In this document: piece by piece, positions 1 through 64,000 of the stretch
Position numbering within the stretch: the stretch's first letter is position 1
Layout: each line of letters starts with the position of its first letter
Assembly (NCBI RefSeq): GCF_009389715.1
Contig: NW_024068240.1
Coordinates: 62,001-126,000 of the forward strand
Origin: Phoenix dactylifera
Taxonomy: Eukaryota > Streptophyta > Magnoliopsida > Arecales > Arecaceae
DNA: 64,000 bases
Reading direction: 5' to 3'
Notes under the pieces: generated by a model
Seen by the model: the letters and a program-made list of their open reading frames with translations, nothing else
Database searches by the model: none
Told to the model about the DNA's origin: nothing
Position numbers and translations under genes: made by a program

Positions 1-2405
1 TTTAAGAGTCATTTGGGACCATTACCTAACCATTCAGATACAATAAAAGCTGAGTTTATTGTCAATGATTTAAAATTTTGCTTGGCATTATGATCGCTTT
101 TATATTTCTCTACAAACTAGTGAAATACCACAAGGAGACCGATGCTAATTAAGATAGCATCTGCATAGAATTTTTGTTATTTCATCTTACATATCTATCG
201 GTTAGTTCATTTTTCTTCTTGGATTTTTGTAAACTATAGCTACATCAGATGGGCCCTAATTAAATAATCACAACTAATGCCAATAAAGATTACGTTTTAC
301 TAAACTTAAGCTGACATGACAACATCAATTAAACCAATAACCTGGCACTACTATCTTGAAGATGCCTGATTGAATTTTTTTTTTTTTTTTTTGTGTAGAA
401 GTGCTGTTTAAAAAGTCATTTTATCCTTAATTGAGGGGCTTGTGTTATCCACGAAAACCTTGTCATATGCTGTAAAGCTTTCTACTTTCTTTAAGCTTTT
501 CTTAGTTAAATATATCCTACGAATAACGTAGTACCTAACTTAGATTTGTTAATATGATCATGTGTCATTTTCCCACCCAAGCAACTTAAGTTGTCAGGGA
601 ACTACAACTGTACTTCGGAAGATAAATGGTACAGCTAGCGAGTTGTTATCTCGTTGCAGATGAACGTTGGAGGTCAGAAAGTTTTGACCCATAGCTTACT
701 ATTTAAAAGCATAACAAAGAAATAACAGTAAAAGGACCTCTCTGTTGCCTCAGGTTTTCGAAGCTAACAGACCCTAAAATGAAAAACTATATTAAAATTT
801 TGAAGGTCGCTTACACTCATTCCAAATTTAGAATGTAAAGGGGAGCCACATCCTGAGTAAATAAATGTACTCAGCCGAAAGTAGCTCAAAACTTTTCTCC
901 ATGGATCACATACTAAATAGCCATTTCCTCATGCTCCTTAGCTAACTTGGCGCCTGTACTTGGCACTGACCTAGTTGTTTTCTTTCATTCTTTTTTATTA
1001 GCCCTTTTGTCAGTCTATCTTTATGATTGCATTACTTCATCAGTAACAAAAAATCAACCCCCTGAAGTCTTAGAGTACTTAACCTTGCACCAAGTCCTAA
1101 CTACTTCCATATTTAATAAACCTCCGCCTAACACCCCTTTGCCTAGCCCAATGAGGAATCAAACCCTTCCCTTCCAAAAACTATAGCCTTCAACCCTTGA
1201 CAGCCGCTTTTGAGATTGAGATGCGATGTACTCAAACTGTATACTTTGGGAATAAGAATACTAGAGTAGATGATAGAATAGAAAAAGTTAATGCCTAGCA
1301 GAATCATTATACCACAACTTGTTTCTTTTCTTTTTAAATTACAATCCCGAAGCAATTTCTAATTGGTGTTCTTCTTATCTATATGTTAAAAAAAAAAAAA
1401 GTTAGACATAAAACATGATTCGGTGCTTGACATAAATAAATTTGATTAGAATGTATATTTTTAATTTACACTGGATTTGAAAGGAAAAAAAAAAAGGCAT
1501 AACCTCTTTAGTAATTACATAAAAGATATAGGGGCAGCCTTGGGAGGAAGTTCCTCACCATCAAATCAAGTCATTGGTTTTGCTAGATTTTGTAGCCAAT
1601 TTCCAAGAAGTTTCGTCCCCGCTCTCGAGAGCCCAAGGCCCCATGAGAATAAGTGCTCGGGCAATCCAAGGCTCACTCGAAAAGATTCTCACCCAATAAA
1701 AATCCCTATCCTCACACAACTCCACGTTAAAATCTTTTTAAGAGCTCCCCATCTTGTCAAGGTGGAGCAGAGAGAGATCTACCAGAAGCCACATTTCCAA
1801 GACTGCCGCACACCAAAACCCAAGCGAGAAGAAGAGAAAAGCCCCCTCAATCCTAAAGCAAAAACGCCTCGTATAATCCCCGTACCAAATCAGAATTACC
1901 TCGAGTTCAAGGTGATCTTTTTATGCATAAAACGGAAGGAAGGGAAGAAGCCGGCTGAGGTGCAGCTCAAGAAAAGCTCCATGACCTTATCAGTTAAAAC
2001 TTTAAAAAATCCCACAATCTCTATTACGGTGCGAGCCGGTATAAAAGAAGACCCAGAATCTGAGACACTTCGGCAAGGAAAGGGCAGTCCATTGCCAGAA
2101 AAAAAAGAAAGAAAAAAAAGAAAGAAAAAAAGGTTTTTTAGATATTTTAAGCATGTTCCGCCATTACGTCCTCCCTCTCCCCCTCGCTGAGAAAAGTACC
2201 ATGCCCAATATGGCATGGCCCAGATGTCAGGTGTCGGCTTTATGCTAGTAAAATAGTGCACCACAGGGAGAGCAGCAGCGGCTAAAGGAACCCACCTTCC
2301 TTTGTTTTACATTTTCCAAACTTGTTTTAAAGACACCCACTTCCCTAACCGGCCCCTCCCCTGTCTCACAGAGTCCATGGAGGGGCTGTAGAGAGGTGTG
2401 GAGAA
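1..2405. other. Upstream region of the SPL gene
   Basis: AT-rich non-coding DNA ahead of the SBP-box gene. I see no convincing gene. A 237-codon open frame at 1477-2190 is lysine/proline-rich, lacks a recognisable domain and ends in a purine run, so I regard it as chance. A TATA-like TATAAAAG lies at 2039-2046 and a pyrimidine-rich stretch at 2165-2190; either could belong to the SPL promoter or leader, but nothing in the sequence decides this. Confidence 0.5.
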
Positions 2406-5400
2406 ATGGAGTCGGGATCGAGCTCTCCGGCGGTCTCCGGGGCCGGCGGTGCCGGCGACTCCCTCCACGGGCTCAAGTTCGGCAAAAAGATCTACTTTGA
2501 GGACGGGGCCGGGGGCGGCGGCGGCGGCGGCGGCGGGAGCTCCTCCTCCTCCTCCTCCTCCTCCAAGGCTCAGGAACCCGCGGCGCCGCCGCCGCCGCCG
2601 GCGAGGAAGGGGAAGGGGGCGGGGCAGGGGGGGCAGGGGCCGCCCAGGTGTCAGGTGGAGGGGTGCAAGGCGGATCTGACGGGTGCTAAGGCTTACTACT
2701 GCCGGCACAAGGTCTGCGGTATGCACTCCAAGGCTCCCAAGGTCATCGTGGGAGGGCTCGAGCAGAGGTTCTGCCAGCAGTGCAGCAGGTATCTGTTGTT
2801 TAGATGTTGGATTCTTGGTTTCTTGACTGCTTGGTCTATTTAGGGGCTTCTCGGGGCTTTGGGTGGCTTTGGAGGGGAAAAGCTGAGTTCTTTTTGGATT
2901 TTCCTCCCTTTTGAGGTCGAGATTTGTCAAAAGTGTGGGAGTACTGGTGGATGTGTTTATGATTGTGACCATCACTTGGAGATTTGTGGTTTTGGATGGT
3001 TGTTTTTTTTGTTATTGGGTTGGGCGATTTCTCATGGACTTAGATTTGATGATGAAAACTTTTGGACTTTGCTTGGTGTGTGTATATATATATATACATA
3101 TATATATTTCTCCATCCATGATGGCATTTTATTTGTTTTATTTAAACAAGGATTTTTTTTTTCATTGTATAATTTTTTTGCTTGCATGCTTGCTTGAAAA
3201 AAAATTATAGGTTTGTTTTTGACCATCAGTTTGTTTTTCTTATTTTGGATTAGCCAAAAATTTGTGCTTTAGTTAGGTCTCTCTTCTTGATTTAATGTCA
3301 AGGTTTTTATTGTTCATGGGGTTGGGAGTTTGTGTTTAAACTTTTTTTTAAAAAAATGTTGATCTGCAGGGTTTGTGTGGTGTGTTTGACTGTCGTAGTT
3401 AGGTTTAGATCTCTCTTATTGTTGTTGCAAGTAGATGGCTTCTTTACTGTTTATAGTTAAGGGCTCTGTTTTAAACTGGATTTAATATGGGATGGTGTGC
3501 GCTGTCTGGTATGTCAGATTGCCATGGATGTAGGTATTTTTGAGTCTGTATGCATTGTTGCGCTTTAAAAAGAGGTTAGATTTCTGGTTGAAAAATTCAG
3601 ACACTTCTTCACTTCGGTATGTTTAATTGCCTTGAAACTTGTATGATTAATTGTGTTTCTGCTGTTGATATTTGAGTGTTCAAGGTTTTGGCTGCTAGAA
3701 TTAAGACTTCTACTTAATTTTTGTTGTGATATTCTTGTGGCTGTAGATGTGCTTAGAGTAGCTTAATTTATATACGTTTCATGGGATGCAACTTTCATGC
3801 TTTTTATCAATGATGCTTGAGGAGGAGTATGTATGTGTCTGTATATATATATTTATCTATTTCAGATTGGGAGGGGCTCTAACCCCACCTTCTACCCTAT
3901 GCCCACAATCCTCTCCACCCGAGCCGAACGCCCAGGTCCTGGGTGGACCAAGCCTAATGCTTGCGGAACCAAGGTAACGGGTTCCGAAAGGAGGGTCTAC
4001 ACACTTGATAATCAAAGCCCTGCCCCTTGCCTTAAGTGGCAAATCGTAGTACCATGCAAACTAAAGATCGGTGGTTCAGAAAAGAATTTGACAAGTCAAT
4101 TTTTATATATTTGATATTCCTTTTATTTTTGACTTTGTTATAGAATGTTTCTGCTATTTTTACTTTTATAGTGGTTTAACATGGATGGTTTCAGAGGTTA
4201 ACCTTGTAATGTCTAATGGAATTTTCTAATATTTGCATCAGTTATTGTTGTAACTGTCCAATGGAACTAGCTGAATGTTTGGTTTTGATGAAGAAATAGG
4301 TTTGGCATTCTGTGGCTTATGTTGAATTTGCTTTTTCTTCTGTCCCTATGGTGCGAGGTGTTTTCTATTTCTAAAAGATCTGCTTATTGGGTTATTGTTG
4401 TTTGATAAAGATGCTAAGGCAGTTGAATGCTGAAGCTAGGAAAAATAAGACTTGAGAAAACAAGGAAAACTTTGGGAGTTGAGAGTTAGCCTTTCAAAGA
4501 AGTTCAATTCATGGGTTCGTGCAATGATGTTGTGTGAATGCGTTTTCTTTACTTTCACCGATATGAATTAAAAAAAAACTAGGCTCAACTAGTTGGGGTT
4601 CATGCTCTCCTATGAATGATATATAAATTTGGATGTGAAGCTTAAGATGAGGCTCATCTTTTCAGATGACTTCCACATATAGATGTTGCCACAAGATTTT
4701 GGGATGCCAATGAGCATCGCTGCCAACAAATTAAGAGGGAGGCTATAGATAGTAGATCAACTTGCAAGCGATGGTCACATGACAAATTGTGAACTCTTAA
4801 AACATTTATGGACTTAGTTTATTGACGTATCATTTTTGCCCATCAATTTCTTATGCAGTCAGAGAGATTTATTCATCTCACGTCAACTATAGATTGTTTG
4901 ACATTGAATTTAGTTACTTGAGAGTTGAGACCAATTCTCTATAGTGTTTCTTTTCTATCATTTTTACATATATTTATGTACCAAAAAAAATTACATTTAT
5001 TCAAAAAGCAATTTGTTTTAGTTCTTAATGCCATGAAGTCAACTAGAATAGTTACTTTAATGCTTAGGCAGCTTGCAGAAATATCTTTAGATAAATAGAC
5101 AAAGTCTATGCAATGACATTATTTATATGTAGAAAGTATGTACCATGATAGGTTATTTGGTGGATGTTAAAGAAGAAAGCTAAACAAAAGGAGGTTTCCC
5201 CATAGTTCTAAACCCTAAGAAGTATTTGCTCATATTTAGTTCTATATTTTGTGAAGTCATGTGAAATATGAGTTTTTTAGTGCTCCACTGGTTTATGAAA
5301 GCATCTGCAATTTTAAAAGATGGAAGAATAATGAGATATTAAGTATGAGTATGGCGGACATCTTTTAGTTGTGGTTGCCAGCCACATGGGATGTTGATTT

Positions 5401-6857
5401 AAATTACCATAGGGCTGTTGATTCTTGTGGCTGTGAGGGATCAAAACACTGAATGGTTCATTTCAGTCATAAATATGCCCAAATAGTTCAGTGTGCCATT
5501 GACACACATTATGCCATCAACATACTGACATGTTCGGTAGCAGGTGTATAACACTGGGCATGCATTGGTGGGAATTTAAATAAAAGGAAGGCTTTCAGAA
5601 CGGGTATTAAAAACAAAAGCACTTGAGGATGCCCTAGGGTGATGACATTGTTTAGATGGTGAAATTAATTGAGACCACACTAAGGGGTAGGAGGTGGGAG
5701 CAGACTTAAACCTTCATCATGATTCAGGACTAGAGAAGGCAAAAAGGGCAGAATATGGCGATTAGGGTTGGAAGGGTTAGATTATAAAGGTAGGAACACA
5801 GATAATTCAAATTGGTAGCCTTGTCTGTATCAGATCCATAAGGATTCCGATACTTGTAGAATAATTCAAGGATACATGTCAAATATTTGAAATATCTTAT
5901 TTTTCAGATCTAATTATGCTTCAGATGCATCCTAGCTAAGCCTGAGATATTTCCATGATTTCTCGAAGGTTGAGTGGGAGAGCTTTATTTCATTTATGTT
6001 TCAAGATGTGTTGGGCTTTTAATGATAAATGGTTAATTTGGAGCTTGTGGTGTTGATATTATTGTATGGAGTATGGATTATGGTCTGTTCGATTTGAATG
6101 ATAACTAGTGATGACTGCATTGTTTTGATAAGCTACCATAATGTATAAAAGTTATTATATGTTTTGAAACATCTATATTTATTCATTGTTGTATCCTAGT
6201 TATATCGTAATCTGCTTTTCCAAGACTTGTCATAATGGTGATTCTGTATCGTGTCAAATATGCATCTCATATCTGTGTATTCTTCATAGTCAGTAAGAGG
6301 GATCCTAAGCAAAAGCAGAGGGACTAACAAACTTTAACCTGCACTGCTAACACAAATTGACTGAATCTTCTTTCAATTAGGTATACCTTTGGGTTGGCAC
6401 TTTGCAGGTCATGTTAAGGGTAACAGCATCATACTCTTTTCAACATGTTGAGCTTGAGTTGTTTATTTAAAGTGTAACTGGGAGCAAGGACAAAATATAT
6501 ACACCTAAAGGGTGAAGGTGCTTGAAAGAGTAAAGATGGGTCCAAAGCTAGCACTCATGAAGAGCAGGGGAGGTACAGTTGATTGAAAATCTAAGGTTAG
6601 CATGTATTTGAACCAAAATTTTTCATGCACAGAAGTACGAATGAGTATGGGTTTAAATGGATTTCGACTTTGTGTGTGTACGTGTGTGTGTGTGTGGAAC
6701 TGTATGGAGGGGCGGAGAACAGAATCGCACTGCCAACTTATGGAGCATGATTAATTTTGATGAAGAGGAGAGCACAATTGATTAAAAATATTAAAGTTAT
6801 CGTGGATTTGAATCAAAACTCTTCATGAAATGAGTGCATGAATTTAGATGGAGTTTG

Positions 6858-6897
<40 letters not shown>

Positions 6898-9800
6898 CGC
6901 GCGCGTGTGTGGACTTGTACACAAGGGTGAATAACAGAATCACATTGCCAGATTATAGAGCACAATCAGTGTTGATGACGAGAACCACCATCTTTCTGGA
7001 TCCGCTAACAACTAGCTTTGTTCTATGACTATAATGTAATGCTTTGCTTTGTTGGGTTGATTGACTACTTTTTGGTGTTCAGCACTTGTAAAAGTAAAAA
7101 GCAACAGAGAAACATCCATTAGTTAGATGTCTATAGTTTGTGTATGTATACTATAATTGGAATAGGTGATAAATCATTGTTTGTAATGAAATATCTGATG
7201 AACCAACATCGTACTCTTTGTTCATAGAAGTCACGCATCCTGAATATTATGGAATGAACACTTCTGTACAGCCTTCCCTGGGCAACATAGCATGCGCTAT
7301 TTAGCTTAGTGATGATCAAGTAAAGCATGATTCAGTGTACTAATTATGTGAACCTTTTGTAGCATGTATAGTATTCGATTCACTAACGCAACTATACTGC
7401 TTAATTTATATTTTGCTTTGACCAACATTCAAAACATTATTCTGTGCATAACATAAATTCATTTCTTTGTTTCCAGTTTGATGCATAGATGAGTCATTGT
7501 CACACTACGTATTAAGATAAGAACATGCTTAAGTTAAGCCACAAATTACGTATCTAGTAGCCTACAAGAAGTTGACTCCCATCATAGAGACATTTGAAAA
7601 GCAAAATGAGCATTCTATTTTGATTTCAATGAGAAACTCAACATCAAAAACAGTGCAAGACATTTTCTAATCAGGTTTCATATTTGAATATGCTGACAAT
7701 GAATATATTGAATGAATACTTATTTCTTTTACTAGCTAGATACCAGTGCTAGATACATTTTTTCACATGTATCATTATAAATTTTTTCACATGCATCATT
7801 ATAAATGCAGAACCTTTTTGAATCTTCCTTATACAGAATCTTGCTTTCTGGGAGAGAACCTAGAACTCCATAGATCAAAGCTCAGAGAACAAGATAGTTT
7901 CTTTTGTTCTTTTGCCATCTTGGTATTATCAAGTTAACAAAACATATGTACCAGAAAAAAGCATGCTGAACAAAATCCACAAAATGGATATATCTCCTTG
8001 ACTTTGAGCCAGTATGGATCTATATCCTGATGGATCATTTGCATCAGAAAAGCATCTCTTGTGTTAATTAGTTTTGTCATATTCTAGCTCAATCTGCAAA
8101 AATGTTTTGTAGATTGTCTTGGATGAATGTTCTTTTAGAAAGCTATAAGACTGTTGACATTGTAAAGCTCAAAATATTGAGAAATGAATATGATCCAAGA
8201 AAATACAACTGGCATAGCATAAATGAGTATGTTTAGATGGATGTATAGTAAAACTATGAAGGGTATGCGTTGTTAATAAGAATTGTAGGAATTAAATTGA
8301 TTAAGAACAATGTGATGGAGAACTGACTGTGATGGGATGGGACAAAAAAATCAACGAAATTCTCAAATCTTTGTTCAAGGATTTAGGAAGAAGAGAAAAA
8401 GACCAAAGCCAACATGGATGGAAGTTGGGTAACCCAAGGAGTCTAATGCATGGGGTCTAAAGGAGGCCAAATTTTCGCATTACTAATTTAGGAGACTTTT
8501 TAGTTCCATTTGGTAAGTTAGTTTTTGTACAAGGTTTTTATTCTTTACGTAAACATGTAATGGGAGATATCAGTTCACAACAAACTTAGATAAAACACGA
8601 GAGGTCTCTCCTCTTTTCTCTGTGGTGAACTATCCGGGCCTGTCCCCTAGAATGTGATAACTGTTTAATTAGTCTTGGTGAGAATGGCAGGAACCTTGTA
8701 TCGAATTTCTGAGACATTTATTTGGGGTGATTATTTCTTTGTCATATCTTCTCTGCTGGTTATTATTCTTTTCCTTTTTTTTAATACAAAAACCTTGAAA
8801 AAATTTTCTATAAAAGCCTGGATTCCTAAATCTTAACCCTAACCCTGTTATTTCCGCAAGTCCCATTGTTTTTTTTTTGCCTTTATTTTTAATTTAATAA
8901 TCAATTAGTCGTCTTCCTGAAAATTCCTGCAGCTTGTGACTTTGATCACTATTACAACCCTACATTGACCCATATGATATTGTCACCAACAAAATTAATA
9001 CCCAATCGGCTTTTTTGAACCTATCCTTTGTTGATTTTGTTCATCAAACTTTTATATCCATTACAGGTGGTACTCTCTTTGTTTACCTGCATCGGTCATA
9101 CCAAGGTTTCTGTACAATGCAACCAGTATCATGCTAGGCATATCTAGTTCCGAGTAGTTTTCACTGAAGTCTAAGAAGGTTTTCTGCATTATTCACTATA
9201 ACTAACATTGAACTTTACCTATTCATGTATGGTCACAGAGCTCCATGGAATTGATGTATTATTGTTAAAAGGGCTCTAAAATCAAGAAGATTATGATCTG
9301 CATAAAATATTTACCTTGCTCCAAGGAAGCTCTTGCAATGTTGGTATCCAGTGACAATGCTGACATCAAAAAGTCTGCCTGCTGAAGTCCTTCAAATCAC
9401 TATTAGGACTTGGGAAATCAACAACTGTTTTGCAGTGCTGCCTCCTCCTACCTTTGGTTATAAGTACTGTTAGTTTAATATTCTCCTGTGATGAGTATAT
9501 CAGCTCACATAATTTGCTCTGATTTATTTTAGCTCACTATGTTGCATCTGATGCATCCCAGAAATGTCCAGCCATAGTTGCATATAAGCAATATTTCATT
9601 CACGACTCTCATGATCACTTAACCCATCTTGAACAACAACAGGTTCCACCAGTTACCTGAATTTGATCAAGGAAAACGCAGTTGCCGCAGACGTCTGGCA
9701 GGCCACAACGAGCGGCGAAGGAAGCCACCTCCCGGGCCGCTGTTGTCGCGCTATGGCCGCCTGGCCACCTCCTTCCATGGTCCTTTTTTTTTTTTTACAA

Positions 9801-10492
9801 TCATCTTTCTTTTTAAAGCTTCAGGCCTTTTAGATGCTGTCCTTCTGTTTCTTCCAAGAGACCATGATTTCATGCAATTCTACACTGTTGCAGAAGACCC
9901 CAGCAGGTTCAGAAGCTTTCTTATGGACTTCGGCTATCCCCGTCTTCCAAGTAATGCAAGAGATGTGTGGCCGACCATTAGGGCTGGCGATCGGGTGGCT
10001 AGCAACCAATGGCAGGGGGGTTTAGACCCTCCAACTAGTGCAGTTATGGTGCAGGGCCCCCACCAATACTTGCAGGGTTCTGCAGCGGGGGGGCTCTTCT
10101 CTTCAGCAGAGGTTCCGCCGGGTGAGTGTCTTTCGGGAGTCTCTGACTCCAGCTGTGCTCTCTCTCTTCTGTCAACTCAGCCATGGGGCAGCAATTCTAC
10201 CAGAAACAGAGCTCCAGTGATCCCAGCAAGCAGTAGCTTTGATGGTGTCCCGACAGCTCAGTCAGTCGCCAACGATTACATGAACAGTCCCTGGGGTCTC
10301 AGGGGGCATGGAGGTAGGAGCAGCTCACATGAAATCCATCACGACATAGGACTAGGACCGGTCACCGAGGCCGGTAGTAGTCAGTTTTCAGGCGAACTTG
10401 AGTTAGCTCTGCAGGGGAATGGCCAATGCCTGGACCACGGCTCAGACAGAGCATACGACGGTTCAGGACATGTGATGCACTGGTCTCTGTAG
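2406..10492 (+). CDS. SPL14: SBP-box transcription factor, SPL9/SPL14 type, miR156-regulated
   Basis: Nuclear DNA-binding regulator of phase change, shoot branching and panicle or inflorescence architecture in the SPL9/OsSPL14 group. Exons are 2406-2788, 9643-9779 and 9894-10492 (1119 nt, 372 aa); every junction is GT-AG and phases agree. The N-terminus carries the group signature [14 protein letters not shown] (about residues 20-33), then Gly and Ser runs. The SBP domain starts near Cys82 (CQVEGC...YYCRHKVC...FCQQCSRFH) and is split by intron 1 inside the second zinc site, as usual for the family. Exon 2 supplies the bipartite nuclear signal [17 protein letters not shown]. Exon 3 has the conserved [18 protein letters not shown] and [13 protein letters not shown] blocks and ends ...HWSL. 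Intron 1 is very long (6,854 bp) and intron 2 is 114 bp. The exact orthologue (SPL14 or SPL17) is not certain. Confidence 0.95.
3840..4085 (-). mobile_element. Degenerate tRNA-derived SINE in SPL intron 1
   Basis: Read on the minus strand, this block aligns by eye along its length with the SINE at 12278-12508. Shared points are a CCACCGA...ATGGT start, a GGCAAG segment followed by a decayed B-box (GGCTTTGATTATC), a GACCCT block and the 3' core GTGGGGTTAGAGCCCCTCC. A low-complexity TA-rich tail lies at 3840-3868. No clear target-site duplication was found, so the limits are approximate. Confidence 0.55.
6550..6986. repeat. Diverged ~210-bp tandem duplication with (CT)n(GT)n microsatellite in SPL intron 1
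   Basis: Two successive copies, about 6550-6757 and 6758-6986, share the same order of blocks: GAGCA...ATTGATT, GGATTTGAA(T/C)CAAAA, TTCATG, ATGAGT, a dinucleotide repeat, GAACAGAATC(G/A)CA and TTGATGA. In copy 1 the microsatellite is a short GT run near 6673-6696. In copy 2 it has expanded to a long CT run followed by GT/GC (about 6862-6912). Confidence 0.75.
10155..10174 (+). promoter_or_regulatory. miR156/miR157 target site in SPL exon 3
   Basis: The 20-nt stretch reads GTGCTC then TCTCTCTTCTGTCA and encodes part of [11 protein letters not shown]. It pairs with canonical plant miR156 at every position except one, the usual mismatch of the SPL family. This indicates post-transcriptional repression in juvenile tissue. 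The assignment rests on established knowledge of the miR156-SPL module. Confidence 0.95.
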
Positions 10493-12064
10493 ACCGGTGG
10501 ATCTATTCTGTTCCAAAATTGTGGATCGTGTGACCGTTTTGTTATCTCCAATGTTTTGGATATCGATGACATTGGCTAAATCTCTATGGTGGTCTTTTGT
10601 AAGATCTTTCAGAACTTAAACTCATCCATTTGCTCTGTTTTGAACCTAGACCATTAAAAGCACTAGTGTGTTGGAGGTGTTTTTGGTTAATGTTTCAACT
10701 TCATGGTGGTGTCTTTTTCTTATGGATGTTAGCGTAGGTGATATCAATTTTCTTTTCGTGGCTAACGTTTTTCATGGAATCATGGGTCGGCCATTGCAAA
10801 ATAGAGGAGGCATAATCCTACTCATTTAACGTTTGGCTTCAAACGAAGTTTGAGGTGATTTTCTATGTTTTGATTATAATTTCTGGGGTTCTGTGGTCGT
10901 ACCAATAACTTATGTTGCTTGCCCAGATGATATGGGACATATTACTTTTAACTTTTTGCATCAGACATTTTTGGATGTACATGACAACCTTGTTTGCCAT
11001 TTGTGCTGTATCTTATCATATACAAAGACTCCATTTGTAGATAATATTAGATACTGCTATGTACAATGTATATTTTGAAAACAAAGAAAGATCTAATCAT
11101 TTGAAAGTCGAATTCGTGGAAAACTGGAAATATGAAGTCCAATCTGTTTGGAAGTTACATAAAAGAAGTGACTAAAAGGAGATAGCGCATATCGTTAGCA
11201 TGGACTAGAAAATTAATGAGATAATTAACAAATTTACAGAATATAAAAAACATATTTTAACTGCAAAACTATTATCTTTATATGTAGCATAAATGCTCAA
11301 AAGCATAAGATGATCTCCGTTTTTATCTCTCATGTTTTTATGCATCAACGATAACATCTCCCTGTGAAGAAATCCACCAAATTCTTTTTGGAGGTTTTTT
11401 TTGTTGTTGTTGTTGGATCCCCTAATATTGTCAGTTTGACAGCTTTCTCTGTGAAACAAATAACAAAACATGACAGTGCATTCTAAGGCCACAAGCAGCA
11501 GACAATTCGAAATGTTCGAAATGGTATCTGTTTAATTGCAAAAAATTTTAGAAATGAGAAGCATGTAACAACTTGTTAGATTACGTCTCATGTATAGGTA
11601 AACAGAGATTGACACCTAGCTTGCGTTCTAGCTTGGTCCTGGTTCTATTGGTGCTCCAGCAGCAATTGAATCCCTGTCAAGGCTATTACATCTGGTGAGG
11701 CCATGATTTCCATCTGTCCACAGCTGAAGGATGATCAGGCTTATTGTAGCCGTAAATATATTACCTTTATCCATGCAAGCTACAGGCTTCTTGGTTGACA
11801 GATTAAACCACCTCTGTTTCGTCATGAGTGTGGAGATCTACTTTATGACATCAACTGACATAATATGCACAGAATTTAGATCTACCATCTGCTTAAGGGT
11901 GATGACCTCATGCATTGCCTGTCAATCTTTGGATCCTCTGGGTTCTTGTAAACAGTCAAGTCCGTTCCGGGATTTCTTTTGGCATATCTAGTGTGCAGCC
12001 ATCCTCATAAGATGTGAACATACAACATCACATGTATGAGTCCAAGCTGCCAAAAGATTCGCTT
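10493..12064. other. 3' flank between SPL and the convergent G-patch gene
   Basis: AT-rich sequence holding the 3' UTRs of the two tail-to-tail genes. Open frames here are short and lack any recognisable domain. I see no RNA gene or mobile element. Confidence 0.5.
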
Positions 12065-15000
12065 TCAGTGGTCCTCTTCGTCAGGTCCAGGACAATCAAT
12101 TGCAAGTGCCTCTGCTGATTCAAACTGGAGGGGGGGAAGAATGATTAATCAAAATCAAGGACACAGCAGTAATGTATAATACAGTTTTAGATTATTGACT
12201 TTTTAGTGAAGCAGATCATACATCAACTATGTGAAAAATGACAGAAATGATATGCATATCCTTAAAATTTATTATCAATACCACCGAGCACTTGCTCGAA
12301 TGGTCTTCCCTCTTGTCGTTTGGGCAAGAGAATTGGGGTTCGATTCCAGGGGTACCGACCCTTGCTGCAACCCCTGATTAACCTGTTTCGACAGCTTTGA
12401 CTCAGTCTGCTTGAGGGCCTAGGCTCTAGTCTAGGTAGGGTGTGGTGGGTACAGGTGGCGGGTGGGGATTAGCCCCTCCTGGTCTCAAAAAATAAAAGGG
12501 GAAAAAAAACAGTTATGGCCATCAATTAGCAACTAGATTACCATCAAAGGAACGCCACATGCGGCAGTTTAAATGTGAACAGATCACTATTTGCCACAGC
12601 ATAGATTGCATAGTACTAATTCTGATAAAAAAAGAGCCTTTTAAAATGCCCTACTCACCTTACATCCACAATAGAGACAGTAATGATGTTCATCCCGCAG
12701 CTTCATCAATATATCATGCAAATCCTGCAAGAAAGGTTGGTATCTATCACTTGTCAAGCATGCATGCAAATCAATCTCATAGATCAAACAATACGACAAA
12801 ATTCCCAAGGCAAAAGATTAAATCAGGATTGAACTTCTACATAAAGAGGATACTATGCGACATTACACAGAATTTACATAACTGTCACAGGCAAAACAAT
12901 GATGGTCTGAGGCTTTATATAAACTTCGATTTATATTAATTTTACAGGATTAGATATAGACCTGAAAATGTTAATTACACATCTTATTATCTTCCATATA
13001 CAGTAACACAAAGCAATACCATATCATCTCATGCTTTAGCACATTGCAGGGTTGATAGATGATATATTGAACAATCTTTGACACATGAACATGGAATACT
13101 AGCGATAAGCATGCTCTAGTTAAACTGCACTATATGACTTGCACTGCAAATTCATTACCTTGTCTACCAGCTTCATGTGTTTCAAAGCTACCATTGGTAT
13201 CCTATCTGTATATTCTACAAGTAATTCATCTGAAAAATGGTAACTGTAAAATGGAGATATGCCTCTATTGATAGGATTAGGCTTACATTTTGGAATAAAT
13301 TCAGATTTTGATGCTTACTTCTATATCTGCTTTGATGGTGAGATCTATGCATTTGAAAGCATTACAATCAAGGTCCTGTTAAAATAAACATGAATAACCA
13401 CTATGACCCACTACAATTGGTGAAGGCAGGATGACAGCCTCCCAGAAGATCTAAATCTCATGTAATGCCCATGGAGCTGGATTTGGCCCTTCATAGAAAT
13501 AAGGCATGGTGACAGCCACCACCTAAAAACTTGCTCATTCCTCACTGTTGTCCCATTTTCTAAGACATTTCATGAATCTATTTGTGAAAGATGACTTGAT
13601 TCGTTCATCTGTTCAAGAGAAAAAATTTGTTTCCTACTTATTATCCCATGGGACCCCCTCCCAAAAAAGGTCAAAAAGTGCAATTCCTGGTTCTACCCCA
13701 GTCAATTAGATTGTAAAATGTAAAATTTCACTCAATCCCCATTTATCTCGTAAGAAAAGCAGATGATAACAAAAAAAACAAAGACATCAATTTTCTCCCT
13801 CTTTTCTTTCTTCTCCCCTTGATTCTTGAGAATCAGGATGAGGATGCCCCTATATAACCAAACTGAAAAAAGATATTCTTAGCTTTGGACAACAAAACAT
13901 GGACTCACCTTGATCAAACATTATCTATTTTCTTTGATTTTAGAATTTAAACATATCATACCAAACAACTTTATGGATGCTAATAAGTCCATGATCATAA
14001 TATGCCTGGTATTCATAAGGTTAGGAAGACATGTAGACATTGGACATATTAACTTCCATTGACCTCAAACATGATTCAGATAATTCAATAGTTGACATAT
14101 TACTTACCCCATCTTCTGAAACCATTATAGGCTTATAATTGAATAATGGTCAGTACTATGGCCAAGACAAAAGGTATGATCTTTTTTTAAAAAAAAATAA
14201 TGTTGCTAAAGTATAATACTCATTAGTGTAAACTAAATAAAGATACTGATCTATGATAATAATAATGTGCTATGAATATTGGTAATTTAAACATATTGCT
14301 TAAAATGAATTTCAAATGCCAAAAGTAATATATTAATACTAAATGTTGAAATTATAGTACTGTTAACTGATGGACAACATGACCATTATCCTAACAGTTG
14401 TAATATATGCAACGGTTGTTATTTATAGTGCCATTGTGTTGGAATAACATCATAAAGGAGCTGAATCCATTTTCATGACCCTAATTATTATATTAAAAAA
14501 TGTAATATATGCAACTATTGTTATTTATAGTGCCAATAAATATTCTAATAACAACATGAAGAAGCCAAATCCAATTTCATGACCCTGATAACCAATTTAA
14601 TGTCTTTATATCAAAATACCTACACAGCAAAGCATGTGAATCAGCTGGTATTGACAAAAATGCCTTTTGATGTTGTCAGTACTTAACCAAACTGCAAAAT
14701 ATCACATCAGAATGTTCCAATATTTAATTAGTTCATTACCACTTAAATTAATTGTTGAAAGGACCTTTACGTTATATCACATGCAGCCTCAATATATTTA
14801 GTCAAGATTTTTCCCTGACTGTAGATAGCATTCACAAATCTCTATATTCATATTAGTTGCAAGTCAATTATGTAAAATGCTTTTAAAAATCATTATTCTG
14901 ATTAAACCATATGATTAGAGGTTGGTCGATAGTTATGATGTACTTGGCATTCCAAAATAGAAGGGAGGTTGGTCAATAGTAGTTATGTTGTGTTTGGCAT

Positions 15001-16234
15001 TCCAAAATAGAAGGAACAAAACCAAAAATCAATCATAAATGACATCAGCTCATTCTTTTTAGATGAATTTAACTTCTTCACCGAACTTCCTCGTGTTCAT
15101 TTTCTACATCTTTGAAACACCATAATTGCTGCTTTGATGTCTGCTCAACATCAGTGAGAATTATGTTGCAACTTGTTTTAACTGGGTTCCCCCTGCCTCG
15201 AACATTCTTGATCGCAATCACCAAGTAAATCAAACGGCCCAATGGCTATCCAGAAACATGACACTCAGTTATCTCTAATTGCCTATATTTTCAGGCTAAG
15301 TACATATCTTCTTAAAAAAAATTATCTTGGAGTTGTGAACCTGATTGGAGCACTACAAATAAAGATAATATTTGATCTCTACATTTTGGATGGGAGATAT
15401 CTATATAAGTAGATAACATATTTGCTGATATATTTTTAAAATATATATAAAGAAAGCTAGGAAATTACCTCTTCGGTGATTTCTTCCTCCTCCTCCTCCT
15501 CCTCCTCCTTTCCCTCATCTCCATCCTCCTTAGGCGGTTCAACGACCTCCCTGTTCTCCAGCTGCGCCAATGCTGCCTCCGCCTTCCGGTAATCCCCGAC
15601 GATCCGCCGGCTCCTCCACTGCGTCTTCTGCCTGGATCCGAACTCCGCCATCAGCTCCTCCTCCCTCCACCGTTTCCACTCCGCCGCGGCTCTATCCCTC
15701 CTCGCTGCCTCCTCCTGCGGCGAGATGACACCGATCCCAGCCCGGGACCGCCGGATCTCGAGCCCCACAGGCTCGGCCTGCCCGGCCCCGCCCTTCCCCA
15801 GCACCGACCCGGGGGTGTACCCCATCTGGCGCAGCATCTTGAACCCCACGTTCGTCTCCGGGATCGCTGCCTCTAGCCCAGCCATCGTCTGCTCGTCCTC
15901 CTCCCGCTGCTTTCGCTCCCTCTCAAGCCTCCGCTGCTCCTGCCAGCTTATACCCTTCGGTCTCTTCGGCTTCGGGGCCTGCGGCGATTCGATATTGGGC
16001 CCAAACTTCTGCAGAATTTGGGAAATTAGCGCTAGAATTCACCATAAAACTTCGCAACGAAGGGAAAATAGGGTTTCGGCGGGTGAGCTGCGAGGTTTTC
16101 GGAGCAAGAATTGGCGCGTTGGGATTAGGGTTAGGGTTTACCTTCTTCTTGGAAGAGGAGTCTTCAGGAGGGATGAAGAGGGAGAGATCGCCCATGTAGT
16201 CGTCATCTTCTCCGCCGCCGTCTGTGCCCGCCAT
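12065..16234 (-). CDS. GPATCH11: G-patch domain protein, GPATCH11/CCDC75-like
   Basis: Predicted nuclear RNA-processing factor; G-patch proteins typically activate DEAH-box helicases. Exons in transcript order are 16234-16142, 16008-15469, 12724-12659 and 12124-12065 (759 nt, 252 aa), with GT-AG junctions and all phase 0. The start MAGTDGGGEDDDYMGDLS matches the acidic DYM(S/G)D start of GPATCH11. The G-patch is NVGFKMLRQMGYTPGSVLGK followed by a Gly-rich stretch and SRAGIG. A charged coiled coil and a poly-Glu run follow. The last two exons encode the C-terminal DUF4187-type module: ILMKLRDEHHYCLYCGCK, then FESAEALAIDCPGPDEEDH, whose paired cysteines suggest a zinc site. Length is close to the animal protein. 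Intron 2 (2,744 bp) holds two exon-like segments that I left out; the last intron holds a SINE. The human gene name is used by homology. Confidence 0.9.
12278..12508 (+). mobile_element. tRNA-derived SINE in the last intron of the G-patch gene
   Basis: A polymerase III B-box, GGGGTTCGATTCC, lies at about 12337-12349, in a tRNA-like head starting near CCACCGAGCAC. The body ends in GGGGATTAGCCCCTCC and is followed by an A-rich tail (about 12487-12511). It is antisense to the host gene, between coding exons 12065-12124 and 12659-12724. A second, older relative lies in SPL intron 1 at 3840-4085. No clear target-site duplication was found. Confidence 0.75.
16124..16141 (-). promoter_or_regulatory. 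Telo-box-like motif at the start of G-patch intron 1
   Basis: On the coding strand, intron 1 begins GTAAACCCTAACCCTAATC, so the donor site itself is part of an AAACCCTAA-type telo-box. Telo-boxes near transcription starts are known in plant genes for ribosome biogenesis and dividing cells. Whether this copy is functional is unknown. Confidence 0.4.
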
Positions 16235-19200
16235 TGATGTGCGAGAGAAAAAGGATTTGCACGTGAGATGGGAACCGTGCGGGGAAATGGATGGAGCGAA
16301 CGGGAAAAATGGCGGTCGCCTATAAAACTAAAGCCGGCACTTTCATTGCCGACTTGATTTGGTGCTCAACTCCGCACAAGTCATTTTCTTAAGAAAACAA
16401 AATAGTATTTACGCATTAACTATTTAACTAGGGGCCTCAGAACAAGTTTCCCTTGACGTAGCGAGCATATAAAGTGAAGAGCCGGCTGCCGTTGCCGACT
16501 TATCTAAACTTGTTTTTGTGAGGATTTATTTTTAATTAAGACTCCCCTCTGGGCGTATAAATAAATTTCCCAGCAACTCGGTGTAGTAAGCTTCTACTCC
16601 CTTCTCCCGTTGCTTGGGTCCTTCTCTTTTGTCTCGTTTTTCCCATCCTTCTTTAGGTTTTCTTTGTTGTCACATGCCATTTTTACTTTCTTATAGCAAT
16701 CTCTTAAGATGAATAGAGTAATAATCATCTCTTTTATTTGCTGACAGTTACAAATTGCATTTTCTTGTAGGGATTCTGTGAAGGATCCAGTTAAAGCTAG
16801 ACACTAAGTTCATTACAGTTGTGTTAAATGATGTCTAATCTTTCCATTTAAGATAACCTCTTAGAGATTACTGTCGCTTTGATTCAATGTTTCATGCTGT
16901 TCAGCAATTTTGAATTTCCCCCCTGCATGCTTGCAAATGATGCTGTTGAGAAGTGTTTTCATATTTGATGATCCTGCATTGATTGAATTTTGATTATCAT
17001 CCCTTCTCTAATTATGAATTTACTGGAACAATCTTTTAGTAGGGCCGGTTTTGTTGTAGTTCAAGATGAATCTGGAGTTGTTAAAAGGTTACAGTGGATT
17101 ATGGTCAATCTTTTACTTTTCCTGCTGCTTTAGATGTTGCAGTATCTTTCTGATTTGTGGCTTATCTTGATGGTTATTTCCTTTCTGCTTAGTAACCAAA
17201 GATTGTGAATTCGAATCTTGGATAGTACATCCTCAAAACTTTGTAGTTGGATAGTTAAAATGCAGAAGTTTCATTTTCTTTCTCTGAAAAGGATCTGGAA
17301 GTATATTTTATTCTAGTACATTGAATGATTAGTGTGCATGATCTAGTTTTCATAAAATTAGAGGTAATGCGAAATTGGTGGTTTTTTTGAAATTGCCTTC
17401 TTGATACAATACATAGAAGTAGTCTAACTTCAGCCAAGTTAGTATTTTTTTCCTAAATACTGTCCTTGGCACACCAATGTCACATCAGGTTTGGCACTTT
17501 GGCGGGCCTTTCGTAGCTCTTTCTAAAATCAATGATGTATCTCTTATTAAATCAATGACCGGTCTCATAATGACAACTCATGTGTAGTTATTAAAGGTTG
17601 TCCTCCAATTCTACTTTTTTTTTTTTCAAAGCCTAGCGATAAGGCTCTTTTATTTTTATTTTTTTTTTGTCCCCCTCCAGTTACATTGAGTACCTTTCGG
17701 AAGAGATTGTGATAAATATATAAGAACGATTTTAGTGCATTGTTGAAAAATATTAATGGTTCTACATTTATCATGTAGGTAATTTAAATCGGCATGCAAA
17801 AGGGGAGGAAAAAAAAAATGTTTGTGCTGGTTATTGATAAGCCAATCACCTTCTACACTGCTCTTCCCATAATCAGTGTTATGAGAATGACCAAGTTTCT
17901 GATTCAGATCATCAAGTTTATGAATTGAAGTGTGAGTCTGGTATCAAAGAACTGATATGACTCAATTAAGAACAAGATTGACGCAGACCTCTTCAGTATG
18001 GTAAAAAGATCAATCCGATTTGGAATGAGCAATTCTCATCAGGTCATGGAATTCTAGATCAATGTTGGCGGGTATTGTTAAACATGGCTCCAGAAAATCC
18101 TTGACCAGCAGGCGTAACCTATGAGACTCGTAATATTGTATCTCAGTTGAAAAATCTAGGTAGATAGCTCTGCTGCACCCTCTCCATATGATATTCTACT
18201 AAATTTTGTTCTTGCTATTTTTTGTCTGAATAGCAGTATACGTGGTAAATACTGCAATAACCAACATCCAAACCAATGGTCCAGTATCATAGAATGCATT
18301 GTGTTGGAAATGGTCATGCATGTCATTCGAATGATAAAAGAATGCTAGATCCATCCAGGGATGGTAGCTATAATATTGCTTTGATGCACCATTAAACAAG
18401 TAAATGTAATTATAACATGTCATGTAGAAAATTTGCAAGACTTTAAGTTAATATTTATTTTTTGAAATGTATGTTGCATGTCCCAAAAAATATGCTGCAG
18501 GCTGAAGGAAAAGTTTGCATTGATAAGTTAGTCTTACCCAAATCATAGCACCAGGAATTAAACAAGTTTTCAACTACTTAAACAACCTTTGCTATATGTG
18601 CAAAAATATTTTTTTATGAATTTGCTGATATTATGAGGAAAGCGCCTGCACCATATCAACATTTACATATTTGGGTGCCATAAACTGGGTTCCCTAGCAG
18701 GCTCACCAACTAGTTTTTCTAACTTGGATTGGCATAATTAATTGTTATGGGTTTGAGGCAACTCTTGGCCCATCTTTTAAACTTTGAAATAGGTGGCAAC
18801 AACTTAATGGGTTCATGAATAATTTCAAGATAAGGTTAGGGATTGAAGCAATGGTGATGTAGCAATAAATTTTTATCATTGTTGTGAGGTAGCTCCAGCT
18901 ATCCATTTTATGATTTTGTTCCCTAACATTTTCTCCTATGCAGACTTGGTATTTGATCGGTTCATTCATATGTCTAGGAAGATGCTGACATTATGGAGGA
19001 CGTTGACTTGGACGCTTGCAGGTTTTCCATCTCATGGACTCTAGAATCCTGCCTGGTAAGTTGAACCTACTACAGGGATGCGTTCAAGCTAAAATCCAAA
19101 AGGGGATTGCCGCAGCTTATGAATGAATATAGAACAATTTTGGTAGCCAATAATCTCCATTCCAATTACAAATAGAAGTGCAAGAAAACTTGTAGAAGTC

Positions 19201-20034
19201 CTATGTTTATAATTTGTATATGATTACCTTAGGTTATCGATAATATTATCATCAAACAGATTCTAGCGCAAAAGGAAAAAAGAAAAAAACTCATATAATT
19301 ACAGATGGCAGCCTAAGTGGTGAAATCAATAGAGAAGGTATTACGTATAGGAACCTTATCAACTAACTCATCCAATGGTATGGATTCAGTCATCACCTTT
19401 TCTTTCCTATTTTGATTAGACCAATTTGCAGAACGTGGACAGGCTCGAAACCCAGTGAACCACCATAGCGTGTAAGTTGCAAATCATAATCCTTTCAGCT
19501 GAGATAATTAAGAGTATCCCACTGTAAGCTCGAGTAAATTTTTCTTGATAAATTTAATCATGTATATAGAACGTTAAGACAGAAAATTGCTAAAATAACG
19601 AATAACTCTTAACGGACAACTTTTACAAGGAAGAAGGATAGTTCGTTAGTTTTACATTGTTCTTCGAATGTGAAAATAGGCCTTTTTCATATTAATAACG
19701 AGGGATGATGTCCCACCAGCCAGCTAAACTCTTAAAGAAGTTTAAATTAGTAATTCTTGCTGATATCGATCAGTAACAATCATCAATATTTCCTCTGAAA
19801 TGCCTCGACTGGTCAATGTCTCACAATGCATTGACTATTCTTGTGCAACGGGACTATTTACAGCTTGACAAGGAGGAATAATTGCATAAACCAATAAGGA
19901 ATTTTGGTTAGTGGTGAACAATACAATACCCAGTGCAAAAGCTGGATTTAATCTATATTAACCATTATATATCAAAAATGCAATTTCTTTTTATGGTATG
20001 ATTAATTTCCACATAGTTCACTACTTTCACCATT
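16235..20034. other. Spacer between the G-patch gene and the CDK5RAP3 homologue
   Basis: The first few hundred bases are the likely promoter of the minus-strand G-patch gene. Two related segments, near 16333-16357 (AGCCGGCACTTTCATTGCCG) and 16481-16502 (AGCCGGCTGCCGTTGCCG), form an imperfect direct repeat there. A TATAAATA on the plus strand at 16556-16563 is followed by a pyrimidine-rich stretch, but no plus-strand open frame follows. The rest is AT-rich; short open frames show no domain. Confidence 0.45.
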
Positions 20035-23000
20035 TTATGAACTGATGCTGGTACTCAACAATGCATTGATTTCTCCAATTATGTTGACCGGTCGTCCGTC
20101 GAACATAGATGATAATGTTGTCTCGCACAGCTTCTTCAGTTCCCTTGTTTGTGCAATTGCTGCTTCCTGGAGAGAAGAAGTTCCACAATTATTTCAGCAG
20201 AAAACAAAATCATTTTTATAGCAACAATTTGCAAATTACCTTTCACTATCCATACCACCTTCTGAGGTTACAAATCCAAAAAGAAAAGAAATACATCAAG
20301 GGATCATATCAGCATTTCGAGACTCAGGTTCTTCATAAAGAAAGAGAGAGTTTTATGGACTAAAGCCTGAAGCCAAACACCTAAAGCATGAGAGGTGAGG
20401 TGCGCACAGTTTGCATTTACAGCTGCAGCATAACTGCATCAGGATACAATTATGTACTAGATGCAATTGTATCTATAACTAAAATTGCATTCACTGCCCC
20501 TAACTCTAAATGCTTTTAATGATCTTATGTGTTCTTACCAACGACCCGTGCCAACAGTGAAGCTTTCAAACAAAATGACTTGAAAGTATTGATGAAATTG
20601 CATTGTCTTCCAAAGTTAATGATATGATATGCATGCGTCTTATCTTTTCATCTTAGATAATACTGGAAGCAAAAGATCTGTTACCATCCTATGCATCTGG
20701 AACATGCCAGAGGTTAGCTGATGACAGGCAAAGCTTACATAGCATGTCTCAGATGGACAATATTCAGGGAGTGTCATTTCCTGCACCCTCCCAAATGAGA
20801 ATCAATTTCTCACTTTGTGGTGTGAGGATGATGCCGATGATGGTAATGATGATTGTAATTTGTTCAAATACTTATACTGATAGTTGACAGACATGCCCTC
20901 TTCATCAAAGGGAAATTGCTAGTCGAACAAATCGCTGACTATATTTGGAAAATACAAATATTCACCAAAATGGGAATATTCTCACTCACTTGTTTGGGCC
21001 AAGATGATGATAACGCATTGTGCAGCTCCATGCGTCTCACTGATAAATCATCCAAGCTCTCTCGTAGTTTTACTTCGTGATGCTTCTTTTCCTCCACTGT
21101 CAACACCAATCTGTCTAGAAATCTGGTTTCCCAAAAGAAGTGATTGGTCAGGTATCAGACTAAAAACTGCATTTGATGCAGGGTGAAGAAGTTGAAGAGT
21201 CGTCATTGATAACTAAAGCGTAAAAGTCTTCATGGAAAGACTAACATGTCGAGGTATTCAAGAATGGCAAATGCAACTGTGGGAAATGATGACAACATGT
21301 GAAGGAAGAGATAAACATGTTGAAGGCGAAGAGCTTAATAAGACCAACTATTTACCTTTTGGAGTTCAGAATCATAATCAAGTCACGTGTTTTTCGGTTT
21401 GTAAGCATGGAAATGGCCAAAGATACCTCCACTAGCATTGCCTCTACTGCATCAGAAGCATACTGTTGCAGCACAAAAGGAGCCACCGCCTGAACTTGAT
21501 GTTGTAACGAGGAAGTGTCTTCACTCCTCATCTCCACTAACCGCTGATTCAAAAATGATTTGATCTGATGAAAAGGCACATGATACATTAGAGATTGAAC
21601 TCTGGTGGAAGCAAAATAACATATAACCAATGACTCAATAGTTTGAAGGTCAACACCATACAAAAGACGTTACAATTCTCTACAAAATAAGCAGCCATTG
21701 GTGAACCTATATAAATTAAAGCACCAAGGTATGAACAATGAGAACAGAGACTGAAGATAGAAACAAAACAATACATATCAATTATCAAGAAAGTCTACTT
21801 GATCAACAAAAGGGAAACTTTTAGCAACGAACATTAGCATAGATTTTGCGTAGATTTGGAGAAAGTTTGACAATCAATAACAAGACACGACTATAAATAA
21901 ATACCTTTAACAACATTAACAACACATACAGTTACAAGATACAAGAGCTTAAAATAAATAACTTATGTTCACCAAATAAATGACTATAAATAAATAAATA
22001 AAAGATGTTCAGGTACATATGCGTGTATGTTACATCGGTTGATGATATTAACATGTGGTTCGAGAGAATATTGACTGGATTTTGGCACTATTTTTAAAAA
22101 CGAACCAGATTTGGCTGGTTCAACCAATTATCGGAAACCAGTCGCCTGTCTGGTCCAGTTCAAAGGTTTCATAACCCCACCTGTGCCCTGTAGTTCAATC
22201 TTGTCCATTTCCATTCTAGCCTTTCTCCCTGTCGTCCAGCTAGCCATAGCAGCCTTCACTGCCTCCTACTCCAAGTACGAGATGCAACAGTGAGACCCTA
22301 ATTCGAATGCCACTGCCTTCCTCGCCATTGACATGCAGATCTACTTTGCCTCCGTGGCCACTCCCAAGTCCCATCCTCTCCGCCCTCTGCTCCACCATCA
22401 CCCTCTACCTTGCCGTTGGCATCCCCATCATGTTCACCCGTCACCTCTCTCGCCGACTACACCATGCTCAGCAGCTGATGGGCCTGCAACCTCATCCTTG
22501 AAGGCACCCCAGAGTCCACAGCCAGGGAAGCCTTCCATGGTTAGCTGGATGCCACCATTCATGCGATGGAGGTAGAGGAAATTTTGCATGGGATGAACAT
22601 GGTGGAGGTGGTCATCACCGAGGTGATGACCAAGCTCTACTATGAGACCACAGCCAAGGAGGCCTTCGTCGGGGGGTTTCGGGTCTCCTTCTCCACCAAT
22701 GCCACTACAACATTGAAAGAGACCTCCATGAGCACCGTGATGATTGGCCTAGCCGATTGGACCAGTCAGATCGATTGACCCGGTAATCGGATAGCTTGCC
22801 AGTTTACTATCCAATTTGGTTTTAAAACCCTTGGATTTTGGAGGAATTTTTTAAAGGATGCGGAAAACTAAATCCTAGAGTCACTTAATAACAAAGATAA
22901 AAAAGGTTGAAGGCTATGATAAAAACTGATGGACAATATAGTCAAGAGTTAAGAGTTGAAATGAAAAGCAGATACGTTATGGTTTCTCTCAACTTGGTAG

Positions 23001-26000
23001 CATGGAATCATGAGAAATTCTGCATTCTATATCATGTCAAATACATCTGTAAGTGGTAGGAATTCTGTATACTCTATCACAAGCGTGATCCATACTCCCA
23101 TCATAGGGTCTAAGGGTCCTTGTTGATAGAAACTGGCCAGTTTGTGACAAAGCCAGTCTCTTTCTTGGTTATATAGGATACCTGGCAACTATATCAGCAT
23201 CTTATGTTAGTCTATGTATAAGATTTAATTACAACTCAAACTTGTGAGGGGTTTGCATCCTTGAATACAGTTTTCTGTTTGGTGATAACTTACCCAATAA
23301 CATTTCAAATAAAAAGGTTTGTCCTAGAACTGTCAAAGGGCATTAGCTCAGATGCCTACTTTATAGAGGATACTCTGGATCACTAGTCATTGTACTTAGA
23401 AATAGATACACTGCTTAATAACGGTGATGCTGATCTTTTACATGCTTTCAATTAAATTAGCATATGCAGTATTCACAATTTACAGAGAAACATACATGAA
23501 GGACTGAAGAAAAGGGATTAAAACTTTATCGCATACTTTCCTTCGGAATGCTGAGAAACTTATACGCATCCATACAAATATATATTTACACAAAAACAAG
23601 CACGTCTATACATGCATATATATCTACGCATGAAGTGAGTTTATATATGCATCATCATGTATGTACATATATGCTGGTGTGGGTATTTGCACAAATGGGT
23701 ATATGCATGGATGTGTATGCATGAATGCATGCATATGCATGGATGTGTATGCATGAGTGCACGCATATACATGTGCATGCATACATACATCTATGTATTT
23801 ATCCAAATATATATGAACTTCACAAAATACCTCAAACAGATCATCAAGTATCTTATTCCTGTATTCAGTCTCCAAAAATTGGCTTCTCTCTACAACTAAA
23901 CTTTGCTGATGTGGTGATTCAGCTGGACTTAATAGTTGACTTTCCTTGCCTGCATCTGCTGTAACATCAAGCACATCCACTTGAGGTTTTTCAATGCCCA
24001 TATCCCAACATATTTCTGACTCAGAAGTTCCAGAGGCCACACCCTCCATTCTATTTAACAGCATGTGATCAGATGCCACGCTGTCAGCATTTTCAGACCC
24101 CTTTAAATCTATATTAGAATCAATTATTTCATAAGAACCAAAATCATTGCCAGATTCTTCAGGTTGTTCCACAGCACCAATATCCCAATCGATTTGTGTA
24201 TCATCTACCAAAATGTTCCAGTCAATACCATCCGTGGCAAGATTGGTATCAGGTAGCTGCTTTCCTGTCACAGGATAAGTTGAGTCTGGCTTCGACACAT
24301 CATTCAGAGAATTTTGGACCACTGGAGAAACAGACACATTAAGAGAGGGAGGATTTTCAAGAAGGTGCCTCAGATTTTGTAGCACATCACTTGGGATTTT
24401 CTGCAGTCACAACAACATAAAATTAATCACGCATAACACCGCCAAGCACAAAGTGCATGTCAACTACTAATCTGCAATATAAAAGGTGTACTGGAATGTG
24501 AGCTCCCGCCCATAGCAATGAAGCATTTAAGTAATCAATATTCAGCCGTTGTTATAAACATACCTCTTTCTCGGTGTGAGCATCTCTGACAAAGTTTCTA
24601 TAATACTCCATGGCCCTTAAAATGAGATCACTATTAAGGACTTGCAATAATTTGCTGAATGTGGATGGAAGAGACTTTGCTGTCTCCAAAAGCTCTAATC
24701 TCACATTTTTCCCCTATAAAAGTCAAGTAAAAGTTGTTTAACCTATCTTTAACAACCCAAAGAACATAACCAATTACAGAGTGCAGAACATGGCCATATT
24801 GGATGACAAGAGACAGCCATGTCCAAAAGCTGCCATTAAGGAATGCATACCTGCAATCCAAGCTCTTGACAAGCTTCAGAATATTTAGCTGCAGAGAGAG
24901 CAGCATTTCTCTTGATATCAGCCTCCTTACGATCAAGTTCTGCTAGTTGTTGCTGAATCTTCTGCACCTGCTTTTTCTGGTAGGGACTTCACCCAGCATG
25001 ATGATCAGTGAAATTAGTTATAGTGCATTGATTATACTCCAAACTTACCAAACTCTGGCATGAAAATAAAACATACATTTCATAGTTAACATTCTGAACC
25101 ATTATCTGAGCAGCCTCTCCAAGAAAGATATGGTCCTTCTCAAAGGAGCGCACTATGTTTTCCCATTCACCCTGCCATAAGATCAATCACGAAAAAGGTT
25201 TACCAAAAGAACTGGAAAAACTCAATCAAAAAGTGGAATTCGGGTTTCAGTGATCTTACAGCAGAACCTGATAAGCGTCCAAAAATATTACGACTTTCTG
25301 TAGTTGAATTCAAGAGAATATTGTATATTTTCTTTGCTTCCATGTACCCAATAACTGAAAATATAATGTAGGTATTTAAAAAAAAGAAGTTTTAGAAATT
25401 TATAATAAATAGAACAAAATACGCAAGACTTAGATGACCACATATGTTAACATCTTTTCTGGGAAAATCAGTTAACGTATATCTCAAGCATAAAAAAATA
25501 AGAGAAGAATAGAGGAAACCCAGCTGTAAAATAGCAGAGGCAATGGTATTTGAAAAGAATGTAATGAATAAATCAAAAGAAAAACACAAGTCGGAAGTTC
25601 CTCAATGTACCAGTGCTAACAAGAAAATCAAGAGGTATGATTGCCATGCATCCCACAAGACTGTGTCGCTCATATTTGTTAAGAAATTTATCATAATATC
25701 AAATTCTGTCCTCATAAACTATGGTTTTCAGGGACTCTGGTTATCCCTCTATCTACATATCCAGACACATGCCACATGGTGGTGCCAAACTTTCTAATCC
25801 TCTATGATGATGTGACGAATACAGCAGAAAAAAAAATCTCCTAGGGAAGGTTAAAAAGTTTCATTTTTGGGATGATACACTTGTAATCAATGCTCAATTT
25901 CCTCACAAGTCTACATTCTCTACCAAGACTGCCAAACATAAGATTCCCACAATGACCCTTCAAAAGAAGGCTTGCACCAAAGTATTCCATATTGTTTCTT

Positions 26001-27735
26001 TTCAGCAAAGTATCGCCACCCAATATAAGAAACGAGCAGGAGGAAAAGCACCCAAAGCACCTAAAAGAGGACAACATCCAACATCTAGTTCAAGGAAGTA
26101 AAAGAGCGCAGATACCCATCCCCACAGGTAGCCATTGCACAAGTTTTATATGCAAGGAAATAACACACCAAACCTTCTTGCGAAACTCGGTAGAACAGTA
26201 TCTTCATCAGAGATTAGGCCTTGTCCAGAACCTATCATAGAAAATTAGCTTGCACCTTCGGCATCTTTATAGCAACATGCCCTAAGTCCATCAAATACAT
26301 AATAGAGAAATTCATCAACTCAACGTCAACAAAATAGCTCCTTCTTAACACCATCTACCTAACAATATCAGTTCATCAACTAGCTTCAAGGCAACAAACA
26401 ACAAATTAGGACAGTAGACAAACAATTCTCAGCCTTTGATCCCGACACTCTGCATTAGATCCTATTACACTAAAAATAGCTCATAAACCTATTCACAGTA
26501 GGCTTGTTCATTCAGCTACAAACATAATAAACTATGAAAAAGGTTTGAATTATGTTACTTACTATGCAAAGTAACACGAGGAACAGGAACAAGGGTAAAT
26601 GTTCAGAAACTTAATCATAGTCAGTCGAGCCAAATTGCATTCAGTTTCAGCAATTCAAAATGGTTTCAACTCCAACTGAACCAGATTTGGTAAAACATTG
26701 TTCAACAAATTTAAAAAAAATAGGGGGAATTTAAAAAAAAATTACAACATATTAGATTACATGATACTGTCTGAATTTTTGCATATGTTTTGTCTATTGG
26801 GCTGTCTGAAACCTACTGAAAACTCTCAAATAACAAATAACAACCACCGCCACCAAAAACTTGCAAAATTCAAATAAAATTCTACGAACAAATTTAGCTT
26901 AAATGTATGGATAATGATCGTATATATATGCATGTATGTATGACAAAATTCAACAAAACACATCAGTTTCAGCTGAGAGGAAGCAAAATTGGCCGAAGTC
27001 TACCATAATTCTGAAGCTCTGGTCAACTTCAAACAATTGTTTTCATTTCAGCCAAGACATATTGTACTGATCTAGCTACATATGTGGACTGATGTCACTA
27101 GGATCTTATAAAATATGGTACTAATACATCGAGCAAGATTTCTTAATCTCATTTTACTATGTTATCATTGCTTCTTCCAAATACCATAATTGATTTGAAT
27201 ACGCAAAGATCTTCTTCCCAGCACTACAAGTGTCAATCCCGAACTTACCTGTTACTCCATCCCCACCCCATATTTGAGTGACAGGAGTGTTCAAGTTTTC
27301 AAGCTACGGCATCCCATGCTATCTTCAAAAATCCTTACGCAATCGATTGAATCATCATTAAAAAGTTAAAAGGAAAAACTAAATATAACAGCTCTAGCTC
27401 AGAAAGGAATTACCTTCGGGATCTAGGGTTTGGAGGAAGGGATCGAGATCCCTGGGCAGCGACGTGAAGGCGGACGAGATCCGAGATCTGATCGAGCTCA
27501 GCCGCTTCCTCCAATCCTGCGGTATCTTCTTCCGATCCACCAGCCATTCTTCCCCCCACCCAAAAGAAACACACTAAGGAATCAATCACTACTCCAAGGA
27601 AAAATCGACAGAAAAGCGTTCAAGATTTCTATTAAAAAAATTATAAAAAGGGGAAATAGAGATGCAGTCGAAACCTCCGAGACGAGCGAAGGCGATGTCG
27701 ATGGGGAGGTTTCGAATATCCGCAGGGTCATGCAT
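20035..27735 (-). CDS. CDK5RAP3: CDK5RAP3/C53 homologue, UFMylation and ER-phagy factor
   Basis: C53 works at the ER with UFL1 and DDRGK1 in UFM1 conjugation to stalled ribosomes and acts as an ER-phagy receptor. Ten exons, in transcript order: 27735-27675, 27548-27414, 25354-25260, 25171-25077, 24986-24851, 24713-24564, 24400-23831, 21564-21356, 21122-20990 and 20166-20035. They total 1716 nt (571 aa), all GT-AG, with phases that close exactly. The start [19 protein letters not shown] runs into [16 protein letters not shown]. Family blocks are [26 protein letters not shown] and the C-terminal [16 protein letters not shown]. The disordered middle (about 270-370) has IDWN (283-286), IDWD (294-297) and ICWD (354-357), the shuffled ATG8/UFM1-interacting motif type of C53. 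The exon encoding [14 protein letters not shown]... is complete. Intron 7 carries a Pack-MULE-like insertion. Confidence 0.94.
22086..22831. mobile_element. Pack-MULE-like element in CDK5RAP3 intron 7
   Basis: A 746-bp segment is flanked by perfect 10-bp direct repeats TGGATTTTGG (22076-22085 and 22832-22841), the size made by Mutator-like transposases. Its ends are imperfect terminal inverted repeats of about 75 bp. Each has a TTTTAAAA(A)C start, and the inner edge is TCTG(G/A)-CTGGTCCA-like in both. The middle (about 22190-22770) is strikingly GC-rich compared with the intron and looks coding in patches on the plus strand (for example [21 protein letters not shown]), but is broken by stops and frame changes. 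I could not name the source gene. There is no transposase, so it is non-autonomous. Confidence 0.72.
23575..23815. repeat. Alternating purine-pyrimidine (ATGC-type) low-complexity repeat
   Basis: Runs of GCATGGATGTGTATGCATG and close variants recur about every 30-45 bp next to the exon-7 donor of the CDK5RAP3 homologue. The minus-strand open frame of exon 7 runs on through this repeat as a His/Met/Ala-rich stretch. That extension is intronic: the donor GTATTT at 23825-23830 precedes it. Confidence 0.7.
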
Positions 27736-30700
27736 GCCTTCTTCGATAACAAGCGATGGGCAAACAGAGCTCCACTCTCTTCTCACGGCGCACAACATAT
27801 TATAAACAAATACAAAAAAGAAAAGAAAAAGGAAAGACCCTCTCAAGTGCCGATACCGCAAGCCGAACCGAGGCCCAATTCCGACCGGTCGGAAGGCCGA
27901 AATTGGACCTGACCGCCCGGATCTCAGCACACGGTTGCTCGTCTGGTCCCAAGATTCTAGTTCGTCACAATCCGGTCCAAGCATCATTTTTGAAGTTCAA
28001 ATAATTTCAGGCTGGGTCAGCCCAACAGGCTATCACAAATGTCGACCTAGAGCCCAGTCAGAGCAATAGAGAGAGAGAGAACAAGAGAGGAGTGGAAGGG
28101 GAAACATTAAGTGGGTCTTTGAAACCGGTTCAGGTTGTATGTTTTACAGCAATGAATGATTAATCTTTTTTTTTTTGAAACATCAACCGTTGGATTGCAC
28201 CTTACACAGATTTTAAAGCCCTCCAATCTTTTCTTCCATCCATCTGCATGGTTCTTGAAATAGATGTTGCACAATCTAACAGTTGATGTCGCAAAAGAAG
28301 ATGAATCATTCTTTCGCACAAAAGATACAATCCGAGCAGGCAGAAATCCTTGCTGCCTTCACCAAGTACTGTGTTACATCCGCAGAAGGCTACCGCCCGC
28401 TGTGTAGTTCATTGCTATGACACTCTTTGAACCATTTCAAAAGAAAAAATAAAATGCCAAGAGCTCCATTCTTTTGTTGTTACCATTCCATTAATACATT
28501 CTCATTAGGATCATCATTGAATTTCTCCAAACAAACCACTAAATCTAAAACTCTTTTGCTTGAAAGCAAACATTATAGCCGTGGGATCTGACTCCTTGAG
28601 CTTGATTATATGATCACTTGAATTGTGATTAGTTTTATATCTGTATATAGGAATTAAACAATGGATTGCAGCATGCTGTTGCCAAGAGAAATGAAACAGG
28701 CCGTTATCTAGTTAGCAAATATTGACTTGCAGAAAATTGACTTACCCACATGGAATCTACATATAGAGCTTCAGTCCACCCTATTGGTTGATTGTTGGGT
28801 GTAGCTTTAAATTTGATAGTGATATAATGCATTTGTGCAATTTAACCAAATGCCCATACCTTGTGGGCCTTTGTCTACGTAAATTCATAGAGAGTACTCT
28901 TTGGGAAAATTTGGGCTCACTAGAACAGCTCATGATAGGGGCTTTGAATGGGCTGCCCAGTACTGTTGCTAGAACTGTTATAGTAATTGGCCCAAGATTT
29001 GGTATTTTAACGAAGTGGAACGGGTTCCAGTGGCTGTTGTACCATAATTCATAAGTCCTCGGCAAGACCAGCCGTCGCAGAAGTTTCCAGACTCCCAGGC
29101 TCCTTTTATTTTCTTTTTTTTCCCTTTCTAATAAGTATTAAAATATGGGCAAAGCTCATCTACAAGGTTTTAAATCTCGATTTAGGTAAACACCTTAGGT
29201 TGGACAGTTCGATCAATAAAAACTTCATTTTCTTGCTCAATAAATACGTGAGACTTCTTCATAGCTTCACCCAAATTAATTGGCAAGATGATTTATTATC
29301 TACTTTTAAAATCGAAGAATCAAATATAATCCTGAAAGAATTTTGAAATGGTAGCCTGTTCCGAGGAGTTTAAACCTGTGCCTGACCCTTGTGGAAAAAG
29401 AAATAAGACGCTCTCCTGATCTAAAAGAGTATCACTTTCCTCTAGCTGTTGATGCCAATAAGCTTATCCAGAGATATGCAAACACAGATTACACACGCAA
29501 CCTCAAGCAAGTTGGGGGTTTATCTTTCAGTGCAAAAGAATGGTTCATCTTCCTTCGCTCGAATCCACCATTGGATCATCTATTTGTCACTTTGAGATCT
29601 GTGCAAGTGGAGAATGACATGGATCGGAGTGCTTTGAGATTTTGTAGGATGAGTGATCCAATAGCGAGTTCGCATGAAGGAAAGTGTATCCTTCTTTGAG
29701 GGAAAAATATAACCCTCATTCATCATAAATGGCAGCCAGTATGCATCTTGAGCTAGGTTGGATAGCGCAACCAAATAAAAAATATATATATTTTTGTAGT
29801 ACAGCAATACTCACCTATATCCTTGTAGACAGCTTTGATCAGCTTAATCTTTATGGCTGACTCTGAATGAATAGTTTTCTAATACCCATTTTGGCGGCCT
29901 TTTATATCCTATACTACGTGCACGATATGACGACGCACCAAGCTAATCATCTCATCTCATTCCTATGGGCCTTATTTATCATGCGCTCATTTTGGATTGC
30001 CGCAATCTCGGATTGTTCTTACAATGCACCACATCAATGGTGCAAGTGGTGTAGGATATAATTTCTCCATCTTGGCAGGTGAACACCCATTTTAACCTAG
30101 CCCATTCCAAGCCAAGGACCATAAAATGTCAATGTATAGCAGATCCAATCATATGGCTTTTACGCCAGATGACCGGAAGATGAAATCTTAGGCAAAAGCA
30201 TGTGGGCGTAAAGAAGCCCTACGCGACAATCCCATGCGTCAAAGGTAGGGGGGGCCCCAAAAGAACCCAGGGGGGCAACCCCTGACGGCTTGCATGTGGT
30301 CAAAGGAACTGGGCACATGGGGGGATGCTAATGAACGGAGAACTACCGCATGTTCCATGTTCACTCATCCTAATGTGCCTCCAAGCACTAGAATCTTACC
30401 TCATGTCTCCTTTCCCTTCCCAAAATGACAACAAATGTTTTTTTTTGTTTGGATGGAAATGGAAGGAGGGAGTTACCTCCCTCTCCCCCCAAGACTTCAT
30501 TAAAAGAGAATGTAAAATTAAGGGACAGTTACATTGGAGTTACAGGGCATTCCGAGTTAGGACTGAAACAGCATAAGATAGACTTCTTCTTGGTATGGAG
30601 CACCCAATAATTGAACACCATTATAGGTGCATTTAACATGCATTTCTCTATTTCATTCCATCAAATTCTCATACCACTCGGGGAATTAGAATAATAACAT

Positions 30701-31700
30701 ACGGCCAATTATTTTAGCTATTACATGGTTAGTAAACAAAAGATAGAGGAATTGGAAGAAAAAGCTAAAGTTGGGAGTCTCTCTTTGGCACAAGAATCTA
30801 CGATTTAGGGAGAGATTTGGTGGTCTCTTTTCGTTATAAAAAATCAAAAAAAAATTGACTTTCTCTATGATAGACACTCAATTGAGTATCACAAGGTCCC
30901 AGGTCCACCATACAGTTCCACTCCTAAATTTTCCAACAAAAAGCTAGCACAAGTTAATTCCATGCTTCTCTATTTTTTTTTCTGTTAGGACAGGCGATTC
31001 ACGCTATTCTATCACGAATACATTCCAAAAAAAATCGAAAAGTAAAATATTCTAGAGTGCCCCGAGTATTAGTGCCAAGTTGGTCCGCGGCACATCGTCA
31101 ACATGCTCTGCTACATAGAAGGTCACCCAATCACGCTCTTTTCGTTCTCCTCTTCCTCCGTACGGTCCATAGACACGGTAATGTTGCGGACGCCTGCCTT
31201 CAGGGTTTGAACAGGTTTTGATCTCTAGGAAACGAGTGGTGCTTTACAAGTTTTTCGCATAGGGTCGTTAATAGGCTTGACGTTGGAAGGGTCACAAGAG
31301 AAAGGAAAGGGGGGGCTTTCCTTATATTTGGCAGGAAAGTTCGTACTTCGTACATATCTGAGGGCTTTTTGAATTCCGACTAACAAAACTTTATACGCTT
31401 TGGATATCGGAGTCTTCATGCCTTTTTTTTGTTCCATTGTTGCATGACGCAGGTGGGCACAATCCGTGCCGACTTCTCTTGCCTTCAGTTTTGGTTTGGG
31501 CAGCACTTTGGTTGATACGCATATATTGCAAGCCAATCAGTTGCAGTCTTGTTCTATCTCTTCAAATTTCACTGAGGACCCGACCCAGGTTATGGTTTGG
31601 GTTTAGCCTAATTTGATCGGTTGGTTCGATCCAATGTTACTCGAACACCTGGTGCGGGTGTTATATGTCAAAGTGTCGAGAACTACTTGACACGAGAACC
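27736..31700. other. Upstream region of the CDK5RAP3 homologue; no gene recognised
   Basis: The proximal part is the likely 5' UTR and promoter of the minus-strand gene. A (GA)n run lies at 28068-28081. Inverted G/C runs near 30460-30492 (GGAGGGAG...CTCCCTCTCC) resemble the hairpins of plant MITE or SINE remnants. Block 31013-31560 has a more balanced base composition and long open frames on the minus strand, but I cannot identify it. The other open frames here show no domain. Confidence 0.4.
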
Positions 31701-31721
31701 TTTTAAAAACCAGAATTAGAA

Positions 31722-32190
31722 AGACGTGTCCTAAGATCAATTTTGATGGATCGGTGCTGAATGGAGGCACTAAGGGTGGAGCGGATTTCGTTATTAGGAG
31801 CCCAAACTTCATATTCGTGGCAGCGGAAGGCTGTCAATTATTTGACTGTACGGTTCCTGGTGTGGAGCTGAGGGCTGCCTGGGTGGATCTTCGATATGCT
31901 CAGCGTGTGCTCTCAGCTGGTTCAGTCATCTTGGAGGGTGACTCGGCTACGGTCATCAGCTGGATCCAGGGAGGCCGAGGGTCACTGCTAGTGACCATCC
32001 TTTGCTTCGCAATATCTGGACGATGATCAGGGACGAAGGGATTGTCCAAACGAAGCATGTGTTTAGAGAAGCTAATGGGGCTGCAGATTAGGTGGCCACC
32101 TACGTGACTAACCATTCCGATAGCACCTTGTGGATGAGGGTTAAATCAGTTATTTCATCTTATTCAGTCAATTGGTCGCTTCAGTATATA
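31722..32190 (+). pseudogene. LINE-derived RNase H domain fragment, broken
   Basis: Translation gives KINFDGSV...GGADFVIRSP...GVELRAAWVDLRYAQ...LEGDSATVISWIQGG, the RNase H-like (RVT_3) domain found at the 3' end of plant L1-type elements. After RGSLL the reading frame shifts; the next frame continues SDHPLLRNIWTMIRDEG...TKHVFREANGAAD. A TAG (32090-32092) then replaces the usual Trp before VATYV. An A-rich stretch near 32229-32240 may be the old poly(A) tail. It is 5'-truncated and non-functional. Confidence 0.75.
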
Positions 32191-32427
32191 TGTTAAATCA
32201 GTTTTCCTTAAGCATAATATAGATAATTCCGAAAAAAAATGTAGTTAACAAATAATTCACATTTTCTTCTCCAACCCCTTTAACCCACTAATAATAATTC
32301 AATCTATTTGTAAGGTGAGTGGTTGAAAAAAGGAAAAAGATTGACCGACATACACTAGATAAACCATTCGATGCAGAAACCTCGAGAAGACCAAAATCCA
32401 AAACTCGCTGCAAAGAAAAGAAAGATT

Positions 32428-32857
32428 TATGAGAATTTATATGAGTGTGTGTTTAGTCCCATATCGGTTATGCATTGGATAGATCTTGGGTACTTAGAAT
32501 AGGACCAAAAAACCTAAATAACATCTTTCGGCTAATCTTTTTGGGTGAGATCATAGGTTATGACAAATGGTATAAGAGCGGATCCAGCTCATGGCCTATG
32601 TAGACTAGAGAACACTGCAGTACGAGTCCATTGGGGCTGACCACGAGCTAGTCATGGTGTTTGTAATTGATTTGAATGGATTTGAATCTTTAGTCTGGCG
32701 AGAACGCCAGGGCTACTAAGTGAAGATTCGTGCAGGTATGTGTTTAGTCCAACATCGATTATACACTAGGTAAATCTTGAATATTTATACAATACTAAAA
32801 AATTTAAATAACATTTTCTGGTCGGTCTTTTTTTATGAAGTCCTGGGTTGTAATATA
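32428..32857 (+). mobile_element. TRIM-type LTR element, copy 1, degenerate
   Basis: Two LTR-like segments (about 32428-32570 and 32720-32857) share TGTTTAGTCC(C/A)A...ATCG(G/A)TTAT and the 3' block GGTTGT. A decayed primer site ATGGTATAAGAGCGG lies just after the first LTR. The internal domain of about 150 bp has no coding capacity. It is homologous throughout to the better preserved copy at 33734-34171. No target duplication could be read. Confidence 0.7.
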
Positions 32858-33733
32858 ACCATGAAGAAATTGCCCACCGTCATCATCTTTGCATTATACA
32901 AATTCTCGTACAAGAAGATTATATCACAGGCCACATTGTCGAGAAAAAATGTTAAATAAAAAAAAGTGCTCAACTTTATAGATGAATCATCAAAAGCATT
33001 TACAACGGCATTCAATGATGAATGCAATTGCCGTGGTGCCTCAACAACTTGACACTCGTTTGCTCGTTGCTCGGACATCTAATATATAAACTTTCTTTTT
33101 GATGCTGTTACAATTTATATGCTAAGTTGTACTGGAAGTTTTATAAAGAAGCCCCCAGTATATACAACACATTGGCGATCAGGTTAACTTAGCCATGGAC
33201 ATGGGTCCGGCCTGGACCTCCTAGACCCCAAAATTTCAGTTTATTGGATTGCCTCGACAACAAAATCTAATATAAATGGGCATGCGCATCCCTAATTTCT
33301 GCAGATATTGGAGTATCCATTTGAAAAAACTTGCACTATTTTCTGTTTCTTCCAATTGTTCGCCACCTAGGAATGTTAAACAGGTGAAGTAAACATTGAG
33401 TGTATGTTTCCTCTCCATTATAGCCCAAATTATGTGGCTCCAATTATAGGCAATGCCAGTTTGTCCAACAGCCATCTACATCGGACAAGCTAAATTGAGT
33501 TAAGACCAGTTTTTTCAGTCATGTTATATACTTTCTCCCATATAACTACTAATTTATGGGTCCAGTTCTTGTATGATAATTCACTGATTGCTTGAATAAT
33601 GTTAGAATGTGAAAAAGAACAAAGCCGGAAGGCATGCCTCTCCTCCCATCTATTCCTCCCTCTCCTAGCTTGGAGGAACTCAAGCAAGAAGGAACAAATT
33701 TTGCATGGTTGAAAAAGTGGAGCAAGATGTTTC

Positions 33734-34171
33734 TATAAGGACCCGTGCAGACGTATGTTTAGTCTCACATCGGTTATCCGCTGGGTAGATCTTAGGTACT
33801 TATACAGGATCAAGGAATCCAAATAATACCTTCCGGCTAGCCATTTTGGGTGAGGTCCTGGGTTGTTTGAATGGTATCAGAGCGGACCTCACTCATAATC
33901 TATGTGGACTAGGGGATACTATAGCACGGATCTATTGGAGCTGACCACGGGCTGATCGTGGTATTTGTTATTAGATTCGAATGGATTTGAACCCTTAGTC
34001 TGACAAGGATGTCAGGACTTGAACGGGGGAAGTATGTGAGTACCCGTGCGGACGTGTGTTTAGTCCCACATCGGTTATTCGCTGGGTTGATCTTGGGTAC
34101 TTATATAAGATCAAGGAATCCAAATAATACCTTCCGGCTAGCCATTTTGGGTGAGGTCCTGGGTTGTTACA
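33734..34171 (+). mobile_element. TRIM element, copy 2, with intact LTRs and 5-bp target duplication
   Basis: The LTRs (33734-33871 and 34035-34171, about 138 bp) are nearly identical. The primer site TGGTATCAGAGCG follows the left LTR at 33872 and matches the 3' end of initiator tRNA-Met. A polypurine tract GAACGGGGGAAG precedes the right LTR. Perfect 5-bp duplications GTTTC flank it (33729-33733 and 34172-34176). The total of 438 bp with no open frame is diagnostic of terminal-repeat retrotransposons in miniature. The LTR contains GGGTGAGGTCCTGGG, which recalls the 3' part of 5S rRNA as in Cassandra TRIMs, but the match is short and unproven. Confidence 0.9.
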
Positions 34172-37100
34172 GTTTCAAAGTCAATTCGGTATCGCTTGCT
34201 GAACTTCATGCGGCTTGGAAAAGGAATATGTGCTGCCACCAGGGAATTGGGAAGCAAGAGTTTAATTTTGGAGGAGTCTTTCATGTAGTAACATGATGGA
34301 TTCAAAAGGTCTTGTTGGTAGTATCTTCGTCCTGTGCACGCCAAATATCTCGTGCATGTAGCAATTCGATAATATGAATCTTCATCGCATTGGATATGAG
34401 CGATTAAATCATGAAGAAGCCATGACTCATAGGCTATATTAGAGATTGGCTTCTTTATTCTTCCATTATTTGAAGTTGTAGCGATCATTGGAGGTGGAGG
34501 TAAGGTCATGTCATCTACAAAATCCTATAATCGGTTAGCTATTAAGAGAGATTGAATGTTGAATACATGCCTTGTAGCTAATAAAATTATCCTGAAGTTG
34601 AACAGCGGTCGAAGACAGAGTGGGGAGGATGCTTTGAAGATAGCTAAGGTTGAAGACTCCAATATCATGTGGGAAAAAAATTATTTTTATCTCAATTTTA
34701 TGAGGTGATAATAATGTATATTTATAGTTGAGTATATACAAAAAATTACGACTAAAATGATATAGAAAGAAATAACAAATGGATATATAAGATCAATTCT
34801 AAATTTATGCTATTCAAAATTTAAAATTCAAAATTTTTCAAATCATGGATTTTAATATATGGCTGAGATGAAAACACTACGTACCAACAGATCTCTACAA
34901 ATCGGAATCATAATCCCTTGCTGAACGACATTGCTCGGATTATCTCCATATGTGATTATTTTTCAGCACAATATGTGTCTCGAAAGGCAACCACGCAGCA
35001 CATCGATCGGCATCTATACATAGTCCTCTGAATTTTGGTGTCTTTGATGTCTAGCCCCCAGACTTGCAAATGGATGCAGCTGGTTTCATATATGTTCTGA
35101 GTTATTATGTATATCCATTCCTTTTTTTGTTTGTTCCTTCCACTTGAGTATGTTTTCGTTTGTATCCTAAGGAAAGAAAGAGAGAGGGGGAAGGACCACA
35201 ACTAGTTGACATAAGAAACAAGGAAGACAGTCAACTTCCAATTAATCATCACTTCGTGGCAGGTCATGGAATTGATCAGCGGGTTAAAGATCGAGGCAAA
35301 GTAGCATACGGCATGTGGCATGAACTCTTTTATCCGTGGAAGATTATGGAGCATCTCATGGTGGAATGAGCTCCATCATGTGCTTCTTCTCCATAATATA
35401 CATAGAAACAAACAAAAAGGAAAAGAAGAGCCTAACTACTCTTATTCTGGATGTCGACATGCTGTGCCGTGTACGTGGAGCTGGACCATCGCTTTAATGA
35501 GGAGACTCTTAAGTGTCCACTAACACCCCATCTTATTCCAGAATATAAATCAAATAAGAAAAAAGGGAGAAGGTGACTTGCTGGTGCACCAAACGCTATC
35601 TTTTTTCCTTTGCTTCCTCTCCAACGGAACCGAAATGAGAAAAAGGCCCCATGATGCTTACCTCTCACCAACTCGGGATAAGAGCTCCTGAACCACCCAT
35701 GCATTATCTATTCGCATGCATGCATGAAAAGAGAGTAGGTTCTCTTGCTAATCATCAGTTGAGAAATAACTATTTAATGTTTCTATGCTTTTGTATATAT
35801 GTGCATGTTAATTTTCGTTACTAGGGGTGTATATATATATGTGATAACATCTTCTAGGATGATTACTTGCACCTAAATATTTCTCATAAAATGACCATAG
35901 CTTCAATCTGCTTCCTGTTTATGACTTGTTCTATTCCAATTCCTGTGATAAAAAGTATGAGACAAATGAACCATATTTTCTGAAAATGAGAATAGTCCAA
36001 CAAAAACTAATCAAGTGCAAATGTAAGCAGGTCAGGTCATGGCAGCTTAAACTCTATGGGATCGTCTTAGGTCATTCTTTCGTGCCAACGAATATGGGTT
36101 TAATCTAGATGGCACCAACGTTAAAGCTAGTCAAGAATTCGCAACTAGCCTGGTCACATAATTTGAATTAGTCAAGAATTGACTAAGCCCGTCCACCTTG
36201 ATTATCCCCCACCTAGTCGTAAATTCAACTTGACTAACATGACTAACGTAAAACTAAGTCGAATTGCCTTAACCTCTAAGAAAAGTAACGACTTAGAATA
36301 AGTCTAGGTGACAACCTAAAATATGTTTGATGAAAAGCTAGGTCAAGAAGGTTGATTAAGACATGTAACTATGCAGATAAATTTTGATCCCTACGCTTAT
36401 ATATTCAAAGGCTCTAGTGAGAAGTGTATGGTCATAAATAAATCCAAATTTAAACTTAAACAATTGGAAAAAAAATTGCACCTAAGCTGAGTACTCTAGA
36501 TCTCAAACAGCACATCTCCACCCATGTTTCCTTCTTCAGACAGCCCATGAACATTTTATTTGAACAAAATAGAAAAGCTAATTGTTATGCAACCTGAATT
36601 CCACTTTTTTAAGGAGATCAGGAGGGGAAGACCCCCTCCTAGAATTTATTAAAGAAAAGGAAAAACAAAAAAATAAGTCCAGGAGACCACTGTCTACCCA
36701 ACCAAGGACCTAAATACCACATCTCAAGCGCTATCCAATCTTTTTTTTTTTTTTTTTTTTGAGGAAAAAGCCCAATCTAATCTCCATCTGAGTTTTCTTT
36801 TTAGATCGGCGAGTAATTAACCACAATCCTAAACAGCATAAAAAGCTTTCTTTGGGGCATCTGAATAGATCCTCACGTTGGGACTAAATATCACAAATCT
36901 GAGTCCCATGTACGAATCCGCAATCTAAACTAGATGCAGATCGATCAAATGCATGGTGGTCTAATAACCGAGCATGAAAATTTTCAACTGAAAAATTAGG
37001 TCCAATGTCATTTTCATTCTTAGCACTCTGACATCTAACTTGAGCTCATTCATATGCTGAATTCAGCACGCCATAATGGCAATCCAATCATGACAAATAG

Positions 37101-37210
37101 TTGGATTTGGTATTACAATCACCAAGGAATGCATCGAGCATCAGCCATCACGTGGTCCTGTCTAAATATTTGTCCATTTTGAGCATTTCATCACCGACAA
37201 ACTATTTATT
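34172..37210. other. Intergenic region with a possible RNase H relic
   Basis: Just right of the TRIM, 34172-34310 reads FKVNSVSLAELHAAWKR and, further on, VVT followed by a stop and WIQK. This recalls the plant LINE RNase H domain in badly decayed form (weak). Near 36611-36640 an inverted G/C run (AGGAGGGG...CCCCCTCCT) followed by an A-rich block and a long T run (36740-36760) resembles a SINE or LINE remnant. Otherwise I see nothing. Confidence 0.35.
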
Positions 37211-37214
37211 TTTA

Positions 37215-37400
37215 TATTTGACACTTCATGAGCGGAGCTGAGGGGCCCTCGGCCGGCTTTAGCTACGCTCGACACACTCCGAGAATTGGCGCCATCTTGG
37301 TTGGAAATGACTCTATTACGGCGATTGGCTAGATTCAAGGACAAGAAAGAGAGGTGTGCGCATATCTCCTGCCCCAAGACATAAAGTTTGGCGAGAGGAT
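37215..37400 (+). pseudogene. Short LINE RNase H fragment
   Basis: GELRG-type start, a frameshift, then GFSYARHTPRIGAILVGNDSITAIG, a stop codon where Trp is expected, and IQGQE. This parallels ELRAAWVDLRYAQ...LEGDSATVISWIQ in the fragment at 31722-32190. It is too short and broken to be functional. Confidence 0.6.
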
Positions 37401-37408
37401 GCATCTTC

Positions 37409-38724
37409 TATTAGTATAATTTTTGGGATCACGTAACAATCTTTATCGTACATAACAACTTGCATCAGTTAGTAATATTTTTTATTGTTAGTGTAATCAT
37501 ATATCGGCCTATATTATTTTCTTTGCATGGATTCTGTACACAGTATATATAATCCTTGAGATATACCGAATATGATGGAACAGAGAAATAAAATTATTTT
37601 TCTCTCTCTTTTTCTTTTGTTTTTTTTCTTTTTCTGCAAATATTTTAACATGGTATCGGAGCCACCAATCACGTAATCTGCTACCATCATTTCTTCCGTC
37701 TTTGTTATGGTTGTCGTTGCTATATCAAGAAGCTTTGAAGACCCTGATTGCCGATCTATCGATCTCTATTTCTGAGTAAATCAACATCCAAAAATCCTCT
37801 ATTTTTTAGTAGATCCGTATATTCTCTGTTTTTCCGCAGATCCTTTATTTTCTAATGAATCAATATTGATCTCATTAGTAGATCTACATATTCTCTATTT
37901 CTGGTAGATTACTATCCAAAGATTTTTTGTTTTCTATGGATTCACAGCTCCTCTCTACCGCTTTCCTCCTTGGCTTCAGATCTTAGGTTGTCTCTCCTCA
38001 CCGTCACCCAATCCCTTTATCTCCATCTCCGATATTATTTATTGCCTTCAGTTCCATTACCATCCAGTTCGAGGTCTCTTACTCCTTTTCCATGTTGTCT
38101 CTGCCTACGAGAATCATCGACCTTCGGTTGCCTTCTCTCCGAGCTTTGTTCTTACTGCAACTATTATCTTTTATGTTTTTTCTCGCTGCCACATCATCAA
38201 ACAAGTCAATCAGCCACATCGACAGACATGTCAGTTTGTCACGTCAGTTAGATACATCCGTTTGCTATATCGATTTTTGAGTTATTATATCAACTTTTAA
38301 TTTGCTACATTAGCTTTTGAGCTGCTATAATAGCTCGTGTACTGCCACATAAGGCCCTATGCTGCTACGCCAGCTTTTGATCTATATCAACTTTTAGTCT
38401 ATTACGTCAGCTTCTGAGCTACTAATCCAGTTCTTCATTTAGTACATTAGTTATTCGATACATTTGTGATGCAGTTTTCAAACTCAAGTTGACACCTATA
38501 GTAGCATTTTGAGTTTGAAGGAGATGTTAATATAATTTTAGGGATCACGTAATAACCTGCATCATGCATAATATTTTTTTTATTAGCGTGATTCTGTATC
38601 AATTTATATTATTTTCTTTGTATGGAGTCTGGACATAAGTATATATAACCCCTAAAATATACCGAATACGACGAAATAAAAAAAATAAAATTATTATTAT
38701 TATTATTTTACAAATATTTTAAAA
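37409..38724 (+). mobile_element. Short non-autonomous copia-like LTR element
   Basis: The left LTR is 37409-37650 and the right LTR about 38523-38724. They share TATAATTTT-GGGATCACGTAA, TTTCTTTG(C/T)ATGGA, a TATATAA run and GATATACCGAATA(T/C)GA. The left LTR is followed at once by TGGTATCGGAGCC, one base off the copia initiator tRNA-Met primer site. A purine tract GAAGGAGA precedes the right LTR. The ~870-bp interior has no gag or pol. No target duplication is evident, so the right boundary is approximate. Confidence 0.75.
38190..38480 (+). repeat. Degenerate ~20-25-bp repeats inside the copia-like element
   Basis: Variants of GCTACATCAGCTTTTGAG recur about a dozen times with changing spacing (GCTATATCGATTTTTGAG, GCTACATTAGCTTTTGAG, GCTACGCCAGCTTTTGA and others). 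This looks like an old expanded minisatellite in the interior of the element at 37409-38724. Confidence 0.6.
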
Positions 38725-41451
38725 ACTTTTTTGGAGTGAGACATATTTACTGGCAAAATGAATGGGGCAGCGGGTTGCATAATCTCCTTTGTGGCTGACT
38801 ATTTCGGTTAATTATAGTGCTACAACGTATAATATTTGCAATGTGCTAGCAATAATAGTGGGCTACTGCGCATATCTAAACAATTACTGATGCAGGAGAA
38901 GACAAGGAGATGGTGACGTCATTGGAGTATGGGTGTGGCCAGCCTCCTCGTAGCCTTTGCTTTCTAAAATCCTAGTAGTTGGGCGCCTCCAAGAACGTGT
39001 TTGGTTCGCATAAATTTTTTTTTAAAAATAAATTATTTTTTAAATATTTTTTAAAAAATATAATTTTATTATATATAATTAATAATAAAAAAGATGTACT
39101 TTCTAGAATAGTTGATATTTGATTGATCATATATTTTTCAAAAAAAATAAAATATTTATTATATTTTTAATAAAAAAGATCTTATTCATAAATTTTAATA
39201 GTCGAATGATATTTTTAAAAAAATATACTAATTCTCAAAAATAGCTTTTTTATGCTTCCATAATTTTTTTATATAAAATATAAAATTTTTATTTTCATAA
39301 AAATTAATCAAATAAAATATATTTTTATTTTTTTTCCGACCATATTTTTTTCTCTTCTTTTACGACGAGCCTAACGAGTGGTAAATAAGCAAACAGGGTT
39401 TCTTGCCATGCCGGGGACGAAGATGACACCCTGTCCCGGCCGTTGGCTGGTTTGTGCCACCAAACGCGAGAAAAGTGGCGTGGGGGAAACGCTGACGCGC
39501 TCCTCCGGTTGGCCAAGCCAAAAGGTGCTTCCAGACGCCGCTTTCTGATTGGGGCTTCTGGCCCACCCCCGGACAAAAAGAAGCAAGCTGTGGGTATCGT
39601 TCTCATTCTCTGAAACGTTTGGTGCAGCCAAAAGGATGCGTGTCGGCGAGAGCAAGCGTGATTCCACGGCATCAAAATTTATATAATTCTAGCTAAAATT
39701 TAACCCACGTGCAATGTCTGTGAATGAAAAAATAGGTAATGTTACCCAAGTTTTGTTAATATTTTTAAATTTTTTTATTATTGTAACGTGATATATACAT
39801 ACGGCTATTTTTGGATAGGGAAATTTTTTATTATTTTCCAGCGTTTTAAAGAAAATGATGACTAAATTGAGGGAGAAAGTTATTTAAGAATAGAGGTGTT
39901 TGTGAATGGAGTATAATTATGTTGCATGAGGATATTATCTTAAGGATTTTTAAGTGGATGTGTCATGGCGTTCGCTCTAAGACTCTTTTAAAATCATATA
40001 TGCACTCGAATCAAATATAGATGCAATATAATTCAATATTGTAGTTTGCAAATCTTTTATAATATATTGATTTCCCACTTGGTTATAAGGACAGAAGTTG
40101 CGAAAAAAAAGTTCCGAGAATAAATATAAAAACAATTTGATGAAGCTTCAAAGTTTCAACTAGAATGGCAACCCGGATCTCACCAAGCCAAAATCTAATC
40201 AAACGGCGCACGAGTTATTTATTTATTATGATGTCATCCTTTGGCTATGACTGTTTCCCACACATTTCGTTGCCCTTGTAACTTACCTAACACGTTTTAG
40301 AGTCTCTTAAAGTAGGCGCCTTTATTGATCTACTTTATTTTATTTTATTTTATTTTTTCGTCCCCCATCAACGACGTGCAAAAGGAGAAGCCCACTGTAA
40401 AAGACCCGTCAACCTACGTGTGGTAAGCCCGTATTGCCATCGAAAGTTCCACCTCTCCCAGCTAAAGCGGTTCCCACAAACATCAAGCGGATAACTACAC
40501 TGATAAACTTCCACGTGCCCCAACTACATCCAATAAAACGTTGCCACTTAATCAGGCTGGTTGAAGTGAAATGCCAGCTAAGAGAAACTTCCAGAAAGAA
40601 AAAGAGCAAGATGTCGGAATGTAGTCACAGATATTACTATGCGACCGGCGGTACGGTGTCTCGGAGCAAAAACCATCTCATCCGTCCCTTCGCGTGGCTC
40701 TCAGATCTGTGCCCCCGCATAGAAGTTATTACGCTGACAATCCCGTATCTTATAGTTGCCATAAAATCGAAGTGGATCGGTCCAATTCGAAAGTTCACAA
40801 GGATGCCCTTCGTCACATCCAGCGCCAGCTGGCAAGTCAAGCATTTCTCCTCGTCTGACAGAAGTGCCACTGACGCAACACCATCCAAGAGTCCACCGAA
40901 CCAACGGCCGGGGATGGCCGATGCTCACGAATAATTCCATCATTTTTTTTTTTGCTTTTTTTTTTCAACGGATGGGGACATCGGGAGGGAGCCGCATGCG
41001 CACAGCCACCATCGGCAATGTCAAAATCAATATCCAACGATCTCGACCGTCAAACACGGTAGGCCAGGAGTCTATCTGATGGTCCATGGTCCAAGGACCA
41101 TCAGCCAGTAGAATTTAGCTCACTCCATGAGGGACCCACTCCCCACGGAAGCGATCTACCATCTTACGGATGAAGGACGCACGCGTCGGATTCCTGTCCA
41201 GTACAAGGGCAATGCCGTCATTTGAAATATGAGGGTATTTTAGTAATTCAAAGAAGAATCGAGCCGGAAATGTGCTACTTTTCCTCTCTGTTTTTTTTTT
41301 CTCATGCCGAGTAATTAAATCCATCAACGTATGCGCTCCCCGCGTTCCCGCCGTCGGACGCCCATTTACCGTGTTAAAACCCCCTCGTCTCTTTCTCTCT
41401 CCAACAACTCTGCTCGAAAAGAAGAGAGAGAAAGCTTCGAGCTCCCCCCTA
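38725..41451. other. Intergenic and promoter region of the O-fucosyltransferase gene
   Basis: 39005-39345 is an extremely AT-rich block beginning GTGTTTGGTTCGC, possibly a MITE relic. A (TTTTA)n run lies at 40330-40355. From about 40380 the sequence is more balanced; overlapping open frames on both strands between 40409 and 41110 share no domain and I take them as chance. A CTCTCTCC-rich leader at 41390-41405 precedes the start codon. Confidence 0.45.
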
Positions 41452-44219
41452 ATGGCGAGATTGAAGACGAAGCAGCTCTCGTACATCGCGGTCCCCTCTC
41501 AGATCATCCACTCCCTGTCCTCCTCTACTGTCCAGAACCTGCTTCTCTCCCCAAAGAAGGCCTCGCGGTCGGGGAACCGCCTGTTCTCCCTCACCGTAAG
41601 CCCAAGGTTTTTTCTTTCGTTCCTCTTTCTCTTCGCTCTGGTCGGAACGCTACGGATTGGGTTCCGCCTCAACCTGCTCCTCCCCTTGCCCCCCATGCCC
41701 TGCTCCACCTTCGGCGAGGTGGCCGCGGCGACGGCGGCACGGATGGCTGATTCGGCGCTGCCGATCGCGGCGGCGGGAGGAGGGGAGTGGAGGGAGGAGT
41801 TCTGGAAGCAGCCGGAGGGGATGGGGTACCGCCCGTGCCTGCAATTCGGAGACGAGTACCGTCGGGAGAGCGTGGCGGTGCGGACGAACCGGAGGAAGTA
41901 CCTCATGGTGGTGGTCTCCGGCGGGGTTAACCAGCAGCGGAACCAGATCGTCGACGCGGTGGTCATCGCCCGGATCCTCGGCGCCGCCCTCGTCGTCCCA
42001 ATTCTCCAGGTCAACGTCATCTGGGGAGACGAAAGGTACTATCATCGTCGCCGGAATCCCAATTGAAGCCTAAATTCTAAATCACTCGTCTTTCCGTTCC
42101 TCGTCTTCCTTCTATCCCCTCTCGAATCGAACTTCTATCCAAAAATAGAAGTGCTTAGATATTTTTCTCCATATATTTGGGAAAAGAATCTAGTGCTTTT
42201 TCCGCCTTAAATTCGATGATTTTTTGGATAATTCGCCAAATCTAGCATTTGGAAACAGCGTTTCCATTTCCAGTCATTGATGAGTCAATTGTTGCTAAAG
42301 TTCTGTTCATGGTTTAAGAGACACTTTTTGTGCTCGGCATCGGCTCACCGCTGTAAGCTTACCGATGGAAAGATTTGTTTGGTGAGAGATCTAACATTTT
42401 CGTTGTCGTGCGTGTTCTGGGCAGCGAGTTCTCGGATATATTCGATTTGGAGCATTTCAAGAGCGTTCTTGCGGACGACATCCGGGTTGTGTCGTCGCTG
42501 CCGTCGACACATATAATGACGAGGCCAGTGGAGGAGAAGCGGACGCCGCTCCATGTTTCACCACGTTGGATTCGGTCGAGGTATCTCAAGAGGGTGAGTC
42601 CTGCTATTACTCATATTGCAATGTGATATTGTTTGATTAAAACCAATTTTAAAACTTCGGCCAAACGCATTGTTTAAGTCCGGAAGATATTAGTTGGCAA
42701 GGAACTGCATTATTTAATATCTTATTGAATTAGAGAAGCTGTCTGAACTAATGTTTAATCCTTAGTTTCTAGTTGGTGATCACTATTGCTGAGGAATTGT
42801 ATTATTCTGTAGCCTATGGAACTTGTTGGCTGTCGTTCTTCTTCAACCACCAACATACAATTAGCAGTCGATACGATCAAAAGAATCGCATTGTCCATTA
42901 GATAATTAGCATCAAAGAGGTTTTTGTACTGATATCTAATAAATGGGGAATCCGTAACAAAAGAGTTGCAATAATTGGATTGTCGTGATGATCTTGTTTC
43001 TACACCATTTCTTAAAAGTTTAGCAGAAAGATTTCACTGTATTCTATTAGTGTGTTGATTTAGTTTATGTATGATGGAGGCCTTAGAAGGAATTTGGGTT
43101 ACATGGATAACAGAACTGGTCATTTATATTCTGTGTTCTCCCTTTGCAGCTGAAAAGAGAAGGGGTTTTGCTTCTGCGGGGCTTGGATTCCAGGCTGTCA
43201 AAAGACCTTCCGCCTGATCTCCAAAAGCTCCGATGCAAGGTAATCAGAGTCTCCAAGGCTTTTGTTTTCTTTGCTAGGTTTAATCCGCTTTAAACTGCCC
43301 ATTGTAATCGAACATATAATTATTTGCGGTTCCTCAAAATGATTCTAGGTCGCATTTCAAGCGTTGAGGTTTTCGGCCCCCATACTGGAGTTGGGCAACA
43401 AGCTCGCCGCGAGGATGCGGAGCCAGGGGGCATACCTTGCACTACATCTGCGAATGGAGAAGGATGTATGGGTGAGAACTGGTTGCCTTCCTGGCTTGAG
43501 CCGTGAGTATGATGAGATCATTCAAGAAGAAAGGAAGCGCAGACCAGAGCTCCTCACTGCAAGGTCCAACATGACCCACCATCAGCGCAAGCTCGCTGGC
43601 CTCTGTCCATTAAATGCACAAGAAGTCACCAGGTAAGGGCTGCGTGCATTTTGTTGGAGCTAGCACAAACCCATACTTGTATCTTGACTATCTAACGTGA
43701 GATTCTTGTCAAAATTTGTCGTCTATCAGATTGCTTAAAGCACTGGAAGCCCCGAGAGATGCGAGGATATACTGGGCTGGAGGGGAACCATTTGGGGGAC
43801 CAGCTGCCTTGCAGCCGCTAACCAGAGAGTTCCCACATTTCTACAGCAAGGAGAATCTATCCCTGGCTGGTGAACTGGAACCATTTGCCAATAAGGCTTC
43901 TCTTCTTGCTGCTGTCGACTACATAGTTGGCGAGCGGAGCGATGTCTTCATGCCTTCCCATGGGGGGAATATGGGACATCTGATGCAGGGGCACAGGGCA
44001 TTTGCAGGGCACAAGAAGTTCATAACCCCAAACAAGCGGCAGATGCTCCCTTACTTCCTCGACACCTCACTTCCGGAATCCGAGTTTAAACGAATCATAA
44101 AAGAACTGCATAAGGGATCCCTGGGGCAGCCAGAATTCAGGAAGCTTGGGAGGGATGTCACAGCCTACCCGGTTCCTGAGTGCATGTGTAACAGTACAAA
44201 CACGGGCTCATCAATTTAG
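41452..44219 (+). CDS. O-fucosyltransferase family protein (GT106-type, PF10250)
   Basis: Plant GDP-fucose protein O-fucosyltransferase-like enzyme, expected in the Golgi as a type II membrane protein acting on cell-wall or secreted glycan acceptors; the true acceptor is unknown. Exons are 41452-42035, 42425-42593, 43150-43239, 43349-43632 and 43730-44219 (1617 nt, 538 aa), all GT-AG with closing phases. The start MARLKTKQLSYIAVPSQ is followed by a hydrophobic anchor near residues 53-67 (FFLSFLFLFALVGTL). Family motifs are VVSGGVNQQRNQIVDAV (start of the catalytic fold), ALHLRMEKD (HLRMEKD at 314-320), IYWAGGEPFGG and MPSHGGNMGHLMQGHRAF (from about 450). It ends ...YPVPECMCNSTNTGSSI. The chosen Met is the first in frame that precedes conserved sequence; the frame stays open 60 codons upstream, so a longer N-terminus cannot be excluded. 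Confidence 0.94.
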
Positions 44220-46706
44220 CCAGAGTTTGAAGAATCTTCTATCTTCATGGGTCTAAATTGCATTGGAGCACTGTCCAGAGACATTGCCCTCCAGTTTTCA
44301 CTGAGCAGCCGAAGAATTGGGGGCTGATATCAGAATATGATGGCTTCCTACTGATCTGGGAGCCAAAGTTTGCCATGGAGGCCAGTGTTTGAGGGCTGCC
44401 TCTCCATCCGAAAACAGAGTTCACCTTATATATACAGAAGCGTAAAGATGCACATATACACAGCTCAAGATGAATTCACACACAGAGCCCCCTTTTTCCT
44501 GTATGTATATTGATGTTGTTATTTATTCTTTTTCCAATATGGTTATTCATTATATTTTGGCAATCAATTATGGGGATGATTGTTTTGATTCTTTGTTGTG
44601 CTTATAGAATGTATCTACGTACTAGTCATGTGTATACTTCCAGTTTCTAATGGGAGAGATCATAGATGATTCATTGTACCACACTTTTGGCTTAAAGTGA
44701 AAAGCTTTCCGTGCATTTTTCCTCAGTTTAATTTCCTTCTTTTCTGGACTAGGAGGGGCTATTCTCTATTCTCTATTTTCTATTCCCCATGCATCCTATT
44801 CAGGCTGAAGCCCAAGCCTCTCGGCAAACTGAGCCACTCCTTGTGGAAGTTGGTGCTTAGCATAAAAGCAAGAGTCGAAATAAGGGCATGTGCCCTGTGA
44901 AATTGAATCTCATCTATTCGGTGGTGCTCTTATTCAATTTTACACGTAGAATATATGACATATAGCTTGGAATTTTAGTTTATACACATTTGTTAATGTT
45001 GTGGCCACCTTTGAACACTTGCAGCAAATGTGTTTGGTAAAATTACAGTCTTCGGTGACTGAGACTCCCCTAATGTCAAAATTTATGTTGAGCCAACCAC
45101 AATTCGGTTGTGTAATCCCGTAATATAGCCTGTAGGGTTACAAATATACACTCTCAAGTTGATAGTCATGAAATCTAGAGCGGCACAACACAAATTTAAA
45201 AGGATATTTTGGATTTCTCTTTTCAGTTAAACTGTCATTCTTTAACATTTATTAAGGCTAAATCAATCAAAGAGGTGTAACTCTCTGGTTGTTTTTTTTT
45301 TTTTAGCTAAATAACTCTCTGGTTGTTCAGAGCGGGGGCTTTGGGATAATTTCAGACTGAGAGTGCTATTCTCTCACCTGTATCCGGTTAGGTTTTGCTA
45401 GTTGAGCTATCTTGTTTTGGGAGAAACTATGTCCTAGATCCAATCTATAGTTCAACTATAGACTGGACCAATAATATCCTGCCATGTGTCCATTGCTCAA
45501 TGGGTACTTATTTCATAATAAGGTAGTGGAGGAAAAGTTAGAATGGAGCCAGCTCGGCTGGTTTGGTTGGTGTACCCTGTCTCCTTTTTATTCCCTGACC
45601 ATCCGGGTGTCTCCTCTTTGTTTTTTGCCATTGCCCGATGGGTGCCTATTTCATAAGCCCAATCCAATGATTTGGTAGGAAAAGACTACATGAAGTGTAA
45701 CTGTACAAGAAAGCTAATCAAGGTGTTATGGATGTCAGCTGAAAGTTTGGAAAGCTATACGCTCTGAAGGCATATCCTGAAAGACCAAAGAAAAGGAAGA
45801 AGCCCGTTACAATGATCTCCCTCCTCTCATCTAGTCCGAGACTTAAAGAGTACAAGATCGGAGCTCGCCCTGTACACGGGCCCACCGCTTCATGGAATCT
45901 TTTCCCACCAAATGAAGTCTCCATTTGGGAGCTCTGGCTTTCTCCATGCACATGTTGGACAACGAAGCCCTGAAGGAATACCCAATCGAGAGAATGTCCG
46001 TACGTAAATTTAGATCCAAAGCTCTGCAAATATTGCTACCTTTTTGTGCTATAATTGGCAGAGACAAAGTATATACCAATTATTTTAGTGCTTATAAAGA
46101 ACATGTTTCAAATATAAAATGAAGAAATTTCCAAAAGAACATAGATTTAGTGGCTGACAGCTAAGCTATAATACACATGAGCAGCGTGCACTCATCATGT
46201 TCAAACTTACAAACGCACCGTTTTCAAATGTATATGCTAGCGGCGAGATCTTTGCACCCTAAAGTATGGTACAATCATAGCTACTCATCATATTATTCAT
46301 CTTGAAGATGTACGGTCTCTGTTAACTTTTTGATGTGGTGTGTATCATATTAAAAACTACGTAGATATCTTTCAAAATAAATTAAAGCTGTTCGTTTTTA
46401 AGATAGATATTCGACGATGAACCATAGTGATATAGGATTTTGAGATACAAAAATGGTACCATAGAGGATTCGAACTTATTTGGAATTCTCATTCCACTGA
46501 TCCGAGGCCACCTAATCAATAATGGTCGTGATACTTGGTCTAGGCCCCCTGGACGGTCCAGTGTAGGCCACAATGGCTCAGACTCGATGAAAAGGCTGTC
46601 CTTGAAGAAGAGGTAGTCCTTCATGAAGCGGGTAACCTTGCAGTGCATCTTTTGCACGAACGTGCACGCGTGCCATATATGAGATAGATACTCGGCGGCG
46701 ATCCAT
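44220..46706. other. Intergenic region 3' of the O-fucosyltransferase gene
   Basis: The first few hundred bases are a likely 3' UTR. A 16-bp direct repeat TAACTCTCTGGTTGTT (45278-45293 and 45312-45327) flanks an 18-bp insert of poly(T) plus AGCTAAA. No gene recognised. Confidence 0.45.
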
Positions 46707-46719
46707 GCATGCAAAGTTC

Positions 46720-47573
46720 GTTCTTTTTCTTTTTCTTTTTTTTTTTTTTAAGTATGAATACAGCCGATAAAGTTAGAGAGAAAAAAAAAAAAAAGAAAAA
46801 GGCTACAAAGAGATTTCGGCACAGACACTTGGTCTGCTTAGATAAACCGTTCAAGTAATAAGCAGCAAAGAAGGCAACCCAGTTAGCAGCACAATTTGCC
46901 TCCTGATAAACATGTGTAGTAACGTAGGAACCACACTCTTCCAGTAGTCGGCGAATAACGTGAAGCAGTGGCTGCTCCTCAATCGCGCACCTCCGACTTC
47001 GAACCCACTCGATGACAGTAGTCAAGTCCTCTTTCAATAGGATATAGTCCGCACCCAGCACCCGTCGCGCATAAGTGACACCCTCCTATGCTGCTTGGAC
47101 GTCGACGCACACAACGGATGTGTCGAAGATCCGTTGCCCCCTACTACCACCAATCTGGTATCGTGGTCTCTGATAACAAATTCCACACCTCCGCAACTCT
47201 CTCCCTCGTCTACACTGTCGTCAAAGTTCATCTTGAAAAAACCGAGTGGTCGAGGCACCCAGAAAACAAAAACGGTCCTGAATGCTGTAGTAGCAGAATG
47301 ATTGCCCCAGTTTTTTCTAGCTAACCCAACAGGCGAAACCTCCGTGATACCGAGAAACTCTGCCGCATACAGTAGAGCTCTGTCCAGCACTGCCCTTAGG
47401 TAAGAGCTACTATCTTCGAAGACTCGGGCATTCCTATCCAGCCAACAGTGGTAAGCTAGGTAAGCAACATGTGTCCCCCTCTCCTCAATTCCGAGACCTC
47501 CTATAGAGACCTCCAAGAAGTCTACAAAGTTCTCGATGGACAACCACACCTGCCGATGGTTGGGGTGGGCCGA
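46720..47573 (-). mobile_element. 5'-truncated LINE (L1-type) with 13-bp target duplication
   Basis: Perfect 13-bp direct repeats GCATGCAAAGTTC (46707-46719 and 47574-47586) flank the insertion. On the minus strand the element ends in an A-rich tail (46722-46750 as T on the plus strand) directly against the repeat, as target-primed reverse transcription predicts. The coding part is the C-terminal RNase H region: GFFKMNFDDSVDEGESCGGVEFVIRDHDTRLVVVGG, then after a frame break GADYILLKEDLTTVIEWVRSR and THVYQEANCAANWVAFFA. The reverse transcriptase core is missing. It is non-functional. Confidence 0.9.
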
Positions 47574-47586
47574 GCATGCAAAGTTC

Positions 47587-48589
47587 TTTGCGGTGGAAAA
47601 AATGCACCACAAAGGATCCAAACTCAGTTACTGACTCAGTAGTGCTCTAGAAGTCTAAAACTCTTATGAGAATTGCGAGGAGGTTGATTTGTTCGAAAAT
47701 TAATCGTTTTCCCATGAGGTTTAAAACCACGAGCATGGTGGTGTTGATGAATAATGTCCCAACAAAAGGAAACGCAGCAACCAGATATGAGTTCAAAGTC
47801 TTGGCAAAGCTCTGGCCGAAATTGTCATCTACTTCACTTGGGAGAGGGCTTCATCCCTGGGAACACGTACACAAAGCTGCTCCTTGTTTCGGTCGAAGGG
47901 TCTAAGAAATCTATCCAATTAGGCTACATGCGTTGGTCTATCAAAGCAAGCTAGAAATTGGGCCCATGTTAAGTTAATTTTGCGTTAGGTGGTTCAAAGA
48001 CTGAAGTTACCAGACCTTCTTGTAACACATATTGAAATCCTTATTTGTATAGCTAAATCATTTGTTACTAAATAGGTTATTTGCTCTCTATTTTGAACAA
48101 GACCACTCGTATATGATACATACCTAGGCCTCAAATCCAAGAATCTCGGAAGTTGAACCGAGTCAACGCAGACAGCCTAGAGAAAATATGATGAGTTTAT
48201 CATGAAATTACTTCATGTGTACGAAACTACATTTGTGGGATGCAATCATGCTGAGGTCTACTTTCGCATGATTTATACCTCTTTATGCCTCTCAAGTGTC
48301 AAGACTCAAATAAAAGAAGAACAACTTCGTCTAGCATGCTAGAAACCCAAGGACTATTTTCACACAAATCGTACCTCCTTATAAGATTTAAGCCATTTTC
48401 CTAAAGAAAAAGATAGACAGCTCTAATTAGATATAATGCCAGAAATCTATCCTTCTTGTGGACTTCATATGAGATAACTCCTTCAAAATTTTGTGGCCGT
48501 ATAAAAGCCCAAGATTATATAAGAAGATGGCATCATGGTCGGCGGACATGGTTTTGTTCAATATGCGAAAGCTTCCACTTTGGCATCTA
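47587..48589. other. Spacer between the LINE and TRIM copy 3
   Basis: AT-rich, no recognisable gene or element. Short plus-strand frames at 47666-47954 show no domain. Confidence 0.4.
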
Positions 48590-49482
48590 TGTGCACGGAT
48601 CCATGCAGATGTGTGTTTAGTCCCGTATCAGTTATGCACCGAATAAATCTTAAGTACTTATATATAGTCAATAAACTTGAATTATACCTTTTAGCTAGCT
48701 CTTCTAGGTAAGATCTTGAGTTATTATAAAATAGTATCCGAGCGGACCCAATCTATAGCCCATATGGACTAGGGAATATTGTAGCATGGGCCTATTTGGA
48801 TTGACCATAGGTTTATCACGATGTTTGTTATTAAATTTGAATGGATTTGAACCCTTAATCTGACAAAGATACTAAGGCTTAAATGGGAAAAGTATATGAG
48901 GATCTGTATGGGTGTGTGTTTAAGTTCTATATCGGCGGCTATGCATTGGATTAGAGGTACAATCGAGCGAAGCTAAGTCGAATAGCTAGAGGCTCGAGCT
49001 TAAGCTCAAAACTCAACTCGAGATCGATTGAGCCTTAATATCCAAAATTAAACTCGATTCAATCAAAATAAAGCAAAACTCGAGATTGACTCGATTCGAC
49101 TTCAATATCAATTGTGGCATACTCGAGCTCGAGTTCGAGCCTTCATTATAATTAAAAAATATAGTTAAAAGTTAGAAATTAGGTCAGATTAAAAAATATA
49201 AATATTATTTTTAAATTATTAAATTAATAATATATTATAAATAAAATATAGCACTATTATATATATTTGACTAGGTTTTCGAGCTTTTGAGCTAAGTATT
49301 TTCATACTCGAGTTTAATAATAGTCAAGTCGAGCTAAGCTCGGACTCTGAGTCGAATTCGAACAAAGCTGCTCAATTCATTTATACCCCTATGAGGGTTG
49401 TTTTGGGTTCTTATATAGGGCCAATAAATCTGGATAATACTTTCAAGCTAGTCTTTTTGGATGCGGTCATGGATCGTTAGAA
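48590..49482 (+). mobile_element. TRIM element, copy 3, right LTR split by a nested MITE
   Basis: The left LTR (about 48590-48727) has TGTGTTTAGTCCCGTATCAG and is followed by a decayed primer site ATAGTATCCGAGCGG. The internal part matches copies 1 and 2 (GGACTAGGGAATA...GAATGGATTTGAACCCTTA). The right LTR begins near 48895, breaks off after TATGCATTGGA at 48950 and resumes at about 49392 (GGGTTGTTTTGGGTTCTTATATAG). Two insertion layers are therefore visible. No target duplication was found for the TRIM itself. Confidence 0.75.
48952..49391. mobile_element. MITE-like element nested in TRIM copy 3
   Basis: Ends are TAGAGGTACAATCGAGC and, reverse-complemented, TAGGGGTATAAATGAATTG: an imperfect terminal inverted repeat of the TAGGGGTG type seen in plant hAT-like MITEs. 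The interior is rich in CTCGAG/GCTCGA motifs around an AT-rich core. It interrupts an LTR whose uninterrupted form is present in the two other TRIM copies. No 8-bp target duplication survives, so the superfamily is tentative. Confidence 0.6.
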
Positions 49483-50983
49483 GTGGCTGCTGAGAAGGGA
49501 TTTGTGACAATAGCATATGACTTCATATACTTTGATTGAGTTCATTATATTGATTTTGATCTATAACTAGCTTCTAGTCCATCATTTGTATGTTTGCACA
49601 ATAGGAATTGGCTGGTAAACACTCATATGTAGTTAATAATATTTCTTTTGTTCTTTTACTTATTCGTTTAAGCATGTAAATCATTTGCTAATAACAATAT
49701 AAATTCCCAATCAAGGTATTACAATTGTGAAAATGGAAAAGCTAACCTATCGTGACATGCATGTTAGTCTTACCATGAAAATCTTCATTTCCTTAACCCA
49801 CTTTGGCAATGCTTCCCTTATCCTTAATCTCTTTGTTGCATCACCGCCTTCTTGCTGCTTGGTTGTCAGTTATGTTTCTCCATCAGAAGTATTTCAGAAA
49901 ATGCGCATTTATGTATCAAGTATCAAGGACTTTAACTATGCTACTACGCTGTTTTGAATGATGGACTTCCATCTTGTTGACATTTTTTAAAAAAATACTA
50001 TCCAATGTAATTTTTTCCCTATCACATAGATTGATGTAAAATTAGACGTAGCATCTGTCCTTTCTCATGAATGATGTAGAAGTAAATTAGTTGTTATCCT
50101 CCCGAAAATGTCATGAAGATTCACCAAGTATTAATTTGTTATCACATAAAGCTTGAATTATTTTAAAATACTCAGTGTACACTGTGTTTCTAATTTTTGT
50201 ATGCCGCGAGATTTTATGTTTCAACACCCTTTAGATTTAGGTGTATTGATGTTTGCAATGCTCTTTTCCTTAAGAACCATAATCAATAAGTGCAGATAAC
50301 TATTTGCTTCCTATCTATATCATCATCATGTTATGTATAGATGGATTTCCCATTCCTGATAATTATAGGGATCTTATAGTAAAAGCAGCATAATTTACAC
50401 AACTTGGCGTTTAAAATTGTACCCCTATTTTTGGAATGTTCGTGAATAAATTTAGAAGCCTTCTTCGCCAGGAGAGTGTATCTAATTTTCCGTTTCTGAA
50501 AAATACGCAGTCCGAAGATCGAAGGTTGGCAAAATACTCCCGCACTTGACATGCTCTTGATGGCAGCTATTAAGCATGCCAAGAGATGCAATGGAGACCA
50601 ACATGCTAAATTTTAATCATACATATGGCTTAGACTGTTATTATACGGACTATCCCGATGCCAAATTGCCACTACACATAAGATGGGTATGTATGCATGT
50701 CTTTTTTGTGTGAGTGTGTGGCAAAGCATTTAGATATAATATTGAGTGGTTAGGATTTTCTTATGGTCATGCAGATGCCTAAGACATGCATGCAAACATA
50801 TCAACTATCATAATGCAGAAGGCCTCGAACGCCCATCTATGAGTCTTTAGATTTATCCATCACTTGGTTCAATTTTAATATCTTTGAGGGGAGAAAAGTT
50901 CATATAGCAATTAATAAAAGTTTATTAATCAATATGATTAGAGAGAAAAAGAAATCCATATTAGATGAAGCCATGGCTATGGC
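49483..50983. other. Spacer before the gypsy element
   Basis: AT-rich, no recognisable gene. A plus-strand frame at 49727-49957 and a minus-strand frame at 50331-50591 show no domain. Confidence 0.4.
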
Positions 50984-52274
50984 TGTTGGGGGGAAATCCC
51001 CAAGTCATACTGCCACGGAGGCGCTCGGCCAAGAAGCGCCGACCGGAAAGACGCTCGGCCAAAGAGTGCCGACCAGAGAGCACCAACCAGAGGGGTGCTC
51101 GGCTAGAGAGCGCCGATCCGAAAAGATGCTCGGCCCAAGAGTGCCGACCGGAGCGCCAAGAGGCGCTCGGACCAACCAACGACCAAGTAGGGATGCTCGG
51201 CCAGAAAGAGCCGACCAGAGGACGCCGACCAGAAAAGCGCTCGATTAGAGGGCGCTGACCAGAAAGGAAGGAGCGCGAAATAAAGGCGCTCGGCTAGAAG
51301 GTGCTCGACCAAAAGGCGCCTACCAGAAGCATTAGAAGCGACCCCGCCACAGGGCGCCCCATTGGGCGACCAGCTCGGCTCGGCACTCCTGCCGAGCCGA
51401 TTGCCATGACCAAACGTTCAACTCCTGCCTAACCCCCTGAGGGACTTGACAACTCCACTACAACCTGCCGCTATCTCCAAGCCGTCAAGGCATAAGATCT
51501 CCGCAGGTATTTGGCACGACCTGCCATTAATGCATGAGACCCCCTCAAGTCTCCGATGCGCTCAGTCATTTAATGAACACGGCTTGAGACGATCTCCGGA
51601 TCACTGAACCATCAAAGCGTATGGCTCTCCCTGACCGCCGGTTCATTCGGTAATAAATGCGCTTACCATCCATGGACCCTGGACCTACCACGGCCGGCGG
51701 TTCAACCACTCCAACAGGTCCGATCGACCGTGACAACTCCCTGATTCCGGTCTGAGTCGGCCTTATCTTCCACTACGCCATTAATGGGCCAAATCGTGCC
51801 CAATTATTGCAAAAGAGAACAAACTCCCTGTCACCTCCCGGGCAACATAAAATCCCTCTATAAAAGGGACCCGGGGAGGAAAGAAGAGAGGGGGACCGGA
51901 ACACAAGTAAACAGCACAGACCCAAGGGAGGACATGATCCTCTTCATCTTCTTTATCTTATCCAAATGCTCTCCTGCCTGCTCTCTCCACATATTCCCCC
52001 TCTGACTTAAGCATCGGAGGGCCGGCGCCGGGGAGCCCGGCCACCGGCTTTTTTGCAGGACAGGACAGGACTGGACGCACCACCCCTCTTTACTCTCTTC
52101 CACCCCCCAGCGGAGGATGCGGCCGACCGGCGCCCCGCCGTCCGCCCTCTCACTCCGCTCTCTCATCCCCACGGAGGACACAGTCGGCCGGCGCACCGCC
52201 GTCCGCTCTCTCAGGCGGCGGAGCTCCTCCTCCCCCGGCTTCGCGGCGGCCCCCGGGTCCAATTTCCAGCAACA
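50984..52274 (+). repeat. 5' LTR of gypsy copy X
   Basis: Begins TGTTGGGGGGAAATCCCC and ends AATTTCCAGCAACA (TG...CA) directly before the primer site. U3 contains a degenerate array of GCTCGGCCA(A)AGAG(C/T)GCCGACC(A/G)GA-like units over about 51018-51335. The predicted R start is near 51891. The last ~385 bp recur inverted at 56830-57214 and, in part, directly at 57211-57380 and 62027-62261, which confirms the LTR end. Confidence 0.88.
51859..51866 (+). promoter_or_regulatory. LTR TATA box
   Basis: TATAAAAG in the 5' LTR, followed by a GC-rich stretch. An independent clue to the start site is the inverted R-U5 copy at 56830-57214, which stops at the LTR base equivalent to about 51891, 32 bp downstream: the spacing expected from TATA box to RNA 5' end. 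Confidence 0.75.
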
Positions 52275-52294
52275 GTTGGCGCTAGAGGAAGGGC
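52275..52294 (+). other. Primer binding site of gypsy copy X
   Basis: Immediately after the LTR terminus comes GTTGGCGCTAGAGGAAGGGC. TGG at the start of a primer site pairs with the CCA tail of a tRNA; I cannot name the tRNA with confidence. The same sequence follows the fold-back LTR tail at 57381 in the nested copy. Confidence 0.75.
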
Positions 52295-52308
52295 CCGAGT
52301 TCGCTGCC

Positions 52309-55300
52309 ATGAAGCTAAGAAGCAAAGGGGCTTCCAATGCCTCTCGATGTCCTCCACCCAGTCCTGAGCATTCCGTCCGGAACTCACCACCTCCGGCCGA
52401 GTCAACCCCTCAAGTTCGGCCGGAGCAGTTTGATGCCCTGGTGCAACAAGTGCAAGCCTTGGCTACCGCTGTCCAAAGCTTGCAACCCAGGGGCATCCCA
52501 ACGGCACCGCCTCCTCCGGCTCCAGCTCAACCAGAGCCTCCTACAAGCGGACTTCCCCTTCGAGGTCAGGACTCCCAAGTCCAGGCCTCCCTCTGGAGAG
52601 AGCACCCAGCCAGAGGCTACGGAGGCTGGCCACAGCCTTCAGAAGCTGAGTCGGTTCCAGGGCAACCTGCGCTCGAACGAACCGCTGCAGCGATCCTCCA
52701 GAATGATGAACTCGACAAGAAGGTCGAGAAGCTGGAGCGCCAAATCCAGGCACTCCACGGGAGAAAATCAGGACGTGATAACGACTTCGAATTCACTACG
52801 AAGTCACCCTTCTCCCCGGAGATCGAAGATGAACCGGTCCCACTACGGTTCAAGATGCCCCAGGTGGAGCCCTACAACGGCAAGGCTGATCCCCTTGACC
52901 ACCTGGAGAGTTACCGGGTCTTAATGGCCCTACAAGGAGCCTCGGAGGCCATGATGTGCAAAGCTTTTCCGGCGACACTCCGAGGGCCAGCCCGGCTTTG
53001 GTTCACCGGGCTGAAGCCGAGTACTGTCTCTTCCTTTGAGCAGCTCGGCAGACAATTTGCTGGCAACTTTGCCGCCAGCCAGCCCCAGTGGCGGACATCC
53101 GACTCCCTCCTTGATATCAAACAAAAGGAGGGAGAATCCTTCAAGGAGTACTTGGACCGGTTCACCGCCGCAACATGGGAGGTCCGGGAGCTTGACCAGT
53201 CAATCGCCATGTCGGCGTTGAAGACTGGAGCCCGGTCCTACAAATTCTTCTTCTCAATCGAGAAGAATTTCCCCACGGACCTCACCGAAATGTTCGCTCG
53301 GGCGCGGAAGTATGCCAAGGCAGAAGAAGCCGTGGCGGTTAGGCGGGGCAGGACCGAGCAGAACCCCAAGAAGAGACGTCGCGAGGAGCGCGGCCAGCCC
53401 AGAAGCCCGCCTCCGCGACGAGCTAAGAATCCGCCCCGCCCGAAGAGTCCACCCCGGTTGAGAGGACCGCCACAGCAGAGATCACCACTCCGCCCGAGGT
53501 TCCCACTGCAGGCCCGTGCACCCGAAGGGAGGTATGAAAAGTATACTCCCCTCAATGCTCCTCGGGCTGAAATTCTCATGGAGATTGAGAGTCGGGATTG
53601 CATCCGGCTCCCACCTCCGAAGCCAAACACCAGAATCCGGCGTGATCTCCGGAAGTATTGCCGTTTCCACCGGGATCACGGTCATGATACCGAGGATTGT
53701 TATCAGCTCCAAAATGAGATCGAAGCACTCATTCACCGAGGGGTGCTCGATCGGTTTGTGCAAGGCCGGCGTGAAGGGAAGAAGCCAGCCGAAGGAGCAG
53801 CATAGCCTGAAGGTTCAAATGCCAACAGGCCCATCGCCGGCGTCATCAACACTATCCGAGGCGGAACCTCGGCTGGGGAAGCTTCAGGGGAAGAAGCCTC
53901 CTCGAAGCGCCCGCGCACCTCTGAAGCCATCTCCTTCTCAGATGATGATCAAGAGGGAGTCGAAACTCCCCATGATGATGCCGTGGTCATCTCCATGATC
54001 ATAAATAAATTTGATGTAAAACGCATTCTGGTTGATAATGGAAGCTCGGCAAATGTTTTGTATTTTGGTGCTTATTGTAAAATGGGGATGACAAAAGAAC
54101 AGCTACGGAGGATGAATGCTCCGCTAGTTGGATTCACTGGGGATTCAGTCCCAGTAGAGGGCGAGATCGACCTTCTGGTCACAGCCGGGCTCGCCCCTCG
54201 TGAAAGTACCGTGGGTATGAGCTTCCTTGTAATACGCCTGCCCTCGGTCTACAACGCCATCCTCGGAAGGCCAGGACTCAACGCCCTCCGAGCAGTGGTC
54301 TCAACTCACCACCTGCTGATGCGATTCCCTACCAGCCAGGGAGTCGGTGAAGTTCGAGGGGACCAAATGGTGGCAAGACGATGCTACCTAGCGACCCATG
54401 AAGCAAGACAACCAGCCGAGGTGCCTGCCCCAACGACTGACCAGCCCTCAACTGAAGTTATGGAGGCACGGGTCAACCCCCAGAAAGAGCGGGTAGAGCC
54501 TGGTGAGTTGTTAATTCAAGTTCTCTTACGAGAGAACTTTCCCGAGCTAACCGTGCAGGTCAGCTCTGGCCTTGGCAAACACGAGAGGAGTCGCCTCGTC
54601 AACTTCCTACGGGACAATATGGATGTCTTCGCATGGTCGCCTGCAGACATGCCAGGGATAGATCCGGAGGTCATGGTCCACCGGCTTCAGGTGAAGCCGA
54701 CCTGCAAGCCCGTGCGACAAAAGAAGCGAGGCGCCGCCCCTGAACGACAACGAGCAGCAGCCGAGGAGGTCGGCAAGCTCCTTGAAGCCGGCTTCATCCG
54801 GGAGATATCCTACCCGGAATGGCTCGCCAATGTGGTCCTCGTCAAGAAAGCCAGCGGGAAGTGGCGTATGTGCGTGGACTACACCGACCTGAATAAAGCC
54901 TGCCCGAAGGATAGCTTTCCACTTTCCAGCATCGACCAGCTCGTGGACTCCACCTCGGGTCACGAGCTGCTGGCATTCATGGACGCCTTTTCCGGATACA
55001 ACCAGATCCGCATGGCGCCAGAAGATGAGGAAAAGACAGCCTTCATCACCGACGGGGGAACCTACTGCTACAAAGTGATGCCATTCGGCTTGAAAAACGC
55101 CGGAGCAACTTACCAAAGGCTGGTCAGCCGGATCTTCAAAGACCAAATAGGCCGAAACATGGAGGTCTACGTGGATGACATGCTGGTGAAAAGCAAGGTG
55201 GCGCAAGACCACATAGCCGACCTCAATGAAGCATTCTCCACACTCCGAAAGTACCAGATGAAGCTCAACCCAGCTAAATGTGCATTCGGGGTCACCTCCG

Positions 55301-56829
55301 GCAAATTTCTCGGCTTCATCATTACACAACGAGGAATTGAGGCCAATTCAGAGAAGATCCGAGCCCTCCAAGAGATGACGCCTTCCAGGACGGTCAAAGA
55401 GGTACAGCGGCTTACGGGCCGAGTGGCAGCCCTCGGGAGATTCATCTCCCGCTCGGCCGAGCGCTGCCTTCCATTCTTTGCAGCCCTCAAGAAGCCGAAG
55501 AACTTTTTGTGGTCGGACGAGTGCCAGCAATCTTTTGAAGAGCTCAAGCACCTACTGGCTTCCCCTCCCCTGCTCATGAAGCCTCAACAGGGTGAGCTCC
55601 TCTACTTGTATCTAGCTGTCTCCCCTGTAGCAGTAAGCTCGGTCCTGGTCCGAGAGCAGGGCAAACTCCAGAAGCCAGTATATTATACCAGTCGGGTCTT
55701 AAGGGACGCCGAGACCCGATACTCCAAGCTTGAGAAGACCGCCTATGCTTTGGTCATCTCGGCTCGGAGGCTCCGACCCTACTTCCAAGCTCATACAGTG
55801 GCTGTGCTGACTGACCAGCCGGTCAAGCAGATCCTGCAAAGATCAGATCGTGCGGGTCGGATCACTAAATGGGCCATTGAGCTCGGGGAATTCGACATCG
55901 AATACCGGCCCAGACCGGCGATCAAAGCACAAGCACTCGCAGACTTTATAGTCGAGTGCACCATACCGGATGAGGTCGAGCCTGAACCTGAGCCACCGGT
56001 GGAGCAGACCCCGAGTTTGACATGGACTCTGCATGTCGATGGCTCTTCAAACTCGGGAGGTAGCGGAGCAGGACTTATCCTCACCAGCCCGGAGGGGGTG
56101 GTCGCCGAGCAAGCCTTGCGCCTCGAGTTTCCCGCTTCCAATAATGTGGCGGAGTACGAGGCGCTTGTCGCCGGGCTCAAGCTAGCCAAGGAGCTAGGAG
56201 TGAAGGACTTGAAGGCCTTCAGTGATTCTCAGCTCGTCGTCAACCAAATTATGGGCGACTTCGAAGCCAGAGACCCGACCATGCAGAAGTATCTTCAGAA
56301 GGTACGGAATCTCATCTCGACCTTGGAATCCTTTCATATTCAACAAGTTGCCAGGTCGGAGAATCTCAGGGCCGACCAGCTATCAAAGCTGGCGTCCTCT
56401 CGCATGAGCGAGCTTCCCAAAGAGGCAGTGCTGGAATATCTCCAAAAGCCCAGCACAGACGAGCCCGAGCAGACCCTCTGCACCGAGTTCGAGCCAAGCT
56501 GGATGGATGAACTCATCAGTTATCTGCAAGACGAAACCCTCCCCGCTGATGAACGAGAGGCTCGCCGAATCAAGCGCCTCGCCACCCGGTACATACTATA
56601 CGAAGGAAAGCTCTATCGGAGATCCTTCACCTCTCCCCTCCTCAGATGCCTTCGCCCAACGGAAGCTAATTATGCCCTGCGCGAAGTCCACGAAGGGATT
56701 TGTGGAAACCATCTGGGAGGGCGAGCATTGGCCCACAAAATTCTACGCCAAGGATACTATTGGCCGACACTCCAGAAGGATGCTATGGGCTTCGTCCAAA
56801 GATGTGACCGGTGCCAAAGGAACGCCAAT
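52309..56829 (+). pseudogene. gag-pol of outer gypsy copy X, first part
   Basis: A single frame of 1507 codons from ATG 52309, broken only by one TAG at 53803-53805 where the nested copy has CAG. Gag (about residues 183-360) has the retrotransposon gag fold (ATLRGPARLWFTGLKP), a Pro/Arg-rich region and a CRFHRDHGHDTEDC knuckle. Protease has VDNGSSAN (Asn in place of the usual Ser or Thr of DSG/DTG). Reverse transcriptase has KWRMCVDYTDLNKACPKD, FMDAFSGYNQI and YVDD (about residue 954). RNase H follows, then a second RNase H (LHVDGSSNSGGSGAGLIL... from about 1243). The integrase HHCC finger ends CDRCQRNAN at the insertion point, so the catalytic core lies beyond the nested copy. Confidence 0.92.
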
Positions 56830-57214
56830 TGTTGCTGGAAATTAGACCCGGGGGCCGCCGCGATGCCGGGGGAGGAGGAGCTCCGCCGCCTGAGAGGGCG
56901 GACGGCGGTGTGCCGGCCGACTGCGTCCTCCGTGGGGATGAGAGAGCGGAGTGAGAGGGCGGACGGCGGGGCGCCGGCCGGGCCGCGTCCTCCGCTGGGG
57001 AGTGGAAGAGAGTAAAGAGGGGTGGTGCGTCCAGTCCTGTCCTGTCCTGCAAAAAAGTCGGTGGCCGGGCTCCCCGGCGCCGGCCCTCCGATGCTTAAGT
57101 CAGAGGGGGAATATGTGGAGAGAGCAGGCAGGAGAGCATTTGGATAAGATAAAGAAGATGAAGAGGATCATGTCCTCCCTTGGGTCTGTGCTATTTACTT
57201 GTGTTCCGGTCCCC
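56830..57214 (-). repeat. Inverted R-U5 segment at the left end of copy Y
   Basis: Reverse complement of LTR positions 52274 down to about 51891, matching minus-strand strong-stop DNA from primer site to RNA 5' end. It ends GGTCCCC, and the sequence then turns back to direct orientation. Its internal GGGG at 56997-57000 can pair with that terminal CCCC. The arms 56830-56996 and 57215-57380 are then complementary and almost equal in length (167 and 166 bp). Confidence 0.9.
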
Positions 57215-57380
57215 AGCGGAGGACGCGGCCGGCCGGCGCCCCGCCGTCCGCCCTCTCACTCCGCTCTCTCATCCCCACGGAGGACGCAGTCGGCCGGCAC
57301 ACCGCCGTCCGCCCTCTCAGGCGGCGGAGCTCCTCCTCCCCCGGCTTCGCGGCGGCCCCCGGGTCCAATTTCCAGCAACA
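57211..57380 (+). repeat. Direct U5 tail of copy Y, fold-back arm
   Basis: CCCCAGCGGAGG... to ...CCAGCAACA, followed by the primer site at 57381. It shares with the inverted arm a private variant (GGCCGGCACACC, against GGCCGGCGCACC in the 5' LTR of X and in the right-end tail of Y). This is what is expected if it was copied from that arm. Confidence 0.88.
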
Positions 57381-57414
57381 GTTGGCGCTAGAGGAAGGGC
57401 CCGAGTTCGCTGCC

Positions 57415-60400
57415 ATGAAGCTAAGAAGCAAAGGGGCTTCCAATGCCTCTCGACGTCCTCCACCCAGTCCTGAGCATTCCGTCCGGAACTCACCACCTCC
57501 GGCCGAGTCAACCCCTCAAGTTCGGCCGGAGCAGTTTGATGCCCTGGTACAACAAGTGCAAGCCTTGGCTACCGCTGTCCAAAGCTTGCAACCCAGGGGC
57601 ATCCCAACGGCACCGCCTCCTCCGGCTCCAGCTCAACCGGAGCCTCCTACAAGCGGACTTCCCCTTCGAGGTTAGGACTCCCAAGTCCAGGCCTCCCTCT
57701 GGAGAGAGCACCCAGCCAGAGGTTACGGAGGCTGGCCACAGCCTTCAGAAGCTGAGTCGGTTCCAGGGCAACCTGCGCTCGAACGAACCGCTGCAGCGAT
57801 CCTCCAGAATGATGAACTCGACAAGAAGGTCGAGAAGCTGGAGCGCCAAATCCAGGCACTCCACGGGAGAAAATCAGGACGTGATAACGACTTCGAGTTC
57901 ACTACGAAGTCACCCTTCTCCCCGGAGATCGAAGATGAACCGGTCCCACTACGGTTCAAGATGCCCCAGGTGGAGCCCTACAACGGCAAGGCTGATCCCC
58001 TTGACCACCTGGAGAGTTACCGGGTCTTAATGGCCCTACAAGGAGCCTCGGAGGCCATGATGTGCAAAGCTTTTCCGGCGACACTCCGAGGGCCAACCCG
58101 GCTTTGGTTCACCGGGCTGAAGCCGAGTACTGTCTCTTCCTTTGAGCAGCTCGGCAGACAATTTGCTGGCAACTTTGCCGCCAGCCAGCCCCAGCGGCGG
58201 ACATCCGACTCCCTCCTTGATATCAAATAAAAGGAGGGAGAATCCTTCAAAGAGTACTTGGACCGGTTCACCGCCGCAACATGGGAGGTCCGGGAGCTTG
58301 ACCAGTCAATCGCCATGTCGGCGTTGAAGACTGGAGCCCGGTCCTACATATTCCTCTTCTCGATCGAGAAGAATTTCCCCACGGACCTCACCGAAATGTT
58401 CGCTCGGGCGCGGAAGTATGCCAAGGCAGAAGAAGCCGTGGCGGTTAGGCGGGGCGGGACCGAGCAGAACCCCAAGAAGAGACGTCGCGAGGAGCGCGGC
58501 CAGCCCAGAAGCCCGCCTCCGCGACGAGCTAAGAATCCGCCCCGCCCGAAGAGTCCACCCCGGTTGAGAGGACCGCCACAGCAGAGATCACCACTCCGCC
58601 CGAGGTTCCCACTGCAGGCCCGTGCACCCGAAGGGAGGTATGAAAAGTATACTCCCCTCAATGCTCCTCGGGCTGAAATCCTCATGGAGATTGAGAGTCG
58701 GGATTGCATCCGGCTCCCACCTCCGAAGCCAGACACCAGAATCCGGCGTGATCTCCGGAAGTATTGCCGTTTCCACCGGGATCACGGCCATGATACCGAG
58801 GATTGTTATCAGCTCCGAAATGAGATCGAAGCACTCATTCGCCGAGGGGTGCTCGATCGGTTTGTGCAAGGCCGGCGTGAAGGGAAGAAGCCAGCCGAAG
58901 GAGCAGCGCAGCCTGAAGGTTCAAATGCCAACAGGCCCATCGCCGGCGTCATCAACACTATCCGAGGCGGAACCTCGGCTGGGGAAGCTTCAGGGGAAGA
59001 AGCCTCCTCGAAGCGCCCGCGCACCTCTGAAGCCATCTCCTTCTCAGATGATGATCAAGAGGGAGTCGAAACTCCCCATGATGATGCCATGGTCATCTCC
59101 ATGATCATAAATAAATTTGATGTAAAACGCATCCTGGTTGATAATGGAAGCTCGGCGAATGTTTTGTATTTTGGTGCTTATTGTAAAATGGGGATGACAA
59201 AAGAACAGCTACGGAGGATGAATGCTCTGCTAGTTGGATTCACTGGGGATTCAGTCCCAGTAGAGGGCGAGATCGACCTTTTGGTCACAGCCGGGCTCGC
59301 CCCTCGTGAAAGTATCGTGGGTATGAGCTTCCTTGTAATACGCCTGCCCTCGGTTTACAACGCCATCCTCGGAAGGCCAGGACTCAACGCCCTCCGAGCA
59401 GTGGTCTCAACTCACCACCTGCTGATGCGATTCCCTACCAGCCAGGGAGTCGGTGAAGTTCGAGGGGACCAAATGGTGGCAAGACGATGCTACCTAGCGA
59501 CCCACGAAGCAAGACAACCAGCCGAGGTGCCTGCCCCAACGACTGACCAGCCCTCAACTGAAGTTATGGAGGCACGGGTCAACCCCCAGAAAGAGCGGGT
59601 AGAGCCTGGTGAGTTGTTAATTCAAGTTCCCTTACGAGAGAACTTTCCCGAGCTAACCGTGCAGGTCGGCTCTGGCCTTGGCAAACACGAGAGGAGTCGC
59701 CTCGTCAACTTCCTACGGGACAATATGGATGTCTTCGCATGGTCGCCTGCAGACATGCCAGGGATAGATCCGGAGGTCATGGTCCACCGGCTTCAGGTGA
59801 AGCCGACCTGCAAGCCCGTGCGACAAAAGAAGCGAGGCGCCGCCCCTGAACGACAACGAGCAGCAGCCGAGGAGGTCGGCAAGCTCCTTGAAGCCGGCTT
59901 CATCCGGGAGATATCCTACCCGGAATGGCTCGCCAATGTGGTCCTCGTCAAGAAAGCCAGCGGGAAATGGCGTATGTGCGTGGACTACACCGACCTGAAT
60001 AAAGCCTGCCCGAAGGACAACTTTCCACTTTCCAGCATCGACCAGCTCGTGGACTCCACCTCGGGTCACGAGCTGCTGGCATTCATGGACGCCTTTTCCG
60101 GATACAACCAGATCCGCATGGCGCCAGAAGATGAGGAAAAGACAGCCTTCATCACCGACGGGGGAACCTACTGCTACAAAGTGATGCCATTCGGCTTGAA
60201 AAACGCCGGGGCAACTTACCAAAGGCTGGTCAGCCGGATCTTCAAAGACCAAATAGGCCGAAACATGGAGGTCTACGTGGATGACATGCTGGTGAAAAGC
60301 AAGGTGGCGCAAGACCACATAGCCGACCTCAATAAGCATTCTCCACACTCCGAAAGTACCAGATGAAGCTCAACCCAGCTAAATGTGCATTCGGGGTCAC

Positions 60401-62035
60401 CTCCGGCAAATTCCTCGGCTTCATCATTACACAACGAGGAATTGAGGCCAATCCAGAGAAGATCCGAGCCCTCCAAGAGATGACGCCTCCCAGGACGGTC
60501 AAAGAGGTACAGCGGCTTACGGACCGAGTGGCAGCCCTCGGGAGATTCATCTCCCGCTCGGCCGAGCGCTGCCTTCCATTCTTTGCAGCCCTCAAGAAGC
60601 CGAAGAACTTTTTGTGGTCGGACGAGTGCCAGCAATCTTTTGAAGAGCTCAAGCACCTACTGGCTTCCCCTCCCCTGCTCATGAAGCCTCAACAGGGTGA
60701 GCTCCTCTACTTGTATCTAGCTGTCTCCCCTGTAGCAGTAAGCTCGGTCCTGGTCCGAGAGCAGGGCAAACTCCAGAAGCCAGTATATTATACCAGTCGG
60801 GTCTTAAGGGACGCCGAGACCCGATATCCAAGCTTGAGAAGACCGCCTATGCTTTGGTCATCTCGGCTCGGAGGCTCCGACCCTACTTCCAAGCTCATAC
60901 AGTGGCTTTGCTGACTGACCAGCCGGTCAAGCAGATCCTGCAGAGATCAGATCGTGCGGGTCGGATCACTAAATGGGCCATTGAGCTCGGAGAATTCGAC
61001 ATCGAATACCGGCCCAGACCGGCGATCAAAGCACAAGCACTCGCAGACTTTATAGTCGAGTGCACCATACCGGATGAGGTCGAGCCTGAACCTGAGCCAC
61101 CGGTGGAGCAGACCCCGAGTTTGACATGGACTCTGCATGTCGATGGCTCTTCAAACTCGGGGGGTAGCGGAGCGGGACTAATCCTCACCAGCCCGGAGGG
61201 GGTGGTCGCCGAGCAAGCCTTGCGCCTCGAGTTTTCCGCTTCCAATAATGTGGCGGAGTACGAGGCGCTTGTCGCCGGGCTCAAGCTAGCCAAGGAGCTA
61301 GGAGTGAAGGACTTGAAGGCCTTCAGTGATTCTCAGCTCGTCGTCAACCAAATTATGGGCGACTTCGAAGCCAGAGACCCGACCATGCAGAAGTATCTTC
61401 AGAAGGTACGGGATCTCGTCTCGACCTTGGAGTCCTTTCATATTCAACATGTTGCCAGGTCGGAGAATCTCAGGGCCGACCAGCTATCAAAGCTGGCGTC
61501 CTCTCGCATGAGCGAGCTTCTCAAAGAGGCAGTGCTGGAATATCTCCAAAAGCCCAGCACAGACGAGCCCGAGCAGACCCTCTGCACCGAGTTCGAGCCA
61601 AGCTGGATGGATGAACTCATCAGCTATCTACAAGACGAAACCCTCCCCGCTAATGAACGAGAGGCTCGCCGAATCAAGCGCCTCGCCACCCGGTACATAC
61701 TATACGAGGGAAAGCTCTATCGGAGATCCTTCACCTCTCCCCTCCTCAGATGCCTTCGCCCAACGGAAGCTAATTATGCCCTGCGCGAAGTCCACGAAGG
61801 GATTTGTGGAAACCATCTGGGAGGGCGAGCATTGGCCCACAAAATTCTACGCCAAGGATACTATTGGCCGACACTCCAGAAGGATGCTATGGGCTTCGTC
61901 CAAAGATGTGACCGGTGCCAAAGGAACGCCAATGTTCAGCGCCGGCCCTCGGCTCCTTTGACTTCTATCAGCTCCCCTTGGCCTTTTGCCCAGTGGGGAA
62001 TTGACATCCTCGGGCCATTTTCACCGGCCACCGGT
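57415..62035 (+). pseudogene. gag-pol of nested copy Y, broken and truncated in integrase
   Basis: Same product as copy X and nearly identical to it, from ATG 57415. Breaks are TAG at 57673-57675 (CAG in X), TAA at 58228-58230 (CAA in X), and one-base deletions near 60332 and 60828. Between 58231 and about 60330 gag, protease and reverse transcriptase are read in one frame without interruption, which shows that the ancestral element had a fused gag-pol. The coding part ends just after the integrase finger, around WGIDILGPFSPATG, where it is joined to LTR sequence. Confidence 0.9.
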
Positions 62036-62261
62036 TTTTTTGCAGGACAGGACAGGACTGGACGCACCACCCCTCTTTACTCTCTTCCACTCCCCAGCGG
62101 AGGACGCGGCCGGCCGGCGCCCCGCCGTCCGCCCTCTCACTCCACTCTCTCATCCCCACGGAGGACGCAGTCGGCCGGCGCACCGCCGTCCGCCCTCTCA
62201 GGCGGCGGAGCTCCTCCTCCCCCGGCTTCGCGGCGGCCCCCGGGTCCAATTTCCAGCAACA
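62027..62261 (+). repeat. Direct U5 tail at the right end of copy Y
   Basis: Matches the 5' LTR of X from GGCCACCGG(C/T)TTTTTTGCAGG to CAGCAACA. The join to integrase lies in GGCCACCGG, which exists both in the LTR (about 52037-52045) and in the integrase gene (62359-62367 in X). Together with the inverted left end it gives copy Y 235-bp terminal inverted repeats. Confidence 0.88.
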
Positions 62262-62266
62262 CCAAT

Positions 62267-63169
62267 GTTCAGCGCCGGCCCTCGGCTCCCTTGACTTCTA
62301 TCAGCTCCCCTTGGCCTTTTGCCCAGTAGGGAATTGACATCCTCGGGCCATTTCTACTGGCCACCGGGCAAAGGAAGTTCCTGGTCGTCTCCATCGACTA
62401 TTTCACAAAGTGGGTGGAAGCTGAGCCCCTCGCCTGGATCACTGAGCAGAAGATGCGGGATTTCGTCTGGAAGTCCATTATCTGCAGATTCGGGCTTCCC
62501 CGCATCCTTATCTCTGACAACGGTCGCCAGTTCGACAACATCCACTTCAGGGAGTTCTGCTCCGAGCTTGGCATTGACCATCGCTTCACCTCGGTCGCGC
62601 ACCCTCAGACGAACGGAGAAACCGAGGTAACAAACCGTACTATTTTGCAGGGTCTCAAAGCCAGGCTCGACAAATCCAAAGGACAATGGGTCGAAGACCT
62701 ATACAATGTCCTGTGGGCTTACCGGACCACGTTCCGCGTCCCCACCGGCGAGACCCCCTTCAACCTAACATATGGGACGGAGGCCGTCATTCCACTAGAG
62801 ATTGGGCTCCCCTCTCCAAGAGTCGAGCACCACGATGCCAGCTCCAACTCTTCGCAGCTCAGAGGCAACCTCGACCTGATCGAGGAAACAAGGGAGGTCG
62901 CCCGAGTGCGTATGGCAAGGTACCAGCAAAAGACAGCTCAGTACTACAACGCCAGGGTCAAAGTCAAATCTTTCAGACCAGGGGACCTTGTCTTCAGAAG
63001 AGCTGAAGCCTCCCGACCAACTGAGCAGGAGAAGCTGGCCCCGAATTGGGAAGGACCATACCGAGTCACGCGCATCCGCCGACCCGGGACTTATAAGCTA
63101 GAGTCCCTAGACGGGACTCCCATTCCGCGGAGTTGGAGCTCTGAAAATCTCCGCGTGTACCACCAGTAG
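62267..63169 (+). pseudogene. gag-pol of outer copy X, second part: integrase core and C-terminus
   Basis: Resumes the X frame after the nested element. The DDE residues are visible: Asp in SIDYFTKWVE, Asp in ISDNGRQF and Glu in NGETEVTNRT. A GPY-type C-terminal module follows (FRPGDLVFRR...NWEGPYRVTRI), and the frame ends SSENLRVYHQ with a stop at 63167-63169. A TAG at 62327-62329 replaces the Trp codon present in copy Y (AQWGIDILG). Confidence 0.92.
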
Positions 63170-63508
63170 AACTCTAAGGGGTTCCCCATTATTCAACCAT
63201 TGAATTTCATTCCATGAATTTCATTTCACAATAAACTGATGGTTTGCATGCTTATTCCAAGCTCACCAATTCTCTTGATTATCTCATGCCATCAGGATTA
63301 TTCTTCCCTGACCACGGTTGGGATGCCCCGGTGCCTCGGGATAATGGAGTACCTACGCGGGGTCCCTGAAGATGTTCGTGAGTTCGTGGCGCGCTCTCCA
63401 CCGGCAACGAGCTCGGCTCATTCTTCTACCCTGACCACGGTCAGGATGCCCCACCACAACGGGATGCCCTGATTCGTCGGGATGGCCCGAGACGTCGGGG
63501 TGCGGTCT
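63170..63508 (+). other. 3' untranslated region of gypsy copy X, proximal part
   Basis: Non-coding between pol and the tandem array. It contains repeated CTGACCACGGT(T/C)(G/A)GGATGCCCC motifs at about 63308 and 63430 and further GGGATG(C/G)CC variants, apparently older relatives of a second short repeat. Confidence 0.6.
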
Positions 63509-64000
63509 TAAGTGACCGGACGAGCTCGACTCGTGCTCCATCGACTATTGAGTAGCGGTCCTCTCTGACCGGACGAGCTCGGCTCGTGCTCCATCGACTA
63601 CTGAGTAGCGGTCCTCTCTGACCGGACGAGCTCGGCTCGTGCTCCATCGACTATTGAGTAGCGGTCCTCTCTGACCGGACGAGCTCGGCTCGTGCTCCAT
63701 CGACTATTGAGTAGCGATCCTCTGACCGGACGAGCTCGGCTCGTGCTCCATCGACTACTGAGTAGCGGTCCTCTGACCGGACGAGCTCGGCTCGTGCTCC
63801 ATCGACTACTGAGTAGCGGTCCTCTCTGACCGGACGAGCTCGGCTCGTGCTTCATCGACTATTGAGTAGCGGTCCTCTGACCGGACGAGCTCGGCTCGTG
63901 CTCCATCGACTACTGAGTAGCGGTCCTCTCTGATCGGACGAGCTCGGCTCGTGCTCCATCGACTATTGAGTAGCGGTCCTCTCTGACCGGACGAGCTCGG
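63509..64000 (+). repeat. 53-bp tandem array in the gypsy 3' UTR
   Basis: About nine and a half units starting with AGTAGCGGTCCTCT at 63551, 63604, 63657, 63710, 63761, 63812, 63865, 63916 and 63969. The spacing is 53 bp, or 51 bp in units that lack one CT. Each unit carries the perfect hairpin ACGAGC-TCG-GCTCGT. The array runs off the window, so its full length and the 3' LTR are unknown. Confidence 0.95.

Follow-up and report, generated by a model that had tools for sequence, protein, structure and literature searches.

In the 64,000-nucleotide stretch of DNA analysed here (the window), we identified a 5,432-bp Ty3/gypsy copy (56830-62261) nested in the integrase gene of a 98.7% identical copy. 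On sequence evidence, we consider it probable (roughly 70%) that this insert preserves in the genome a reverse transcript which was aberrant yet completed, and which arose from self-primed minus-strand strong-stop DNA. Two aberrant junctions, a processed U5 end on either side, a target-site duplication (TSD) with its empty site and the lack of any detectable U3 are all visible in the sequence.

The outer element is a Ty3/gypsy-type LTR retrotransposon, in which domain matches revealed gag and a pol order of RT, RNase H and then integrase. Its 5' LTR (50984-52274, + strand; TGTTGG...GCAACA) is directly preceded by ATGGC, contains a TATAAAA box (51859-51865, +) and can be divided, on an inferred split, into U3 (50984-51890) and R-U5 (51891-52274). 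The internal part up to the insertion point (52275-56829, +) holds the primer site, gag and pol, with matches to PF03732 gag, RVT_1, RNase H and Integrase_H2C2, and the rest of the integrase and the downstream region follow at 62267-64000 (+), with an rve core match in 62414-63169. The window corresponds to C593:62001-126000 of genome G000 (773 Mb, 2,391 contigs), and the outer 3' LTR lies beyond it at C593:131206-134117 (L012 5206-8117), split by an insertion of about 1.6 kb. The outer element has two direct LTRs and a 5-bp TSD, ATGGC being present on either outer side, the second time at G000:C593:134118-134122. Within the outer 3' LTR, positions 636-639 are found on both sides of the 1.6-kb insertion, a possible 4-bp duplication. 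Downstream of the outer integrase, a tandem array occupies 63510-64000 with a copy spacing of 51 or 53 bp. Elsewhere in the window, exon-like frames at 9629-10492, 23624-24385 and 41272-42066 carry SBP, CDK5RAP3 and O-FucT domains and likely belong to host plant genes. A protein search with gag (7,992 candidates scored) returned at least 10 proteins at E ≤ 0.001; an organism was named for 5 of 10, all of them plants (Phoenix twice, Elaeis, Magnolia and Sesamum), and the closest named matches among those listed were from Phoenix dactylifera (65 and 54% identity) and Elaeis guineensis (44%). Gag, RT, RNase H, integrase, the 5-bp TSD and the normal outer LTRs are shared with plant Ty3/gypsy elements, whereas the insert differs from these in having two U5 termini and no detectable U3.

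The insert is bounded by perfect copies of CCAAT (56825-56829 and 62262-62266), a 5-bp match expected by chance with p of about 0.001. It interrupts the outer integrase where the H2C2 zinc-binding match (residues 897-948 of frame 53983-57015) ends, before the rve core match. The insert carries its own gag-pol copy (57400-62023, +), which shares 98.7% identity with its outer counterpart across 4,548 bp, is truncated in the integrase and has frames more split than those of the outer copy. This copy retains the unfilled target CCAAT (61929-61933), and the two flanks when joined (30 + 24 nt) reproduced the insert's own target copy at 61904-61957, save for the last base. The empty site was likewise found in all three sibling elements read (L013-L015), so the unfilled target called for by the initial annotation is present both in the insert's own integrase and in 3/3 siblings. 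With the outer U3 as query, the best match in the insert reached only E = 0.17. Direct LTRs would give the insert a U3 end and a U5 end; both of its termini are U5. The initial annotation had placed a same-family copy in the integrase between perfect CCAAT repeats, beginning with an inverted R-U5, ending with a direct U5 and lacking U3, and these features were borne out. The U5 identity of both ends thus stood, but the right end proved to be a partial R plus U5 on a truncated integrase, which had been overlooked.

At the left end, the insert begins with an inverted R-U5 (56830-57214, - strand; begins TGTTGCTGG), which we interpret as minus-strand strong-stop DNA. This arm was 97.1% identical to the reversed outer LTR segment 51891-52274 (L001) and measured 385 bp against 384 in the outer LTR, owing to one extra C. 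It closes with TCCCC (57210-57214, +), the putative strong-stop 3' end and fold-back junction, and contains GGGGA (56997-57001, +), the putative self-priming site. The junction is followed by a direct U5 (57215-57380, +), apparently copied from 56830-56996, and then by GT and the primer-binding site (PBS) TGGCGCTAGAGGAAGGG (57381-57399, +; far border approximate). As expected of self-priming, the 3' end of the arm was complementary to the start of the U5 copy, and U5 was followed by the normal GT and PBS. The positions given in the initial annotation for the terminal CCCC (57211-57214) and the internal GGGG (56997-57000), with direct U5, primer site, gag and pol following, were confirmed, the complementary segments being TCCCC and GGGGA. 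The arm covers the outer LTR from the U5 terminus back to 51891, which is base 33 from the first T of the TATA box, and the G-run in the outer LTR begins at base 32 from the same T. Judged by TATA spacing, the fold-back point thus probably coincides with the place where R should start. A pyrimidine-purine initiator is expected at a transcription start, and the G-run at R has none, which counts against this putative RNA start. ARAGORN detected no tRNA within the 64-kb window.

To assess how the strong-stop DNA might fold, we modelled the 385-nt inverted arm as single-stranded DNA at 25, 37 and 50 °C. The predicted fold paired the 3' CCCC with GGGG at 56997-57000 with a probability of 0.976 at 37 °C, 0.988 at 25 °C and 0.931 at 50 °C, while nine other GGGG registers each remained at P < 1e-3 at all three temperatures. 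Among 150 dinucleotide shuffles, in which the last 9 nt were kept fixed and any register was counted, none reached 0.976, 5% exceeded 0.9 and 23% exceeded 0.5. The internal GGGG, described initially as correctly placed for priming, is therefore also the site on which the model places the 3' end. Arms shortened by one or two C still paired at the site (0.95 and 0.94) and would yield an identical product, and with one additional C the 3'-terminal pairing fell to 0.035 at best; we accordingly dropped folding as proof of the exact 3' end, since the shorter ends pair too. The two outer-element LTRs favoured the same site as well (0.83 and 0.93 with four G; with three G, 0.45 and 0.83), a solo LTR did so less (P 0.15-0.63), and four more distant family LTRs reached at most 0.08 (0-0.08). 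These results suggest that the predicted preference is a property of the subfamily and not a conserved trait; the four distant LTRs leave a conserved family trait unsupported. The solo LTR (L011 321-1613; G000:C32) belongs to the same subfamily, is 98.3% identical and has AATGT directly on both sides. In the distant LTRs (L005-L008), part of a GC-rich U5 repeat is missing and the R start is longer, and their strong-stop folds prefer other G-runs.

At the right end, the integrase runs into R through CCGGCCACCGG (62024-62034, +), and the polypurine tract (PPT) and U3 are lost. The overlap between the outer integrase and the LTR is exact over 9 nt, or 11 with 62025 included. It is followed by a partial R plus U5 (62035-62261, +) that ends in GCAACA. 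Bases 62021 and 62025 of the insert depart from the outer integrase and from all three sibling integrases; 62025, inside the overlap, matches the LTR only. An LTR-type base at this position is what the transfer of a minus-strand DNA end from the LTR would leave, and a mutation would look alike. Two bases count against such a transfer, since neither 62021 nor 62035 agrees with either of the parent sequences seen; at 62035 the insert departs from the LTR copies. Taken by itself, the right junction could be a later deletion. Since the PPT and U3 were lost here, a self-primed hairpin may have provided the plus-strand primer that was lacking: with a plus-sense PBS at its end, it would replace PPT priming, which would be impossible on a PPT-less minus strand.

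Both ends of the insert bear the marks of integrase. CCAAT stands directly against TGTTGC on the left and GCAACA on the right, and neither end retains the GT that adjoins U5, in line with 3' processing. The initial annotation had held that integrase accepted a product with TGTTGC/GCAACA ends, and two processed U5 ends, the 5-bp TSD and the empty site agree with this. In the available text of PMC3790719, U5-end mimics were joined in concert in a strand-transfer assay, and the sequenced concerted Rev-A products bore 5-bp duplications. The target (56823-56829 region) also resembles the primer site, its CGCCAA being identical to six consecutive bases at the start of the PBS complement. The inverted repeat thus seems 7 bases longer than the insert, and the resemblance is already present in the unfilled siblings; 73 of the 63,994 7-mers in the window lie within one mismatch of CGCCAAC. 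Homology-guided joining at CGCCAA, raised by the 6-base match, was disfavoured because 56829 keeps the target's own T and not the C of an unprocessed end, which favours ordinary integrase joining.

We propose the following origin for the insert. Minus-strand strong-stop DNA, primed by tRNA, would have been copied to the RNA 5' end in R. Once RNase H had removed the RNA, the 3' C-run of this DNA would have folded back onto GGGGA within the U5 complement of the same strand, and extension across U5 and the terminal part of the tRNA primer would have produced a hairpin ending in a plus-sense PBS. A second strong-stop DNA, halted early in R, would have jumped via CCGGCCACCGG into integrase RNA and given rise to a minus strand without PPT and U3. 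The hairpin PBS could then have annealed to this PPT-less minus strand and primed the plus strand, and completion of the other strand would have opened the hairpin. Finally, integrase would have trimmed the U5 ends by two nucleotides each and linked the two to the outer element, duplicating 5 bp of the target. We infer the order of these events, the start of R and the participation of one molecule as opposed to two. The stop at the putative R start, the fold-favoured site, the PBS after the copied U5, the processed U5 ends and the TSD against an empty site support the self-priming interpretation put forward in the initial annotation. Its statement that the fossil displays every step was overstated: the traces of self-priming are there, but the second jump at 62024-62034 had been missed and the RNA start is a deduction.

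Divergence among the copies was low. Self-priming would make the two arms identical at first, and hence closer to each other than to an independently made copy. We compared the inverted arm (I), the direct U5 (D) and the right-end U5 (T), and the results showed 2 substitutions and 1 indel in 166 aligned bases between I and D, 2 substitutions in 166 between D and T, and 4 in 225 between I and the right end. The insert differed from the outer internal region at 55 of 4,553 positions, the outer 5' and 3' LTRs differed at 7 of 656, and the outer LTR and the solo LTR at 20 of 1,291. With all divergences at about 1.1-1.8%, the copies appear recent and close in age, and the arms are too short for the order of events to be read from them.

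The alternative nearest to intramolecular priming is annealing in trans, in which a strong-stop DNA used its 3' end as a primer on a different minus strand of the same particle, at the U5 complement of that strand, all else being alike. Elements of this kind carry two RNAs per particle, and annealing in trans would give the same sequence product as a fold-back. The available portion of PMC4668388 also speaks of inter- or intra-annealing. Nevertheless, the intramolecular fold alone is predicted to place the 3' end on the site (P 0.98), and at the single polarised U5 site D agrees with I and not with T. That site is a CpG change that recurs in the outer 3' LTR, which weakens the shared I-D variant as proof that I served as the template for D. 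We regard annealing in trans as unlikely.

Host repair might have end-joined a double-stranded strong-stop piece to a 5'-truncated cDNA via 4-5 nt before integration, and the TCCCC overlap at the junction would suit this. Such joining is quite improbable, however, as it requires a random break in U5 to coincide with the folding-preferred site and one piece to end at the expected R start as well. Reshaping of a normal insertion by later deletion, inversion or gene conversion is a very improbable source of the whole structure: the right junction alone fits a microhomology deletion from integrase to 3' LTR, but inverted and direct U5 termini lying exactly against the TSD copies would demand breakpoints at the very ends of the insert. 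Library preparation can generate inverted repeats, yet two substitutions and one indel separate the arms, and a 5-bp duplication against a proven empty site is not readily created in this way, which makes an assembly or library artefact extremely improbable. Two further candidates were ruled out. Autointegration conflicts with the position of the fold-back junction, which is within R/U5 instead of at a CA/TG terminus, and separate insertions of an inverted and a direct element conflict with the single TSD pair that bounds the whole unit.

The initial annotation had named self-priming by retroviral reverse transcriptases as an in vitro activity, and a matching HIV-1 reaction is described in the available text of PMC4668388. 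There, the 3'-CCC of strong-stop cDNA was inferred to prime on GGG in U5, with extension up to the 5' end of the primer, one self-primed cDNA was isolated, and the products were called abortive; nucleocapsid reduced strong-stop self-priming in vitro. The likeness to our locus lies in a 3' C-run placed on a G-run in the U5 complement and in extension to the primer's 5' end. In contrast to the abortive in vitro product, a 5.4-kb product was here apparently completed and integrated with a TSD. As the HIV-1 reaction had already been inferred in that source, the new part would be this completed, integrated product. TAR-dependent self-priming, which nucleocapsid suppresses (Guo et al. 1997, as cited in PMC4668388), is alike in competing with the first strand transfer, but here a predicted long-range R-U5 pairing would place the 3' end instead. 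HIV-1 proviruses with asymmetric LTRs, as presented in the accessible part of PMC9278108, offer a parallel in which a reverse-transcription error, with a second RNA copy proposed, led to an integrated, defective provirus; instead of an inverted U5, those proviruses have an intact 5' LTR and a deletion in the 3' LTR.

We also looked for further cases. No integrated U5/U5 fossil appeared among the literature matches listed, which comprised titles and abstract openings, mainly of open papers. A search of the G000 contigs (best 40 of 1,992 candidates scored) gave at least 50 matches, merged into 41 places, among which no second inverted-U5 fossil was present; each of the three opposite-strand pairs within 6 kb among the matches listed included the inverted arm of the insert itself. 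Neither viral_contigs nor genome_contigs contained an exact match to the U5/PBS patterns (0 in each), the latter being bacterial and archaeal only and uninformative on plants. We suggest, tentatively, that self-primed strong-stop DNA might be a usable alternative plus-strand primer that rescues transcripts without PPT and U3 as integration-competent U5/U5 DNA, and that such U5/U5 insertions could recur in plant genomes, where the lack of a complete pair of direct LTRs may keep them from being annotated.

These results indicate that synthesis of a self-primed product can run to completion, that integrase can accept its two U5 ends and that the product can then be inherited, so that a supposed dead-end side reaction can leave a lasting insertion. 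The locus also provides a searchable signature, an inverted R-U5 facing a direct U5-PBS, with a TSD and no U3, which makes the in vivo frequency and the sequence rules of self-priming testable across genomes.
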